Source: Exophiala sp. HKRS030 (Eukaryota > Ascomycota > Eurotiomycetes > Chaetothyriales > Herpotrichiellaceae). From it: DNA of 64,000 nt. The stretch lies in NCBI GenBank assembly GCA_023897205.1, contig JAHWDD010000010.1:744001-808000 (forward strand), in the 5' to 3' direction. Positions 1 through 64,000 of the stretch are shown piece after piece. Below the pieces are notes generated by a model. That model had not been told where the DNA came from. It saw only the letters and a program-made list of their open reading frames with translations, and searched no databases. The position numbers and the translations under genes were made by a program. Positions within the stretch are counted from its first letter, which is position 1. Each line of letters starts with the position of its first letter.

Positions 1-767
1 CGTGGCCCAGGGTACTTGGCAAGAGGGTGAAACCAAAGATTGTAGATTGCAATGGTGCCATAGTAGACAATAGGCTACTTTGTATTAGGATGTCATGCCA
101 GCCAGTACGAACAACATAGACTTACCAAGACCACCAATCCTAGGCCAGTCCCGTACAGGATGGTAGAGGAGTCAATCGACCCTAAAATAGCCATGCTGTT
201 TGATGGGAGCCGAGAAAATCGAGACGTTGCCACAGATCCTTGGTCAAATGTTGCCCAACAAACTATTGCCTCTGTAGTCAGAACGTTGTAGGAGGGAGGG
301 TTTCTATCCCAGGTTTTAGCACCATCGGCAGGCTCCTTTAAGATTTGCGGGATCAGTAGCTCTTATAGAGAAGACTGTCCCGGTGTTCAAGATTCAATAT
401 TATGCGCCACCGGAATTCTGGTGAAACAATTAGGACAAGCGCAGAAACCTGGGTAGATGGTTCTGTCTCCGGTCACTTATTGGACGACGGCGGTCCTTTG
501 AAGTGGAGTTCCATCCCACAAAATCCGCTTGGCTGGAGGTTCCCCGGAGCCGGATGGACGCAGAGAAACTTACCTAATCGGGATGCTGGCTGGCTCCGTT
601 AGTTTGGCCCTGAATCAATTTTGGACCTGGAGACGTCTCATTGCCGGGTTGCCAGACTCTGCTGAACGTCAAATCGGGTATATATAGCCATTTCTCCAGA
701 TAGGGACAGACAAATCTACTCTGGCCCCTCAACCAACTTCGGAGCTATTTGACAAAGCGCGGCAAAA
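1..767. other. Left-edge non-coding region
   Basis: No convincing gene is visible. A 66-codon open frame at 402-602 has no recognisable domain and no supporting splice structure. The right end holds the promoter of the cyclase gene that starts at 768. Any gene entering from the left of the window is not detectable here. Confidence 0.6.
679..687 (+). promoter_or_regulatory. Probable TATA box of the cyclase-family gene
   Basis: TATATATAG lies about 80 bases before the ATG at 768, a plausible distance for a fungal core promoter with a short leader. Transcription start is not shown by the sequence, so this is inference from position and composition. Confidence 0.45.
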
Positions 768-1889
768 ATGACGGATGTGCCTAACTTTGAGGATTTGCCG
801 GAGGTGGAGGGTATGCCCAAGGGTCAGTCATTCCAAGATTAGGGCTATGTAGCACACTGCTTATGATCATAGGCTGCGCTTGGGGGGTTTTCGACAAAGA
901 GGGCAAAAAGGATGTTTACGGCACCTTGAATCATTTAACACCAGGCGTGGTCAAGTCGGCCTATAGCGAGCTCAAAGAGGGTGTGTCGGTCTCACTGAAC
1001 TGGCCTCTCGGCGCAATATCCACTCCGGGCTTCGGTCGAACACCGCTTAAGCATAAGATCCTAAGCTTTATGGACACACCAGCCAAGGTCCACTCCTTCG
1101 ACGATGAACTTGAATTCAACACGCAAAGCTCTAGTCAATGGGATGGGTTGTGCCACTATTTGCACCAGGCTAGCGTCAGAGGTTACAATGGCTCTAGACC
1201 TACAAAAGAAGGGCTGGTCCAAGATTACGGCAATGAAGATCACGAGCAGAAGATACCGACGTTGAATCACTGGCACAAGCGTGGTGGCCTCGTGGCTAGG
1301 GGAGTCCTGATCGACTATAAAGCATATGCTGACGAGAATGGGATCGAGTACGACCCATTTAGCAACCATGAGATTACGACCGACGTGATTGAAGCAATCG
1401 CCAAGCGGCAGGGCGTGCAGTTCAAGCCCGGTGATGTCCTTTTGATTAGATCGGGCTTCACGGAGGCGCTCGAGGACCTCTCGAGGGACGAACAAAAGTT
1501 GAAGATGGCTTCTCACCACTCCTGTGGCATTCAGAGTAGCCCGGATGTAGCGAAGTGGATCTGGAATCATCGTTGTAAGTAAACCAGTCTTGGGTGTACG
1601 CCTCCGATAGGTCTGACGAGTTCAAGTCGCCGCCGCAGCGGGAGATGCGCTAGGACTCGAGGCAATGCCGTCGAAAAAGCCGGATGGAAGTGATGCCGCC
1701 TTTGACCAAGTCCATTTGCACCTTCACCTCCTCGTTCTGTTTGGGATGCCAATTGGAGAGCTCTGGGACCTGAAGGCCCTGAGTCAGAAGTGCAAAGAGC
1801 TTGGGAAATATAGTTTCCTGCTCACCAGTGTTCCGCTCAATGTACCAGGGCTCGTAGCAAGTCCCGTCAATGCACTGGCATTATTCTAG
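768..1889 (+). CDS. Cyclase-family (kynurenine formamidase-like) metal-dependent hydrolase
   Basis: Exons 768-822, 873-1574 and 1621-1889 give an uninterrupted protein of about 341 residues. The first exon reads MTDVPNFEDLPEVEGMPKG and joins in frame to CAWGVFDK, the usual opening of fungal members of the cyclase family (PF04199). Further family signatures are DVYGTLNHLTP, QWDGLCHYLHQ with the putative metal-binding Asp and His, and near the end FGMPIGELWDL followed by LTSVPLNVPG and ASPVNALALF. Family members hydrolyse cyclic amides, lactones or diketones, or formylkynurenine; the substrate here is unknown. It heads the left oxidative module next to a two-component flavin monooxygenase, so opening a ring oxidised by that enzyme is a reasonable guess. 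Both introns were placed by frame continuity and canonical GT-AG ends. Confidence 0.85.
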
Positions 1890-2313
1890 CCATAGATTAG
1901 AAATACGACATGAGCTATAGTACCTGTAGTGCAACAATATACAGATTGTGTGGTCGTATGAAAGTCTTTGAGGAAAGTCTTGAATTCAATCTGAATCGAG
2001 TGACTTACTTGACCATTCCAAGAGCTTTGTCGGGTGAACAGTTGTACTTAGAAAGTCTAGAATATATAATTCAGCACCAAGCTCGATTACTTTCATCGCA
2101 CTAGGGAGAACATTACTTACATGTGTCCGTGGACGCACCATCTACACAGACCTAATAACACTATTATATTTGTTGTTCTGGAAGAACTGAGCTCGAGACC
2201 AAATGTAATAATGGACTGGGACGTTCACGGGCTGCGCTTCATTGAGGGAGGGGATATTTAACACTCGTGCCCATTATCCAGTGCCACCAGGTCCAGCAAT
2301 CCGCGCCCTATAA
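1890..2313. other. Intergenic, no gene seen
   Basis: AT-rich spacer between the 3' ends of two convergent genes. A 64-codon open frame at 1910-2104 shows no domain. It probably contains both terminators, but no specific site can be assigned. Confidence 0.6.
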
Positions 2314-3330
2314 CTACTGCGTGCGCCGAAGCAGCTCTCTCAATGCTGACATTTGCTTTCCTTCCGCCTTGCCATAAGAGACACATATTTCCATCAACTC
2401 TCTGTCTTGAGTGACGACTTTACCACCATGGTGGTACTTGTAAAACTCTACCAGCGGGAAGGGAAACATCGCTTTTGCCATACCCGAGAACTGCTGTATA
2501 ACTCCAACTCCAGACGTACTTTCGGCGGCGCCTTCACCCATGACTCCCATGATACTAAGTCTTTGAATCTCTTTCATTGCGCTGATGCAGAGACGCCAGA
2601 TCTCTCCCTCAGGATCAATCGCGTCGTAGTCAGGCCAACCAAGCAGCTCATAGGCTGGAAATACTGGAAATAAGCTGGCGCTGAATAGGAGATATTTCTC
2701 TGCCGGATATACCGCACATGATGATAACGTACTCGAGTTGTATAGAGCGAAAAACTTTTCGGCCACAACAGGTGCACTGTCGCTGATAATGAAGCCAGCC
2801 CCAAGACTGTCTACATACCCCTGGTCGGCTTCTTGGAGAAGCTTGCGGTCGGTGCCCTCGTGGATAGGTAGCTTCACAACGCTTGGTGCATACGCATGGA
2901 CAAGGGTCATGCCGTTGGCTACCTGTTCGCTAGGGATTTGGGAGGTTTCAAGAAACCATGGCCGAATATCAAAAGAGACACTGCCGATTACCACCATGGT
3001 TCTGCTTCCACACACAGCCTTGCCAATAACTTTCACCAACTCTGTTCCGACTTCGTTCATCAGGGCATGGGTGTCCAGGGTGATCAAGATGAAGTCGTAC
3101 TGTGCGTCTATCATGTGTTCTGGATCAGTGGCCACTTGGTAGGCCTGGAATGTCTTGAGTTTGTTATCATTGAAGCAGTACAAGCGCCGAGGGGGACTCA
3201 AGTCCTTGACACGGTGCGGCCGCACGAGAAACGTAATCTCAGCCTTTGCCTCGCTCAGAATGTAGCCGCAGACAAGACCCATAGATCCAGCGCCCACGAT
3301 AAGGACGCGAGGATTGCTTTGATGACTCAT
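2314..3330 (-). CDS. Ketopantoate reductase-like (ApbA/PanE family) dehydrogenase
   Basis: Single-exon gene of 338 residues starting with ATG at 3330. The N-terminus carries the dinucleotide motif GAGSMG at residues 13-18 after VLIVG, typical of the 6-phosphogluconate-dehydrogenase-like Rossmann fold of PanE. The C-terminal half (about 200-335) is helical and fits the ApbA C-terminal domain. Bacterial PanE reduces ketopantoate to pantoate with NADPH, but fungal clusters often use paralogues on other 2-oxo acids or ketones. It is divergent from the flavin reductase gene, with a 562-base shared upstream region holding a 27-base repeat array. A true pantothenate role is unlikely in this catabolic context; this is inference. 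Confidence 0.8.
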   Translation of the reverse strand: MSHQSNPRVLIVGAGSMGLVCGYILSEAKAEITFLVRPHRVKDLSPPRRLYCFNDNKLKTFQAYQVATDPEHMIDAQYDFILITLDTHALMNEVGTELVKVIGKAVCGSRTMVVIGSVSFDIRPWFLETSQIPSEQVANGMTLVHAYAPSVVKLPIHEGTDRKLLQEADQGYVDSLGAGFIISDSAPVVAEKFFALYNSSTLSSCAVYPAEKYLLFSASLFPVFPAYELLGWPDYDAIDPEGEIWRLCISAMKEIQRLSIMGVMGEGAAESTSGVGVIQQFSGMAKAMFPFPLVEFYKYHHGGKVVTQDRELMEICVSYGKAEGKQMSALRELLRRTQ

Positions 3331-3568
3331 GATGATAGTTATGAAGATAATGATGCGCTCGGATCAAGTTTGCTGCTGGTCGTGGAGTGATTGAGGAAGC
3401 GGCTTTGAAATAAAGAGGTTGGAAGCTCAAGCCTCAATTCTCCAGCGTACGATTAGGTGACTCCCTTGTCAGCCATCAGTTTGAGCTTGGCCGAGACCGA
3501 AACCATGCGCCAAATGTCTCCATTCCGGTACTTCAAACCTGTATCGGCTGTGATGGTAGCTGACTAGC

Positions 3569-3660
3569 CCTATTGGCGGCGTCAATGGCTGCTCTCCTAT
3601 TGGCGGAAGCATATACTGTCTTCCTACTGGAGGAACGCCGAGACCCTTCCTATTGGCGGA
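3569..3660 (+). repeat. 27-base tandem repeat with CCTATTGGCGG core (four units)
   Basis: The core CCTATTGGCGG occurs at 3569, 3596 and 3649, with a variant CCTACTGGAGG at 3623. Spacings are 27, 27 and 26 bases, while the 16 bases between cores are poorly conserved. ATTGG is the reverse of CCAAT, so three units carry a CCAAT box on the minus strand. The array sits in the divergent promoter region between the ketopantoate-reductase-like gene and the flavin reductase gene. A 79-codon minus-strand frame through the array reads repeated PPIG/PPVG and is probably fortuitous, since the 26-base spacing breaks the unit frame. Confidence 0.8.
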
Positions 3661-3892
3661 TGCTTGACTGCCTACAAGCCTCTGCGTATGTGTCTCTCGG
3701 CCACTCAATTACCTACTTTAGGAGGCTGAACAGCCTGATTGAATAATGGCAACTCGACATCCAAGGAAGCAATCCGACTGCAATAGTAGTCAACTATTTG
3801 GAAACAGCAGGCTGACCAACTATTCCTAACTGCCTACATCCACAAGCCAACCTTATTGAAACAACACACAGTGCCCCGGCAAGGCAGAAAGG

Positions 3893-4693
3893 ATGCCAAT
3901 GATTTATGAACCTATCCTTGATATCTCAATAGCGTCACCATACACCTCTGAGAAGAGTTCGGATATCATGGATTACGTACATGCAAAATTGAGAACCAAC
4001 ATGGCTGCGAGCACAATTGAGGAATACAACGCCGTCAAGAAGACGTCAGAGGAGTCCGAGACTCAACACCAAGGAGGGCCACGGGTATTAGCGGATCAGC
4101 CACAATCGATCTTGGAGTTGCAGCGTGATTTGGAGGACTCAAATCCAGTGCCAGTCCACTCATCACATTGCCCTGCAAGCAATATCCCACATCCCGCGAC
4201 GAATGGCGACCACGACTTACCCCTAAGGATAAAAGAGGGCCTTCGCAGGCATGCCAAGGCAGTGGTGGTCATAACATGCCGCCACGAGGGTCAACGCTAT
4301 GCAATGGCCGCTACCGCTGCCTGCGAGCTCAGCTTGGAACCCCCTTCGCTGTTGGTTTGTGTCAACAAATCGGCCTCGATACATTCACCCTTGACCAAAG
4401 GCGCCGACTTCTGCATCAACATCCTTCACTCCTCGCATCAGACGATAGCCAGAATGTGCAGTGGGAAGGTCAAGGGCGAAGCACGATTCGAGGAAGGCAG
4501 TTGGGCAGAAGACGAGCAATACATGCCCTACCTATCCGATGCTCAGGCAAATTTCTTCTGCAAGCTGGATGGAAGCTTCTCCTACGGAACACACGAGGTT
4601 TTTATTGGGCATATCCGGAGCGCGCGAACCAATGGGCCAGTGGATCCTTTGGTGTACGTGGATGGTAGCTATATTCCATTGGGACAAGCATAG
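3893..4693 (+). CDS. Flavin reductase domain protein (probable partner of the LLM monooxygenase)
   Basis: Single exon, 266 residues, ATG at 3893. Residues from about 110 to the end form a flavin reductase-like split barrel (PF01613): RRHAKAVVVITC, then AATAACELSLEPPSLLVCVNK, GADFCINIL and a C-terminal GTHEVFIGHI with PLVYVDGSY. This resembles HpaC and NtaB type NAD(P)H:FMN oxidoreductases that feed reduced flavin to a monooxygenase. The first 110 residues are hydrophilic and low in recognisable features, longer than in bacterial homologues. The next gene downstream, convergent with it, is an NtaA/SnaA/DszA-type monooxygenase that needs exactly such a supply, so pairing is likely. Codons and start look ordinary. 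Confidence 0.85.
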   Translation: MPMIYEPILDISIASPYTSEKSSDIMDYVHAKLRTNMAASTIEEYNAVKKTSEESETQHQGGPRVLADQPQSILELQRDLEDSNPVPVHSSHCPASNIPHPATNGDHDLPLRIKEGLRRHAKAVVVITCRHEGQRYAMAATAACELSLEPPSLLVCVNKSASIHSPLTKGADFCINILHSSHQTIARMCSGKVKGEARFEEGSWAEDEQYMPYLSDAQANFFCKLDGSFSYGTHEVFIGHIRSARTNGPVDPLVYVDGSYIPLGQA

Positions 4694-5057
4694 TCTACAT
4701 GAGCAACAAGGGGCAGTTTTGGGAAGTTGGGTCGTTTTAAAGTTGAGTTGTATGCCACACGTTTGACGTTTGTATTTTGTTTGTATTTTTTCCAATTGAA
4801 TAGATAAATGTTTTTTGTCAAAAATTCAAATCATCTATTGTGACCTGCCACTATCCCCTTTGGTGGACTGTTACTGCCCAGGGTCTAATCTGTCTTAATC
4901 AATGCAGAGACGACATGACTGCAGAATGTCGAGTTCATGTTCTATTACTAGTTTTCCGATCACCGAATTCCAATTTGCTAATTACTAAGACAGAAAAGTC
5001 ACAAGTGAGAGCTAGGAGCAAATGTCAAATCCAGTAATTCGAGATCAAAATTTAGGG

Positions 5058-6458
5058 CTACAAGACTTGGTCACTAGGAGCATCTGTGCCCTCTGGAATC
5101 GAGTTGCGATACTTGAAGCCAGGGTGCCGCTCGTTGAGGTAAGGTCCGCTTCCAGGGAACATCTTCTCGCGTAAAGTACCAGGACAATACTCGGATTGCA
5201 TCAATCCTCGCTTCTTCAACTCCGGAGCCACATACTTGCAAAAGTCTTCTGCGCTCCCAGGCACGGTCATGGGCAAAAGATTGAACCCCGTGATGCCGGC
5301 ATCCAGAAATTCTTGGATTCTCTTGACAATGGTTTCGGGACCACCTACCGCACGGTAGGTCCTGGTCGAGCCGCGGATCAAGTCTCTAACCACAGCCTTA
5401 CGGCCTTGGACAGAATCAATGGCCAACCTGAGCCCACCTCTCATGCCCGGCGCCGTATCGAGGAGGTCTTCAAGGGGTGTTTCAGGGTCATACGAAGACA
5501 GGTCGATCCCGGTTGCACCCTGATACATCAAACTCTGTGCTTCGTCGTTGAGATTTGCCTCGATGTCCGCCTCTTTCGCACGAGCCTCTTCATCAGTCGC
5601 GCCTGTGATGATGGCGATGCCTTCAATGAAGTGGAGGTCCTCCTTACGTCGACCAGCCTTCAGTGCTTCTGCCAGCATGCCTTCGACCTTGCTTTTCGCC
5701 GCCTCAGGATTCCCCGAGATCAGAAATGCCCCTTCTGTATGCTTTGCGGCAAATGTAACGCCAGGTCCTGAGCCTCCGGCCTGGAATATCACCGGTGTTC
5801 GCTGTGGTGAAGGTTCCACATCTAGCGGACCCTCGACGCTGTAGCGTTCGCTCTTGTGGTTGATTTTGTGAACCCTTTTCGGATCGGCATATATCTGATG
5901 TTCACCATCCTTGACCACCGCTCCCTCGTCCCAAGACGCTTCCCACAGCTTGTAGGTCACGTCCACGAACTCTTCGGCCCAAGCATACCGAGCAGCATGG
6001 TCTTTCACGTCTGGAAGACCCATGCAGCGCGCGCCGTTCTTGGAAGCGCCGCACACAATGTTCCATCCGAAACGGCCATTGGATAGATGGTCAAAGGTCG
6101 CAGCAGCACGGGCGAACTCGAAAGGATGTGTTTGCAAGACCGATCTCGTGCACATGAGTCCCACATCCTTGGTGGCGTACGCCATCGCTGACAGCACCAT
6201 CATTGGGTCGCTGACCGGGAACTGCACGGCATGGCGTACCATCTTTCCCCAGTCCTTTCCTTGGGTTTCATACAGTCCGAGCACGTCCGCAAAAAATATG
6301 CCGTCGATTTTTGCTTCCTCTGCTAACTTGGCTACACCGACCCAAAGATCGAGCGTGTTGTACTCGGTGCTGCGGTTGTCGGGCATCCTCCAAGCACCGT
6401 GGGAGAAATGTGACGGTGTGTCCATAAAGAAGAAATTGTAAACTGGAGGGCGATTCAT
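5058..6458 (-). CDS. LLM-class FMNH2-dependent monooxygenase (NtaA/SnaA/DszA family)
   Basis: Intronless 466-residue frame starting from ATG at 6458; the open frame extends 17 codons further upstream but only to a GTG. Family features run along the protein: YNFFFMDTPSHFSHGAWRMPD near the start, IDGIFFADVLG, then MCTRSVLQTHPFEFARAAATFDHLSNGRFGWNIV, the typical luciferase-like core. DVEPSPQRTPVIFQAGGSGPG and the C-terminal GGPETIVKRIQEFLDAGITGFNLLP are also diagnostic. Enzymes of this group oxidise nitrilotriacetate, EDTA, pristinamycin precursors or thiophenes using FMNH2 made by a separate reductase, and that reductase is the neighbouring gene at 3893-4693. Substrate is unknown. No membrane or signal segment is visible, so it should be cytosolic. 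Confidence 0.88.
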   Translation of the reverse strand: MNRPPVYNFFFMDTPSHFSHGAWRMPDNRSTEYNTLDLWVGVAKLAEEAKIDGIFFADVLGLYETQGKDWGKMVRHAVQFPVSDPMMVLSAMAYATKDVGLMCTRSVLQTHPFEFARAAATFDHLSNGRFGWNIVCGASKNGARCMGLPDVKDHAARYAWAEEFVDVTYKLWEASWDEGAVVKDGEHQIYADPKRVHKINHKSERYSVEGPLDVEPSPQRTPVIFQAGGSGPGVTFAAKHTEGAFLISGNPEAAKSKVEGMLAEALKAGRRKEDLHFIEGIAIITGATDEEARAKEADIEANLNDEAQSLMYQGATGIDLSSYDPETPLEDLLDTAPGMRGGLRLAIDSVQGRKAVVRDLIRGSTRTYRAVGGPETIVKRIQEFLDAGITGFNLLPMTVPGSAEDFCKYVAPELKKRGLMQSEYCPGTLREKMFPGSGPYLNERHPGFKYRNSIPEGTDAPSDQVL

Positions 6459-7097
6459 CTTGCTGGACGCTATCTGATTCCCCTGAATGAATACTTCTAA
6501 GATTCTCACAATACCAATGTTTGCCTAGATAATGCGATATGCTGCTGGAGAAGACAACCATGCGCTACGTCCGCCTGGTTATAGAGGGCCGACAGGGGGT
6601 GTGCGGGTCCTTATTGGGGTCTTGGAGTCTCTATCACGATCTCAATTCCACGAATCGGATTACAACTAGCTGTCTGGACGTCGGTAAATGTGAGTTCGGA
6701 GCGAAAGATCCAAAACACCTTTGGGTCTCCGGGACCAGTACACACTGTTTGCCCCTACTTCCAGGGGAGGATCTTCTGGCCATGTGCAATGATCCAAGAC
6801 GGAGTGCTATTGGAGTGGAACACACATTATCCTGCACAATCCACGCCCCAGGAACGATATGAGAGATCCAATCGGAAACCTATGACTGTCTGGATTGATA
6901 GCTCTCCCGGTAGCATTTGAACCCAGCGACCCCAACATATGCTGCACCTGTTATACGTCCAATGCAATTATACTACCAACGCGGCCCTGAGTAATATTCT
7001 GAACCTTGAGTGCGGCCATGCCACAAAACATGTGGAGAATGCAGCCGACAGAAATTATCATTGCACAAAAGCTGGTGGTAACCTGATCAATAACTTC
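6459..7097. other. Intergenic, no gene seen
   Basis: Upstream region of the LLM monooxygenase and 3' flank of the next minus-strand gene. Open frames of 76-138 codons here (for example 6939-7355, partly antisense to the lyase gene) show no domain and are treated as chance. Confidence 0.55.
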
Positions 7098-8081
7098 TCA
7101 TGGATACGTATTCTTCGCATCATCCTCGGCGTTGACATTATTCTCATAGTCGCGTTGCAACTCCGCGGGCAGATATTTCTCTTCCATTTGCCGAACCTCC
7201 TTGTAGTTTGGCTTTACAAACCTGTCTCCCCACCCAATGCCGTTTGCCGTCCCACGATACCGAGCCAGGCTGGAAAGGTATTCATCCATCGGTCCGTAGT
7301 GGCCTGCCTGCTTGACTTTCAGCAAGAGGTTCCATTCCTCTTGGACACCGGCTAGAAGAAACGGTACAATTTCGATCGACTGTCCCATTTTAGACAGCTC
7401 ATCCATGGTTGGCCTGGCAGAAATCGTAGGGTGAGGTATGGCATATGCCGGACCCGGTGTCTCGGCTAGTGCTCGCTTGACCTGGTTCCAGTCATGGAAG
7501 CCTTCGTAGAATATGACATCGGCGCCTGTCTTCTCCTGGTAGAGACGTCCTCGGCGGATAGCCTCCTCGGCAGATCCGCCAGTGGCACCATAGCCATCGG
7601 TCCGAGCAACTATGACAAAGTCTGGGTCCAACTCATTGCGAGCATCAACTGCAGCTCTGATGCGTCCGATTGCTTCTTCATCAGACACCAATTCGATTCC
7701 AGGTTGAGCCCCAGCCTTCTTTGGATTCAGTTGGTCTTCGATGTGGATGCCAGCGATTCCAGCTCGGATGAACTCATGGACCGTGCGACGAACGCTTGCA
7801 GGGCCTCCGTAGCCTGTATCAGCATCGCAGTAGACTGGGATATTGACCGAGTCGGCCACACGCTTGGCATGTGCGACCATCTCGGTCATGGTCAGGAGTC
7901 CAACGTCTGCACATCCTCCTATCCACCACGAGGTCATAGCCCCTGAGATCTCAAAGGCTTCGAATCCAGCAGCTTCTGCCATCTGCGCATGTATAGGTAG
8001 TACCCCAAAAGGCATCAGAGTAGTCCGAGGCGACTGGAACAGTGCCTTCAATCGCGCGGTTCTCTTTTCTGTCGCGGCCAT
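7098..8081 (-). CDS. Isocitrate lyase/PEP mutase superfamily lyase
   Basis: Intronless, 327 residues from ATG at 8081; the frame continues upstream only to a TTG. The TIM-barrel motifs of the superfamily are present: FEAFEISGAMTSWWIGG near the N-terminus, the metal-binding DADTGYGG, and IHIEDQ followed by PKKAGAQPG. In isocitrate and 2-methylisocitrate lyases the last loop is KKCGH with a catalytic Cys; here the Cys is replaced by Ala, as in some oxaloacetate hydrolase or phosphonate-type members. Later motifs VARTDGYG and DVIFYEG also fit. Substrate cannot be assigned: retro-aldol cleavage or hydrolysis of a 2-hydroxy or 2-oxo diacid is the family chemistry. It could process a short acid made by the left module, or take an aldolase-like role for the central pathway; both are speculation. 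Confidence 0.85.
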   Translation of the reverse strand: MAATEKRTARLKALFQSPRTTLMPFGVLPIHAQMAEAAGFEAFEISGAMTSWWIGGCADVGLLTMTEMVAHAKRVADSVNIPVYCDADTGYGGPASVRRTVHEFIRAGIAGIHIEDQLNPKKAGAQPGIELVSDEEAIGRIRAAVDARNELDPDFVIVARTDGYGATGGSAEEAIRRGRLYQEKTGADVIFYEGFHDWNQVKRALAETPGPAYAIPHPTISARPTMDELSKMGQSIEIVPFLLAGVQEEWNLLLKVKQAGHYGPMDEYLSSLARYRGTANGIGWGDRFVKPNYKEVRQMEEKYLPAELQRDYENNVNAEDDAKNTYP

Positions 8082-8105
8082 GGCTGCTGGTTCCAATTTC
8101 GTCAA

Positions 8106-8777
8106 TATCTTTCGCGAACAAGAAATGGTTCACCTATACTTGGAGACTGTCGAAGACTCAAATAGTACCTGGCTCATAATGACCTTGTTCCAGGGTATGC
8201 GGAGAGTATAACAAGGATGTTCCGGAGAGTCGACCCACTTGGACACCCAGAAGGGTCATGATCTCCGTCAGACTTTCATGTTCATGCAATCGTGCATTTC
8301 CGTCCGAGAGGGGGCTTCCGGCAATAATATTAGGTATAATCCATTAGCTGGACAAGTTTGTCCGAGTTCCCGGCCTCTGCCTAGGTCAGGAAGACTGCGG
8401 GCGGAGCTATATGCTTCGGATGTACCACCTTATTGACTAACTGGAAGACACAGTCCTCGTAGGTCGACTCGTTCCGCCTTACACCGTGACGGACTATATG
8501 ACTTATTTCATAGACTTGAAAGTAAAATGATCGTCCAAGTGGTATTCAGGTAGTGCCTATTGGAGAAATACTCCTTCTTTAGTCAGAACTATGCAGCTAG
8601 GTGGCCTCGCAATGAGTGATAGGGCCAGAAGACCTAGGTATGAGGCTACTCATGTCATTATTATCTCACTAGTTTCGAAAAATTCCTACAGGAAAACTTC
8701 GTTGGTCTATCAATCTGTATGCAAGGCTTCTGCACTGCTTCACCAAAGCCTTGGTAGCGGACTCTGTTCCAAGAGAT
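8106..8777. other. Intergenic, no gene seen
   Basis: Upstream region of the lyase gene and 3' flank of the SDR gene. Short frames (65-122 codons) lack domains or overlap the lyase antisense. CGGATGTACCACC near 8415 is reminiscent of, but not a match to, the operator-like motif of the central module. Confidence 0.5.
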
Positions 8778-9677
8778 TCAAGCTCCACCAGCTCTGACCG
8801 GTGCACCTGCAAGGATGGCATCCCTTCGCTCATCAAGCTCGGCAACTTGAGGAGGATGTGTCAAGATGACTGGTTTATCATGCTGAATGCCTTCGAGTAT
8901 GAAACGACCACACTCGTCCGGGTTGATGTAATGATAAGGATGCTCAGGAAAGCTCGGGTCGTTGGAAGTGGTCGTAGTGGAGGGAGTCACGCGAGCAGTA
9001 GTGCTGCCTCCGTTCTCCAAGTAATCGCTCCACGGTTTCACCTTACGTACCTCAGAGTTATCCTCCTGAGGCCGGAGGCGCTCACTGGTCACGATTCTCG
9101 TTCTGACAGGGCCTGGATGGAGAATGCTCAGTCCGATGTTCTGCGTCTTTAGCTCTTCACGAGCAGCAAATGAAAACCCATCCACGGCGCCCTTAGACGC
9201 CGAGTAAGCAGAGTGACCAGCGAACGCGATCAACGTTGACATGGATGAGGTATTCACAATATGCTTTCGTCCCGGGGTCTCACGCATTCGGGGTACAAAG
9301 ACCAGGTGACCATGAAGCACTCCCCAAAAGTTCACAGCCATCGTCCACTTGAAATCTTTGAGAGAAGTGTCCCAGGAGGCTCTGAATGGTCGCATCGTCA
9401 CTCCTGCGTTGTTCACCAATATCTCGACGCTGCCAAATTGATCATAGGCCAAAGAGGCTAATCTTTCCACGTCTTCCAGCTTGGAAACATCCACTTTGAC
9501 ACCCAGCGACTTTGCCCCGAGCCCTTTGGCTTCCTCGGCAACCTTCAAAGCAGCATCTTCATCGATATCGGCAACCACCACTGCAGCCCCTTTGTTTGCG
9601 AGAGACAAAACGATCGATCGACCAATTCCACCTCCTGCCCCGGTCACAACAGCTGTCGTCTTTGGACCAATCTCCAT
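8778..9677 (-). CDS. Short-chain dehydrogenase/reductase
   Basis: Intronless, 299 residues, ATG at 9677. It has the cofactor motif TGAGGGIG at residues 12-19, an Asp in VVVADID suggesting NAD preference, NNAG in the mid-sheet, and the catalytic Ser in NTSSMST with YSASK. The C-terminal extension of about 70 residues contains a Ser/Thr-rich stretch (RVTPSTTTTS) and HPYHYINPDECGRFILEGI, seen in larger classical SDRs acting on hydroxy acids or alcohols. Function within the left module is probably oxidation of a secondary alcohol or reduction of a ketone intermediate; substrate unknown. It is divergent from the cupin gene across 471 bases. Confidence 0.85.
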   Translation of the reverse strand: MEIGPKTTAVVTGAGGGIGRSIVLSLANKGAAVVVADIDEDAALKVAEEAKGLGAKSLGVKVDVSKLEDVERLASLAYDQFGSVEILVNNAGVTMRPFRASWDTSLKDFKWTMAVNFWGVLHGHLVFVPRMRETPGRKHIVNTSSMSTLIAFAGHSAYSASKGAVDGFSFAAREELKTQNIGLSILHPGPVRTRIVTSERLRPQEDNSEVRKVKPWSDYLENGGSTTARVTPSTTTTSNDPSFPEHPYHYINPDECGRFILEGIQHDKPVILTHPPQVAELDERRDAILAGAPVRAGGA

Positions 9678-10148
9678 ATTGTGTAGTGATTTCGGGTTCC
9701 TTCGCTGTATGCTTCAGCGATGGAGTAAGAGGAATAGACTACTTCCTTAGTATAACTGTTCGAGTCAGTAGGGTAAAAACAAATAGCTTAAAATATACGT
9801 CTCAAAGATATATCTAACAGAGCTTACCCTTGAGAATTGAGGATTCCGGATTGTTGTGGTGCCGGAGCCTGGGAAGATTAAACCCACCCACTTTTGTATC
9901 CGGATCCGGACCATTTTGGCCACCGATTGGTGGGACACGAGTCAACAAGAGCCTAGAGATATACAGCCGTTTAATGCCGCCGGTGTAGAATTCGTTAAAG
10001 CAGTTAGGATGTTAAAGGATGACTTACTGCTCTTTTCAACGACAGATTAAAAGTCCTTCCGTTGCCTGAGACTGCGACCAGACCAGTTCCAAAGTCTACT
10101 CAAGGAAACTTATCCAGACGGTAGAAGCGAGTTGTTGCATGTCTCACC
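9678..10148. promoter_or_regulatory. Divergent upstream region, SDR and cupin genes
   Basis: No gene is visible between these divergent starts. It holds CCGGATTGTTGTGG at 9846-9859, a loose relative of the central-module motif, and a perfect palindrome TCCGGATCCGGA near 9899-9910 that could be a dimeric Zn2Cys6 target. Neither is proven. Confidence 0.4.
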
Positions 10149-10807
10149 ATGTCAGACGATCATGGGCTGAACACTGCGAGTCTTGTGCCTGGGGTGAATT
10201 TTGGGATGCGTGAATGTCGTCGCTACATAACCGGCCATGACGCATCCGGGAAGGCGATATATCTTGACAGCCCGCCTCTTCTCTGGGCCAAAGGTGGCGA
10301 CGCTATTGCCGGCTCACACTCATATGCGGTCGACAAAGTTCCCGCAGACCTCACTGGTGAAGAGGACCTCAACAGCTACCTTTCATCAGATCCATCCAAT
10401 CCTGTCTCACACCTGGTGGTCAGAGCAACTGTGCCTGGCGGAGTTAACTGGGTGGTGACCAATCTTGCGCCTGGGGCGCAAACCAGGATGCATCGGACAG
10501 TGTCGGTTGACTCCACGATATGTGTGGAAGGGCACGTCGCGATGGATGTCGATAGTGGAGACCGAAGAGAACTTCTTCCTGGTGTAAGTCAAGTCCTCGC
10601 GAAAGCTTTTGACCATCCACGGTCACTGAAGAAAGTGCGAACTTGAGCTGATGAGTGTAGGACCACGTCATTCAAAGAGGCACCAACCACCGCTGGATCA
10701 ACCTGTCGAATGATAAGCCAGCTCGTCTAGTTGGAATAACTGTGGCCATTAATCCAATTACTATCGCAGGCAAGACGCTGAAAGAAGAATACCTAGTCGA
10801 CGCTTAA
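10149..10807 (+). CDS. Small cupin-domain protein
   Basis: Exons 10149-10583 and 10661-10807 give 193 residues. The splice GT at 10584 (GTAAGT) to AG at 10660 joins LLPG to DHVIQRGTNHRW, restoring the second cupin motif (PGD, HxW). The first cupin motif region reads NLAPGAQTRMHRTVSVDSTICVEG, so the usual metal triad is only partly recognisable (one His at RMHRT). Fungal proteins of this kind accompany aromatic or polyketide oxidation genes and are generally annotated only as cupins; some act as isomerases or decarboxylases. No signal peptide is visible. The reading continues to DKPARLVGITVAINP and a short tail. Confidence 0.85.
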
Positions 10808-11452
10808 AGGCCCGTTGTATTGGGTTCACCAAGGCCGATTGGGAGTGATGTTATTAAGAGCTGGCCTTATGGCGGTGAAATTCCGCGAATTAAGGGCGAG
10901 GGATCTGAAGCATTGTACAGAGTACCTCTACACAGTACTGAGTGGAGAAGGCGGTGACAGAACTTCTAACAATGCTGCTACTGGAGAGACCTGAGAACTC
11001 TCACCCCCCTGACCCTTGTAGTCGTTATGTGTAAAGTACAGAATCCCAACCCAAGAGACACCTGAGGTAGCCGCCGATCTTATACAGGTACAATGGTCTC
11101 CCATTAACTCCCCGGATCTGGTGGGTTTATTGTTACGTAACCACTCCATCCCTGGACAAGAAACCGGCAAGGAGAGTTCTCGCTATTTGCGACCATTGAA
11201 CTAGTGCACCGCCACAAGGCCTGCCCATATCCCGTATGAACAGGCTTGTGCGTAAATAGTGTAGGTTTGCATCTTGTGCATCGGGGTGGTATGGCCAGTA
11301 TAAGTTCCCCGGTCCCCGCCCTAGCACCTTCCCCGGATCTCGAGGGGACAACTAGCAAACACATCCACCCGGAGAGACAGATTTTGCTTCATCTCAGCCA
11401 CCACTTGACTGTGCCCATCCTATAAACTAATCCCCCAGATAATCGACATAAC

Positions 11453-14221
11453 ATGACCAGCCAATCATCCGGCTCAAAATGTCCTTCGGCATGTAACTAC
11501 TGCCGAGTCAAGAAGGCCAAATGTGAGAGTTGTAATCCTTTACTTTCGAGAAGCCAGATTGCTGACCCGGAGAAGGTAGTGGAACGAAACCATGCCATAA
11601 CTGCCTGGTATGTGGTGCTGATGCTGTCCTATCATTACTATGAACAGAGACTGAGTATATTGTTCAAACACAGTCTCACCAAGAAGTCTGCTGGTATCCG
11701 GTTCCGACCGCGCGGAAGCGTAAAGACACAGATGGCAGTCTGCTGGGACAATTTTCCCACTTTCAGCCATATACCTATCCCAATAAAGCAGCCCGGCCTC
11801 AGAAAAGCCCGCAACGAAATTCAACTCTACAGCCCTCGGGGGCGAAAGCCCCCCCAAGACCCATACGGCCCTTGGGGAACTCCAGAGAGGGTGTCGAAGC
11901 ACCACAGCCACCAACCTCCGAAGACCATGCTGTCCCTGCAGGTGCAAGCGTTTCACGCTCACAACATAATGAACAGCAGATCAGTGTCCAATCTGAGTCT
12001 TTTGATATGCGTCCCGAAGAAGTGACACAGTCGGTATGGTGCCAAAGAAACCCCAGATGTGGCCAAGATGACGTGCTGAACGCCGATGTTTGCTCTCCCG
12101 AGGACTCTCTGAATACCGCTCCTGCATTGATATCACCATCTACACCTGCGGACCAGTTTTGTGGCGCTGATGAAGGGATTCTGGTAACCAATACCCAGTT
12201 TTGATGCACTACGGCGTTCATCAATGCTAACATTAGCGGCAGTTAGATGGTGAAATTCGAGGTCTCCCTCCTATCAGGGTTAAATTATATTCTTTGGACC
12301 CCCTTTGCTGACACCCTGTTTAGGGACAGCTTCGTACCTTCCGATCTGTACTCAGCCCGCTCTAGACTGGGTTTCGCGCCACATAGGTGTGCCGGATTTT
12401 GCGTCTATCGCCAAGCAGCTCACTCTGGAACTGATGGGTCACGATCGGGAGAGGGCGGTGCCAGCTGAGAGAGCTATAGAGCCCGACTTCCAAACGGCAT
12501 GGGCATGGGCAACGGGTGATTTCTCGACCTCAATATCCTTGCACAAATATTAGCTAAACTTCTGGTGGCAGCCTACTTTGAAACAAGTCAAGATGTGGCT
12601 TTTGGCATTATCGATCGCTCTGTCTTTGAACAACGCCTCCGTGATCACTATAGCACCCAAGGCTCGAGCGTCCGTTTCGACTCTGCTTGGTACGCCTTGC
12701 GGAATACCGTATATGCCATCGGTTGTCTCTCCGCACTTAGCAGAGGGCCTTACCCATCAGCATTTGTCGAAGCTCGTTCCCAAGCTTGGCGTTACTTTGA
12801 GAATGCTCTTTCTGTACACACGGAACTGATCTATGCGCGAAGTGGGATGGATGCTGTTCAGGTGATGATCGCAATGGTAAGCGGCGAGCCCGTTTCTTTT
12901 CATCTTCAGTTTTGGGATCTTGTAAGATGCTCTAAACCAACATTGACCTATGAATGTCTTACAGGCCTGTTTTTCGGAAGTCCTCGCAACACCGGCGCTT
13001 GAATTTATGCTTGTATCAAATGCGGTTCGCTTAGCGCAGTCGAAGGGATTGCATCTCAAAGCTAGAAAGTCCTGGAAGCTCAGCGAAAAAGAGATTGCTT
13101 TCCGAAACACTCTATGGTGGACTATCTACAGCATTGACAAGCACCTATGCTTTCGGTCAGGCCGACCTAGTGTGAGAAAACGTGCCCGCACTATAAAAGC
13201 TTCGCAGCTGACTGTGGTAGGCTATCAATGATAAAGACATCACCATTCCAGCGCCCCTGGATCGAGGTTCAGGAAACGACTGCGGTCAAAGCATCGTCTC
13301 AATACTGGCCAAACACTACCAGATTACCAGTCAGGTGCAGGCTCGTCTGTCCTCTGCAGAAGTTGCTAGCAAGGGATTGAAGGAGCTGCTGCCTGTAGTC
13401 AGGGACCTGGACAAACAACTTCGAGAGTGGCACGATTCTTTACCGACGTGTTTCGTAGCCCAACCGCCCTACAGCTCGGTCTCCCTCCCACCTGGGGTGC
13501 ACCGTTATCATCTTGGGTTTGTCACTTGCCTTTACAACAACACACTTATCTCAATTCACACTGTCAGCTGCTATCCTTGGCATCCACCAGGCTGTAGGAA
13601 TGCCCATGACTCGGACATACTGTATCAAAGACAGGTGAGCACCGACATACTGGCATCGGCCTCGCGAGAAATCATTGTAGCTACTCAGAGCCTGAACCTT
13701 ACCGCAGCATGCGGGATATGGTATGACGGCTGTTCAGACCCTTGAGTGTCCATTTGTCGCTGACGCCAACATTTAGCGTGACTCTATACTTTCCACTCGT
13801 CGGTTTGATCAATTTATTTCTACACGTAATCCAACATCCTAATCTTCCGACTACAAATTCCGACATATCTCTGATGGATACCATTGTTGGCCATTTTGGT
13901 TATCTGGAATACGCAAGTGGTTCCGAGCTTGGAGCCAACGTTCCCCGGAAAATCGTGTCATACGCAAGGGAGATTGTCAAGCGTGGCGGAAGAACATCCA
14001 CGTCATATGGTTCACAGGAGGTCTCTACCAATCTCAATCGTGTCAATAACTGTGATACCTTTGAGGCATCATTGGATTACTCTTTGCCAGAGGTGAGTAA
14101 ACCCATCTGTATTTCCGAGGGAACTAAGCATTGTGACAAAATCTAGTTTCTTGGACCCGATATGAACGAGTTAGGATTTGAGGAGTGGTCGGTTTTCTTC
14201 TCGGAGTTGGTTGATGCCTGA
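11453..14221 (+). CDS. Zn(II)2Cys6 fungal transcription factor, ten exons
   Basis: Exons: 11453-11522, 11576-11607, 11674-12183, 12243-12261, 12324-12515, 12554-12876, 12965-13171, 13221-13720, 13777-14092, 14147-14221, total 747 residues. Exons 1-3 assemble a perfect binuclear cluster: Cys 14, 17, 24, 30, 33 and 40 with spacing 2-6-5-2-6. A Pro/Ser-rich linker follows, then DGEIRGTASYLP and the fungal-specific middle homology region (VAAYFETS, LALSRG, FSEVLATPALEFMLVSNAVRLAQSKGLH, NTLWWTIYSIDKHLCFRSGRPS). Exon 4 is only 19 bases. The intron 12516-12553 would be 38 bases, very short for fungi; the downstream frame reads well back to 12520, so a one-base error or frameshift near 12516-12526, or a longer intron from a donor near 12440, is possible. 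Probable regulator of the left module and the adjacent MFS gene. Confidence 0.82.
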
Positions 14222-15895
14222 AACAACCCTCAAAGGGGCTCATAATCAACACAATGGCCCAATATTGTGTTGATGCGAGGAACTTACTAGTAGTCAAGGC
14301 AAATATTGGGCGACGGGGCCGGAGTCGGCGTGCCGCTTTGGATTCTGATGCGGTGAAATTTTGTTTATTTGTGGTAAAGCCCGACATGCTTAGTCCATGT
14401 AACGAAATAGATTGAACTTGTTATCCTCAGACATTTCTATTATGCTATGACCTCAGCAATATCGAATGGCAATTTTTCACCCTAGACACTTCCCACCAGG
14501 AGAGAGGAACGGCTTTACAGATTACCAGAGCCTGAAAGCGTCGGGCATCACAATCTCAGAGTCACCCCTAGGCCATATTGAGAAGACTGCAGGATCAGAC
14601 TTGTCATTGTATTCCAGCAATTTGAGCCTCCGAAAACAGGCATAACTGGGAATGATGCCACATCACCCGCAGGTGTAGATGCTCATTTCTTCAAGCTGTC
14701 CTCAAAGGATCATCACAGAGATTTTCGTCTGGCGCTCACCTTTAGGGGGTAATCGTGTCGTTGAGATCTCAGTAGCGACTGAAACCAGAGCCGGCGGCTC
14801 CCAGATTGACGGATCAAACTGTGAAGCCGCGAACCTCAGGCTGGTTGGAGGTATTGCGAAGCGCCGGGTCCCAGGAAGCTGCGGCAGAGAGAGCCGCTGT
14901 CCAATATGTGAATGAACAGTGATCACTGCATAGTTTTGAATAGAGCTTCCCTATTCAATGACACGGGTCTTGCACCATCATCCGTTGTATCGAGGAGTGT
15001 ATTATCTATGAATAAAATTTGTCCCAGGCTCCACATGGATAGGAGAGGGAATTGGCTGTGGAGATTCTGGGGGTCCCGTTACCCATGCAGCTGCGGTCGC
15101 TAGATTTTGGGCGAAATCTAATCCTCGTTGGTGTTTGCCCCTGTGCGATGAGACAGCGTTGCTCCGATCCGTTAAATCGTCTGGGTAAGAAGGGCTCATG
15201 CGTCAGGATCTCTTTTCAAACAAGGCTATGATCACCGGTCGGCATCATTCCTTAACAGTACAAGGTCGGCCATCACGAGGAGCCCCTCCGATGCTTCCAG
15301 GAGTTTCGCTGCAAACGAACAGATGGACCTGCAAGTAAAGCACACAACCAGGTAGCTTCCAAGGGAGAGGTAGACCTCTGTTCGGAGAAAGATGAAATTG
15401 TGTCACGCTATTGTTACCGAATAACCCTGGTGTCGGAGGGAGGCTTCTGTACGCTAAAAGTCTTTGTGTATCGAAGCCGCAAAGGGTGGATAGAAATGGG
15501 CCTCTTCACGGGAGCTGATACAGTGCTAGAGGGACCCTTTCAGTTACCGTGCCACTCTTTCCATTATACACGTACTGTAGCGAGCAATAGGGTGAATCGC
15601 TTAGGAGTACGCGGAGTATACGACTCAGATCCGGGGCCCCATCTCTCCTGTTGGGGGCCAACTAAGCCGAAATGAGAAATAGTGGGCCGGAGAGATCAAT
15701 TAGATATCCGGGACCAGCTCCAACACCGTTTGTCTTCTTAACATTTGATCAAGTGTTGCATACCACACTATCCGAGAAACTCTTGAATGGCAGAGGTTTT
15801 ACGTCTTGTTTGCTACATAACAGATGCCACTGTCCGTTTCTACGTGCCTAGTATCATCCATTCCTATTGAAAAGTATTTTGCACAGCAGGCCCCA
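14222..15895. other. 1.7 kb intergenic region, no gene seen
   Basis: Lies between the 3' end of the Zn2Cys6 gene and the MFS gene. Open frames of 60-90 codons (14679-14915, 15400-15675) lack domains and splice support. GATATCCGGG near 15704 shares half of the central-module motif but lacks the GTGG half. Confidence 0.55.
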
Positions 15896-18263
15896 ATGTC
15901 TATGATGTGGAACGAAGGAAAAACCAACGAGGAGGAGTTTGCCGAAAGGTTGTCTGGAGGGGCTCGTCCAGAGGGTAACCTTGACAATAATGATCTGTCT
16001 CCTATGGAATCAATTTCTGCAGCGGCCATAGGGGGACACTCTGTGGACGATTTACCACCACATTATTTCCGAAGTCCGCGATTCCTGGTTTCACTCCTGG
16101 TCAGTTATTTTGTTTTCGGGGAAGAAGGTCGACACCTTACTAACACTGTGAGTCAACTAGTCAGTCTCACTGGCTTGGGTAGCCACCCTCCTGGGTTTCG
16201 TCATGATTTCTACCAGTGTTGGTGTCCTCGAAGAGGTGTTCGGTACGGAATCCCCATTGCTCTGGAGTTTTGGTAGAGTAGTATATACTGACATTCACTT
16301 TCTACACAGGCCCAAGCACATCGTACATCTGGGTCGTCCTCAACATCATTCTTGGACAGACTGTTTTCTTCACCGTCAACGGTCGACTGTCCGACATATT
16401 TGGGCGAAGATACTTCTTTATTTACGGATCCGTCCTGGGCTTCATAGGCTCGATCATTAGCGGCAGTGCTAAAAATTTGAACTCGATTCTCGGGGCGGTA
16501 TGTTTAGCTGTGCCAGGACGAGCCGTGAGAAGAGCTGCTGATTTGGACTTAGAATTTTATCATTGGCATGGCTTACGGAGTGCAGCAAATCGAGGGTGCT
16601 TTGTTCTGCGAACTGGTCCCAAATAAATATCGGATGATCTGTCTCGCTATCACATGGGTCACATTCAGCCCGCTTATTGGCGTTGGTCCCGGTCTCGGTG
16701 AGCACGATCGTCAACTTTCGGAGAATCCTTATTGACAAAAGTTTTTTGCATATAGCCCGGGTCATCATTGAACATGCTTCATGGCGATGGATATATTATC
16801 TTTCTGCCATCATAAATGCCCTGGTCGTACTCCTCCAGGTCTTCTTCTACTTTCCACCGACCTTTGAACAACTACACAAGGGTATTAGTAAGCGTCAAGC
16901 AATCCGGAACTTCGACTATGTAGGCTTGATTATTTTTTGTGGAAGCCTAGTGTCGTTCGTCCTCGGCCTGTCCTGGGGCGGGCAAAAATATCGTATGTTC
17001 GGAGTCCTGTGTTCGAAGTGTCAGGATTCGCTGGTACTAATGAGATAAAAGCCTGGAAATCTGCGAGTACTATTGTCCCAATCGTTGTCGGAGTGTTTGG
17101 AATGGTTTCATTTGCTCTATGGGGTATGTCACCATCCAACGTATACGAATTCAGAAATACTCAAGATGTTAACGACCACAGAGTACTTTATTCCACTCAA
17201 AGAACCCCTAGTCCTATTGTCTCTCTTCAAGAATCGAAACTTTGTCTGCCTTACGATGGTCTCTGGAATTGGCTCCATGATCTTCTTTGCATTGAACCTC
17301 ATATACCCACAGCAGATCGTCGCTGTATGGGCTGAGCCCTCAGAAACCACCGGCTGGATGTCGGTAAGTGGAGTGTTTCTATGTCCTCACTCCTCTCTTT
17401 AGCGTCGTTAAGACTAATCGACTTTGCTCTAGTGTACGGTCGTTGGAGGAACTTTGTTTGGACAAGCGTTAGCTATGCCATTGACTCGCTTTCTCACTCG
17501 CTGGGTCCCATTGAAGTGGCAATTAGTTACAGCATGTGTCATCTTTACTTCATTCATTGGCGGTATGGCCGAAGTGACCGTCAACCACAAGGGACGGGCA
17601 ATCGCCTTCAGTATCATCTCGAGCTCAATGATTGGAGTGATGGAGGTCATCACTATGGCTGGTGCACCTCTGCAGATCGACTCAAAAGATATGGGGCTTG
17701 CTACAGGGGTTGTCTCTACCATGCGAGGTGTTCTTGCAACTATTTCAAGTAAGTTCATGGATTTGCACTTCGATATCAGGTCCTTTTTCTAAACGAATTT
17801 ATAGCTTCAGTATACTCGGCAATTGTGAGTGATCCTGAATTGAAAGCCAGATCACTGAAGGACACTAACGGGCACGCAGCTTTCTACCAAGGTCAAACAC
17901 TATCTAACGACAGAGGTGGCTCCTGCAGCTATCCAGGCAGGCGTACCTGTGAAGGTTGTCCCTACTCTACTGGAAGGACTGGCCAACCACGCCCCCGTAT
18001 CCAGCCTACTCAAGATCCCTGGAATAACTCCAAACATCCTCGAGGTTGTAGAGTCAGTAATGGTTTCATCGTTTGCAAAAACATTCCGACTCATCTATCT
18101 TGTGAGTCTGGCATTTGGAGGACTCGCCATCATTTTTGCTTTTAGCCTTGATGGAGAAGCCTTCGATTCCAAACTCACAGATGCCATTGCTCGTAAGTTG
18201 CAGCATGGGTCTGTTCTCCATGGTGTTGTCGACGAGAGGCATGACACCGAGAAGGTTAGCTAG
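15896..18263 (+). CDS. MFS transporter (TRI12/siderophore-type, DHA family)
   Basis: Ten exons: 15896-16099, 16161-16242, 16310-16497, 16553-16697, 16756-16992, 17052-17123, 17182-17363, 17433-17748, 17805-17824, 17880-18263, about 609 residues. A cytosolic acidic N-terminus leads to YFRSPRFLVSLL and the first membrane helix. Diagnostic fungal segments are GPSTSYIWVVLNIILGQ, the A-loop GRLSDIFGRRYFF, FIIGMAYGVQQIEGALFCELVPNK, ASWRWIYYLSAIINALV and FDYVGLIIFCGSLVSFVLGLSWGG. Length and helices fit the 14-helix efflux/uptake group. The 3' end is uncertain: a good donor GTAAGT sits at about 18193, and splicing there could give a different tail ending between 18250 and 18489. Exon 9 is only 20 bases. 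Direction and substrate are unknown. Confidence 0.82.
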
Positions 18264-19017
18264 GCTCAGTGGAAAAGACACCAAATTTGCACTTGCACCT
18301 ACAGCGGATCGGTGCGGTTTTGCAGAAAAAAGGATCCTGTTCAAAGTTGTAATTTCTCCAGGAAGACGACTCAATATCATTGCTTTCGGGCTATTTGGGA
18401 AGCGTGAAGGAGAGCCGAGTTTGCCGCGTATCCTCGAAGCAGCTCAACTATCGCGTGAGGAGGTTGGGATAGCATTGATTGATTTGTAACCAATTATGAA
18501 GGAGTTCAATTCGTCGAAATGAGTGGTTGTAGAGTCACCAGTACGCACAGGGCTGCAGCCTCTCTGAAAAACTATTTAATTTGGGCAGAAAACCCTCTCT
18601 AGCACCAGTCTGCTTTAACACCCACACATTACCACTGGGAGGCTGTCGAGACAGATGGGGGTGCGATGGAGACCTCATTGAATTTTCAAACGAACGTACA
18701 AACAGCCACCGCGTCATCACCGTACGACAGCTCATGACAAGATCCCAAATACTCTCATTCATTGTCTAGGGCATATCTCGATGAGTTGTACCTCTTACTG
18801 ACTAACAGAGGGTGGCCACTCTGTTACGCGGGTATCTACCCGCGAGAATTCAGGAGCCCTCTCGCAAGCCACCTTCTCCATGAATCATTTTGAAGGGGAT
18901 GTGTTACAACACAACAACTTGGGGGGCTACGTGATTTGTTTCTCGGGGATAAGGAGAATAAACATAGACCACGAGTCGCAAACACGCCTACCTGAACTTT
19001 TTCGACTATGCCCCTAT
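18264..19017. other. Intergenic, boundary of left and central modules
   Basis: Convergent 3' ends. 18264-18489 may be part of the MFS gene if the alternative last intron is used. The rest shows no gene. Confidence 0.5.
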
Positions 19018-20160
19018 CTACCAAACCAACACTGGCTTGATTGCAGTACCAGTCTCCATCTCGTGTATGGCTTGTAAAGCTTTCCTGGCCGGAAAGTATT
19101 TTACGAGTTTCTCAATTGGAAATTTCCCTTCTCTCCACCATTTGATCATCACCGGAACCCACTCTTGCCCAGTGGTGTTCCCAAGGAAGTGGCATTCGAA
19201 GGACTGGTTGGCGGAGAAGAATGCATGTAGAGGTAGTTTGATCTCGAAATTCAAAGGAGGCGCTCCCAGCTGAATAAATCTTCCATGCTTACCAAGAGCT
19301 TGAACGCACTCTTGGATGACCTGTGCAGCTCCGGTCGTTTCGATGATGATCGAGATGCGCCGCCCTTGTACGAGATTTCGAATATCTTCAGAAAGATTGC
19401 CCCGAACTTTGGTCGAGTCCAGCACTTTGGTAGCCCCTAGCTCCCGTGCTGTTTCCAGGCGATGCGCTACCCGGTCCACGGCAATGATCTCCTCACAGCC
19501 AACGATTTTTGCTGCCATGATAGCCCCAAGACCGACAGCACCAAGACCGGTGACTAGCACGATAACGTGAGGCTGCCCACCAGCCCCATTGATGACCGCC
19601 CCAGACCCAGTCATCAATCCGCAACCGAGCGGTGCCAGCAGCATCAGATCGTCATCGCTTTGAAGGAGATGCTTCACATTAACCACACTGTTTTCGTTGA
19701 CAATGCTCGTTCCTGCGAAACTGCTTTGGCCAAGAAACATGCCGGAAGCATGTTGACCATCGTGGGTTTCGAAGTAACCCTGCCCGCTAGACATGTTCAT
19801 CTGAGCCCACCTCAAGCAATAGGGTTGTTGGCCAATCTTGCAAAGGCTGCAGTCATCGCAGTAGCTGTACGACAGTAGAATCGGATCACCAATATTGGCA
19901 ACAGTAACATCAGGCCCCACTTCTTCGACTATGGCGGCTCCTTCATGACCAAATACCTTGGGGAAGGTCATCCCCCACTCAGGTATAGGCGGAGTTGATG
20001 CGGCGACGAGATCGGAGTGGCATATGCCAGTGGCTACCATCCGAACCTTCAGCTCATGTTGTTTGGGAGAGAGCAGAAGCTTCACCTGCTCGAGTCTCCA
20101 GTCAGCTTTGAGGTTGCTGTCGGGTGCATAGGCCACAAGTGCTTGAGTTTCAATGTCCAT
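19018..20160 (-). CDS. Zinc-dependent alcohol dehydrogenase, aryl/benzyl alcohol dehydrogenase type (MDR)
   Basis: Intronless, 380 residues from ATG at 20160; upstream codons extend only to TTG. Catalytic zinc ligands are visible as GICHSD, GHEGAAIVEEVG and APLGCGLMTGSG; the structural zinc lobe is YCDDCSLCKIGQQPYC with four Cys. The nucleotide site is GLGAVGLGAIMAAK, with EIIAVDR pointing to NAD. The arrangement matches class III-like and AreB/XylB benzyl alcohol dehydrogenases, which oxidise aryl alcohols to aldehydes. The divergent neighbour is an aldehyde dehydrogenase, so alcohol to aldehyde to acid is the natural reading. The gene lies at the left edge of the central aromatic module. 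Confidence 0.88.
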   Translation of the reverse strand: MDIETQALVAYAPDSNLKADWRLEQVKLLLSPKQHELKVRMVATGICHSDLVAASTPPIPEWGMTFPKVFGHEGAAIVEEVGPDVTVANIGDPILLSYSYCDDCSLCKIGQQPYCLRWAQMNMSSGQGYFETHDGQHASGMFLGQSSFAGTSIVNENSVVNVKHLLQSDDDLMLLAPLGCGLMTGSGAVINGAGGQPHVIVLVTGLGAVGLGAIMAAKIVGCEEIIAVDRVAHRLETARELGATKVLDSTKVRGNLSEDIRNLVQGRRISIIIETTGAAQVIQECVQALGKHGRFIQLGAPPLNFEIKLPLHAFFSANQSFECHFLGNTTGQEWVPVMIKWWREGKFPIEKLVKYFPARKALQAIHEMETGTAIKPVLVW

Positions 20161-20598
20161 TTTGGCATTGCTGAGGCCAGATAACGAGGCCCATCCCCGA
20201 GTATATTTATGTAGCCCGAGACGATACAACTTGCCAGGATCACCGAAATGTCGGAGCTTGAAGCGGCCTTGCGCCTAAGCTGCAACCCCGCCTCGTCCTC
20301 CAGGGGCAGAGTGCGACAGAGTGCTCACCGGAACCACTATAACCGTCAGCAGACTCAAGCCAAAATGGGACCAGATGCAGTGAATGCGCTGCCTATTATG
20401 GTTTAGCCTTCGAGAACATGAAGGAGCTTTCTTTGCCAGTCAGGACGAGGACTAGTGCCGGTAGCTAAAGAACCCAGTCCACCGGAACTAATCTTGCCCA
20501 AATAGTATGCGATTGTGCCGGCTATATGGTAGAAGAAGTATTGAATCCCTCCATCACGCCGACTTTCATGGTCAAGCCGGATGCCATAATTTTCCAGC
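20161..20598. promoter_or_regulatory. Divergent upstream region of alcohol and aldehyde dehydrogenases
   Basis: A 438-base region between divergent starts, suggesting co-expression. It holds CCACTATAACCG at 20334-20345, whose reverse CGGTTATAGTGG resembles the YSGGATATYGTGG motif of the module with a few mismatches. No gene is present. Confidence 0.5.
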
Positions 20599-22205
20599 AT
20601 GGATTCCCTTCAAACGAATCTCTTCATCAACAACGAGGTAGGAGTTGATATAAGGAGATTTCGGGCCTGACTAACTTCTAAGTACGTTGTTTCGTCCGGT
20701 GGAGAAGCACTCTCAGTTCACAATCCCAAAGACGACAGCCTAGTGACGAACAAGGTGCAGGTTGCCTCAGAGCAAGATGTCGATGAGGCCGTGGCGGCAG
20801 CAAAAGCTGCTTTCCCGCAGTGGAAGCGAACTCCAAGCAGCAGACGCTCGGCCATAATGCTCAAGTTTGCTGACCTCGTTGAACGACACAAGGACGCCAT
20901 AGCCCGACTTGAATCAGCATGCATGGGGCAACCTATCTCAGTGGCCAAGGGCATAGTCGAATTGCAGGTCGCAAACTGGCGGTACTTTGCTGGTCTCACC
21001 GACAAGATTCCTGGTGAGACCTTTCCAGAGAATGGGGATGGATATTTCAAGATGGTCAACTATGAGCCATTGGGTGTCTGTGCAGGAATAGCAGCTTGGA
21101 ATGGTACGCAGATGTTCCTTGCGTGGAAGGTAAGTGTCATTAGAGAGAAGTGAATAGTTGTTGGTACTGAATATCTCAGATTGCACCCGCTGTTGCTGTC
21201 GGAAACACCTTCGTCTTCAAGGCCAGCGAGAAGAGTCCATTGGGTGTTTTATACCTCGGTCAGCTCTTCAAGGAGGCAGGCTTTCCTCCAGGGGTGGTCA
21301 ACCTTATCTCGGGAGCTGCCAAGGTTGGGGCCCTTATGGCATCCCATATGGACATTGCAAAGATCTCTTTCACCGGCTCGGCCAATGCAGGAAGACAGAT
21401 CCAGATTGCCGCGGCCAAGAGTAACTTAAAACGAGTCAGTCTTGAGCTGGGTGGGAAGTCACCGGTCCTTATATTTGACGACGCCAACCTAGAAAATGCT
21501 GTGGTGCACAACTCTCAGGGATTCCTACTGAACAGTGGCCAGGCGTGTGTGGCAGGGTCGAGAATACTAGTCCAACGTGGGATTGCGCCAAAATTCATCG
21601 ATGCTCTCAGGGCGGCATACATTGAATTCAGCCAATCTATGGCCGACCCCGCTCTGGAGAGTACTTTTCTAGGACCACTTGCCGATAAAAGCCAGTTCGG
21701 CCGAGTCATGGACTTCCTAGAAGGTGCAAAGAAGGATGGAGTTGAAGTCCTCGTTGGAGGCGGTCGCAAAGGGAAAGAAGGTTGTTTCGTCGAGCCCACC
21801 ATTCTCATGAACCCGGATCTCACTGCCAAGGTGTATACCGACGAAATTTTTGGACCAGTCGTGGTGATCAAGACATTTGAAAATGAGGAGGAAGCCATTG
21901 CACTGGCGAATAACACAAGCTATGGCCTTGGAGGTGAGTTTTTGCACTCTTATCAAAAACCAGCATCTGCTTACACTGAACTATTAGCCACTATCTACAC
22001 CAATGACATCACTCGGGCACTTCGTGTCACCGCTGAGATGGAATCTGGGACAGTCTCAATCAATTCGTCTCATGTACTTCTGACGGAGACCCCCTTTGGT
22101 GGCAAAAAGCAGAGCGGCTATGGTAGAGAAGGAGGCTTGGAAGGCCTAAAAGAATACCTGGAGGCCAAAACTGTTCACGTAAACATGAGAATGGTAGGCT
22201 CATGA
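20599..22205 (+). CDS. NAD(P)-dependent aldehyde dehydrogenase
   Basis: Exons 20599-20637, 20683-21129, 21180-21933 and 21988-22205 encode 485 residues. The first exon (MDSLQTNLFINNE) joins to YVVSSGGEALSVHNP in frame. Family motifs are complete: general base Glu in LELGGKSP, catalytic Cys in NSGQACVAGSR, NAD site FTGSANAGRQI, and the closing EIFGPVVVIKTF and ETPFGGKKQSGYGREGG. The third intron is a multiple of three and open in frame, so a naive reading would miss it; GLG joined to ATIYTNDI is the family sequence. Non-acylating type. Likely oxidises the aldehyde made by the divergent alcohol dehydrogenase, and could oxidise acetaldehyde if the meta pathway releases any. Confidence 0.9.
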
Positions 22206-22562
22206 GTGATAGTCTGAGAAATTTCAAAGAGTGGCGAACTCATAGTGCGTCGATGCGTGGATCATAGTTCGCACCTGCAAAGTCTCCTCGAAACTCCGGT
22301 ACTGAGAAATTTGCCAACTGGGTCTGCCCGGCTTGGTTGAGTACATGTATTGATGTATAGATGTAAGACTTACAGAAACGTCAGATGTTGTCTTCGGTTA
22401 GCTCAAGCCTTGCGCTTGTGGACTCCGCAGTCCCTCCTACGTCAACAATGATTTCTTCGCGACTTCTTAGTTTATTACACTGTATCGACCTGACTTCTGT
22501 TTGTCACATATACGCAAGTCCAATAGACAATTTTACTCATTGTCGTTTGCACGAGCTTACAA

Positions 22563-22595
22563 TACCACGATACCCTGAAAATCGGGATATTGTGG
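22563..22595. promoter_or_regulatory. Inverted pair of operator-like motifs before the EthD gene
   Basis: CGGGATATTGTGG at 22583-22595 is a full match to the module consensus YSGGATATYGTGG. A second, inverted relative occupies 22563-22575 (plus strand ACCACGATACCC; reverse GGGTATCGTGG). The pair lies about 200 bases before the ATG at 22799 in non-coding DNA. A binding role is inferred from recurrence at other promoters of this module. Confidence 0.6.
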
Positions 22596-22798
22596 TTTTG
22601 AAGCCATTCAGCATTGCTCGGATATAATACGGCTCTTCGGCGTTCCTTATAAAACCTCGTGTGGCATGTGGCTGGCCATATCCGGGGTCATGCTAGGAGG
22701 CTTATTCCATAAAAGTAATACGCTGAGCCCACCGCTGCACGCACCATCACCAGACTCTGTTTAACACTTTCCAGGACTATTAGTCCCCGTCGTCCCCA

Positions 22799-23167
22799 AT
22801 GCCGAACACGCCTGCTGTGAAGCTAGTTGCCTTTCTGACAAGGAGGTCTGACTTTTCGCACGAACAGTTCCAGCAATATTACGAAGACAGGCACGCGCCG
22901 CTAGCCCTTAAGGCTCTCCCAAAGATCTCAAAATATGTGCGAAACTATGTCGATCAAGATGCAATGTTCAATAACCGTCCGGGAGGGGCACCTTGCGATG
23001 TAGTCACAGAAGTGTGGTGGGATACCAAGGAGGACTATGAGGAGTGTCAGGCATCTTGTGCAACTTCCCAACTTTATAAAGAGGTCAAGGCCGATGAAGC
23101 AAGATTCATGGACGTGGAAGCAATTAAGATATGCTTAGTAAAGGAGAAGTGCTCAGAGATTGCATAG
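22799..23167 (+). CDS. EthD-domain protein
   Basis: Single exon, 122 residues, ATG at 22799. The sequence begins VKLVAFLTRRSDFSHEQFQQYYEDRHAPLALK, the hallmark of the EthD/dimeric alpha-beta barrel fold in which a conserved HAP segment follows a YxxxH-like region. The remainder holds a KYVRNYV strand, DVVTEVWWDTKEDYE and a terminal helix. EthD proteins occur beside ring-modifying oxygenases and P450s, sometimes as decarboxylases or cyclisation helpers, and often with no defined activity. An upstream pair of module motifs suggests co-regulation with the aromatic genes. Confidence 0.85.
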   Translation: MPNTPAVKLVAFLTRRSDFSHEQFQQYYEDRHAPLALKALPKISKYVRNYVDQDAMFNNRPGGAPCDVVTEVWWDTKEDYEECQASCATSQLYKEVKADEARFMDVEAIKICLVKEKCSEIA

Positions 23168-23692
23168 CTGAGGGCTCACAAAAGCCAGTGACCTATGTTA
23201 GAACTGAAGTTCCGCAAAGGGAACGTAGCAAGAATGGCCGCTGTCGATGTTAGCCGTTCCTGTCCCTGGCAGGCTCGCCGCCTAAGCGACCTATTATTTG
23301 TGTGAGACCGTTATCGCTACCTAGGTACTTCGAATGTGTTTTTAGCTCCATTTTTCTAGCTAAAATCATGCTTGGGGCCTTGTGTCATATAAATTGGTCT
23401 CTATCAGCATCGGCAGAGAAAAGAGACTTCCTCCTCCGAAATAGCTTTTATCTTGGTAGGCCGAGACCAAGCAGCGAAGGTGCACACCAAATTTTCAAGT
23501 AGCCAAAGCAGCGTCGCATTTCTGTCTGAGGAATAGTCTTCACCACGCAACACACATTCTGTTCCTCAAGCAAACGGCCAGTGAAAGTGACATATGGAGA
23601 ATTTGAGGCATCGAAACAATCCACCACTTGAAGGACGTACAATATTCCCCCTAGCATAAGAACCCTTCTAGCCCCCTACTTGTGGTTGTACC
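23168..23692. other. Intergenic, no gene seen
   Basis: Spacer between convergent EthD and MFS genes. Two short frames (23302-23502 plus, 23448-23657 minus) have no domain. Confidence 0.6.
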
Positions 23693-25707
23693 CTAGTGGT
23701 ACACGTTCTTCTCGGCTTGAACATCATTTTCAAGGAAGATTTCAATTTTATCATTCATTTTCGGCCCAATATCTTCTAGCCAACAGGACCCCAGGATAGC
23801 AAGGCTGCCAAATCCGATTGACGCCAACGAGACATTCCTGAAAATAGGTCAGTGAAGTCTGGGGAATAGTTAAATCAAGGCGAGAACTCACTTGACACCC
23901 TCAACGTAGCTCTGCTGGAACGCTGCCGCAGCCGCTCCGATCATGGCAGTTGTCAACCCTTGGATCTTGGCCAGGGCGGTAGCGCCTTCAGGAAGAGCTG
24001 CAAGGAGGGCCTTTGCAATGGCCGGAGTAGCACCCGCAGCCTCGGCTGCTGCAATCACATGTTTTTCCGCATAGTTGGACTGAGTGGTTGTCAATATGGT
24101 CATAAAAACCGTATTAGCAACTGCACCTCCACCGGTTCTGGCAACACCGCCGAGCCCACCAACGATTCCCAGCTCAGTCTGCTCGGCTCCAAATTGGATG
24201 AAGACGATAGAGAGATACTGGACATAGCCAAAGAACATTGATGTCAGAAACGTAAATGCAATCCCGAGGCTCTCCTTTTGAGGCGTGATATAGGCATTTA
24301 AACCTCCAAAAAAGGTCATCAAGGTGAATGGGATGAACATTTGCAGTCTCCAATGTTTGAGCCGCCGGCCGAAGCAAGACAACATAAGGCTTCCAGCTAG
24401 GATCCCAAATCCCTGGACGGTGGAGAGCCAGTAAACCTTTGTGTCTGAAGTGGTGGCGTCTGTGAAGTATACATTGACCATTGTGGGCCAAGTTATATTT
24501 TGTCCGTAGTAGAACATGGTAACAACGAATCCACAGATGAATGGACTACCTAGAGTCCGACCCTTGTTTGCGGCGAAGAGTCTTGGTGGGGTCACAGGTG
24601 CCTTGAGCTTTGTGTTGAATGTTTCCCAGAGAGCAAAGAAAGCCAAAGTTACAAAACCACCCACAAGCAGTCCAATCACTTTTGGTGAGTTTGAGGGCAC
24701 CAGTTGCACAAAGGCAATGCCACATAAGATCATGATGGTGGCCCCAACAAAACTAGCCATGCCGACGTAGTCAAGCTCTCGAACAGCCTGATGCCAGGGA
24801 ATACCTCTTGGATGCTTCGGCGGGAAGTACACTTTATAACGGACGTCAGCAAAGCTTTGCAGGCCAAACCTTCAGATGACAGGAATGGAAAATACACTAT
24901 AGTCACGTCAGCAACGGATCATGCGAACTATTATGCCTGTATGGGGCTTACGACAGAGAACAAGAACCGCCATCGACATTCCTATTGACATCGTCACTCC
25001 CCAGTAGCCCCACCTCCACTAATAAGACAGATAGTTAGTCTTGGGGGGTTTTGCATCGAGGTAATCAGGGGGGGAGACATTACCGCATGATGCTTCGCGG
25101 CAATGCGTGATACAACAGGGCCGGCAATGAAATCAAAATAGAGACCGGCATCAGCGATGACGACTCCGATATGTTTCCACTTATTTGGTAGAAGCTCTGG
25201 TAAGGCAAATGACGCCAGCATGCAATTACCCGCACCGAACCCGAGAATGAAGTGCGAGGCGGCTGACTGAGTGATTGAATGAGAGGTAGCCCCAATGATA
25301 GACCCGATGAGCACAAGTGCGTTCCCAAATAGTATGAATGCTCTACGGCCGAACAGATCACTACTCGTACCACAGACCATGAAGGAGCTTGTGGCGCCCA
25401 TCGTATATACCGCGGTGAGCCAGGTTCCCTCTTGAGGGGCTGAGCCGAATTCTGTCGCCAACTGGTTCTGGATAATGCTGAAAAAGGAGACGGGCCAGAA
25501 GGAGATACCATATGACAGTGCAAGAACCTGGCAGATATTAGAACAACCACGAGAACCGTGAGATAGACTTGGCTTTACCACAACAATAGCCCATGTTTTC
25601 ATCGTCACCTGGTCACTGCCGTTTGTATGTGGGTCTCTGATGCCGGCCTCGAGTTGCGATACGCAGTTTTCCTTTTCAGGTGTACACCGTTCGATCGAGA
25701 CGTCCAT
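23693..25707 (-). CDS. MFS transporter (fungal drug/siderophore-type)
   Basis: Exons from 5' to 3': 25579-25707, 25084-25527, 24952-25018, 23892-24831 and 23693-23837, 574 residues. The splices were set by frame: AIVV to VLALSYGISFWPVSFF, KHHA to WRWGYWGVTM, and VEGVK to NVSLASIGFGSL. The fourth exon start at 24831 is the least certain. The A-loop-like segment GTSSDLFGRRAFILFG and FILGFGAGNCMLASFALPELLPNKWKHIG match the fungal TRI12-like family; 12-14 helices are visible. Placed inside the central module with a module motif in its upstream region, it may import an aromatic acid or export an intermediate. It is not similar enough to assign to the bacterial MhpT family. Confidence 0.87.
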
Positions 25708-26564
25708 GTTCGAATGTGGTGCAGTGGAACTTCAATTATTGTGTCGATAGTGTTCGCTTTCCTCAAATATGTCGCCTTAAGCCTTGTAGGTAAGACAGCC
25801 CTCACGATCTAGTCGGGGTCTAAGGAAAGCTGAACTTTTCGTCGTAGCGATATGAGATATCAGCTCGCTTGTTATGCAAACGCCAATAGCCCTCCATACC
25901 ACGGGTATAGAGAGCTCCGTTCACAGATTACATCGGATATTGTGGTTGTGCTGTAACTTGGGCCCCGTAGCAACCGGAGGATATGTATTGGTATGGAGAA
26001 ACCACATTTACCCGTATTAATCCACCATTTGAGGTTTCAACTTCTCTTTTCCCAGATCCTAGGACCCCTCAAGGGCCTGCTGTAGTCTCCATGAATGGGG
26101 ACCTATAGTCATGGAGAGAATTAATCTCGTAGCCGAGGACAGCGTCCTTGCCTTCTGCAATTGATCAAGATTATAGGTACCCACAGTCGAGGAACTCGCG
26201 GAACCGCAGGCTCACAGCCATGGGGAAGGATTTCCCGCCTGTCTTCTACTCGTCTGGGCACCTTATGCTCCCTTAGTGGTGATAAAGGGTGAATTCCATC
26301 ATTTTTCATTCCTCATTATATCCTTATGGAGGCTCCACTTTTGGTATCCTCATATGCAGCCCCCGTAAAGAAAGAAATAATTGACCTCATACTATTCTCT
26401 CATAGAAGAACAAGGTGGCCTGTTGTCTCTCCGGTCCTCCTTTGACTCGACCGGTCTCGACCGCTTTCAACCACGGCTAACCTGGTATGTTTGCCTTCCT
26501 TTTTCTAGTAATTGCTGCTGATGGTCGCCTCGTGCCAACATCTAGCTCGCTGCGTATCTTCATA
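25708..26564. promoter_or_regulatory. Divergent upstream region of MFS and alpha/beta hydrolase genes
   Basis: 857 bases without a gene. It contains one strong module motif (25934-25945) and a looser inverted relative, ACCACATTTACCCG at 26001-26014. Just before the hydrolase ATG a GTATGT donor (26485) and a TCTAG acceptor about 60 bases later, with a CTGAT branch, suggest a 5' leader intron. Confidence 0.5.
25934..25945 (+). promoter_or_regulatory. Operator-like motif CGGATATTGTGG
   Basis: Matches the module consensus from its second base onward and is preceded by T. It lies 227 bases before the MFS start and about 620 bases before the hydrolase start. Function is inferred from recurrence only. 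Confidence 0.6.
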
Positions 26565-27399
26565 ATGCTAGTGGATTCGATCATTAAAACCGGTCCTCTG
26601 CCAGCGGTTGTGTTTATTCCTGCCTCCTTCTCCCCGACTTCGTTCTACAACAAGACCATTGACAAGCTCCGAGTGATTGGGATCGAGGCAATAATACACA
26701 GTCTACCATCAGCGAGCCGAAGGCCGCCTGAACAGGCAGCCACATTAGCAGAAGATGTCGCGTACTTTCACGATGTCGTTGCAAAACTCGTCGATCAGGG
26801 CAAAGATGTTGCTCTCGTTATGCATTCGTACGGAGGTATTGTGGGTACAGAGGTCTGCAGAGGGCTAACGAAGAAAGAGAGAGAAGGAAATGGTATGAAG
26901 GGAGGGCTGGTAAGACTGGTGTATGTCACTGCAGTTGTGCCGATGCTTGGACAGTCTCTGAATGATGTGCTGGGATCTCCAGCGAATCTGAAGACCCAGG
27001 TGAGGGAATTAGCGTATCTTTGTTTCAACACGGAGATCTAACCTTGCACAGGACGGGTACATGAGAAATGAACCATATGAGGACTGCGCAAAGTCTCAAT
27101 TCTCAGATTTACCGCTGCAAGAAGGAGTTGCTTGGGTCAAACGAATGACTGTTCATTCGGCAGCCAGTTTTGCGGACAAGCTGATGTTTGCGGGTTATAA
27201 CTATCTTCCTGTGTCATGGTTACTGTGTGAAGACGATCATATCCTGACTGCAGACTTCCAACGACAGACTATTGTGATGATCGAACGGGAGAGTGGAAAC
27301 AAAGTTGCTGTTAGTAGACTTAGAGCTGGACACTTTCCAAACGCGAGTATTCCGGAAGACACGGCGAATGCTATATTCGAGGCGATTACGGCGGAATGA
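26565..27399 (+). CDS. Alpha/beta hydrolase
   Basis: Exons 26565-26999 and 27052-27399 give 260 residues (NLKTQ joined to DGYMRNEPY). The fold signs are PAVVFIPASFSPTSFYN at the first strand, the nucleophile elbow VMHSYGG, an acid in LCEDDHIL and the histidine in RAGHFPN, so the triad is complete. An in-frame ATG at 26487 would add 26 residues but overlaps a probable leader intron, so 26565 is preferred. Proteins of this group are esterases, lactonases or C-C hydrolases. Next to a class B flavin monooxygenase it could cleave a Baeyer-Villiger ester or lactone; substrate not proven. Confidence 0.85.
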
Positions 27400-27599
27400 A
27401 GCAGTATCTCTCTTCGTATATCGGCGGCTTAAAAAGTTCATGATATATTTCCTCTTGCACATAGAGCCTAGATTGGCAGTGTTTGCGTTTCTTGACCGAC
27501 GGCCGTTGCTGGAGGTCTCGAAGACAGGATCATCCTGGATCCCATTTGCAAATTAGCGGACCCCAGGGGGAGGCAAGGATCTCATCATGGGAAGAGGTA

Positions 27600-27611
27600 C
27601 CACATTACCCG
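27600..27611 (-). promoter_or_regulatory. Variant operator-like motif before the SDR gene
   Basis: Plus strand CCACATTACCCG; reverse CGGGTAATGTGG. It shares the 11-mer TAATGTGGTAC with the site at 43500-43512 between mhpC and mhpD. It lies about 260 bases before the ATG at 27872. Confidence 0.45.
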
Positions 27612-27871
27612 ACTCAGTGAGGTTCTGAATTTATTGCGCTAAAGTGTCTGATCACTGCAGTCTATCCATTGAGATTTTGTTGAAGAAAGCGAGGTATCCA
27701 GCTGAATCCGGCGACTCCTGCAACTTTTCTTATCTTTCTACTATCATCTCGTGTTTGCGATCATCTAGGAAATGCGTTACGGCACCTAAAATATCAGCTG
27801 CTAATCGTCCAATTTCTCACGTCTCTCATCCTTGAACAACTTTTATTGGATTGTTGAAACGCGTCGCCGCC

Positions 27872-28684
27872 ATGACGTTTGCTGGCAAGGTTGTAGCTAT
27901 TACCGGAGCCGCATCTGGGATCGGTCTTGCCACAGCGAAAGTACTGGCTTCTTCAGGTGCTAAGCTAATCCTGGCAGACGCTCAGGAGAAGGCACTTCAA
28001 GCAGTGGAGAAGGAATTAACTGCTTCGAGCTCTGAAGTGCTTTGTTCTGTGGTCGATGTTCGGTCTCGCGAGAGCGTCGAGGCGTGGATTCTGAAGGGCG
28101 TGGAAACCTTTGGAAAACTGGACGGTGCGGCGATCTGCGCCGGGGTAACAGGGAAGCAGATAATGAAGGACGATATCCAGGATATCGATGACAATGACTG
28201 GAATTTTGTCTTTGACGTCAATGTCAAAGGTACATTGAACACTTTAAGAGCTATTTATGCGACCCTCAAAGATGGCGCCTCGGTCGTGACCATGGCTAGT
28301 CTGGCCGGTGTGACTGGAATCCCCAAAAATGGTGCTTATGTGGCTTCAAAGCACGCTGTCGTCGGTCTCTCAAGGACAGCGACCATAGAATTGGGACATA
28401 AGAATATTCGAGTGAACTGCGTTTGTCCGTGAGTACTTGCTCAACTGATTTCCGATGAATTCTGAGAATCACTAACGTTGGTGTCTCGCAGTGGCCCTAT
28501 TGAAACCCCCATGATCTCACATCTGAGAGGCCCAGGGCAAGACGCGTTCAAGCAAATGGCGCCGCTGGGAAGAAATGGTCAGCCAGAGGAGGTGGCAAAT
28601 CTCATACAGTGGCTGCTGTCGGATGCGTCCTCTTTTATGAGCGGAACTACTCAAGTAATTGATGGCGGATTTTACAATCAGTAA
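27872..28684 (+). CDS. Short-chain dehydrogenase/reductase (classical, NAD-type)
   Basis: Exons 27872-28428 and 28492-28684, 249 residues. The intron splits the codon for Pro in NCVCPGPIETPM, the typical SDR Pro-Gly motif, confirming the junction. Motifs: TGAASGIG, LADAQ (acidic residue, NAD), CAGV in place of NNAG, catalytic Ser in TMASLAG and YVASK. Length and layout match classical SDRs such as cis-dihydrodiol or hydroxyacyl dehydrogenases. In this module it may oxidise an alcohol or dihydrodiol intermediate. A variant module motif lies upstream. Confidence 0.87.
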
Positions 28685-29097
28685 TTCAAGCTCTCATATG
28701 GAGCTGTACTGCGTGTCGACTTCATACTTCATACTTGGGAAAAAATCAAATGGGAACGAGAATTCTGAACGGCTGCAACAGCTGATCTGTCTGGTACCGA
28801 TCACCCTTGGAGCATGCAGTTTCCAACTAGATCCTTCTAAACTTTCTATCACGAATTCTTTTCAGATATATCCAGTATATCTCACCAAGAGCAGCGGTTA
28901 TTATGAAGGGTGCTACCACGCTCATGACGATAATGATGGTTTGAGAACAACAAAAAATTTGGAAGGCTAGCATTGACGCCAGAATGAGGCCTCTACTTAA
29001 AGACTATCCTACAGCAAAATGGTCAACGTGACAGTGTATTGAAGCAGTCAATTCTGACACACAGGCTTTGGAAACATATCATGGGATTGTCCAGTCT
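28685..29097. other. Intergenic, no gene seen
   Basis: Spacer between convergent SDR and KstD-like genes, with no domain-bearing frame. Confidence 0.6.
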
Positions 29098-30894
29098 TTA
29101 ATCTTGAGTCCGTTGCGCAATATTGTCCATCGCAATGTACGAAAATGTGATTGCAGGCCCCAATGTTGCACCTGGACCTGCATATCTCCTCCCCATAACG
29201 CTTGCCGTGGTATTTCCTGCTGCATAAAGTCCTGGAATAGGGTTGCCATCTTCCCTCAAGACACGTGCGAACTCGTCCGTCAGAAGACCTCCTTTGGTAC
29301 CCAGATCTCCTGGGTAGATTCTGAGGGCATAAAAGGGGGATTTTGCGATAGTGCCGAGATTCGGGTTTGGCTTGTGATATGGATCGCCGAAGAAGTTATC
29401 GTACGCATTCTTTCCGCGGTTAAAATCCTCGTCGACACCTTTGAGGGCGAAACCGTTGAACCTTTCCACAGTAGTTTGCAGGCTTGTAGGGTCGATATTT
29501 ATCTGTTTTGCTAGGCCACCGACAGTGTCATCTCTGTAAATGAAGCCATTCTCAATAGCCCATTTCGGTGTGGAGCGCGGGCCGAAGCGAGCCAGCATGT
29601 AATTGTTGCGGTGCCTTGAATCGAGGATGATCCAGGAGGGTATAGCAGCGGTGGTTTCGTGGTGCTTATTCATGGTCTTACCAAAGTCATCGTAGTCAAG
29701 AGATTCATTCATATAGCGGGAGCCCTTGCCGTCAACGATGATGGCATGGGGGAATGATCGGACGGTGAGATCGAAGATGGGTGTTTCGCCCACAATGATC
29801 ATGGGCATCCACCATGCTGAGTCCATCAAGTCCACTGCAGCCCCGAGCTTCTGACCAGCCCTGATAGCATCGCCTTGGTCTCCTGGCGATGCCACACTCC
29901 ATTGAGCATGAATCGCCCTTTTCTGGTACTGCTCACGCATCGCTGAGTTTTTGGCAAAACCCCCTGCTGCCAAAAGGACCCCTTTCCTGGCTCCGATCCT
30001 CAATTTCTTCCCGTCTCTCTCCACAAGCGTTCCAATCACCTTGCCATCCTTGTCGCTTATAAGGTCCACTAAGCCAGTCTCCCGCCAAATCTCAGTCCCA
30101 TGCTGCTTGTTGAGATAAAGCAACTGGCCAACCAAGCTCTTTCCGAATGTCACAGGCTTCTGGCCAATCAGCATGCGAAGACACATCTTTGCAATCATCC
30201 CACTGAATTTATAGAAGTCGTAAAGATGCGCGCCCATGCGATATATATGCGGGGTTTCGTCACAATAACACGCAGGAGCCGGGTCGCCCGGGAGCCTGAT
30301 CATCGAGCGCCAGGATCCGAGTTTCTTGAGGTCGAAGACCTGGCCTTCGATTACACGACCAAGTGCTTTGGAGCCGGGTTCGAGACAATGGTAATCAGGA
30401 TAGCCTAATGCAGCATGCCACTTGAACCCCAGACCTTCCAGATACCTGACCATCTGTGGGCTTTGGTCAATGTATGCCTGCTTTCTTTCCTTGGTGCTAG
30501 ATGGTGTGTTCGGCGGGACAATGGCTTCAAGATAGCGGAGACCCTCCTCCGCGCTATCTTCCAGACCTGCTGCCTTTGACACATGGTTGTTTGGAACCCA
30601 GAGCGCGCCGCCAGAGTACGCACTAGATCCACCGATTTTGGGTGTCTTCTCAAGGACCAGCGGCTCCAGTCCATGATACTTTGCGCGCAACGCGGCTGTG
30701 AGGCCTCCTGCTCCTGATCCGACAACAATAACATCGGACACTTTGTCAAACCCTGTTACGTCCAGGATCCTGGTGGTAGACAAGCGGGCTAAGTGTATGC
30801 GCTTGCAATCTATCGAGAAGCCACTGTATTCGCTGGGACGGACTGACCGAAAAAAAAGGCCATAAGGCTTCGGTACGCAGAATAACGGCTGCAT
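29098..30894 (-). CDS. FAD-dependent oxidoreductase, 3-ketosteroid Delta1-dehydrogenase/fumarate reductase-like
   Basis: Intronless, 598 residues, ATG at 30894. Residues 54-64 read DVIVVGSGAGG and continue to LVLEKTPKIGGSSAYSGGALWVP, the FAD_binding_2 dinucleotide and the SxxSGG loop of KstD enzymes. Internal YMNESLDYDDF and LDSRHRNNYMLARFGP, and the C-terminal YPGDLGTKGGLLTDEFARVL with GLYAAGNTTASVMGRRYAGPGATLGPA, are family hallmarks. Family members introduce a double bond next to a ketone in steroids or cyclic ketones. The first 50 residues are basic and aromatic, look like a leader, and have no counterpart in bacterial relatives; an organelle presequence or a mis-set start are both possible. 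In this module it may desaturate an alicyclic ketone on the way to an aromatic ring. Confidence 0.85.
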   Translation of the reverse strand: MQPLFCVPKPYGLFFRSVRPSEYSGFSIDCKRIHLARLSTTRILDVTGFDKVSDVIVVGSGAGGLTAALRAKYHGLEPLVLEKTPKIGGSSAYSGGALWVPNNHVSKAAGLEDSAEEGLRYLEAIVPPNTPSSTKERKQAYIDQSPQMVRYLEGLGFKWHAALGYPDYHCLEPGSKALGRVIEGQVFDLKKLGSWRSMIRLPGDPAPACYCDETPHIYRMGAHLYDFYKFSGMIAKMCLRMLIGQKPVTFGKSLVGQLLYLNKQHGTEIWRETGLVDLISDKDGKVIGTLVERDGKKLRIGARKGVLLAAGGFAKNSAMREQYQKRAIHAQWSVASPGDQGDAIRAGQKLGAAVDLMDSAWWMPMIIVGETPIFDLTVRSFPHAIIVDGKGSRYMNESLDYDDFGKTMNKHHETTAAIPSWIILDSRHRNNYMLARFGPRSTPKWAIENGFIYRDDTVGGLAKQINIDPTSLQTTVERFNGFALKGVDEDFNRGKNAYDNFFGDPYHKPNPNLGTIAKSPFYALRIYPGDLGTKGGLLTDEFARVLREDGNPIPGLYAAGNTTASVMGRRYAGPGATLGPAITFSYIAMDNIAQRTQD

Positions 30895-31233
30895 GTGGTT
30901 GACTGAATGGCCCAGAGATCACGACCGGCCAGTATCAACCCGGTATTGTGCTCTTGAATGCTCGATACTTTGACTCGTCACAATTTCTGCACGATTGATG
31001 GAGCTCTATCCTGGGGCTTTTTTGAGTATATTGTGACCTGTAAATTGTTCATCCATCTAACGGTGTGGAAGAACCATCTGTGGTGCCTGAATTGTTCACC
31101 AACCTCGATTGAGATAGTGAGACCGATCAATAAGTTTGGCCAACGACCTGCCACCATTTCCGAAACCCTAGGGGACAAATGTGGAGGTTGTGAGGGGCCA
31201 AAATCTAAGCCCTTTTACAGATCTTGGGCAGTG

Positions 31234-31246
31234 CCACGATATCCGG
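31234..31246 (-). promoter_or_regulatory. Operator-like motif CCGGATATCGTGG between KstD-like and epimerase genes
   Basis: Plus strand CCACGATATCCGG; full match to the module consensus on the minus strand. It sits in the 506-base divergent upstream region, 155 bases before the epimerase ATG and 340 before the KstD-like ATG. A partial relative, CCCGGTATTGTG, lies at 30939-30950. Confidence 0.6.
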
Positions 31247-31400
31247 GCCTGTGGGCTGGAGCTTGAACTATTTCTGGGACGAATCGTGACTTCAGCGTCC
31301 TCAATCGTTCATAAAGTCGGCAAGGTGTAGTCATCGTCAATATAGAGGTCTCGAAGAGCTACTAAATCTGTGGCCACCGGGGAGCCAATATTCCCCGAAA

Positions 31401-32360
31401 ATGAAAACATTAATTATTGGTGCGACAGGTTATATCGGTTCCCGGATCGCTCACAAATTTCGATCACAGGGAGATGATGTCTACGGATTAGCACGCACAC
31501 AGAGAGGCCAGAGTGAACTCCTATCAGCAGGAATAACTCCTCTCCTAGGCGATTTGACGGCAATCGAACAGCTGACAGAACATCTGGATGATTTTGAGAC
31601 CATTGTCTTTGCCGCTACCGTCTCATTTGAAGATGAACAGCAAATCATAGGATCTCTCCTCAGCGGGTTTGCACAAGCAGGCAAAACGCTAATTTTCATT
31701 TCTGGATCTGGCGTCGTGTCAACTCCAGCTGTGAATGGTGAATGGAATGATTTTACAGCAGCAGAAGACGACCCTTTTCCTTTCAGCACCAAGCTGAGAA
31801 ACCGAGAGGTCAGGCTGGCTACCGAACAACTGGTTCTGAATGCAGCCAGAGACGGCTTTCGTGGCTTGATTATCCGACCCCCACTTGTCTGGGGTCATGG
31901 AGGGAGTATCCAAATTCCTCAGTTCTTTGAGTCGGCTCGCAAAACGGGCAACGTCTGCTACCTTGGGCTGGGACTGAATCTCTACTCACATGTGCACGTG
32001 GACGATGTGGCTACTGCTGCATATCTCGCATCTGAGAAAGCGGTCGCTGGAGGTGTCTATCACCTGGTTGCTGGTGAAGTCAACTTCCGGACCATCGCCG
32101 AGGCTGTTGGCGAAGTCACCGAGTGCCCCACCAGAAGCGTCACCCTTGCAGAAGCCGTCGAACTCTGGGGAAGCACTTGGGTCGAGATCGGATTGGCGGT
32201 TAACAGTCGCTTGCGTGCGCCGAAAGCGCGATCTGAATTAGGTTGGAGTCCGGAGCACGTGGATTTGGTTGCTGACATCAGGCAAGGGTCCTACAAGAAG
32301 GCATTCGAGGAGGCGAAGGGGACCGGCAGGTTTCAAAGCTACACCTGGAATGCCCATTGA
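31401..32360 (+). CDS. Extended/atypical SDR, NAD-dependent epimerase-like
   Basis: Single exon, 319 residues, ATG at 31401. The N-terminus has MKTLIIGATGYIGSRIAHKF, an atypical-SDR GATGYIG cofactor site, then ISGSGVVSTP and IRPPLVWGHGG, with HVDDVATAAYLA in the C-terminal half. The standard YxxxK pair is not evident; the expected region reads FSTKLRNREVR, so classical epimerase or dehydratase chemistry is doubtful. Fungal proteins of this type are annotated as NAD-dependent epimerase/dehydratase without proven activity. It shares a divergent promoter region, including one module motif, with the KstD-like gene. Confidence 0.82.
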   Translation: MKTLIIGATGYIGSRIAHKFRSQGDDVYGLARTQRGQSELLSAGITPLLGDLTAIEQLTEHLDDFETIVFAATVSFEDEQQIIGSLLSGFAQAGKTLIFISGSGVVSTPAVNGEWNDFTAAEDDPFPFSTKLRNREVRLATEQLVLNAARDGFRGLIIRPPLVWGHGGSIQIPQFFESARKTGNVCYLGLGLNLYSHVHVDDVATAAYLASEKAVAGGVYHLVAGEVNFRTIAEAVGEVTECPTRSVTLAEAVELWGSTWVEIGLAVNSRLRAPKARSELGWSPEHVDLVADIRQGSYKKAFEEAKGTGRFQSYTWNAH

Positions 32361-32677
32361 CAGCAATCAAGTGTTGTGTGTCAAGTCCGCGACATCCCTA
32401 TACAGTACATAATTATCTCGGTCTCGAGCGCCAGTAAGCGGACTTGCGCACTCCAAGTAAACGGAGGAATGTGAGCCATGCTTAGGAGCCATGCGTGAAT
32501 AGTTACTAGGACGGAGGGATTTGATCATTCTAGGCGAGCTCAACTAGGCCTAGCCTCGGAACGATTTGAGCAAATGGGAAGAAAGTTGACCATTTTGTAA
32601 CAGGTCTTCCGAGAGTACTCTGAATGGAGCTTTACCGAGGAGGGGTTTTGTGGAGCCGTTTTGTAGCTCTGGGGACC

Positions 32678-32691
32678 CCGGGATATTGTGG
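32678..32691 (+). promoter_or_regulatory. Operator-like motif CCGGGATATTGTGG before the regulator gene
   Basis: Full match to the module consensus with one further C at the 5' end, about 190 bases before the ATG at 32883. If the downstream regulator binds this motif, it would autoregulate; that is inference. Confidence 0.62.
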
Positions 32692-32882
32692 CATACTCCT
32701 CACATTATTATGCATAGTATTTTGTGCACGGGGGAATGTGGAGTCGAATGTCCTCCAGAAGGGCAGACGCTCGAAAACTAACCATGGATATCCATCTTAA
32801 GATTGGGTTCAAGATCTCGTTTGTCGGAGGATTGTCTGTAATCACTTCCACACACATCTAGATCCTCACAGTCCCAGAAATC

Positions 32883-35720
32883 ATGTTCTCTTGTCCAGAG
32901 TGCGGTAGGAACTATGTCACTCAAGGCTCTCTGAATAGGCATCTCAACAACCACTCTCTACAAACCACCGGACACAAGTGCTCGGTATGCGACTTGGCCT
33001 TTTCGCGACGGGATTTGATGCTACGTCACAAGGCAATCCATGACGATCCTCCACGTACACATCGACGCAGGTGTCACACTGCTTGCGAAGCATGTCGAAA
33101 CCTGCATGAGAAGTGCGATGGAGGAAGACCGTGTAATATGTGCCGCGATCGAAACCGAGAATGTGTGTACGCACAGAGATCTCGCCGAGTCAGTCAGCCT
33201 GCTCAAAGCACCAGCGGCACTGCGGATGGGAGACACTACTCTCTGGGGGCCAACAATACCGAAACTTCTGACCACGGCCAAGAAGTTCGTGAGAGAGGCA
33301 TAGACCGAACCGTCTCTCTGCGCAATTCACCATGGCCAAGCGGCGCAGATACTAACCTCTATGCGACGGCGGAAACCAGATCTACCGCTGCACACCAACA
33401 AGAAAGCACAACCACGATGAATTCAGTGACCAATGGAGCTCTATGGGATGGCTCCACCATTGTGTCACCGTCTGGCTACACAGACTCCTTCCTGCAAAAT
33501 GTGCCAGGATCGCCTGTTGAGGGCGGCATTCCTTCATCAGAAACTGGTGATGCTTTACAGAGGTCGAGAATTGAAGGTGACCTTCCCCAAACGGACGAGG
33601 CCGATCTCTTTGCAGACGTAATGCATCTGGAGGGCAACGATATTACGGACAGGATCCAGAATGACGAAATATTCGCTGAACTAGACACCTCCACAATCCC
33701 TGAGTTTTTGGATATTCTCCTCCCTGATTTGCCAGATGTATCCTTTGGAGACCATACTCTTCTTCTAGAGGGCCACGCAGGTCAGAGCGATTGCCGAGAG
33801 GATACCCAGTCTGAGATGGCGTTGCCACGAACGGACAAAATGATACATCATCAGCTACGAGACCCCAGTTTCCAGTTCCCGTCCACCTGGCCCGATATTA
33901 CCCTCTCTTCGTTGCCAACGGCGAGCGTAATGCACAATAATGAGGCCAGTAACCAATCTGATTTGGCGCATATGCCACCTCTCTCTTGGAAGGACAACAT
34001 TATCGATCCAGACGGACCCCAGACAAACGAGACTCGAAAGGAACGTCACTCTAAGCAGAGCATGCTTGTTAAAAGGTTGATTGACTACGCCATCACAGCC
34101 TCGGACGTATCGTCAGTCGAACGACGTCGTTACTGGGAGTCTGAATCCGCCCAAGTGTCTAAGGTGTTTGGTCTTTCTCAGCCGTCTGACCCCAGTGGTT
34201 GCATATTCGTCCGGATGGTTCAACTCTACCAGCAAAACATCCTCCCGTTGTGGCCCATGATCTGCGAGAAAGATCTCCAGGACCCGACAAGCTTACACCC
34301 AGTTCTCTTCCTGGTCGCTGTATCAATTGGTGCCATGTATCTTGATCAAAGAGCTAGTGTCTTTGGCGACATCTTGCAGAAGGGCTTACGAACAGCTCTG
34401 ATCACTTCCTTCATAGAAGAAGAGCTTACGGACACGGACACAATTTGGTTGGCTCAAGCCAGAAATACGATCCAAGTCGTTTCGTTGTATTCTGGCCAAG
34501 GTCTAGGGCTCACATACGCACAGCATCTGGGCGCGGTTCTACTGTCACAAAGTCGGCGCATGGGTTTGTTTCGGCGCACCGAGAATGAAGATTTTTCAGC
34601 CCCCCGGAGTGCTGAAGAACATGTCGCAGCGTGGGTACGAACAGAAACAAGAAGACGTGTCGCATTTGGTATATTTCGAGCGGACGTTTTCATGAGTTCT
34701 CTTATGAATTGTCCGCCCAGTATCTCACCAGAAGAGTTGAAAATTTCCCTTCCATACCCAGATTCTCTGTGGCAGTCGATCGGGAATTTACCCGCAGAAG
34801 AGATATTGGATGCCCTGAGAGATGAGGCCGGTAAACAGAATAGCGGTCTTCTGTTTTGTGACCTCGTTCGCATCACCTTGGATCGCCACGAGGTCCTCTT
34901 AAATATGGAGGCGAGAGATTATGAGTTGCTTCTGTTCGGCCTGCAGAGGGAAGTATGGAAGTTCAGCCACGATCCCGATATGTTTCAGCGTTTGACCGGC
35001 CATACTCCCCAAGAGGATGAACATGCTGATTTCCTGGACGTCGAGGTCACTCGTGTCTTTGACAACCATTCCAAGCCACGAGACCGACTCCAGATCGACC
35101 ATCGGGAAATGAAGGACTTGATACTCGATAGGAGGCGGCTTCTCAAGGCTCTTGAGAAATGGAACCAAAGTTTCAATGCCAGCAGATACCGCGCTGGATT
35201 CAGCATTGATCGAGGAAGTATACTGAGTAGCCTGCTTCTGTTCCACATTTACCACGTTCAACTGAATGCCTCGCTGGATGTTCTGCATCAAATAGCCGAT
35301 GGTCGCTGCAACAAGACCACTATTGACAACCAGACGCTTCGGAAAACAATTCGCTGGGCACATAACTCACAAGGAAGGAAGGCCACATATCACGCTTCGA
35401 AGATTTGGTCACTCCTTGACAACGAGGCAAGAATGAATCCCATGAAGAAAGCACGGTACACTATGCTCTCATTCATGGGTTTATACCATGCATCCGTCGT
35501 GCTTTGGACAACATATGGAGCTCAGGGCGCCACCTTGCAGCCTCTTACGGCTCCACCGAGCATTGGTGGCTTGGATCTTTATCATCCCAGTAGTCATTGT
35601 CATATTCTGACTAGCATCGTGTTTCTCTATCAGAGGTTGAAGTGTATGAACTGGGATGCTTTTGCAGACAGTGTCAGAAGACTCTCCCGGTATCAATTTC
35701 CGCGAGATCATACCTGTTGA
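32883..35720 (+). CDS. Dual C2H2 plus Zn(II)2Cys6 fungal transcription factor
   Basis: Uninterrupted 945-residue frame, ATG at 32883. Two classical C2H2 fingers come first (C4/C7/H20/H24 and C33/C36/H49/H53), followed directly by a binuclear zinc cluster with Cys 68, 71, 78, 84, 87 and 94, spacing 2-6-5-2-6. A long acidic, Ser/Thr-rich linker runs to about residue 400, then a fungal-specific transcription factor domain (LYQQNILPLWPMIC, HPVLFLVAVSIGAMYLDQRA, LGAVLLSQSRRMGLFRR, WVRTETRRRVAFGIFRADVF). Combined C2H2-Zn2Cys6 regulators are a known fungal class, several tied to catabolic genes. Its place among the aromatic genes and the module motif in its own promoter make it the leading candidate for the pathway activator. 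Confidence 0.9.
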   Translation: MFSCPECGRNYVTQGSLNRHLNNHSLQTTGHKCSVCDLAFSRRDLMLRHKAIHDDPPRTHRRRCHTACEACRNLHEKCDGGRPCNMCRDRNRECVYAQRSRRVSQPAQSTSGTADGRHYSLGANNTETSDHGQEVRERGIDRTVSLRNSPWPSGADTNLYATAETRSTAAHQQESTTTMNSVTNGALWDGSTIVSPSGYTDSFLQNVPGSPVEGGIPSSETGDALQRSRIEGDLPQTDEADLFADVMHLEGNDITDRIQNDEIFAELDTSTIPEFLDILLPDLPDVSFGDHTLLLEGHAGQSDCREDTQSEMALPRTDKMIHHQLRDPSFQFPSTWPDITLSSLPTASVMHNNEASNQSDLAHMPPLSWKDNIIDPDGPQTNETRKERHSKQSMLVKRLIDYAITASDVSSVERRRYWESESAQVSKVFGLSQPSDPSGCIFVRMVQLYQQNILPLWPMICEKDLQDPTSLHPVLFLVAVSIGAMYLDQRASVFGDILQKGLRTALITSFIEEELTDTDTIWLAQARNTIQVVSLYSGQGLGLTYAQHLGAVLLSQSRRMGLFRRTENEDFSAPRSAEEHVAAWVRTETRRRVAFGIFRADVFMSSLMNCPPSISPEELKISLPYPDSLWQSIGNLPAEEILDALRDEAGKQNSGLLFCDLVRITLDRHEVLLNMEARDYELLLFGLQREVWKFSHDPDMFQRLTGHTPQEDEHADFLDVEVTRVFDNHSKPRDRLQIDHREMKDLILDRRRLLKALEKWNQSFNASRYRAGFSIDRGSILSSLLLFHIYHVQLNASLDVLHQIADGRCNKTTIDNQTLRKTIRWAHNSQGRKATYHASKIWSLLDNEARMNPMKKARYTMLSFMGLYHASVVLWTTYGAQGATLQPLTAPPSIGGLDLYHPSSHCHILTSIVFLYQRLKCMNWDAFADSVRRLSRYQFPRDHTC

Positions 35721-35959
35721 AGAAGATTTCCTGAATCAGCAATAAGCCAGAGCCATGTGCGTTGTCAACTTTGAGTTATACACGCCCTGGTTTGGGACGT
35801 TTGATCGCGGGAGGATAGTTGCAAACAGCAAGGGTTTAGCAACGATATACTAGCACCATTGAGCAAGGCAGTTACATGACATTCGGAAGAGTTATTATCA
35901 GTGTAAGAGGAAACAGAATTGGCCAACATCATATCTTTACTAATCAATGTGTACCCTGA

Positions 35960-37792
35960 TCACTTCGACAGATTGGTTCCATTAACCACCACCGTTTGTG
36001 GCCTGCGAAACTCTTCGGTAATCAAGCCATCGAGGTCAGCTTTGATAAGCAGTGCCAGCCGTTTGGAGCCCGGTCGTACTTGATTGATACCACCACCGTT
36101 GAACCATAGACCACGCTGCCTAGTTTGTCCCCAGATGTTGGTCCATTCGCCATCATTGTCCTGGAGCGTTCCAATGTCACCGACCTTCTCGGCAATCTCA
36201 CACCCAAACTGTTCTGCGACTTCAGCCTTGCGATTCTGATAGCCGGTTGCCAGAACAACCAAGCCAGCCTCGATGACTTTGCCATCGTTGAGCTTGAGCC
36301 CACTGGGAAGAAACTGTGAGACTCGAGAGTACTGTTCGACCCGAATTCCGCCCGCAGCGATGATATCGGAGGTGCCTTTGTTGAAGTAATATCCACCACC
36401 AGTGCGCAGAAACAGATCTAGCCATCCCATACGTCGAACGCCGTGACCTATATGGAATCCGACTGCTTCCAGCCTAGTCAGCAAGTCCTTGTCCATTTCG
36501 GTGGCCATATCATGGTAAGCTTGGCTACGCTGCTCTCGGATGGGATTGATCAACGCAGTGCCGTAGGTCAAATCAACCAGCTCGGTAGATATGGAGGGGT
36601 CAATGTAGCCTGCATATGTGAGATTTGCAGTGTCCATATTGACCACCACGGTTGAACCACGCTGAATCATGGTCGTCTCGACGCCATTCTTGTACAGGTC
36701 GTCGGCTATGTCATGTGCACTGGTTGCTGAACCGACAACGATAGCCTTCTTGATGCCGTAGTCTGCTGCCTTGGTGTATTTCGATGAATGCATGACTCGA
36801 CCAGTAAAAGATGATAAGCCAGGCAGCTCCGGAACGACTGGTTTACCACCTACTCCTCCAGTGGCTAGAACAATGTGGCTTGGGTGGAGGACACGCGTAA
36901 CTCCGTTGGCGGTTTTGAGTATTGCCGTCCACTTATTCGTTCCATCGTCATATGAGCCCTTGAGAAATTCTGTCGACGTCCATACATTTAGACTCAGGTA
37001 CTGAGCGTAGGTCTCGAGCCACTGACCCATGAGGTCTTTGGGCAGGTACTCGGGAAAGTGCTTGGGAAACTCGAGGAACGGAAAGCCATTCATCTCCACC
37101 GGGTTGTGAAGGTGCAGTGCATCGTAGCGACGGTACCAATTATCTCCCACTCGCTCATTCTTGTCGACGATCAGTGTGCAGACTCCAAGTTGTTCGAGAT
37201 GAGCTGCAACGATCAATCCTGCTTGCCCTGATCCCACAATCAGCACTTCGGGATTCATGTCGATGTATTGCCGCCTTATGTCGTGATGTTGTTTCCACGT
37301 CTCCCCGTCATAACTGGGCGTGTAGCCATTTCCGCGAGGATGCACTTCGGGGCCTTTGATGTTCTTGAGTTCTTCCAGCCGTGTGTACATGGCAGTTAGC
37401 TTCAGCGACTTGATATTCGGTAAGCAGTTGAGCACTGCGACTGCCCTTCCATTGTCTGTTTCAAAGTCTACGAAAGCTTCCAGCGTCAAAGAGTTGTCCT
37501 GTTGCACCTGAAATCGTGGTGCAGGCCAGTCGGAGGATACAAGAAAGTCGTGTGCCTTGATCACTTTGTTGGTCCGTAGGAGTGTCGAGATGGATGCGTC
37601 GCGGCTATGAAACTGCACAAAGTCCCACGTAAATGCCCCATTGTCCCGAAAGTAGGACACCTCGTGAAACAGATCATGAAGGCTCTTTGCATCGCCGCCA
37701 GTGAGGGCATTTTCGAATCCTGTCAACCAGGCTTCTACCAAAACTCGAGCCTGCTTTTGATCCGTTGGATCGATTTGAGCCAGCGACCCCAT
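35960..37792 (-). CDS. Class B flavin-containing monooxygenase with N-terminal SnoaL-like domain
   Basis: Intronless, 610 residues, ATG at 37792. Residues about 15-140 resemble a SnoaL/NTF2-like fold (WLTGFENALTGGDAKSLHDLF, FRDNGAFTWDF). The FAD site VLIVGSGQAGL is near residue 186. FTGRVMHSSKY fits FxGxxxHxxxY of flavin monooxygenases, where Baeyer-Villiger enzymes have Trp at the last position. The NADPH site is AIVVGSATSA near 350, and LVVLATGYQNR closes the FAD domain. Such fusion proteins are common in fungi and oxidise ketones, amines or aldehydes; the activity is not assignable. It is divergent from mhpA across 1.16 kb, so joint control is possible. Confidence 0.87.
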   Translation of the reverse strand: MGSLAQIDPTDQKQARVLVEAWLTGFENALTGGDAKSLHDLFHEVSYFRDNGAFTWDFVQFHSRDASISTLLRTNKVIKAHDFLVSSDWPAPRFQVQQDNSLTLEAFVDFETDNGRAVAVLNCLPNIKSLKLTAMYTRLEELKNIKGPEVHPRGNGYTPSYDGETWKQHHDIRRQYIDMNPEVLIVGSGQAGLIVAAHLEQLGVCTLIVDKNERVGDNWYRRYDALHLHNPVEMNGFPFLEFPKHFPEYLPKDLMGQWLETYAQYLSLNVWTSTEFLKGSYDDGTNKWTAILKTANGVTRVLHPSHIVLATGGVGGKPVVPELPGLSSFTGRVMHSSKYTKAADYGIKKAIVVGSATSAHDIADDLYKNGVETTMIQRGSTVVVNMDTANLTYAGYIDPSISTELVDLTYGTALINPIREQRSQAYHDMATEMDKDLLTRLEAVGFHIGHGVRRMGWLDLFLRTGGGYYFNKGTSDIIAAGGIRVEQYSRVSQFLPSGLKLNDGKVIEAGLVVLATGYQNRKAEVAEQFGCEIAEKVGDIGTLQDNDGEWTNIWGQTRQRGLWFNGGGINQVRPGSKRLALLIKADLDGLITEEFRRPQTVVVNGTNLSK

Positions 37793-38954
37793 TCCAACTT
37801 GAAGGACTCTGCGCCCCGAGAAAATTGTTGTCAGAATGTAAGGCGTTGCGTAGAATACAACACTAAGGGCCCGGAAATTTACGGTCCTACAATCCCTCTA
37901 GTACCTTATATAAAATAAAAGATTTGTGCAAGAATCTGTGAAAGCCAAAGTGGACTGATGCCGAGATTTGGACGACAAGGGCGGTTATAGTGGCAGTCCT
38001 ACGGTCTCTGAGCTTCGTCCAGCCATACAGCCGCAATGCCCCGTAAATTGATCCCGACGTACAGCAAGATTACCTGCGAGTAGGGTGAGGCACGGTACCA
38101 GATTCGTGTCTTGTGATGTTCATTAAGCTACTAGCCACTTGATACACGATTAAATAAAGATCATCCGACGTCTTGAAAGTAGGCATGGATCAGAGACGGC
38201 TGGACCATTCATCGAGATTCGTCATTGAAATTTGCTGAAAGATTCTTTTGCCGATATCAAACAGCTTCGAGGAGACACAAAAGACGACCAAAGCCATGTA
38301 TCAAGTACAACTTGTTGGCCACGCAGGTTGCTGCGGTACGCTCCACGCTGCATGGGGGGGGGGCTAAAGAGACACGGATATCTATTCAAGGTCACTAGGT
38401 ACTAGTCACTTATCCCAGCAGAGGCTCATCCATAAAAGCCCAGGGGTGAAAATGGGGGAAGGGTGAGACTGACTGACCATCGCACCCTACTTCTAAATGG
38501 AAAACATTCTGTCGCGCCCTGCAGTTTTCTTGTATCGTCTATATCTCCGCAGAAGCGCCATTGACACCGGCTTGGACCTTAAAGGTTGCGTAGCCCCACC
38601 AAAGAGAGCATCTGTAATTGGATGAGGCTGTGGCACAGCAGTAGGTAGGGCTGATATTCATTGATTTCTCACAACGCCGTTCCCGGAGTCGGAACGACTA
38701 ACTAGGTAATGGATTTCGCGGGCACTGTGATTCGACCGGAAATACTCCATTAACAAGCCTCGAACAAGCTAGATCTGTGAGCCATGGAGTGTCCGGTAGC
38801 CACTACATCCGGGCATGGGATATCGTGGCTTTTGCAAGTCCACGAACACAGTAAATCCTTCGCAAGGATGCATTGCCTTTAAGCATCACACCGATCATGG
38901 AAAGCCAGTCGTTTTGAATCTTGCAGAGGAAGCAATTGTGTGCCAAGGCTGATA
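37793..38954. promoter_or_regulatory. 1.16 kb divergent upstream region of FMO and mhpA-like genes
   Basis: No gene is visible. It carries one strong module motif (38816-38828), a run of ten G at 38354-38363, and CCGGTAGCCAC near 38793. ACCTTATATAAAATAAAA about 120 bases before the FMO start is a possible TATA region for that gene on the opposite strand. Confidence 0.5.
38816..38828 (+). promoter_or_regulatory. Operator-like motif TGGGATATCGTGG before mhpA
   Basis: Full match to YSGGATATYGTGG, 127 bases before the ATG at 38955. It contains the palindromic centre GATATC. A binding role is inferred from the other copies. Confidence 0.62.
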
Positions 38955-40562
38955 ATGTCATCTTGCGACACAGATGTTATCATAGTCGGTGCAGGACCTG
39001 TGGGCCTTGCACTTGGAAACTATCTGGGGAATTGTGGGGTTCAAGTCCTACTTCTTGAGAAGCGTGACAGGATCATCAACTATCCTCGGGCTATTGGGAT
39101 TGACGACGAGTCACTTCGCATGATTCAAGCCACCGGCCTTGTCGAGAATGTTATACCTCACACGACGCCAAACCACTCGTTGAGGTTCATTACCCCCCAG
39201 GGACGATGCTTTGCCGACTTTCAGCCGACAACCCTGGATTTTGGGTGGCCCCGTCGCAATGCCTTCACGCAACCAGAGGTCGATAAGGTCCTCTATGAGG
39301 GCCTGGGCAGGTTTGAAAATGTTGAAATACTCTTGTCCACCACCATCCAATCTGTATATGAGGATGAGAAGGGTGTTACAGTGGTTTCTGACAACCGGAC
39401 TTTTCACTCAAAATATCTGATCGGATCCGATGGTGGTAGCAGCTTCGTACGCAAGCACTTCAACATTGATTTCGAAGGGAAGACAGCCCCGGACCCGTGG
39501 ATAGTCGTCGATATCCGTAACGACCCTTTAGGAATTCCCAATGTATATGTGCATTGTGATCCCACACGGCCATATGTTTCTGCTGCACTACCTCATGCCA
39601 TTCGCCGATTCGAATTCATGGTCATGCCAGGCGAGACTGAAGAGTACCTAAGTCAACATCAGAATATGCGGAAGCTTCTAGCAAAAGTTTTACCTCATCC
39701 GGACAACATCGAGGTCATTCGGAGTCGGGTTTATACCCACAATGCTCGCTTGGCTGCCAGATTCCGCCACGGACGCGTCTTACTTGCTGGAGATGCAGCA
39801 CATATTATGCCTGTTTGGCAGGGACAAGGGTACAACAGTGGTCTGAGAGATGCCTTCAATCTCGGCTGGAAACTTGCTCGGGTCGCAAAGGGCATACTAC
39901 ACCCATCAATCCTAGACACCTACGAAGCGGAGCGTCGCAGTCATGCCAGAGCAATGATCGATCTCTCTGTGCTGACTGGACAGATATTTTGCCCCCCCTA
40001 TCGCTGGCTAGGTTGGCTAAGGGATGGAATGACTTGGATCATGTCATATTTCCCATCAGTTAAACGCTACTTTTTGGAAATGAGATTCAAACCCATGCCA
40101 CGATATGGCAGAGGAGCAGCTTTAGTCCTGGAAAAAGAGCGCTTCGCACCTGTAGGGACTATGTTCATCCAACCATTTATATTCAAGGACCAGGACTCTG
40201 AAAGGGAATACCGTCTCGACGACGTTATCGGCTCCGATAACTTTGGATTGATCGCCTGGGGCACGAATCCGATATGGGGACTGAATCCCCAGCAGGTGCA
40301 GGCATGGAGGCGCTTAGGAACCACATTCATTCAAGTATTACCGTCGTGTCAACTGAGAAGCCCCCAGGAAGCTGCAGAGAGCGAACTTGGGGTCCTTGGC
40401 GTGGGGGACAGCAGGAGTGCTGAACTCAAGAAGTGGTTCAGCAACCATCCTTGCTCCCTCGTGGTTATACGACCGGATCGGATTGTTGCAGCTGTGGCAA
40501 TTCCTCAGACGATAGGAGACGTATCGGACCGCTTTTTTGAAGCGATTGGGTTGGCTATTTGA
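38955..40562 (+). CDS. mhpA: 3-(3-hydroxyphenyl)propionate hydroxylase (MhpA-type flavoprotein monooxygenase)
   Basis: Intronless, 535 residues; ATG at 38955 chosen because codons before it reach only a GTG. It adds a hydroxyl ortho to the existing phenol of 3-(3-hydroxyphenyl)propionate or 3-hydroxycinnamate, giving the 2,3-dihydroxy catechol, with FAD, NADH and oxygen. Visible motifs: GAGPVG, the DG motif in [12 protein letters not shown] and the GD motif in [21 protein letters not shown]. As I recall E. coli MhpA, many blocks match closely: [50 protein letters not shown] and [14 protein letters not shown]. That exceeds ordinary fungal phenol-hydroxylase similarity and points to bacterial ancestry. 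It is convergent with the ring-cleavage gene and preceded by a module motif. Confidence 0.93.
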
Positions 40563-41042
40563 AATGCGGGAATACTTGGATGATTCCCTTGAGTGCAGTT
40601 GGCAGGATCTGCCGTCCTTGATTGGGCCAATGAATAGAAAGCACATGATCTCATCCTGAGGGGTCCTAAAACACAGGATAATGAATTGCTTTTCTCTTAT
40701 CAAAGAAAGAAGATAGGATCATTGAAGAGAAATTTAGGCTAGAAAGCCTAGGTCAAGACGTTGATTACCCAGGAACCACTGGCATATATTTCTATAAGCT
40801 CTATCCTCATATATCATTGCGAATGCACCTTGTACTTTCCTCACGTATTCATGGATTTAGTTTACGGGTGCACGATTGATTGAAAGTGGCCGTTCTAAGG
40901 AAAACTTCTGGTCCGAAAACACTGAAGTAGTAAACGAAATTCAAAGTGTTTTCCTCAATTGCCCAGAATACTCATGACTCCATTTGATGCGAGGTGAACA
41001 GGCTCTGCTGCTGGAATCACATCAACATGGACCACTCTCTCG
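40563..41042. other. Intergenic between convergent mhpA and mhpB genes
   Basis: 480 bases, no gene. AT-rich 3' flanks with no operon-style linkage, as expected for separately transcribed fungal genes. Confidence 0.6.
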
Positions 41043-41993
41043 CTAAATGGACTTGGCAGTCAGGCCTCCGAATCCAGATATCCACTCAGGAATTGGCCGA
41101 TAGTATTGAAGTACAGGCTCGTATGGTCCCATGATGGCCATGGCAGATGCAGCCGCTACCCATGTTTTGGTTTCGTGGGTTGATGCGCCAGCAATCTCTG
41201 TCACATCCTTGTTTTCCACGTCGTCAAGTATCCACATGTTGTTACTGGCAATATTATGCAGAAACTGCTGGTCCCATTCCGGAGCAAGCGCGTGCAGTGA
41301 GTTTGGATCCTTGACGAATTGCTTCGCAGCGGCGATGGTTCGAGTTGTTCTGAGTTCCCGTGCTTCTTTTGAAAGGTTTTTACCAGCTCCCAAGAGGAGC
41401 TGCCGTACTGGCTCGGGAGCTGTAGCATACTCGGGTACAGGCGGCTGATGAGACAGACCTCCAGACGCCATGAAGAGTACTCTTCTATCCAGTCTTTTGC
41501 AGAAACCTCCGACGGCTTCTCCCAGCACTCTGGCTCGCTTGAACGTCGGTAGGGGGGGCGCGACGCCATTGACGAAGATCGGTATGACCGGATACTTGTC
41601 GATTCCACCAAGTAGAATGCTCAGAGGCTGTGAGAAGGCGTGGTCGACTTGCATTTTTTGGGAGGTTGCTATGTCTACACCGTTCTGGATGCAGTATTCT
41701 GCAAGCTGAGTTGCAAGTTCCGGCGCAGTGGCCAGTGGTCCTTTCGAGGTGCCAAAGTCGCCAATGGCATGTGCCTCTATGCCCACACAATAGCAAGGCA
41801 TCACATCGTGAAAAAAGCCGTTGAAGTGGTCCGGTGCGAATACAACCACAAGCTCTGGATCGTACTCTGCAATCAGTCTCCGTGCTTCTTGGGTATAATC
41901 CTCGACCTCTGCAAGGACGGAATCGGCCGGGTTGACTAATCCGATCAGAGGCGTGTGTGACATGCACTGTAAAAACCCAGACATGCCAGGCAT
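41043..41993 (-). CDS. mhpB: 2,3-dihydroxyphenylpropionate 1,2-dioxygenase (MhpB-type extradiol ring cleavage)
   Basis: Intronless, 316 residues, ATG at 41993. It opens the catechol ring of 2,3-dihydroxyphenylpropionate between C1 and C2 using Fe(II), the class III (LigB-type) extradiol fold. Signatures: MSHTPLIGLVNPAD, ELVVVFAPDHFNGFFHDVMP, QVDHAFSQPL with an active-site His, VIPIFVNGVAPPLPTFKRARVLGEA, MASGGLSHQPPVPEY with a second catalytic His, and the C-terminal YYRPIPEWISGFGGL. These match bacterial MhpB blocks as I recall them, and the length agrees (314 residues in E. coli). Extradiol meta cleavage of this type is rare in fungi. It is transcribed on the same strand as mhpC, from a separate upstream region. 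Confidence 0.93.
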   Translation of the reverse strand: MPGMSGFLQCMSHTPLIGLVNPADSVLAEVEDYTQEARRLIAEYDPELVVVFAPDHFNGFFHDVMPCYCVGIEAHAIGDFGTSKGPLATAPELATQLAEYCIQNGVDIATSQKMQVDHAFSQPLSILLGGIDKYPVIPIFVNGVAPPLPTFKRARVLGEAVGGFCKRLDRRVLFMASGGLSHQPPVPEYATAPEPVRQLLLGAGKNLSKEARELRTTRTIAAAKQFVKDPNSLHALAPEWDQQFLHNIASNNMWILDDVENKDVTEIAGASTHETKTWVAAASAMAIMGPYEPVLQYYRPIPEWISGFGGLTAKSI

Positions 41994-42488
41994 ATGGCAA
42001 AGAGATCGGCCAGGGAGGATATAAGAGCCTTAAAAATGTGAAAAGCACGTAGCCAGGAAGACGGCAGCAAAGACTTGAGTTAATCAGGGTACTTCATTTT
42101 GCACTACAGTAGTACTCTGACAAGACCTTGGGGAAAAGGTGGCATACGTTGTTGCCCGATGGGGTTATTGTAGTACCACAGAGCAGCTACTGTGCTAGTT
42201 ACAGGTCTGTATCACCGGATCTACTAACCAACTCATTCACTATCTACGCCACGTCTCGTGTCCCAGTCCATCGACATCCCGTACATGATTTTATGACTAC
42301 ACCACGGGTTATATTAAGCTAGGGGTAGGTGGAGATATAGGCTATAGTCCGGATGCATACAGGTGATGTATGTACCGACTTTCTGGAACATGGACGAGAG
42401 AAAACTGCACTTCCTATATTGTGTTGGTGTATCAACACCAGTATTTGTTCGGAGGCATGCCTATGTCCAAGCAATGGCAAGTGTAACT
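41994..42488. promoter_or_regulatory. Upstream region of mhpB
   Basis: 495 bases with no gene. GGGGTTATTGTAG at 42161-42173 and CCACGGGTTAT near 42303 are weak relatives of the module motif; no strong copy is present. A minus-strand TATA is not obvious. Confidence 0.4.
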
Positions 42489-43346
42489 CTAAGCTTTCAA
42501 GAAATCTATGACAATACTGTTAAATCTGTCTGCGTGTTCCCATTGAGCCCAATGACCGCACTTGTTAAACAGATGGACCTCTGAATTTGGAATGCCGGCT
42601 CCCAAGCGAAATGCTCCATCCACCGGCATAACTCGATCCTGACGGCCCCAAATGATCAATGTTGGCACCTGGATCTCAGGGAGCCTTGGTGTAACATCGG
42701 GATACTGAACTGCATTCAAGGCGGAACTTTTTAGAAAGTTCTTCAGGTGATCCTCTCTGGAGAGCATGTTCCTCAGTCGTAATTGCAGTAGATCTTCGGT
42801 GAGGCTACTGCTATCGTAGACGAAAATGTCGTTGAACTTCTTCAAGTTTTCCAAGGTGGGATAACGGTATAGATTAATGACTTGCTTCATTCCTTCAGTA
42901 GGCATCGGGGTAAAGAGACTGATGCCGCCAGTGCCACCTCCCATGAGAACAAGTTTACCGACATGATTGGGAAACTCCAGAGTAAACGCAGAAGCACTAT
43001 GCCCGCCCATTGAGTTTCCTACAAGATGGATCTTACTGACTCCAAGCAGGTCGATGACACCTTTCACTACTCTAGCATTGAGAAATGAACGGGCTTCTGA
43101 ATTGATGATCGGGTCGCTGTCGCCCCAACCAGGAAAATCAATGAGCAGCACCCGGTATCCAGCATCGACAAATGATTCGATATTTCGGTGGAAGTTGGCC
43201 CAACCAGTCGCACCTGGACCTGATCCATGCAGCATCACAACTGTTTCTTTGCCGTGGCCGCAGTCGTTGTAGTGTATTTGCAAAGGCTTTCCATCCTCGT
43301 GAATGGTCACAAATCGACCTGTGTCCTCAGCTGTAAATGAAGACAT
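42489..43346 (-). CDS. mhpC: 2-hydroxy-6-oxonona-2,4-dienedioate hydrolase (MhpC-type meta-cleavage product hydrolase)
   Basis: Intronless, 285 residues, ATG at 43346. An alpha/beta-hydrolase that cuts the C-C bond of the ring-fission product, releasing 2-hydroxypenta-2,4-dienoate and succinate (or fumarate from the cinnamate branch). Motifs: oxyanion region [15 protein letters not shown], nucleophile GNSMGGHSA, acid in [11 protein letters not shown] and base in [14 protein letters not shown], the same order as in MhpC and BphD. The N-terminus ends an IHYNDCGHG strand typical of the family. Length agrees with bacterial MhpC (about 288). It is divergent from mhpD over 236 bases, so the pair probably shares one control region. 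Confidence 0.92.
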
Positions 43347-43582
43347 GATTTCATGTGAGACCTTTCAGCACAGTTATCTCAGAAGTCAGGAGGCAGGGCT
43401 TTTTGGTACCAGGAGTAAGGTTCCTATACTACTAAGATATTTTCAATATCACTCGAAGACCTGGCAGTCTTGGATTGTCCGTCGCCCGTCGCTGGCACTG
43501 GGGATAATGTGGTACGAGCTCACCGTATATAGCTTGGCCACGGAACAGCAGGAGGTCGTGAAGGTAGGGCAGCGCATTCCCC
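43347..43582. promoter_or_regulatory. Compact divergent promoter between mhpC and mhpD
   Basis: 236 bases separate the two starts. GGGGATAATGTGG at 43500-43512 differs from the module consensus at two positions and shares TAATGTGGTAC with the site at 27600. CCGTATATAGC near 43522-43532 is a plausible TATA element for mhpD, about 55 bases before its ATG. Confidence 0.55.
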
Positions 43583-44392
43583 ATGTCCAAAGTCATCATG
43601 GATAGCATCGTCAGTCAAGCAGCAAAAGCGTTGAGAAATGCACAGAGCTCTGGAAAATGCATTCCCCCGTTGCGGCTCACGTTCAAGGGCTTGAGTACAG
43701 AAGATGCCTACGCAATTCAGAAAGAGAACATAAATTTCCATGTTCTACAAGGGGCTCGAGTCGTCGGAGCAAAAATTGGTCTCACTTCGGTTGCGGTACA
43801 GAAACAGATAGGAGTCGATGTGCCTGACTACGGCGTATTGCTGGACAATATGGAATTCCCCGAAGGTCTTCCGATACCAATGTCCCGCTTGGAGCAGCCC
43901 AAGATCGAGGCCGAAGTCGCATTCATCTTGCGAAAAGATCTCGATATGGCACGCCCGACCATTGTAGATGTTATCCAGGCAATCGACTACGTTGCTCCTG
44001 CATTTGAGATTGTTGGCAGTCGAATTCAGAATTGGGATATACAATTAGTCGACACAATTTCGGACAATGCCTCTTCATCTGGATACGTCTTGGGCACTCC
44101 GCTACGCAAGCTTGAGGGTTTGGACCTGCGCTACTGTCTCATGACTATCATGAGTGGCTCTTCAGAAGGAACAGTGGTTTCGACAGGGGATGGTGCTGCA
44201 TGCCTTGGAAATCCACTGAACGCAGTGGTCTGGCTAGCAAGGGTCATGTATGAACGTGGGTTTCCTCTGAAAGCCGGGAATGTCATTCTCTCTGGCGCTC
44301 TAGGGCCTATGGTAACTGTCCAGCCAGGGGAAACATACATAGCACATATTGATGGACTTGGAGATGTGACGGCTGTCTTTGCAACCGCGTAA
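43583..44392 (+). CDS. mhpD: 2-hydroxypenta-2,4-dienoate hydratase (MhpD-type)
   Basis: Intronless, 269 residues, ATG at 43583 (a second Met five codons later is an alternative). It adds water to 2-hydroxypentadienoate to give 4-hydroxy-2-oxopentanoate, needing Mg or Mn. Features of the hydratase/decarboxylase (MhpD/FAH-like) family: ARVVGAKIGLTSVAVQKQIGVDVPDYG, the metal-binding PKIEAEVAFIL, DYVAPAFEIVGSRI, GAACLGNPLNAVVWLA and GNVILSGALGPMV. The length equals bacterial MhpD. No aldolase or acylating aldehyde dehydrogenase follows, unlike in bacteria, so the fate of the product must rely on a gene elsewhere or on another lyase. Confidence 0.93.
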   Translation: MSKVIMDSIVSQAAKALRNAQSSGKCIPPLRLTFKGLSTEDAYAIQKENINFHVLQGARVVGAKIGLTSVAVQKQIGVDVPDYGVLLDNMEFPEGLPIPMSRLEQPKIEAEVAFILRKDLDMARPTIVDVIQAIDYVAPAFEIVGSRIQNWDIQLVDTISDNASSSGYVLGTPLRKLEGLDLRYCLMTIMSGSSEGTVVSTGDGAACLGNPLNAVVWLARVMYERGFPLKAGNVILSGALGPMVTVQPGETYIAHIDGLGDVTAVFATA

Positions 44393-44878
44393 AAGGGAAA
44401 CATCCACCTCTGCTAAACCTCACGCTCTGAACCGCCATCCTCAATCCAAATCTTAGCTGGCAGGGACGACGGGGAGACACCTTTAACCTCATAATTTCAA
44501 GATCTTGAACCTGGGAAAAGTCTGTAATCAACCTTCACGACCTTCAGGGATAGGTGCCACAAGCGGATCCCATCGTTATCAGAGGTGGCCTGAGAAAACG
44601 ACTTGGTACAGTAGTTCCGCGGTTCTTGTAACTAGCCAATGGGAGAAGGGTGAATACTGTAGCATGCGAGCCCAGTATTTGGGGTTGGTCGGGAAAGACT
44701 GCCAGCATGTCGACCGGCTATGGTGGCATTCGACTTTCTATGCCACCACAACAGTCTCTTTTATAAAACCCCGCGCTCTGGTTGCTAGGATGTTCGATAG
44801 GATGCTGAGACTCTGATCATCCGTAGCATCTTGTTCTTCTAGCCCTCTTCCATTGTCTCCTTGAATATCACTACCAAC
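44393..44878. promoter_or_regulatory. Upstream region of the P450 gene
   Basis: No gene. CCGGCTATGGTGG at 44714-44726 differs from YSGGATATYGTGG at two positions and lies about 160 bases before the ATG; TTTTATAAAACC near 44759 is a possible TATA region. Confidence 0.45.
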
Positions 44879-46713
44879 ATGGATGCCCAAGAAGTGCTGC
44901 TCAGGGCGCGAGAGCACATCAAGCACCCAACTCTGGAGGGAGTCCTGGGGGCCTCGTTGATAGTGGTAAGCAATGTCGTCTCAGCCTCGGGGGCCTCCGC
45001 GAAGTTATGAAGCTCTTGTCTAACGCTAATCAGTACATTTTGTACCATGCACTTTCCATCTTTTACTGTCTCTATCTGCATCCTCTATCATCTTACCCTG
45101 GGCCTTTTCTGGCACGATGCACTCGCTTGTGGTATGTGTATCATCTGGTGAAAGGCCAATTGCCGTTCGCTGTTGAGCAAGCGCACAAGAAATACGGTCG
45201 CACAGTACGCTTGGGACCTGACGAGCTTTCATTTCTGGATCCTGATGCCTGGAAAGCCATCTACGGCTACAAGCATGGCACTGGAGGTGAAATGCCAAAG
45301 GATCCCCAGATGTATCTCAACACCTCAGCAGGAGCACTCAGCATATTTGCCGCTCCGTCGAAACGCCATGGAGAACTTCGAAGGTTGTTATCTCATGGGT
45401 TTTCGGAAAAGGCACTTCGCTCCCAAGAGACTATCATCCAGTACTATCTGGACCTGTTGGTTGCACGCCTACGAAAGCTGAGCGAGAAAGGAGAACCGAT
45501 CGACATTGTGACCTGGTACAATGTAAATACCTACCCCTATACACTGGGTCCCTCTGGGTTTTTAAGGAAGCTAACACGTAAAAAGTACTTTACATTCGAT
45601 GTTATCGGTGACCTAGCCTTTGCGGATCCATTCGATTGCCTGAAACTCTCCAAAAATCACCCTTGGATAGACTATACTTTCGAGGCATTGAAGATGCAAA
45701 CCATGCTGCGGGCTAGCGACTATTATCCCCTGCTCAAAAAGTTTTTACTATTGATGACCCCCAAAGAAACTCTCCAGGGGTTTCAGAGTCACATCGAGCT
45801 CGTCAAACACAAGGCACTACATCGCCTGGGCATGAAAACCGACCGCATGGATCTGATGTCCAAGATGGCGGCTCCAGAGGGCGGGTTGACGCAAGAAGAA
45901 TTCATCGCCAGCGGAGACACCGTCCTGCTCGGTGGCAGTGAAACCACAGCCACTCTCTTGTCAGGCCTCACATTCTTTCTTTTGAAGCATCCTAAAGCGC
46001 TGAAGAAACTGGTCGACGAGATACGCACCACATTCAGTTCAGAAGAAGAGATTGATTTTCAGGCGGTCAATTCATTGTCGTACATGTTGGCTTGTATTGA
46101 TGAAGCTTTCCGTTTGTACCCCCCTGTTCCTGGCGCCCTCCTTCGGCGAACGCGTGAGCCAGATACAATTGCCGGCCAATCTGTTCCCCGTAATGTATGG
46201 AACCCGTCTTCCTGGAGAAAGTAGGGATTGAGAAGGCTCACGATCTACAGGTAACCGTGGGAATCTATCACTGGGTAATGTTTCGAAGCCCCGAGTATTT
46301 CGCTGAACCAGATGAGTACATTCCGGAACGCTGGTTGGGCCAGGATGCACGTTTCAAAAACGACAATCTGGCTGTCGTGCAGCCATTTAGCTACGGACCA
46401 AGGAACTGCATTGGTCGAAAGTGAGTATATATTACTGTCCAGCTGTTTTGACATTCTGTACTGCAGTCTCTCTCAGAGAGGGTCACATTCCTTGAGACGA
46501 ACCACTTACTAATGACATACATTCAGCCTGGCGTACTTCGAGATGCGTCTCACCCTAGCCCGACTGTTGTTTAACTTCGATATCGAGGCTACCCCCCAGA
46601 TTGAGGGATGGGATAAGCAAAATGTCTATCTTCTGTGGCAGAAGAAGCCACTTCAGATTATACTTCGTCCGAGAGATGTCAAGTCGAGGCAACAAGTTAT
46701 CGATTTGTCCTAG
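44879..46713 (+). CDS. Cytochrome P450 monooxygenase
   Basis: Exons 44879-44965, 45034-45522, 45586-46194, 46251-46420 and 46527-46713, 513 residues. N-terminal hydrophobic anchor (GVLGASLIV joined to YILYHALSIFYCLYL) then a proline-rich YPGPF hinge; I-helix GGSETTATLL; ExxR in DEAFRLYPP; PERW; heme loop FSYGPRNCIGRN with the Cys ligand, completed by the last splice. The second intron (45523-45585) is 63 bases, a multiple of three and free of stops, so it reads through; the join WYN to YFTFDVIGDLAF fits the family. ER-bound. Beside the mhp genes it may hydroxylate a phenylalkanoate or cinnamate ring to supply the 3-hydroxy substrate of MhpA; this is inference. Confidence 0.9.
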
Positions 46714-48334
46714 CTTGTCTAGACAATGAGGACTATCTGCATTTCCAATTGGCGAAATACGCGCCATTCAAAGTAATCGTTGATACAACAAATCATCACC
46801 AGTGATACTATCACGCTTAGCGATGAAAATGATGAATTTCAGTACGAAGGACTCAACTAGGAGTTATGAGGCAGAGGCGCAGGGTGGTTTCCCAAATATT
46901 GTGCTTCTCGAGATTCCGTAAAACCATCAAGCTTTTACAATATGCGCAACACTGGACACTTCGAACCGACCAAATGTGACAACATGCGATCCTGGAACAA
47001 CAACGAATTCATTCTATGAAGTCTCTGTATAAATTTACTCAGAATCTATACAAGAGTTATGAAGTACGATGGCGGAATGTAATCACTACTGTTATATTGT
47101 ATCGACTAGTGATACTCTCTTACTGTTGCGTGGGGTCGAGTACATCTCTATAACTAGTACTGCTAGTATAGATGAATTAGAGAATCGAATTCTAAGTAGA
47201 CCTATACAGAGATATTATGAGATAGAAGGGTTGTTTTTTACGGGATTCCATGTTGTCACATACATTTGGTTGGTTCGAAGTGTTGAATGCTGCACAAAAT
47301 AAGGCTTTTACCGAACTTTGCAAAGCACAATAGAACTAGTGCTCGATATAACCCGATTCTCTCGACATCAAATATGCAGAACGACGCGGTCTCTACAAAA
47401 CATGAGACTGCTACCGCCAAAATTACTAGGCTGTCGGCCCATGTCTAGTTCTATCGGGGAAGGAATTGGCATCTTTTGGCACTCTCAGCATCGCATCTCT
47501 AAATTCAGCCGTAGTCATTTTATGCCCGTCAAGATCTTTGCAGTTTGTACTATCACCGCTGGCTTCGGCACTGGTCGTTTGAACCCTGTAAAGCCGGACC
47601 TTGAGCCATCCCGATTCGGGTTCTCGGGCCGCTGATTGAGCTGCTTGCACAGCCAGGGTCCACAAATTTCAAGACATTGATCTTTCATCTATCTCAGCGT
47701 TGAGAGTGTGAAGGTTTCCACCATGAAGTTGAATGAGTCACCGGACATATTGATTCGGAATAGGTAGAGATACGGCAAAAGCTCGCCGGTCCAAAGCGAA
47801 ATGTCTTCACCTAATGGCAGGGTCATGTTGTCGAAATCCAATGGCTCGACGAAGCCGGTCTCCAGCAGGTCCATGTTCGGACAGAGGTCCCGAGGAACCT
47901 GAAACAGTAAGTCCATCTTGTACCGCGGAGAAGTTGGGAAGGCATCATTTGGTGCCTGCTCCTGGCCATCATGATGTTGCCGCTAGTTATTGTTTTGAGG
48001 CTCGACCTGGCGACGAATCTTTTCGATGTATTGTCGCACTACCACAGCTGCCCCGACCTGGTCAGTCTGTACCGAAGTCTTGTGCCGAGTGCCGAGAGTC
48101 ACAGATGCGCAGCCTGTCACGCGCGTGGTATCACATATTGACTCGCAGAGTGGATGAGGATCAACACACCACGAGTAGACCATCTGGCTTAGATATTGTG
48201 TGACTACTTCTTCTAATCTCCGAGGCCTGGTCACTGAAAGAGAAAACCTATGCCGACCCCGTCTACTCGGAACTCGATAAAGCCGAATGATGAGGCCGAC
48301 AGGAAATAAAGCAACTTGGCACATTTGCATGTAT
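46714..48334. other. 1.6 kb intergenic region, right edge of central module
   Basis: No firm gene. 46800-47300 is AT-rich with many short CTA/TAG-containing words and looks like relic DNA. Two minus-strand frames, 47689-47916 (75 codons) and 47983-48330 (115 codons), could be pieces of one small unrecognised gene, but no splice pair joins them convincingly. Confidence 0.5.
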
Positions 48335-51121
48335 TCATATGAAGCGAAAATTTCCGTACTGACTCTGGTATGTTTTCAGCTCCCCATCCGCTACACTGGC
48401 ATGCTTCCTCCTCACATCTGACAGTCGTGCCCTTGAGGGTCGTGTTGGAGGAACCTCACTACTGGTGCTTTGCCGTGAGCTTGGGACAGTGTCAAAAGGC
48501 AGCCGCGGCGTGGTTGCTGGCTTTCGATTCGTCTGCCATTGACGCGTCGCCCCATTCGTGTCCTCGTCGACGAGATCTTCAAATTCCCACTGGCTGTCAG
48601 AAGATGCAGCAGAGTCGAATTGCCCAGCGCTCGTAAAACCGGCGCATCTCCCGGGCTGTGGCAGGTTCTCGGTCAGCGAATCCAGCGGACTTGCGGACCG
48701 GAACGCATCGTGAGCCGCCGGACCAGTGCCTGACCATCTCGACCAGGAGGGTTTTCTCGAAGTAGGCCGGTCATTCTCTTCGTACGAGGATAGCAAAGAC
48801 AACGGTTTGGTATGGCGAGCAGCGGCATGTTTCCCCGTCCGATCCCGGGGCCCTCTCGGCACGAATGAGGACCCTGCATTGGAGAAACGTGCTCCTCCTT
48901 CCAACTGTGCCCGAGCGCGTTCAGTATGCCATTGCTGTCTTCGTACCTCGAAAGTAAGATTGCTGTCCTCGGAAGTGTGCAGGGAAGGACCGGCAGAGTT
49001 GTTGAGCGGTGGGACTTTGGTCGTTCTTGATATATCATGTGGCGGGTTCGGGAATGAGTCAAGCACCATGGTAGTCCGCCTACTCTCCACGGGCGTTTGC
49101 GTTGTCCGAGTTTCGTGCTCATTATCGGCCTCGGAGTAGACTAGAACGCCGGTCCCATGTCCAGCTCCGCTTCTCCTGTTTGGAAGACCAATTATAGATT
49201 GCAACCTCAGTTGACGAACGGGTATTAGTGACTCTCTCTTATTCACATCAATTTTCGAGACCGAAGGCTCTTGAGGTACTGAGTTGCGAGCCTCCTGTCT
49301 CGACGGAGGGACTTGTTTGCGCAGTGCACCAGTGTTCGGGAAACTTCCTCGAACCGGGTGATTATCAAGTGGTCCCCCAGTATATGTGCTTCGAGGAGCT
49401 TGGGCTGACGGCAGATTCGCTCGTCCGGGAGAACCATGTCTAGGTCGCCCCGTCACATCACTTTTCCATGTCAAATCAACGTTTGGTGGTGGAACAGGGC
49501 CTGCTTCCTGAGAATTGATCAACTGCACAGGAAGCGGAGTATTCGACGGGGGTTCTGCACGTTCCGTCGTGGCCTCTTCGCCTCTCTGATTATCCCCCAA
49601 ATAGTGCTCTTGCTCTTGCTCGCCGACATCTTGAATCTTTTCCCTTCTCCGTTTCATAATCCATAGTACGAGACAGAGTATGGTGAGAAGCCCGCATGCC
49701 ACGGCAAGCATTGCTAATATGATGGTTGTTACATGCCGACTGGGATTTGTGCTGGGTCGGGCAGCTGTGCTGTGGGAAATGTCGGTCTTACTTGGTGTTG
49801 TCGTAGATGTTGGCTGGGTACCACTCATAGACGTGCCAGAGGCTTTGGTCTTCATCAGCACCGGTTGCAGGTCGACAGTGCCCATGATGTCCATGGTGAC
49901 ATTCCTGAACGTTACTGGTATGTTTATTGTGTTGTAAGGCAGGTCCAACGGAGGGTAGCCCGATAATATTCGCCGCTGCGCATCAAAGTGAAGCCAGCTA
50001 GACATGGTTCCCAAATCGATGGTCATCTGTCCTGGCCCAGCAAATTCCGAGTTATTCACACTGTAGGAGAACTCTTGACCGAGATTTATTCTGACAGATG
50101 CAATCCTACCAATCGACATGGCAATATGCCCCCCATGCTGAAGCTGAATCGTCGTGTTCGCGATATCGTTGTAGGTATCCGTGACACTAATTGTAACGTT
50201 AATGTCAGCGGCAGCTGGAGGGCTGCCGCTCAACGTAATCTGCCGTTTGTCTAGCTTGAGCCAACCCGGTGCGTTCGTAGTCACGTTTGCAATCTGCCCG
50301 TCTGTGATGGCCTCGCCGTTGAGCAAAAGGGAGGAACGAAGTGGAGGTGTCTCGAAGCGGACATTACTAGAGATGTTGTATTGTTGTACGGGTGTTGTGA
50401 ACGCAAGGGCATTATCGTTAACAATAATGTCGAACTGAATCATGGCTTGTGTAAAGTCTGGGATATTTGAAGCCATCATCACAAATCCGTAGGTTTGAGG
50501 TGCTGGTGAGGGCGGAATCAAAGGAGGGCTAGTACCTTTGAATGAGAGTTGCGACGGGTCGAACTGTATCCACGATGGTAAAGGGGAATGGATTTGCGAT
50601 GCCGCATAGTAGTTGGTGCTCGAATCAGTTCCCAGGAATGTCTCTGGAGGGAAGACTACTTCAAAAGGCTGCGAAGGATGCAATATCAGGGATTGCCGGG
50701 CTGACACTGGGCCGGCCTTTTTTAATGGTGGAAGCACCGGAGAATTCGTCGTCAAAACGCTTAGCTCAGAAAGCACTATCAAAGTAATAGTAGTCGCCGC
50801 CTCGCCTGTCGAATCTGCTGCTGTTAGCTTAAAGGTATTTGTTCCGACATCTTTTGAGAGTGGTGTTCCCGTCAGGACTCGACTTGCACTGTCGAAAACG
50901 AGCCATTTCGGTGCATCGGTAATGGTGTAGACAAGCTGTGGTAGTGTAGACACAAAAGTCGTGACAGCGAACTCGAATTTATATGGCTGAGAAACGTAAG
51001 CGACCGGAGGAAACTGAGCGTTTATTGGAAAGGCGAGCTGTGGTGTAGCTAAGGCAGTGCCCACCAGAAGCGACACGACAAGTCCCAGCTTGGAAAGCAT
51101 CAACACCTCAACAAGTGTCAT
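48335..51121 (-). CDS. Axl2-like axial budding/polarity membrane protein
   Basis: Intronless, 928 residues, ATG at 51121. A signal peptide (about residues 1-25, LVVSLLVGTALATP) is followed by cadherin-like/dystroglycan-type repeats: FPPVAYVSQPYKFEF with WLVFDSASRVLTGTP, a second repeat with WIQFDPSQLSFKGTSPP, a third with WLKLDKRQITLSGSPP, and a fourth with WLHFDAQRRILSGYPP. A Ser/Thr-rich stalk leads to one membrane helix near 462-487 (TTIILAMLAVACGLLTILCL) and a basic KRRREK stop. The long cytosolic tail is Ser/Arg-rich and of low complexity. This architecture matches Axl2/Bud10 of fungi, which marks growth sites. A core cell-biology gene, it sets the right border of the catabolic region. 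Confidence 0.88.
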   Translation of the reverse strand: MTLVEVLMLSKLGLVVSLLVGTALATPQLAFPINAQFPPVAYVSQPYKFEFAVTTFVSTLPQLVYTITDAPKWLVFDSASRVLTGTPLSKDVGTNTFKLTAADSTGEAATTITLIVLSELSVLTTNSPVLPPLKKAGPVSARQSLILHPSQPFEVVFPPETFLGTDSSTNYYAASQIHSPLPSWIQFDPSQLSFKGTSPPLIPPSPAPQTYGFVMMASNIPDFTQAMIQFDIIVNDNALAFTTPVQQYNISSNVRFETPPLRSSLLLNGEAITDGQIANVTTNAPGWLKLDKRQITLSGSPPAAADINVTISVTDTYNDIANTTIQLQHGGHIAMSIGRIASVRINLGQEFSYSVNNSEFAGPGQMTIDLGTMSSWLHFDAQRRILSGYPPLDLPYNTINIPVTFRNVTMDIMGTVDLQPVLMKTKASGTSMSGTQPTSTTTPSKTDISHSTAARPSTNPSRHVTTIILAMLAVACGLLTILCLVLWIMKRRREKIQDVGEQEQEHYLGDNQRGEEATTERAEPPSNTPLPVQLINSQEAGPVPPPNVDLTWKSDVTGRPRHGSPGRANLPSAQAPRSTYTGGPLDNHPVRGSFPNTGALRKQVPPSRQEARNSVPQEPSVSKIDVNKRESLIPVRQLRLQSIIGLPNRRSGAGHGTGVLVYSEADNEHETRTTQTPVESRRTTMVLDSFPNPPHDISRTTKVPPLNNSAGPSLHTSEDSNLTFEVRRQQWHTERARAQLEGGARFSNAGSSFVPRGPRDRTGKHAAARHTKPLSLLSSYEENDRPTSRKPSWSRWSGTGPAAHDAFRSASPLDSLTENLPQPGRCAGFTSAGQFDSAASSDSQWEFEDLVDEDTNGATRQWQTNRKPATTPRLPFDTVPSSRQSTSSEVPPTRPSRARLSDVRRKHASVADGELKTYQSQYGNFRFI

Positions 51122-51333
51122 TCATGTGGGAAGGCACTGCAGTGCTTTTTGGACAGGCAGTCGAGGAAGTGGTCTTTTGTTCAGTATAGTCTGCCTCAGT
51201 GTTGTGATCTGCTCAGGGTCACATAGGACGATCCGGCCGTGCGGCTGCGAGCACTTAAGAAGAGTTCTCGAGGGGCTGGCTTCATATCGAAGGGATGCAA
51301 GGGATAGTCCTGCAGAGTATGCGGCACTGAGAC

Positions 51334-51915
51334 TTATGGGTCCTCATTCCACGTCCGACACATTTTAATGCCGTTCCGCCCTTTGGAATAATAGTCTAGC
51401 ACGACCTCTTCATCCTTGAAGCCATGCTGAGAGTACAAACGCCTGGCATCTTGGTTGGCCTCATCTACCCACAGGTCAATTCCTCGACACGACCAAGAAC
51501 GAGCGCGTTCTATGATCATCTGCAATAGTTTCCGGCCCAATCCCTTCCGGCGATAGGCTGGAGCTACACAGATTTTGTGTAGCAGAAGTTGATGATTCCA
51601 TCTTACGCCAACTGCATAGGCAGTCAATTGTTGTACCCCACCAGCGTTTGAGAGACCAACAAGGATGACCATATTTGGCTTCCCAACGATATTATCATCG
51701 AAAGAGAATAATTCGTTTGCAGCAAAGGTCTTTTTCTCTAGTTTTCGCATGTCGTCTAAGATAGCTGGAACGTTTGATCGAGGTAGTTTGCGTAGTTCTT
51801 TGAAGATGACTTGTTCAGAGTGCAACATTGAAGCAACAGACCCTCTGCTGGCTCCCGTAGAGTGCAGGAAAGTCAACAGAGACGAGGGAGATTGAGCACT
51901 TGATATGAGTTGCAT
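51334..51915 (-). CDS. GNAT-family N-acetyltransferase
   Basis: About 193 residues from ATG at 51915; a later Met at 51828 is also plausible, since the region before it is Ser-rich and without fold. The acetyl-CoA motif is clear: LLLHKICVAPAYRRKGLGRKLLQMIIERAR (motif A, R/Q-x-x-G-x-G/A), followed by IDLWVDEANQDARRLYSQHGFKDEEVVLDYY (motif B). This pattern is typical of small GNAT proteins acting on amines or N-termini; the substrate is unknown. It is on the same strand as the Axl2-like gene with about 210 bases between. Confidence 0.82.
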   Translation of the reverse strand: MQLISSAQSPSSLLTFLHSTGASRGSVASMLHSEQVIFKELRKLPRSNVPAILDDMRKLEKKTFAANELFSFDDNIVGKPNMVILVGLSNAGGVQQLTAYAVGVRWNHQLLLHKICVAPAYRRKGLGRKLLQMIIERARSWSCRGIDLWVDEANQDARRLYSQHGFKDEEVVLDYYSKGRNGIKMCRTWNEDP

Positions 51916-52402
51916 GCATACTACTCCGTACTGAGTATGCAATCAACTGGCCCTTCGAGCAGTTCGACGAAAGACTGGAAACAGATTTCTCTAGACATTC
52001 AAAGCCTTGGCGGCACAAGTACGGAGGAGCATTGATCGAACCGCTCCGAGTTCCTGGCAGCCCAGCTAATTCGCCCTCTTCCTCTATGTTCACCTCTTTT
52101 CTTGACTTCCGATTCACGTTCATATGCACCCTTAGCAATAGTATCATTTCTGCTGTAGCCTCCCTAGCACACGCTGTCTCAAGACAAAGTCTATAATGGG
52201 CGAAACCCAGCGGGACTTCAAATCTAGATATCTACAAGGGAAGCTTTACTTTAGATCTAGACTCACTCGAAGTTGCACCCAACCCCCATCCTTATTCCAT
52301 CAGCACTTCATGCTCATCTCTCACACTGAGGTCAAAGCGCCTAAATCTCCAGCTCCGGGGCAACATCTCTTTGGGTAACGTGAAGGCATCGTCGTTCAGT
52401 CA
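51916..52402. other. Intergenic, no gene seen
   Basis: Region between the GNAT start and the 3' end of the aminotransferase gene; no domain-bearing frame. Confidence 0.55.
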
Positions 52403-54032
52403 CTAGACTGATTCAACGAGCTCTCCGGCGATATACCCTGTGTGCTCGACTTCATCAAATACCCGTGCAACAATCTCTGCGCCTTTCATTAGCTCTTCCT
52501 CACTGATGGTCAAAGGTGGGCAGAGTCGGAGTCGGTCTCCGACAGCCGTGCAGCTCGCCAGAAGCCCTCGGTGTGCCAATAGAGCTGCAATTCTCCGGCC
52601 GGTAATCTTGGGAGGTTTTTGATCGATCACGACGGCCCAAAACAGTCCGCTCCCAGAGAATTCGAGCACATGAGGCAAATTGTAAGACTTCAATCGATCG
52701 ATAAGCATCTTGCCGAGCCGATTAGCACGTTCAGACAAGCTCTCCTCGAGAAGCACATCCAAAGCGGCCAAAGCCGCAGCACATCCAGGTGGGTTGTTTG
52801 CCATCGTTGTGCCGATCCTCAAAAGAGAAAGTCAGCAGAGTCGATGATGAGAAGCATCCCGAAGGAACTTACTCGAAAGGGCCGACGATGTCCATGACCG
52901 CAGAATTGCCCATTACTCCAGATACAGGATACAAACCACCTGACAAGGCCTTGCCCAGTACCACCAGGTCTGCCCGAGCGCCATTACGCTGGTGGCAGAG
53001 GTTCGCTCCTGTTCTGCCTAAGCCGCTCTGTATTTCATCGGCGATGAATAGCACATTGTGTTGAGCACAAAGAGCTGCAACTTCCTCGATATATCCTTGA
53101 GGTGGAACCACAATACTGGAGATCAGAGTCAGTATATCATCCGACTCGGTAAGAGCATAACTTACCCGGCCGAGCCTTGGATTGGTTCGATCATGAAAGC
53201 TACAATCTTGTCTGCATCTTTGTTGAGCGCTTTACGCAGGTCCTCGATTACCCCGTATCGAACCAGAACGCCACTGGGCGATGTTGACCCTACATTCGGA
53301 AGATACTGATTGAAGTCTGCCAAAGTATCAGCGTTGCAACGATACTACTCCAGAGACACCAAAACATACACGGTGACCTTTTGCTTGCCATTGACGCTGT
53401 GGACATGGACTGGCCATGATAGCAGGCGGTAGCTGTAAGGATGTGTGCTGTGCCGTCGGTAATTCCCCTTTTGAAGTACGCCCATTTGCGCGCTATCTTC
53501 ACTGCAGCGTCGATGGCTTCGGCTCCACTTGTCATGCCAACAAACTTGTCGTAGCCAAATATCTGTCCCCGTGAGCTACCCAGTCATATGTACTATGCAG
53601 GACAAGGGTGCTCACCTCCCATAATCTGGTGGCAAGCTTGGCGTATAAAGGATTGAGGAAGGCGATGTTAACAACAGCTGCTTCTTGCACTGCCTTCACT
53701 GCGGCCGAAACAATCCGCGGGTGTCCATGCCCCATATTGACCACCGAGAACATACTCAGCTGGCGCGGAATATCAGCATTCGCATACTTCAACGAATGAG
53801 GAGGTACTGTCTACAAAATCGAGATACTGCTTGCCATCGACATCCCAGGCTGTTGCATTCTGGGCCCGTACGAGGGCGACCTGCACCGAATTAGGTCGTC
53901 AGTCAGACGAGTATCGAAGATTTGATGGCTTACCGGGAGCGGTCCAAAACCACCTGCAACATGTTCCTCGTAGCTCGAAACCACTGCTCGTGTCTTTTCG
54001 GACACAGTGAACGTCATTGTAGCGGATGGCAT
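52403..54032 (-). CDS. Class III PLP aminotransferase, ornithine aminotransferase-like
   Basis: Seven exons (5' to 3'): 53934-54032, 53815-53880, 53616-53759, 53370-53562, 53166-53316, 52873-53115, 52403-52817, total 436 residues. Frame checks: YLDF joined to LSMFSVVNMGHGHPRIV, RLWE to IFGYDKFVGMTSGAEA, SPY to FNQYLPNVG, GSAG to IVVPPQGYIEE, PFE to IGTTMANNPPGCAAALAALDVL. PLP-binding Lys in LVVLGKALSGG and the metal-like acid in FIADEIQSGLGRTG are present. Ornithine aminotransferase converts ornithine and 2-oxoglutarate to glutamate semialdehyde and glutamate. Departures such as CYHGQS for the common FHGR, and TMANNP for TYGGNP, suggest a divergent paralogue acting on another omega-amino acid. 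Neighbours (aldo-keto reductase, permease) fit an amine utilisation set. Confidence 0.88.
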
Positions 54033-54399
54033 TGTCGACTATCGTCAGAAGTATTCTGTCTAACCTGCCTTCTTAGAGCCTGAGACCATGATAAGGGGCT
54101 CTCTTTCAATGAGTGAAATTTCGATGTCCCAAGGCGTATCATGGATTTGTTCACACGAGCCGCCACGCGCGGTTCATCGTAGGGCGCCCAGCGCCGACAG
54201 TTTCTATCTCATCCTTTGACGGTCTGTTAGGGTTTGCCCGATGGGCTGCCGTGATTACACGGGGAAGCCCTATTTCGGTGCTCATGGAACTTTGTCTAGA
54301 TGCGCTAGCCACGTGATGTGTCGTTCACAACAGAACTATACAATCCCTACATCAGGTGTGCCCCAATGCTCCGGCCAGATACTACAGTTTGAGACTGAA
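54033..54399. promoter_or_regulatory. Divergent upstream region of aminotransferase and aldo-keto reductase
   Basis: 367 bases without a gene, separating divergent starts and allowing joint control. ACTATACAATCCC near 54335 could serve the reductase. Confidence 0.4.
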
Positions 54400-55624
54400 A
54401 TGGCGGAAAATCGTGTGATCACACTCAACACCGGCGCCAAACTCCCTGTCATAGGTTTGGGGACATGGCAGTCCACGGATGCCGTTGCAACGGAAGGTCT
54501 GGACATACCAGTCCCAGGGAATAATGGAATGATTCCCATCGCCAGTTTCTCAGTGACTGACCAGAACCCTAGTCGTGTCAGCGGCGCTGAAAGCCGGTTA
54601 TAGGCACATTGATACGGCAGCGTCCTATGGGTACGGCTCTCGTCCAAGGGCTACGACACCACTGCTGACATACAGGTCGCAAAAGTAACGAAGCACCAAT
54701 CGGCAAAGCCATTCGAGGATCGGGGATTCCTCGCTCCGACATCTTTGTGACGGACAAAGTATGGCCTACGTGGCTCAGCCGCGCAGAAGAATCCCTCGAC
54801 AACAGCCTTCGAGCTCTCGGACTGGATTACATTGATCTCTGGCTGATGCACTGGTGAACACCCTCGGCAAGCCCCTTTCCACTTACCAGGTCTCGAATAC
54901 TCATCTGGAATCAGGCCCGTGTCTTTGAATCCGAATGGCAACGACAAAAAGTTTCCTCGGCGTCCCGACGGCTCACCCGACTATGAGGAAGGCTGGGGCT
55001 TTCTTGACGCCTGGCGATCAATGGAAGCGATCTTCCAACGACACCCAGACAAAGTCAAAGCTATAGGTGTGAGCAATTGCAGCACGACGAATCTGGAACA
55101 AATTTTGAGGATCGCCACTATCGTTCCTGCTGCGAATCAGGTCGAATTACACCCGTCTCTACCCCAAGATAAGCTCGTCAGCTACTGCAAATCAAAGCAG
55201 ATCGCTTTGATAGCGTATTCCCCTCTAGGGTCCCCATCATCACAACTGATCAAAGAGACGTCTTTGGAAAAGATCGCTGCCAAACACGGGCGAAACGTGG
55301 CCCAGTGCCTGATCTCCTGGGGTATTCAGAGTGGTTGGGCGGTGGTGCCCAAGTCTGTGAGTCTCGACACCTGGCGTGATCCGACGGAGGAGTACTCACG
55401 CTAACCTGGGGCCTCGAAAGTCGAGCGAAAAACGTATCCAAGAGAACATCCAAACCTTTGAGCTCACGATGGAAGATATGACGACCATCAGCTCGATCGG
55501 TAGAGGGATGCCAAAACGATACAATAACCCGGGATGGTATGCTCAAGAGAACTTTCCCCTGGCCCTCCCCCCAACCTTGCTAACTATCAGATCTAGGGCC
55601 GTGGGCATCTGGCACGATGACTGA
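54400..55624 (+). CDS. Aldo-keto reductase
   Basis: Exons 54400-54496, 54573-54630, 54686-54853, 54915-55356 and 55421-55624, 322 residues. The joins restore family sequence: STDAVATEV to VSAALKAGYRHIDTAASYG, then YGNEAPIGKAIR, LMHWPVSLNPNGNDKKF and VVPKSSSEKRIQENIQTF. The catalytic tetrad is visible: Asp in HIDTAASYG, Tyr in the same motif, Lys in FVTDKVWPT and His in LWLMHW; GVSNCSTTNLEQIL and the C-terminal PKS-S-xKRIxxN cofactor motif indicate NADPH. It probably reduces an aldehyde such as a semialdehyde; the divergent aminotransferase could supply one. The tail after NNPGWYAQENF is longer than usual, and a further unnoticed intron is possible. Confidence 0.87.
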
Positions 55625-56088
55625 TCTTGCGAGATCTGCTCTACCGGCGGCTAAACAGGGTACCCAGCCCCTAGTAGATACAATATGATAGAGAGATGCT
55701 TATGTTGTAGGTAGTGTACGCCCGTCGAATGGAGAGGAATGATATTATGGGCCTTTCTCTTGTCATCAAAGAAACACGGAATATTCCAGGCCTCGGTTCT
55801 TTATTTCCGGGGAGAACACACGTGGAAACGTCGCTATATGGGGGAACATACCGGAGGTATGCGGTGGAGTGCGTGGAACGGCTGAGCCTTGCCCTTTAGC
55901 CCCGCAGATTCAGAAATAAGCTTCCGGCGGAGTACGAGGCAATACTGCGCCGAGGCGCGCCAAGCCGATCCAACATGGCACTCCCCGAACAGCCAAGTTT
56001 TGGGGGGTCGTTCCCTATAAAGTGTCTCTAACTGGCCACTCCAAAGACGTGTACCAGTGCATTCCATATCCAGCAACACCGAGCTACG
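55625..56088. other. Intergenic, no gene seen
   Basis: 464 bases between two plus-strand genes. Contains the leader and promoter of the permease gene, including CCCTATAAAGTG near 56011 as a likely TATA element 75 bases before its ATG. Confidence 0.5.
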
Positions 56089-58118
56089 ATGGCCGAGATT
56101 AAAAGCCCTCCCGTGGCAGACGTTGGCAAGAATGTCATGGCCGGCGACGAAGAGATCAACCAGGAAGTGGGCGATCGATATGAAGTGTCTGGAGCCCCCC
56201 GTGTCGACCACGGCTACCGTCGTGCCCTCTCGTCTCGCCAGATCATGATGATGGCGTTCGGAGGTGGTATTGGGACGGGACTGTGGGTTGGGATGGGCAC
56301 GGCCCTGGCCAGAGGTACGCAGTGATGATTGTTTCCCTTCGCCCTCCCCCCCTCTCTTTCCAATCGGCAAGGCCTGCTGGGGAGCATTGGAAAACTGATT
56401 GGACCTCTCAGCTGGCCCTGCGGGTGCGGCCATTTGTTACACCGTCATGGTCTATATAATCTACACCATGTACATGTGCATCGGCGAGATGACCTCCTAC
56501 AAGCCCATCAATGGTGGCTTTGTCCGTCAGACAGAAGACTACACCGACAAGGCGCTGGCATTTGCGCAGGGGCTCGGATTCTGGTACAACGTATGTCTGA
56601 AGCACCGGCCTTGCCTTCGGCGGGACCTCCTCGACTGACTGGCGTGACTTCCCCAGTGGGTGCTAGTGGTTCCTGCGGAGGTGACCGCCGCCATATCAGT
56701 CATCTCGTACTGGCCCAACGATGTCCCCGTGGCAGCGTGGGTTACGATCCTCATTGTGCTCATGATCCTGGTAAACCTGTTCAACGTCCGCTGGTATGGT
56801 GAATTCGAATTTTGGCTGTCTTTGTGCAAGGTCGTCGCAATCACTGCCGTCCTTATCTTCCTGTTTGTCATGACATCTGGAGGCTTCCCTGGGACCCATG
56901 GCCCGATTGAGTTCAGATATTGGTCCAATGGTCACGCATTCAAGAATGGCGTCAAGGGTCTTAGTCAGGCCTTCATCCAGGCTGGCTTCAGTATCGGCGG
57001 AGGTAAGTGGTAAATGAACATTGGTTTTGGCAGCACGGCAAAAAGAAGGTGACAAACAGCCTGACTGATACTCGGAATAGGTGAGATCATTGCCGTTTGC
57101 GCTGGTGAGGCCGCGAACCCCCGGAAAGCAGTTCGAAAGGCAGTACTGCCTTTGTTCTGGCGAATGGCCACGTTCTTCGTCGGCGGCGTCTGGTTGATTG
57201 GCATGTGTGTATCGCCTGACAATCCACAACTCTTGACGGGATCCGGAACCATGAAAAGCCCATTTGTGATCGCCATTCTGGAGGCCGGATATCCCTGGCT
57301 TGCAGACCTGCTTAACGCTTTCATCCTTCTCACAGTTGTCAGTTGTGGCATCACCAGTATCTACATCGCCAGTCGGACCCTTGCGGACTGCGCCGAAATG
57401 GGCCTGGTGCACAAGTTTTTCGCCAAAAAGGATTCCAGAGGTAGACCATTACCTTCTCTGATAATATCCAGCCTCCTCTCCATGGGCCTCTGCTACTTGA
57501 ACTGTAGCAACACTGGTATCGTGGTCTATGACTGGTTTTCGTCATTGGTATGTTAATTTTTCCAGTTCTTTCATCTTCCTGGAATACTGACTAAATTCTT
57601 CGATAGGTTGGTATTCAGGGATTCCTGATGGAGGCCATCATTTTCGTCTCGCACATCTGCTTCCGACGTGGGTTGAAGGCGCAGGGAATTGATCACAGAA
57701 CTTTGCCGTTCCACGCTCCATTCGCGCCTTGGAATCAATACATCTGCCTCTTACTCTTGCTCGTGGTCATGATCGCCGAATTCTATCTTGCCTTGTATCC
57801 ATTTGGCGAAAAGGGCCCGTCCGCGGAGAACTTCTGGCTGTCATACCTGACTCTGCCACTCTATGTAGTGGTATACTTCGGCTATAAGGTTAGTCTCCGT
57901 CTTATTTACTCTCACTTTCTTGGGCAATGGATATTAACCCAGCATAGTTGTGGTATAAAACAAAATGGATCTCTCCCAGCCAAATGGATTTTTCCGCGGC
58001 AAGATACTGGGACGAGGAAGATCGTCGGATTGCGGAGGAAAAGGCTAATAACCCGCACTTGAGAAAAAGAAAGATTTACAAGAGAATCATTCCGGCGCTG
58101 GTTGGCGAAGGTAAATAG
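56089..58118 (+). CDS. Amino acid/GABA permease (APC superfamily)
   Basis: Six exons: 56089-56314, 56412-56590, 56657-57002, 57081-57547, 57607-57888, 57948-58118, 556 residues. A hydrophilic N-terminus with RRALSSRQIMMMAFGGGIGTGLWVGMGTAL gives the consensus substrate-site helix 1 of yeast amino acid transporters. Later segments GPAGAAICYTVMVYIIYTMYMCIGEM, EVTAAISVISYW, the E of GEFEFWLSLCKV, GGGEIIAVCAGEAANPRKAVRKAV and IYIASRTLADCAEMGLVHKFF follow the family order; about 12 helices. The C-terminus (WDEEDRRIAEEKANNPHLRKRK) is cytosolic. Substrate could be GABA, proline or another amino acid; with the aminotransferase and reductase beside it, uptake of an omega-amino acid is plausible. Confidence 0.88.
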
Positions 58119-58292
58119 GAGCGCTCTATACAGAAGACCTGGACTGCTTCATGACCAGCCACACCCCCCAAGTAGGTATAGACAAAGGAAGAGAGGTAGA
58201 TCCGTGTTTCGAGCGAAGGAGATGAAGCTCCGACCGACGGGTAGCTGAAGGAGCACAAGGACCTCCAAGCATGAGCCAGTGACTCGAAATCA

Positions 58293-59343
58293 TTACCTGG
58301 GCTTCTGGCCGTAGACGACGTGTCTGGAGACGTTGACGTTAGCAGACCTCGCGGAGGAAGGTCCAAGGAGACTTGAAGACTTACATAGGCCAGTACGAAT
58401 GGATTTTGGTGTCTCTGATGTCCTTCCGCACTTGGACGAGGAACGCTTGAATTTCCTCGTGTGTCATTCCGAGAGCCATCGTCCACAGCCTGACGGTGAA
58501 ACCGTCCAAGCCGTCGAGCATGTTGGTCATGTTCCAAATCCCCATCTCTTTCAGGTTACTATCCCTGGGCCACGGGTTGATGGGCCACTTGAAGATCTGT
58601 TCTCTGACATTCTCGAAACCTACCCCCGTGATCCATTCCCTGTACTTGGCTGTCCACGAGGGATCTCTGTGGAGGACTGCACAAGCTTCCATGTATTTCT
58701 CGTTCCACTCTCCAAACGCAGTGCCCGCCAGGGTCCCGTCGTCGGACAGGAGCGGCATGTAGAGATCTTGCATTTCAATCCATCCACCCGGTGTCAGTGC
58801 ATCGTACGCCCGGCGGAACAGCGCAGGAAAATCGGCGCTGGCGGTGAGGAGCATTCGGCCGTGGATGAAGTCGAACTGCCGGTCGAACGTCCAGGGGGTG
58901 TCAAAGTCGTCCACCTCGAACTTGCAATTGGGCGGAACCAATGTCGGCTGAATGGGACTCAGGTCGACGCCGACGACGTTCGACTCGGGATGCTCGTCTG
59001 CAAACTGAATCGCCCACATCCCGGTGCCTGTCCCAAGGTCCAGGACCTCACGGAGCTCACAGTCTACGGGGGCCAGATGTAGCTTCCGTCCAAAGGTTCT
59101 GAGGAACATCTCGTGCTGTAGGTCGAGCCTCTCCTGTTCTTTGTCGTCCTCCGGCAGGATGTACGAGCCATCCTTGTATCTGTGATATTTTCGCCCATGT
59201 TCCTCGACCCCCTGGAGCAGGCTGGAGCTGACCGACAAGGTATATTGAGAGATGTCGTCGCCCAGCGCCGAATCCGCCTCATTCCATTCATCTGCCTCGA
59301 TTTCGACGTGTGGGTGATCTTCATGGTGCCATGGCGAGCTCAT
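58293..59343 (-). CDS. LaeA-like SAM-dependent methyltransferase
   Basis: Exon 1 58385-59343 and a 31-base last exon 58293-58323, 329 residues; the splice turns SYWPM-stop into SYWPIHVVYGQKPR, the usual family ending. The methyltransferase fold shows motif I EVLDLGTGTGMWAIQFADEHP, then VVGVDLSPIQPTLVPPNCKFEVDDFDTPW, FDFIHGRMLLTASADF and the post-I acidic site. The N-terminus YHRYKDGSYILPEDDKEQERLDLQHEMFLRTF is common to LaeA/Llm proteins. LaeA-like methyltransferases often sit in or near secondary metabolite genes. It is divergent from the P450 below, which it may co-express with. Confidence 0.88.
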
Positions 59344-59764
59344 GGCCGACAGATACTCGCCTCCGGGCTTGAAAGGGATGACTGTAACGGCAAAAGGTTT
59401 GGAACGACGTATTAATGTGAACCAACGATAAGTTTATCATGAACCCAGCGAGGCACTTCAACGACAGTGTCTTGATGCATCTGGATGGATGCGGACAAGC
59501 GTGGTATGATTAGCTTCTTGACCCCGCGCAGACTTTCCGCCAGCCCCTCAACTTGAAAAGGGACTTTTGTAGCTGGACATCACTCCACCTGGATGACTTG
59601 GCTTTGCGACAGCCGATGTTACAGTACCGCAGTTGTTTGCTTGGCGCACCGTTCACCTTCTGAATCCTCTACCGCCAGCCTCGAGAAGACAGTCGAAAAC
59701 CAGCCTTCTCGCACAGACCAAGCTCCTCTCCACGGCCTCTTCTGTCACTGCGACACCTTCCAGC
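59344..59764. promoter_or_regulatory. Divergent upstream region of methyltransferase and P450
   Basis: 421 bases between divergent starts and no gene. An in-frame ATG at 59633 would extend the P450, but the added residues look like a basic leader rather than a membrane anchor. Confidence 0.45.
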
Positions 59765-61521
59765 ATGGTGGTCACCGGCTCTGTGGTGATCGATTGGGGC
59801 TGGATCATTCCGGTGCTGCTCGCCATCTTCTACGTACGAGCGTACGTTCGTCTGAGCCATATTCCGGGCCCGCGTCTCTGGGGATTGTCGGTCTTTCCCC
59901 TCTTCAAAACCCACCTTGACGGCGATATCTACGACCGATTTGGACAACTTCATCAGCGATATGGACCGTTGGTCCGAATAGCCCCAAACACCCTGTTGAC
60001 TGCAGATCCAGATGTGTTGCGTCGCATGTCAGCGGCACGGTCGCCATATACGCGGTCAGACTGGTACATTGCCATGCGTTTGAACCCAGGCCAAGACAAC
60101 GTCCTCTCGAATCGAAATGAGGCCAAACACGATGACCTGAGGCGGAGGATGGGGTTTGGATATTCCGGCAAGGAGAATCTCAATCTGGAGCAAGACATCG
60201 ACGATTGCGTAAAGGATTTAGTCCACCTTATCGACGCAAAGTACGCCAGCGATCCGGGGAAGATAATTCCGATGGATCTGGCACGAAAGATTCAGTTCTT
60301 TACCAGCGACATTATGAGCAAATTGTCTTTCGACGGCAAATTCCATGATCTCCGCGACGATAATGACAACTTGGGATACATCCATGAACTCGAGACGATC
60401 TTTCCCAGCATCTTTTGTACCTGCTGTATCCCTAGAGTCATCGAGATCCTCACCAACATCGGATTTCTCGGTCTCTTCGCTCCCTCTGCCAACAGCAAGC
60501 TTGGTCTGGGTAAGGTGTTGGCCATTACCCGAGAACAGGTGGCCAAGCGCTTCGGACCCGATGGCGAGGCCAAGGGTGAATATAGTGACATGCTTGGCAG
60601 CTTCATCCGACACGGGCTGACGCAACAAGAAGCTGAGGCGGAGAGTGTCATGCAATTGTTTGACTTTGCCCTTATGTTTTTTCCGCCAACGCATGCTAAC
60701 TAGGTGTACAGGGCTGCCGGATCGGACACAACTGCTACCGGGCTTCGAGCAACGCTGCGCGGCATCATCTCTAGTCCGCTGGTGTATGAGAAATTGCTGA
60801 CCGAGATCAACGAGGCAGCCGCGGCTGGGAAGATACCTTCACATGACCAAATAATATCAAATGCCCAAGCGAGGGATCTTCCATATCTGCAGGCGTGCAT
60901 CAAGGAGGTAAAGTACTTTTTGATGCCTGGGGCTGACTGATCTGTTGACCATGGTGCAGGGGCTACGATGGTACCCTCCGATTGCCGGCATGTTAGCAAA
61001 GAAGGTAAGTGCCCCGCAGATCGAAGGGCCGTAGAGTTGCTGAGGACAATAGACTCCGCCGTCCGGTGACACCATCAGCGGTCACTTTGTTCCTGGAGGC
61101 ACCTCAATTGCGTAGGTTCACCTTGCTTTCAGATTTCCAACTTGCTGAATTCTTCCAATCTAGCTACTCGGCGAAGCAAGTACACCACTCGCCAGCTCTG
61201 TTTGGTCCCGATGAGTACGCTTTCCGGCCTGGACGATGGATCCTCCAAAGCGATGGCGGAGACGAGCCCTCTGCCGAAAAATTAAAGGCCATGGAGCAAA
61301 ACAACGAGCTCATCTTTGGCTACGGCAAGTATCAATGTCTGGGTAAGACCGTGGCCATGATCGAGCTGAATAAGGTAATCTTGGAATTATTTCGTCGTTT
61401 CGACTTCAGTCTGATGGACCCCTTGAGCCCCTGGAAGACGAGGTGTTTCGGGATCCACCTACAGACCGATATGTGGGTGACGGTCCGCAGACGGACATCG
61501 CATGCTGTCAAGGTAGAATGA
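59765..61521 (+). CDS. Cytochrome P450 monooxygenase (pisatin demethylase-like)
   Basis: Exons 59765-60657, 60712-60907, 60960-61004, 61053-61111 and 61164-61521, 516 residues. N-terminal anchor VVIDWGWIIPVLLAIFYV then IPGPRLWG hinge; I-helix AAGSDTTATGL; ExxR split by an intron (CIKE to GLRWYPP); PGRW; heme loop FGYGKYQCLGK with the Cys ligand. The third coding exon is only 45 bases. Family opening LHQRYGPLVRIAPNTL and the split sites resemble fungal CYP57/CYP65-type detoxification or secondary-metabolite enzymes. The divergent methyltransferase may be its partner. An earlier ATG at 59633 is possible. Confidence 0.88.
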
Positions 61522-62248
61522 ATGCTCTTCGAGGGCAATTGGTGCGGAACCTTGACCTTGCACTTAGTTTCGTACCCCCGGCAGGCCTCACTTTGCCCAG
61601 AGGGTTGCAGCTAGTGTACACATTGTCTCGGCGGTCTCCCCATTCATGTCATTTCCTGTTATCGAATACTCCTCGGTCGACCGCCTCCAGTGGTGGGTTT
61701 AGTAGCGTCTGATTACTTGTGCCGTTGGAATAGATCTGGTGCATTGGCTATCCACAGCGAGCCCAGCGAGGGTATGAAGGTGATTATGCCTAGCAACGAT
61801 CGCCCCACATGAGACACTTATGCATATAGTGAAGATCAATGAAGAGATCAAATACCGTCTGTCCAGCTAGCAATTCCCACGCGTATATGTGCTCTCAAGG
61901 GTTCAAGGACTTCGAACAGCACTTTAATAGTGTGCTGATATTAAGTCTCGTTATGGATATAGCGGCCATAACATGAGGTCCTGCCTAAATTCCGCACCGG
62001 TGACCTGAACGGCAAGTCGAGCGAGGAAGTCAGCAAGGGCGGCACCATTCTCTTTCCCCATCGGGGCGAAGGCGCGCAGAAGTTCAACGACAACCTAGGC
62101 GTGATTTGCATTCTTCAAAGACGCGTCAATCGAGGCCTTTTGATGTCATCAAGCCCCTTCACCGAAACCATCCATAGTTTGTCTCTCGCGATCGATTCCG
62201 TAGAGATCTTCAAGCAGTAACTGAATACCTTGTTCACGACGCAGGAAA
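61522..62248. other. Intergenic with a promoterless open frame
   Basis: No complete gene. A plus-strand frame stays open from about 61985 to the stop at 62218-62220 (LPKFRTGDLNGKSSEE to EIFKQ) without a starting ATG; it could be a gene fragment, an unrecognised exon, or the leader of the gene that follows. I do not recognise its product. Confidence 0.45.
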
Positions 62249-62567
62249 ATGCCGTCTACCGACTCTAAACGTGAAAAGGCGCGAGAAGTGGTTGACATCC
62301 TAGAGGAGATATCTGTACTACTGGTAGAGAGAAAACCCCCTTGCTTCTGGGATATCAGCTGACCAATAACCCCAGAATACCCAACTGGATCGGACTCAGT
62401 TATCTCTTTGTGTCTCTCTGATTGAAAATGGGGTCAACCCTGAAGCCCTAGCCGTAGGTTGGAGCGGTACGATGCCGGCATAGTCACTGACTATCGATCA
62501 GACTGCTATCAAGGAATTGAAGCGAGACACACATGATCTACAACCTGACTCCGGAATGTCAGAGTAG
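62249..62567 (+). CDS. mzt1: Mitotic-spindle organizing protein 1 (MOZART1 homologue)
   Basis: Three small exons, 62249-62323, 62376-62453 and 62502-62567, give 72 residues. Frame and GT-AG sites are clean, and the first intron has a CTGAC branch. The protein reads [20 protein letters not shown] joined to [19 protein letters not shown], then VNPEALA joined to [13 protein letters not shown], which matches the whole MOZART1 consensus. MOZART1 binds the N-terminal part of gamma-tubulin complex proteins and helps recruit the complex to spindle pole bodies. It is a conserved housekeeping gene, so the right end of the window is core genome. No exon is long enough to appear in a simple open-frame scan. 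Confidence 0.9.
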
Positions 62568-64000
62568 TTGGGCAGATTGCTGTCGAGCCAGATATCTGTT
62601 CTCTCAACTTGCAGGGGAAAAGTTGCATTTCACCTCGAATGACCACCAAAACTTGAAATCATTCAATGCCCCCAACGCGTTGAAAAGGTATTGAAAGCGT
62701 CGACATTGTCCGGGCCGGCCCCTCTTGCACCCGCAAGATGACGGAGGTTTCTTTCGGTAAACGAACAAGTCAAGCCAGCCGGTGCTACTACCGTACCTAA
62801 AAACGCAGTGTTGTGAGGTCTCGGAACATATCAGTTCAAGATGGACATGTCGCGTACTCGATCGTACTTGGAAAGCTCAGAGTCGCCCAACTTTGCCTGA
62901 GACATGACGGTCTAACTCAGAGCACCGTAGCACTCTGGGTCATGGTCACGGCTTGTGGTTATGATGCAGATTGCGTTATTTGCATGAAGACATGCGAATC
63001 TTGTACTCCAATGACTTTGCTGTACTCAAAAACAGACTGATGTATGGGAGTCACCGCTAGCTTGGGGTCAGGATTACATGGTGCATGGGTGGTTTGGGTC
63101 AATCTCTGGAGGCCATGGTTTCGATATGTTGAAGGCAAGATCAAAATGATTCAAATCCCTGTAACAGATGTGTCCACCACCACCACCACCACCATCTCAT
63201 TGAGAAGCGGACCCGTACTCTTTGTCGTGCATATCATATATCTCAAATCTTCCTTCTCTGCTCAGCATTGCATCTTAATACTGTCTCATGCGTTGGGGCG
63301 AGTGCAAGCATCCTTTCGCTACTTGGAGTGACTCTCGGAGCTGACCTGAGACGCGTAATGCTGGATTTGGCTACTTGAAGACCTAGGTAATTTTATGTCT
63401 TAGGCCAGGCATCGGGTGCAGGTACAACATGTTCTCATCGACAAAGGTTTGCCAGATTCATCTTGGCGGAGTGTCTTTAGGAGGCAGTTGTTAAGATGCA
63501 AACCAATGCAGACCCGGTCTCAGGTACCGCCAAGATACCAATACAGCTCGCAACAATGGTATTGCATGAAGTCGAGCAGATGGTACGTATGCGAAAGCTG
63601 ACCTAAAAAATCCAGGATTGCGCGGCGATCAGTATGCAGATCAACAAGGTCACTGTTGGGCGACAGAGAAAAGATGACGTCTACCCACATACTGGGAAGG
63701 ACGATCTCATGGTGGCTGAGATACTCAGAAGGCTTGTAGGCGCCGCCTGGGAGGCTCTTTGTGCCAGGGAACAGCCGTCCACATGGGCGCTAAGCGCCGC
63801 CTAGAGCTACCAAGATCGTCCTTCAAAGCGCCCGACATGCCTGCGCGAGGCTTGTGAACCAGCCATCTGTGGAGTTACAGGGGTTGTTTGTCGCTTAGAG
63901 TCAGGCCCGCGCGTCACCGTCAACCACACAAACAATGCAATCGCCATGGTCAAGGCAAGGTTTTGAAGCATCCCATCAAAACATGGCGACCAGGAAACAT
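62568..64000. other. Right-edge region, no gene recognised
   Basis: 1.4 kb with only short frames (60-95 codons) lacking domains. Contains the CCA microsatellite at 63174-63194. A gene entering from the right may begin beyond the window. Confidence 0.5.
63174..63194 (+). repeat. CCA trinucleotide microsatellite
   Basis: Seven consecutive CCA units in an intergenic region; no coding role is apparent. Confidence 0.85.

Follow-up and report, generated by a model that had tools for sequence, protein, structure and literature searches.

A predicted mhpABCD-type meta-cleavage gene set, probably of bacterial origin, in the fungus Exophiala sp. HKRS030

Introduction

Can a fungus carry a bacterial-type route that opens aromatic rings by meta cleavage? 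The question is raised by four adjacent genes of Exophiala sp. HKRS030, a black fungus of rock and lichen habitats. Fungi are usually said to degrade aromatic compounds by ortho cleavage or via homogentisate, and a hydroxylating, ring-opening and splitting route of this kind has not yet been worked out in fungi. A preliminary description of the locus claimed a complete MhpA-B-C-D set for the catabolism of 3-(3-hydroxyphenyl)propionate (3-HPP). Here, we ask what the four genes encode, where they came from, and how far the predicted pathway reaches. Coordinates refer to the window, the whole stretch of 64,000 nucleotides that was analyzed (contig JAHWDD010000010.1, positions 744,001 to 808,000).

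Results

The set spans positions 38955 to 44392 and consists of four intact, intronless open reading frames in the strand order +,-,-,+ and thus is not one operon. Functions are predicted from homology, and the promoter assignment is inferred from coordinates.

38955-40562, plus strand: mhpA, 535 amino acids, 3-(3-hydroxyphenyl)propionate/3-hydroxycinnamate 2-hydroxylase (FAD)
41043-41993, minus strand: mhpB, 316 amino acids, 2,3-dihydroxyphenylpropionate 1,2-dioxygenase (class III extradiol)
42489-43346, minus strand: mhpC, 285 amino acids, 2-hydroxy-6-oxononadienedioate hydrolase (C-C hydrolase)
43347-43582, no strand: divergent intergenic region of 236 bp, possible shared mhpC/mhpD promoter
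43583-44392, plus strand: mhpD, 269 amino acids, 2-hydroxypenta-2,4-dienoate (2-keto-4-pentenoate) hydratase

The products are 58.9% (over 528 positions), 54.0% (over 313 positions), 62.5% and 48.5% identical to MhpA, MhpB, MhpC and MhpD of E. coli K-12, respectively. These identities and the family models agree with the four assignments first proposed, and the claim of intact cofactor and catalytic motifs held for every protein, all four frames being unbroken with catalytic residues kept. The proposed intron contrast survived in part: the four genes lack introns, but several neighbors are likewise single long open reading frames (5058-6509, 19018-20229, 29098-30894, 32883-35720 and 35960-37792).

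MhpA is predicted to be an FAD aromatic hydroxylase of the 3-HPP hydroxylase family PRK06183, its best NCBIfam family, and it falls inside the MhpA tree. The top model scored 793.7 bits against its own cutoff of 966, and one of the five PRK06183 models was passed (556.2 against 546). The protein carries GAGPVG at residue 12, SDGGSSFVR at residue 158 and a 14-residue motif at residue 279, which we take to serve as FAD motifs. A search of its own genome gave 77 matches, counting the gene itself and counting exons separately, with a self-score of 1255 bits and a next match of 85.8 bits.

MhpB is homologous to E. coli MhpB over its full length, and H118 and H182 correspond to E. coli H115 and H179, which we take to be the essential histidines. 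It matches Pfam LigB (E value, 4.2e-48), PDB 8k04 (378 bits) and, as its best NCBIfam family, 3-carboxyethylcatechol 2,3-dioxygenase PRK13370 (416 bits), in which it passes the cutoff of one of four models (385.2 against 291). The residue after H118 is alanine in place of glycine, as in homologue P0002. In homologues, translation starts at what is codon 4 of the frame opening at 41993, and the true start is probably 41984. MhpB has a single match in its own genome.

MhpC has the features of a Ser-Asp-His meta-cleavage-product hydrolase (GNSMGG at residue 110, GRQDR at 234 and CGHW at 263) and is nearer to MhpC-type structures 1u2e/9ijk (424 bits) than to BphD (321 bits) or HsaD (216 bits). Its top NCBIfam match was a BphD meta-cleavage-product hydrolase model (348.6 bits, below the cutoff of 462), and there was no MhpC model among the matches listed. 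Seven hydrolases encoded in bacterial mhp-type gene sets are 58 to 64% identical to MhpC, compared with 32% for another hydrolase on one of the plasmids concerned. Its own genome gave 15 matches, counted as for MhpA, with a self-score of 660 bits and a next match of 42.7 bits.

MhpD is homologous to 2-keto-4-pentenoate hydratase and retains IEAEVAF and AFEIVGSR, whose conserved glutamates are presumably metal ligands. Its best NCBIfam family was PRK11342 (314.7 bits against a cutoff of 350); the cutoffs missed by MhpC and MhpD are strict and bacterial. Compared by eye, MhpD is one residue apart from the 264-residue H2204_004683 of Knufia peltigerae, which begins at the sixth codon, and the true start may be 43598. 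At G000:C3:5929185-5929473, away from the cluster, the genome has an MhpD-like sequence that is interrupted by stops and is a decayed relic, and no second intact copy of the mhp genes was found in the 59.8-Mb assembly. Chance resemblance was excluded by the single genome match of MhpB and by next matches of MhpA and MhpC far below their self-scores.

How far the pathway extends bears on the word "complete" in the preliminary description, which we could not uphold. No TIGR03215 (MhpF) match was found in the fungal genome, and the E. coli MhpF protein found no match there either; the positive control, an E. coli F' record, gave 678.6 bits. The MhpE family TIGR03217 gave nine matches, all partial and none above 53 bits, where the cutoff is 286, and E. 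coli MhpE was 21 to 34% identical to the eight loci aligned with it (best E value, 1.5e-6 for that small set). Both models recognize the E. coli K-12 proteins far above their cutoffs (471.5 bits for TIGR03215 and 601 bits for TIGR03217). Among 14 control genomes, TIGR03217 matched all and TIGR03215 matched 2 (neither of them E. coli), none above the cutoff; the E. coli control genome may be without the mhp operon. Thus, a complete route to pyruvate and acetyl coenzyme A via MhpE and MhpF was not found. The genome holds 17 HpcH/HpaI family matches, and unlinked candidate aldolases therefore exist. Judged by gene content, the set stops at 4-hydroxy-2-oxovalerate, and either unlinked fungal enzymes would be needed or the role would be detoxification with release of succinate or fumarate.

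The locus lies 0.78 Mb inside a 2.59-Mb contig with fungal genes around it. GC3 of the mhp genes is 0.49 to 0.53, like that of most neighbors; codon-usage correlation is a weak test here, as Pseudomonas mhp genes match these neighbors as well as fungal mhp genes do. The neighbors include monooxygenases, a P450 and dehydrogenases with unassigned roles, and two of the neighbors are listed here as candidates.

32883-35720, plus strand: C2H2 and Zn2Cys6 transcription factor (Pfam Fungal_trans, zf-C2H2 and Zn_clus), candidate regulator
35960-37792, minus strand: FMO-like flavin monooxygenase (Pfam Pyr_redox_3/FMO-like), adjoining mhpA divergently, candidate cluster member

No mhpR- or mhpT-like gene was recognized next to the four mhp genes. 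A shared promoter motif for coregulation was sought and rejected: no 7-, 8- or 9-mer was common to the regions upstream of A, B and C/D, where random triples of equal-sized window stretches share on average 6.1, 0.76 and 0.12, respectively. Spaced CGG...CCG pairs occur twice in the region between mhpA and the FMO-like gene and once upstream of the P450 gene, with none upstream of mhpB or between mhpC and mhpD. A predicted protein of Fusarium mundagurra, P0251, joins a PF04199 part to MhpA, a fusion suggestive of a larger shared cluster with a PF04199 cyclase. Extension of the cluster to the window's cyclase at 863-1579 was not supported: it ranks only third among the matches in its own genome at 58%, with 61, 57 and 55% for the rest of the top four, and the family has 33 matches there.

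Where the genes came from was addressed with trees for A, B and D, the check that the preliminary description had called for. In each tree, all fungal sequences group in a single clade nested within the bacterial Mhp-type diversity, and no fungal paralogue comes closer (support, 100/100 for A in 42 rows, 100/100 for B in 53 rows and 100/97 for D in 49 rows). The first A tree, which held two own-genome paralogues, drew a long-branch warning and was rerun without them. Fungal MhpA and MhpB are placed near Halomonas/Marinobacter relatives, neither tree singling out an exact sister. Among the matches listed, MhpB is 61 to 83% identical to fungal homologues and 54 to 59% identical to bacterial ones. 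We conclude from the trees that A, B and D are of bacterial descent; for MhpC, the identities to bacterial hydrolases given above suggest the same.

One donor operon for all four genes was considered and rejected: MhpA and MhpB both point to a Halomonas/Marinobacter-like neighborhood, and D comes from another lineage. Grouping of MhpD with the MhpD proteins of E. coli, pSTY and pVPH2 was disfavored (AU P value, 0.00165), and by this measure MhpD belongs to a hydratase lineage different from the E. coli type. The sister of the fungal D proteins is P0133, whose bacterial label is provisional. Two B/D pairs, P0083/P0142 and P0029/P0158, sit among bacteria in the trees, the members of each pair lying on contigs of equal length (38258 and 4661, respectively), and a donor with this B/D combination may therefore exist. 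A scan of bacterial contigs with a single protein gave three distant loci, and 5 of 369 genomes from the class of genome G001 had a match at an E value of 1e-80 or better.

Exophiala, Rhinocladiella, Fusarium and Zymoseptoria also carry homologues, and MhpB in particular is retained in a number of fungal genera. In six other assemblies, A, B and D lie on contigs of equal length, apparently a single contig in each. The genes are thus not unique to this fungus, and single genes already bear such names in databases. Among the titles and abstracts listed by full-text searches of open-access papers, none describes a fungal mhp cluster.

Discussion

How the four enzymes would act together can be proposed from their families. 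MhpA would hydroxylate 3-HPP (or 3-hydroxycinnamate), yielding the 2,3-dihydroxy compound, and MhpB would open the ring beside the diol (extradiol, or meta, cleavage). From the yellow product, MhpC would release 2-hydroxypenta-2,4-dienoate together with succinate (or fumarate), and MhpD would hydrate the dienoate to 4-hydroxy-2-oxovalerate. With no MhpE/MhpF pair found, that C5 product would either be lost or have to be taken on by an unlinked fungal aldolase together with an ordinary aldehyde dehydrogenase. Substrate, activity, coexpression and C5 fate are predictions.

What the locus represents is, in our judgment, probably a catabolic cluster of bacterial origin that ascomycetes acquired, presumably long ago, and retained. 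Bacterial contamination or an assembly error could likewise account for bacterial protein similarity and intronless genes, but the chance of this is negligible given the position deep in a contig among fungal genes, a GC3 like that of the neighbors, a gene order unlike those of the bacterial sets compared, and an MhpB closer to the listed fungal than to the listed bacterial homologues. Fungi are rich in genes for FAD-binding hydroxylases and alpha/beta-hydrolases, and ordinary paralogues (a phenol 2-monooxygenase, a DOPA dioxygenase, a generic hydrolase and an FAH-like protein) might merely resemble Mhp enzymes. We consider this highly improbable: the other own-genome matches are 23 to 53% identical, with the upper part of that range coming from short stretches, two of the matches sit on very long branches outside all MhpA rows, and MhpB has its one match. 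The MhpD-like relic indicates that such genes do decay in this genome; that the set itself is a nonfunctional remnant being lost is nonetheless very unlikely, as its frames and catalytic residues are intact and MhpB is conserved across genera.

As to function, perhaps, though with somewhat less than even confidence, the cluster is the first near-complete fungal meta pathway, in which scattered Ascomycota with separately transcribed MhpABCD assimilate 3-hydroxyphenylpropanoids, an unlinked native aldolase (e.g., HpcH/HpaI type) and an aldehyde dehydrogenase replacing MhpE and MhpF, so that the route would be a bacterial-fungal hybrid. Alternatively, the same chemistry might detoxify a phenol of plant, lichen or pollutant origin whose side chain is not propionate, the C5 product being excreted or slowly used. 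The failure to find MhpE and MhpF and the monooxygenase, P450 and dehydrogenase neighbors without an assigned role would fit, and PMC8896014 offers two scenarios for fungal extradiol enzymes, detoxification by ring cleavage alone being among them. We nevertheless rate detoxification as unlikely, since A, B and C score best with 3-HPP-type enzymes, by family models or structures, and mere detoxification would make retention of C and D needless. If assimilation by a transferred cluster is correct, a multistep catabolic route crossed from bacteria to fungi and was rearranged for eukaryotic expression. Moreover, a compact gene set in several fungal genera makes fungal meta cleavage directly testable.

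Like the mhpABCDFE operon of E. coli K-12, the locus encodes full-length A, B, C and D homologues with the same catalytic motifs; unlike that operon, it resides in a fungus as separate genes in +,-,-,+ order, with a D of another lineage, and searches of the genome recovered neither mhpF nor a gene of mhpE grade. Contiguous B-C-D genes are shared with Pseudomonas plasmids pSTY and pTTS12 and Vibrio plasmid pVPH2, whose sets, unlike the fungal one, are codirectional and followed by F and E; the segments of these plasmids that were compared contained no close MhpA relative. CDO3 of Endoconidiophora and other Ceratocystidaceae is also a fungal class III extradiol enzyme, described in PMC8896014 as similar to a 4,5-DOPA dioxygenase, with the rest of the meta pathway, one gene excepted, not identified in that study. 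The XylJ-like hydratase CLAIMM_02199 of Cladophialophora immunda differs in being reported near a UbiD-type decarboxylase, and the words "extradiol" and "hydroxyphenyl" were not found in the text of PMC5595782. That text calls CLAIMM_02199 a horizontally transferred, bacterial-type 2-hydroxypentadienoate hydratase, and, like MhpD here, it comes from a member of the Chaetothyriales, in its case a black yeast.

Results

Four clustered genes in the Exophiala sp. HKRS030 genome (59.8 Mb, 50 contigs; window at positions 744001-808000 of the 2.59-Mb contig C10) encode homologs of MhpA to MhpD. The preliminary description had claimed such a cluster in a fungal genome, and the claim is borne out by protein families, identity of 48.5 to 62.5% to the Escherichia coli proteins, motifs, and fungal context.

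38955-40562, + strand: mhpA, intronless open reading frame, FAD hydroxylase (Pfam, NCBIfam)
41043-41993, - strand: mhpB, intronless open reading frame, LigB extradiol dioxygenase (Pfam, NCBIfam)
42489-43346, - strand: mhpC, intronless open reading frame, meta-cleavage-product hydrolase (Pfam, NCBIfam)
43583-44392, + strand: mhpD, intronless open reading frame, 2-keto-4-pentenoate hydratase (Pfam, NCBIfam)

MhpA and MhpB each scored above the NCBIfam cut-off of one model in its own family, and MhpC and MhpD both fell under theirs. Identity to the E. coli K-12 proteins was 58.9% for MhpA, 54.0% for MhpB, 62.5% for MhpC, and 48.5% for MhpD. FAD motifs are kept in MhpA, H118 and H182 of MhpB align with H115 and H179 of E. 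coli MhpB, the nucleophile, Asp, and His motifs are all found in MhpC, and Glu-rich motifs are kept in MhpD; residues at these sites have functional roles in enzymes of these types. Among solved structures, MhpC scored 424 bits against MhpC, 321 against BphD, and 216 against HsaD, and thus a nonadienedioate-type substrate is favored over biphenyl or steroid products.

Contamination was considered and is rejected on fungal-type genes in the window, neighbor-like GC3, and a gene order that is not co-directional. The same window encodes a Zn2Cys6 transcription factor and TRI12-type transporters. GC3 was 0.49 to 0.53 in the four genes, 0.50 to 0.60 in 12 of the 13 neighbors examined (0.72 in the remaining one), and 0.55 to 0.70 in the mhp genes of E. 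coli and the Pseudomonas plasmid pSTY. Pooled codon usage of the four genes correlated at 0.68 with neighbors and 0.10 with E. coli mhp, but the measure is coarse (0.28 to 0.66 for single neighbors, 0.38 to 0.51 for the four genes singly, and 0.50 to 0.64 for pSTY genes), and thus GC3 and context bear the argument. Moreover, mhpA and mhpB are convergent and mhpC and mhpD diverge around a 236-bp region, whereas mhp genes are co-directional in E. coli and, among six further bacterial regions with annotation, in the five that hold more of the set than mhpB; in the sixth (Rhodococcus), neither mhpC nor mhpD was recognized.

MhpB had a single match genome-wide, and the next-best genome matches reached 85.8 bits for MhpA and 42.7 bits for MhpC. 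MhpD had one extra site, decayed and with several stops, on contig C3 (G000:C3:5929185-5929473, L044). This relic best resembled fungal MhpD such as P0125 (57%, 76 residues) and was less similar to MhpD of Knufia peltigerae (46% over 76 residues), which suggests that the genome formerly carried a second MhpD-type gene. The window's MhpD differs by eye at one residue from K. peltigerae H2204_004683 (264 amino acids; 100% in the search table), a protein from the chaetothyrialean family Trichomeriaceae.

The descent of MhpA, MhpB, and MhpD was examined in trees whose sequences were selected from the matches listed, with sequences lacking an organism name labeled fungal or bacterial by us. Fungal proteins formed a single clade amid bacterial homologs in each case, with supports of 97 to 100, in agreement with the bacterial type proposed in the preliminary description.

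For MhpB, the best 120 of 1588 proteins included P0001 to P0018, 61 to 100% identical, of which P0001 is the window's own. Six fungi are named among them (Exophiala aquamarina, E. oligosperma, Fusarium beomiforme, F. austroafricanum, Fusarium sp. DS 682, and Zymoseptoria tritici), and the others were counted as fungal since they cluster with the named ones. The other 102 were 54 to 59% identical and bacterial wherever an organism was named. P0018 was left out of the trees for an apparent partial frameshift. With distant LigB-type proteins as the root, a 72-sequence tree placed 17 fungal sequences in one clade inside bacteria (support 100). A careful 53-sequence tree again united 11 (100/100), and the mixed group to which this clade belongs also includes Halomonas, Marinobacter, Alkalilimnicola, and another bacterial group (84/81).

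For MhpA, ten of the best 120 of 6271 matches were counted as fungal, including the window's own (P0241) and named proteins of Rhinocladiella similis, E. oligosperma, E. aquamarina, and F. mundagurra. P0244 (732 amino acids) and P0252 (668 amino acids) are E. coli-like MhpA with an apparent long internal duplication by eye and were left out. Nine fungal sequences formed one clade in a 42-sequence tree (100/100), grouped with Halomonas, Marinobacter, and Amphritea (93/97). In a separate MhpA tree, two paralogs from the Exophiala genome itself lay on very long branches apart from every MhpA sequence. We note that F. mundagurra P0251, a predicted protein of 801 amino acids, combines MhpA with a PF04199 cyclase; either the gene model has merged two neighbors or the fusion is real.

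For MhpD, P0121 to P0132 were counted as fungal among the best 120 of 7374 matches (named: K. peltigerae, E. oligosperma, E. aquamarina, and F. mundagurra). Single fungal clades were recovered with 12 fungal sequences of 62 (support 97) and 8 of 49 (100/97). Grouping fungal MhpD with the hydratases of E. coli, pSTY, and the Vibrio plasmid pVPH2 was rejected when forced (AU P = 0.00165). Thus, MhpA and MhpB are concordant in descent, and MhpD belongs to another hydratase lineage. The likely bacterial kinship of MhpC rests on its 58 to 64% identity to seven hydrolases of mhp-type gene sets.

Discussion

The preliminary description was right about the kind of gene set, but uniqueness was overstated, as homologs of MhpA, MhpB, and MhpD occur in further fungi (Exophiala, Fusarium, Rhinocladiella, and Zymoseptoria). 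Taking the longest contig per protein among the matches listed, all three lay on contigs of equal size in six other cases (43382, 541592, 1087077, 71802, 80355, and 55971), MhpB and MhpD in two further cases (297455 and 20614), and MhpA and MhpD in one (227022); we strongly infer linkage. The E. oligosperma locus tags are LTS17_009962 (MhpA), LTS17_009964 (MhpB), and LTS17_009966 (MhpD). Homologs are scattered over hosts in the Eurotiomycetes, Sordariomycetes, and Dothideomycetes, and thus either early acquisition was followed by many losses or the genes moved between fungi.

"Complete" was also an overstatement. The activities of the E. coli Mhp enzymes are established, and from family membership MhpA would hydroxylate the substrate, MhpB would open the ring by extradiol cleavage, MhpC would hydrolyze a C-C bond, and MhpD would add water, yielding succinate, or fumarate from 3-hydroxycinnamate, plus 4-hydroxy-2-oxovalerate. 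Searches did not recover the lower part of the bacterial pathway. Neither the TIGR03215 profile nor the E. coli protein found MhpF, the acylating aldehyde dehydrogenase, in this genome, and the protein search recovered its own E. coli record. The TIGR03217 profile for the aldolase MhpE gave only nine partial genome matches (≤53 bits), at loci 21 to 34% identical to E. coli MhpE. Control genomes, E. coli included, passed neither cut-off, and the models were therefore checked on K-12 proteins, which both recognize. HpcH/HpaI-type aldolases had 17 genome matches, and we propose that they could replace MhpE.

Other gene groups lie in the window. Positions 863-9677 hold a second densely packed catabolic set (PF04199 cyclase, ketopantoate-reductase-like protein, flavin reductase, NtaA/DmoA-type FMN monooxygenase [436 bits, above its cut-off], methylisocitrate-lyase-like protein, and SDR), which resembles a degradation cluster in its own right that includes a two-component monooxygenase. 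Positions 19018-30894 hold a Zn alcohol dehydrogenase, aldehyde dehydrogenase, EthD protein, TRI12-type transporter, SDR, and a flavoprotein resembling 3-ketosteroid-delta-1-dehydrogenase (659.6 bits, below its cut-off of 789).

None of the open-access papers listed in our searches describes a fungal mhp cluster, and single fungal proteins, e.g., of E. aquamarina, already bear Mhp-type database names. The available text on Cladophialophora immunda, a toluene-degrading black yeast, describes a bacterium-derived XylJ-like hydratase near a UbiD-type decarboxylase and names no extradiol enzyme (PMC5595782). A survey of Trichoderma covered degradative clusters that have an "aromatic ring-opening dioxygenase" as their core, the dioxygenase type being unstated in the text available (PMC10735191). 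The fungal mhp set renders an open question testable. Ultimately, judging from sequence, the set appears to be a rearranged and shortened version of a known bacterial pathway, in a kingdom new to it.
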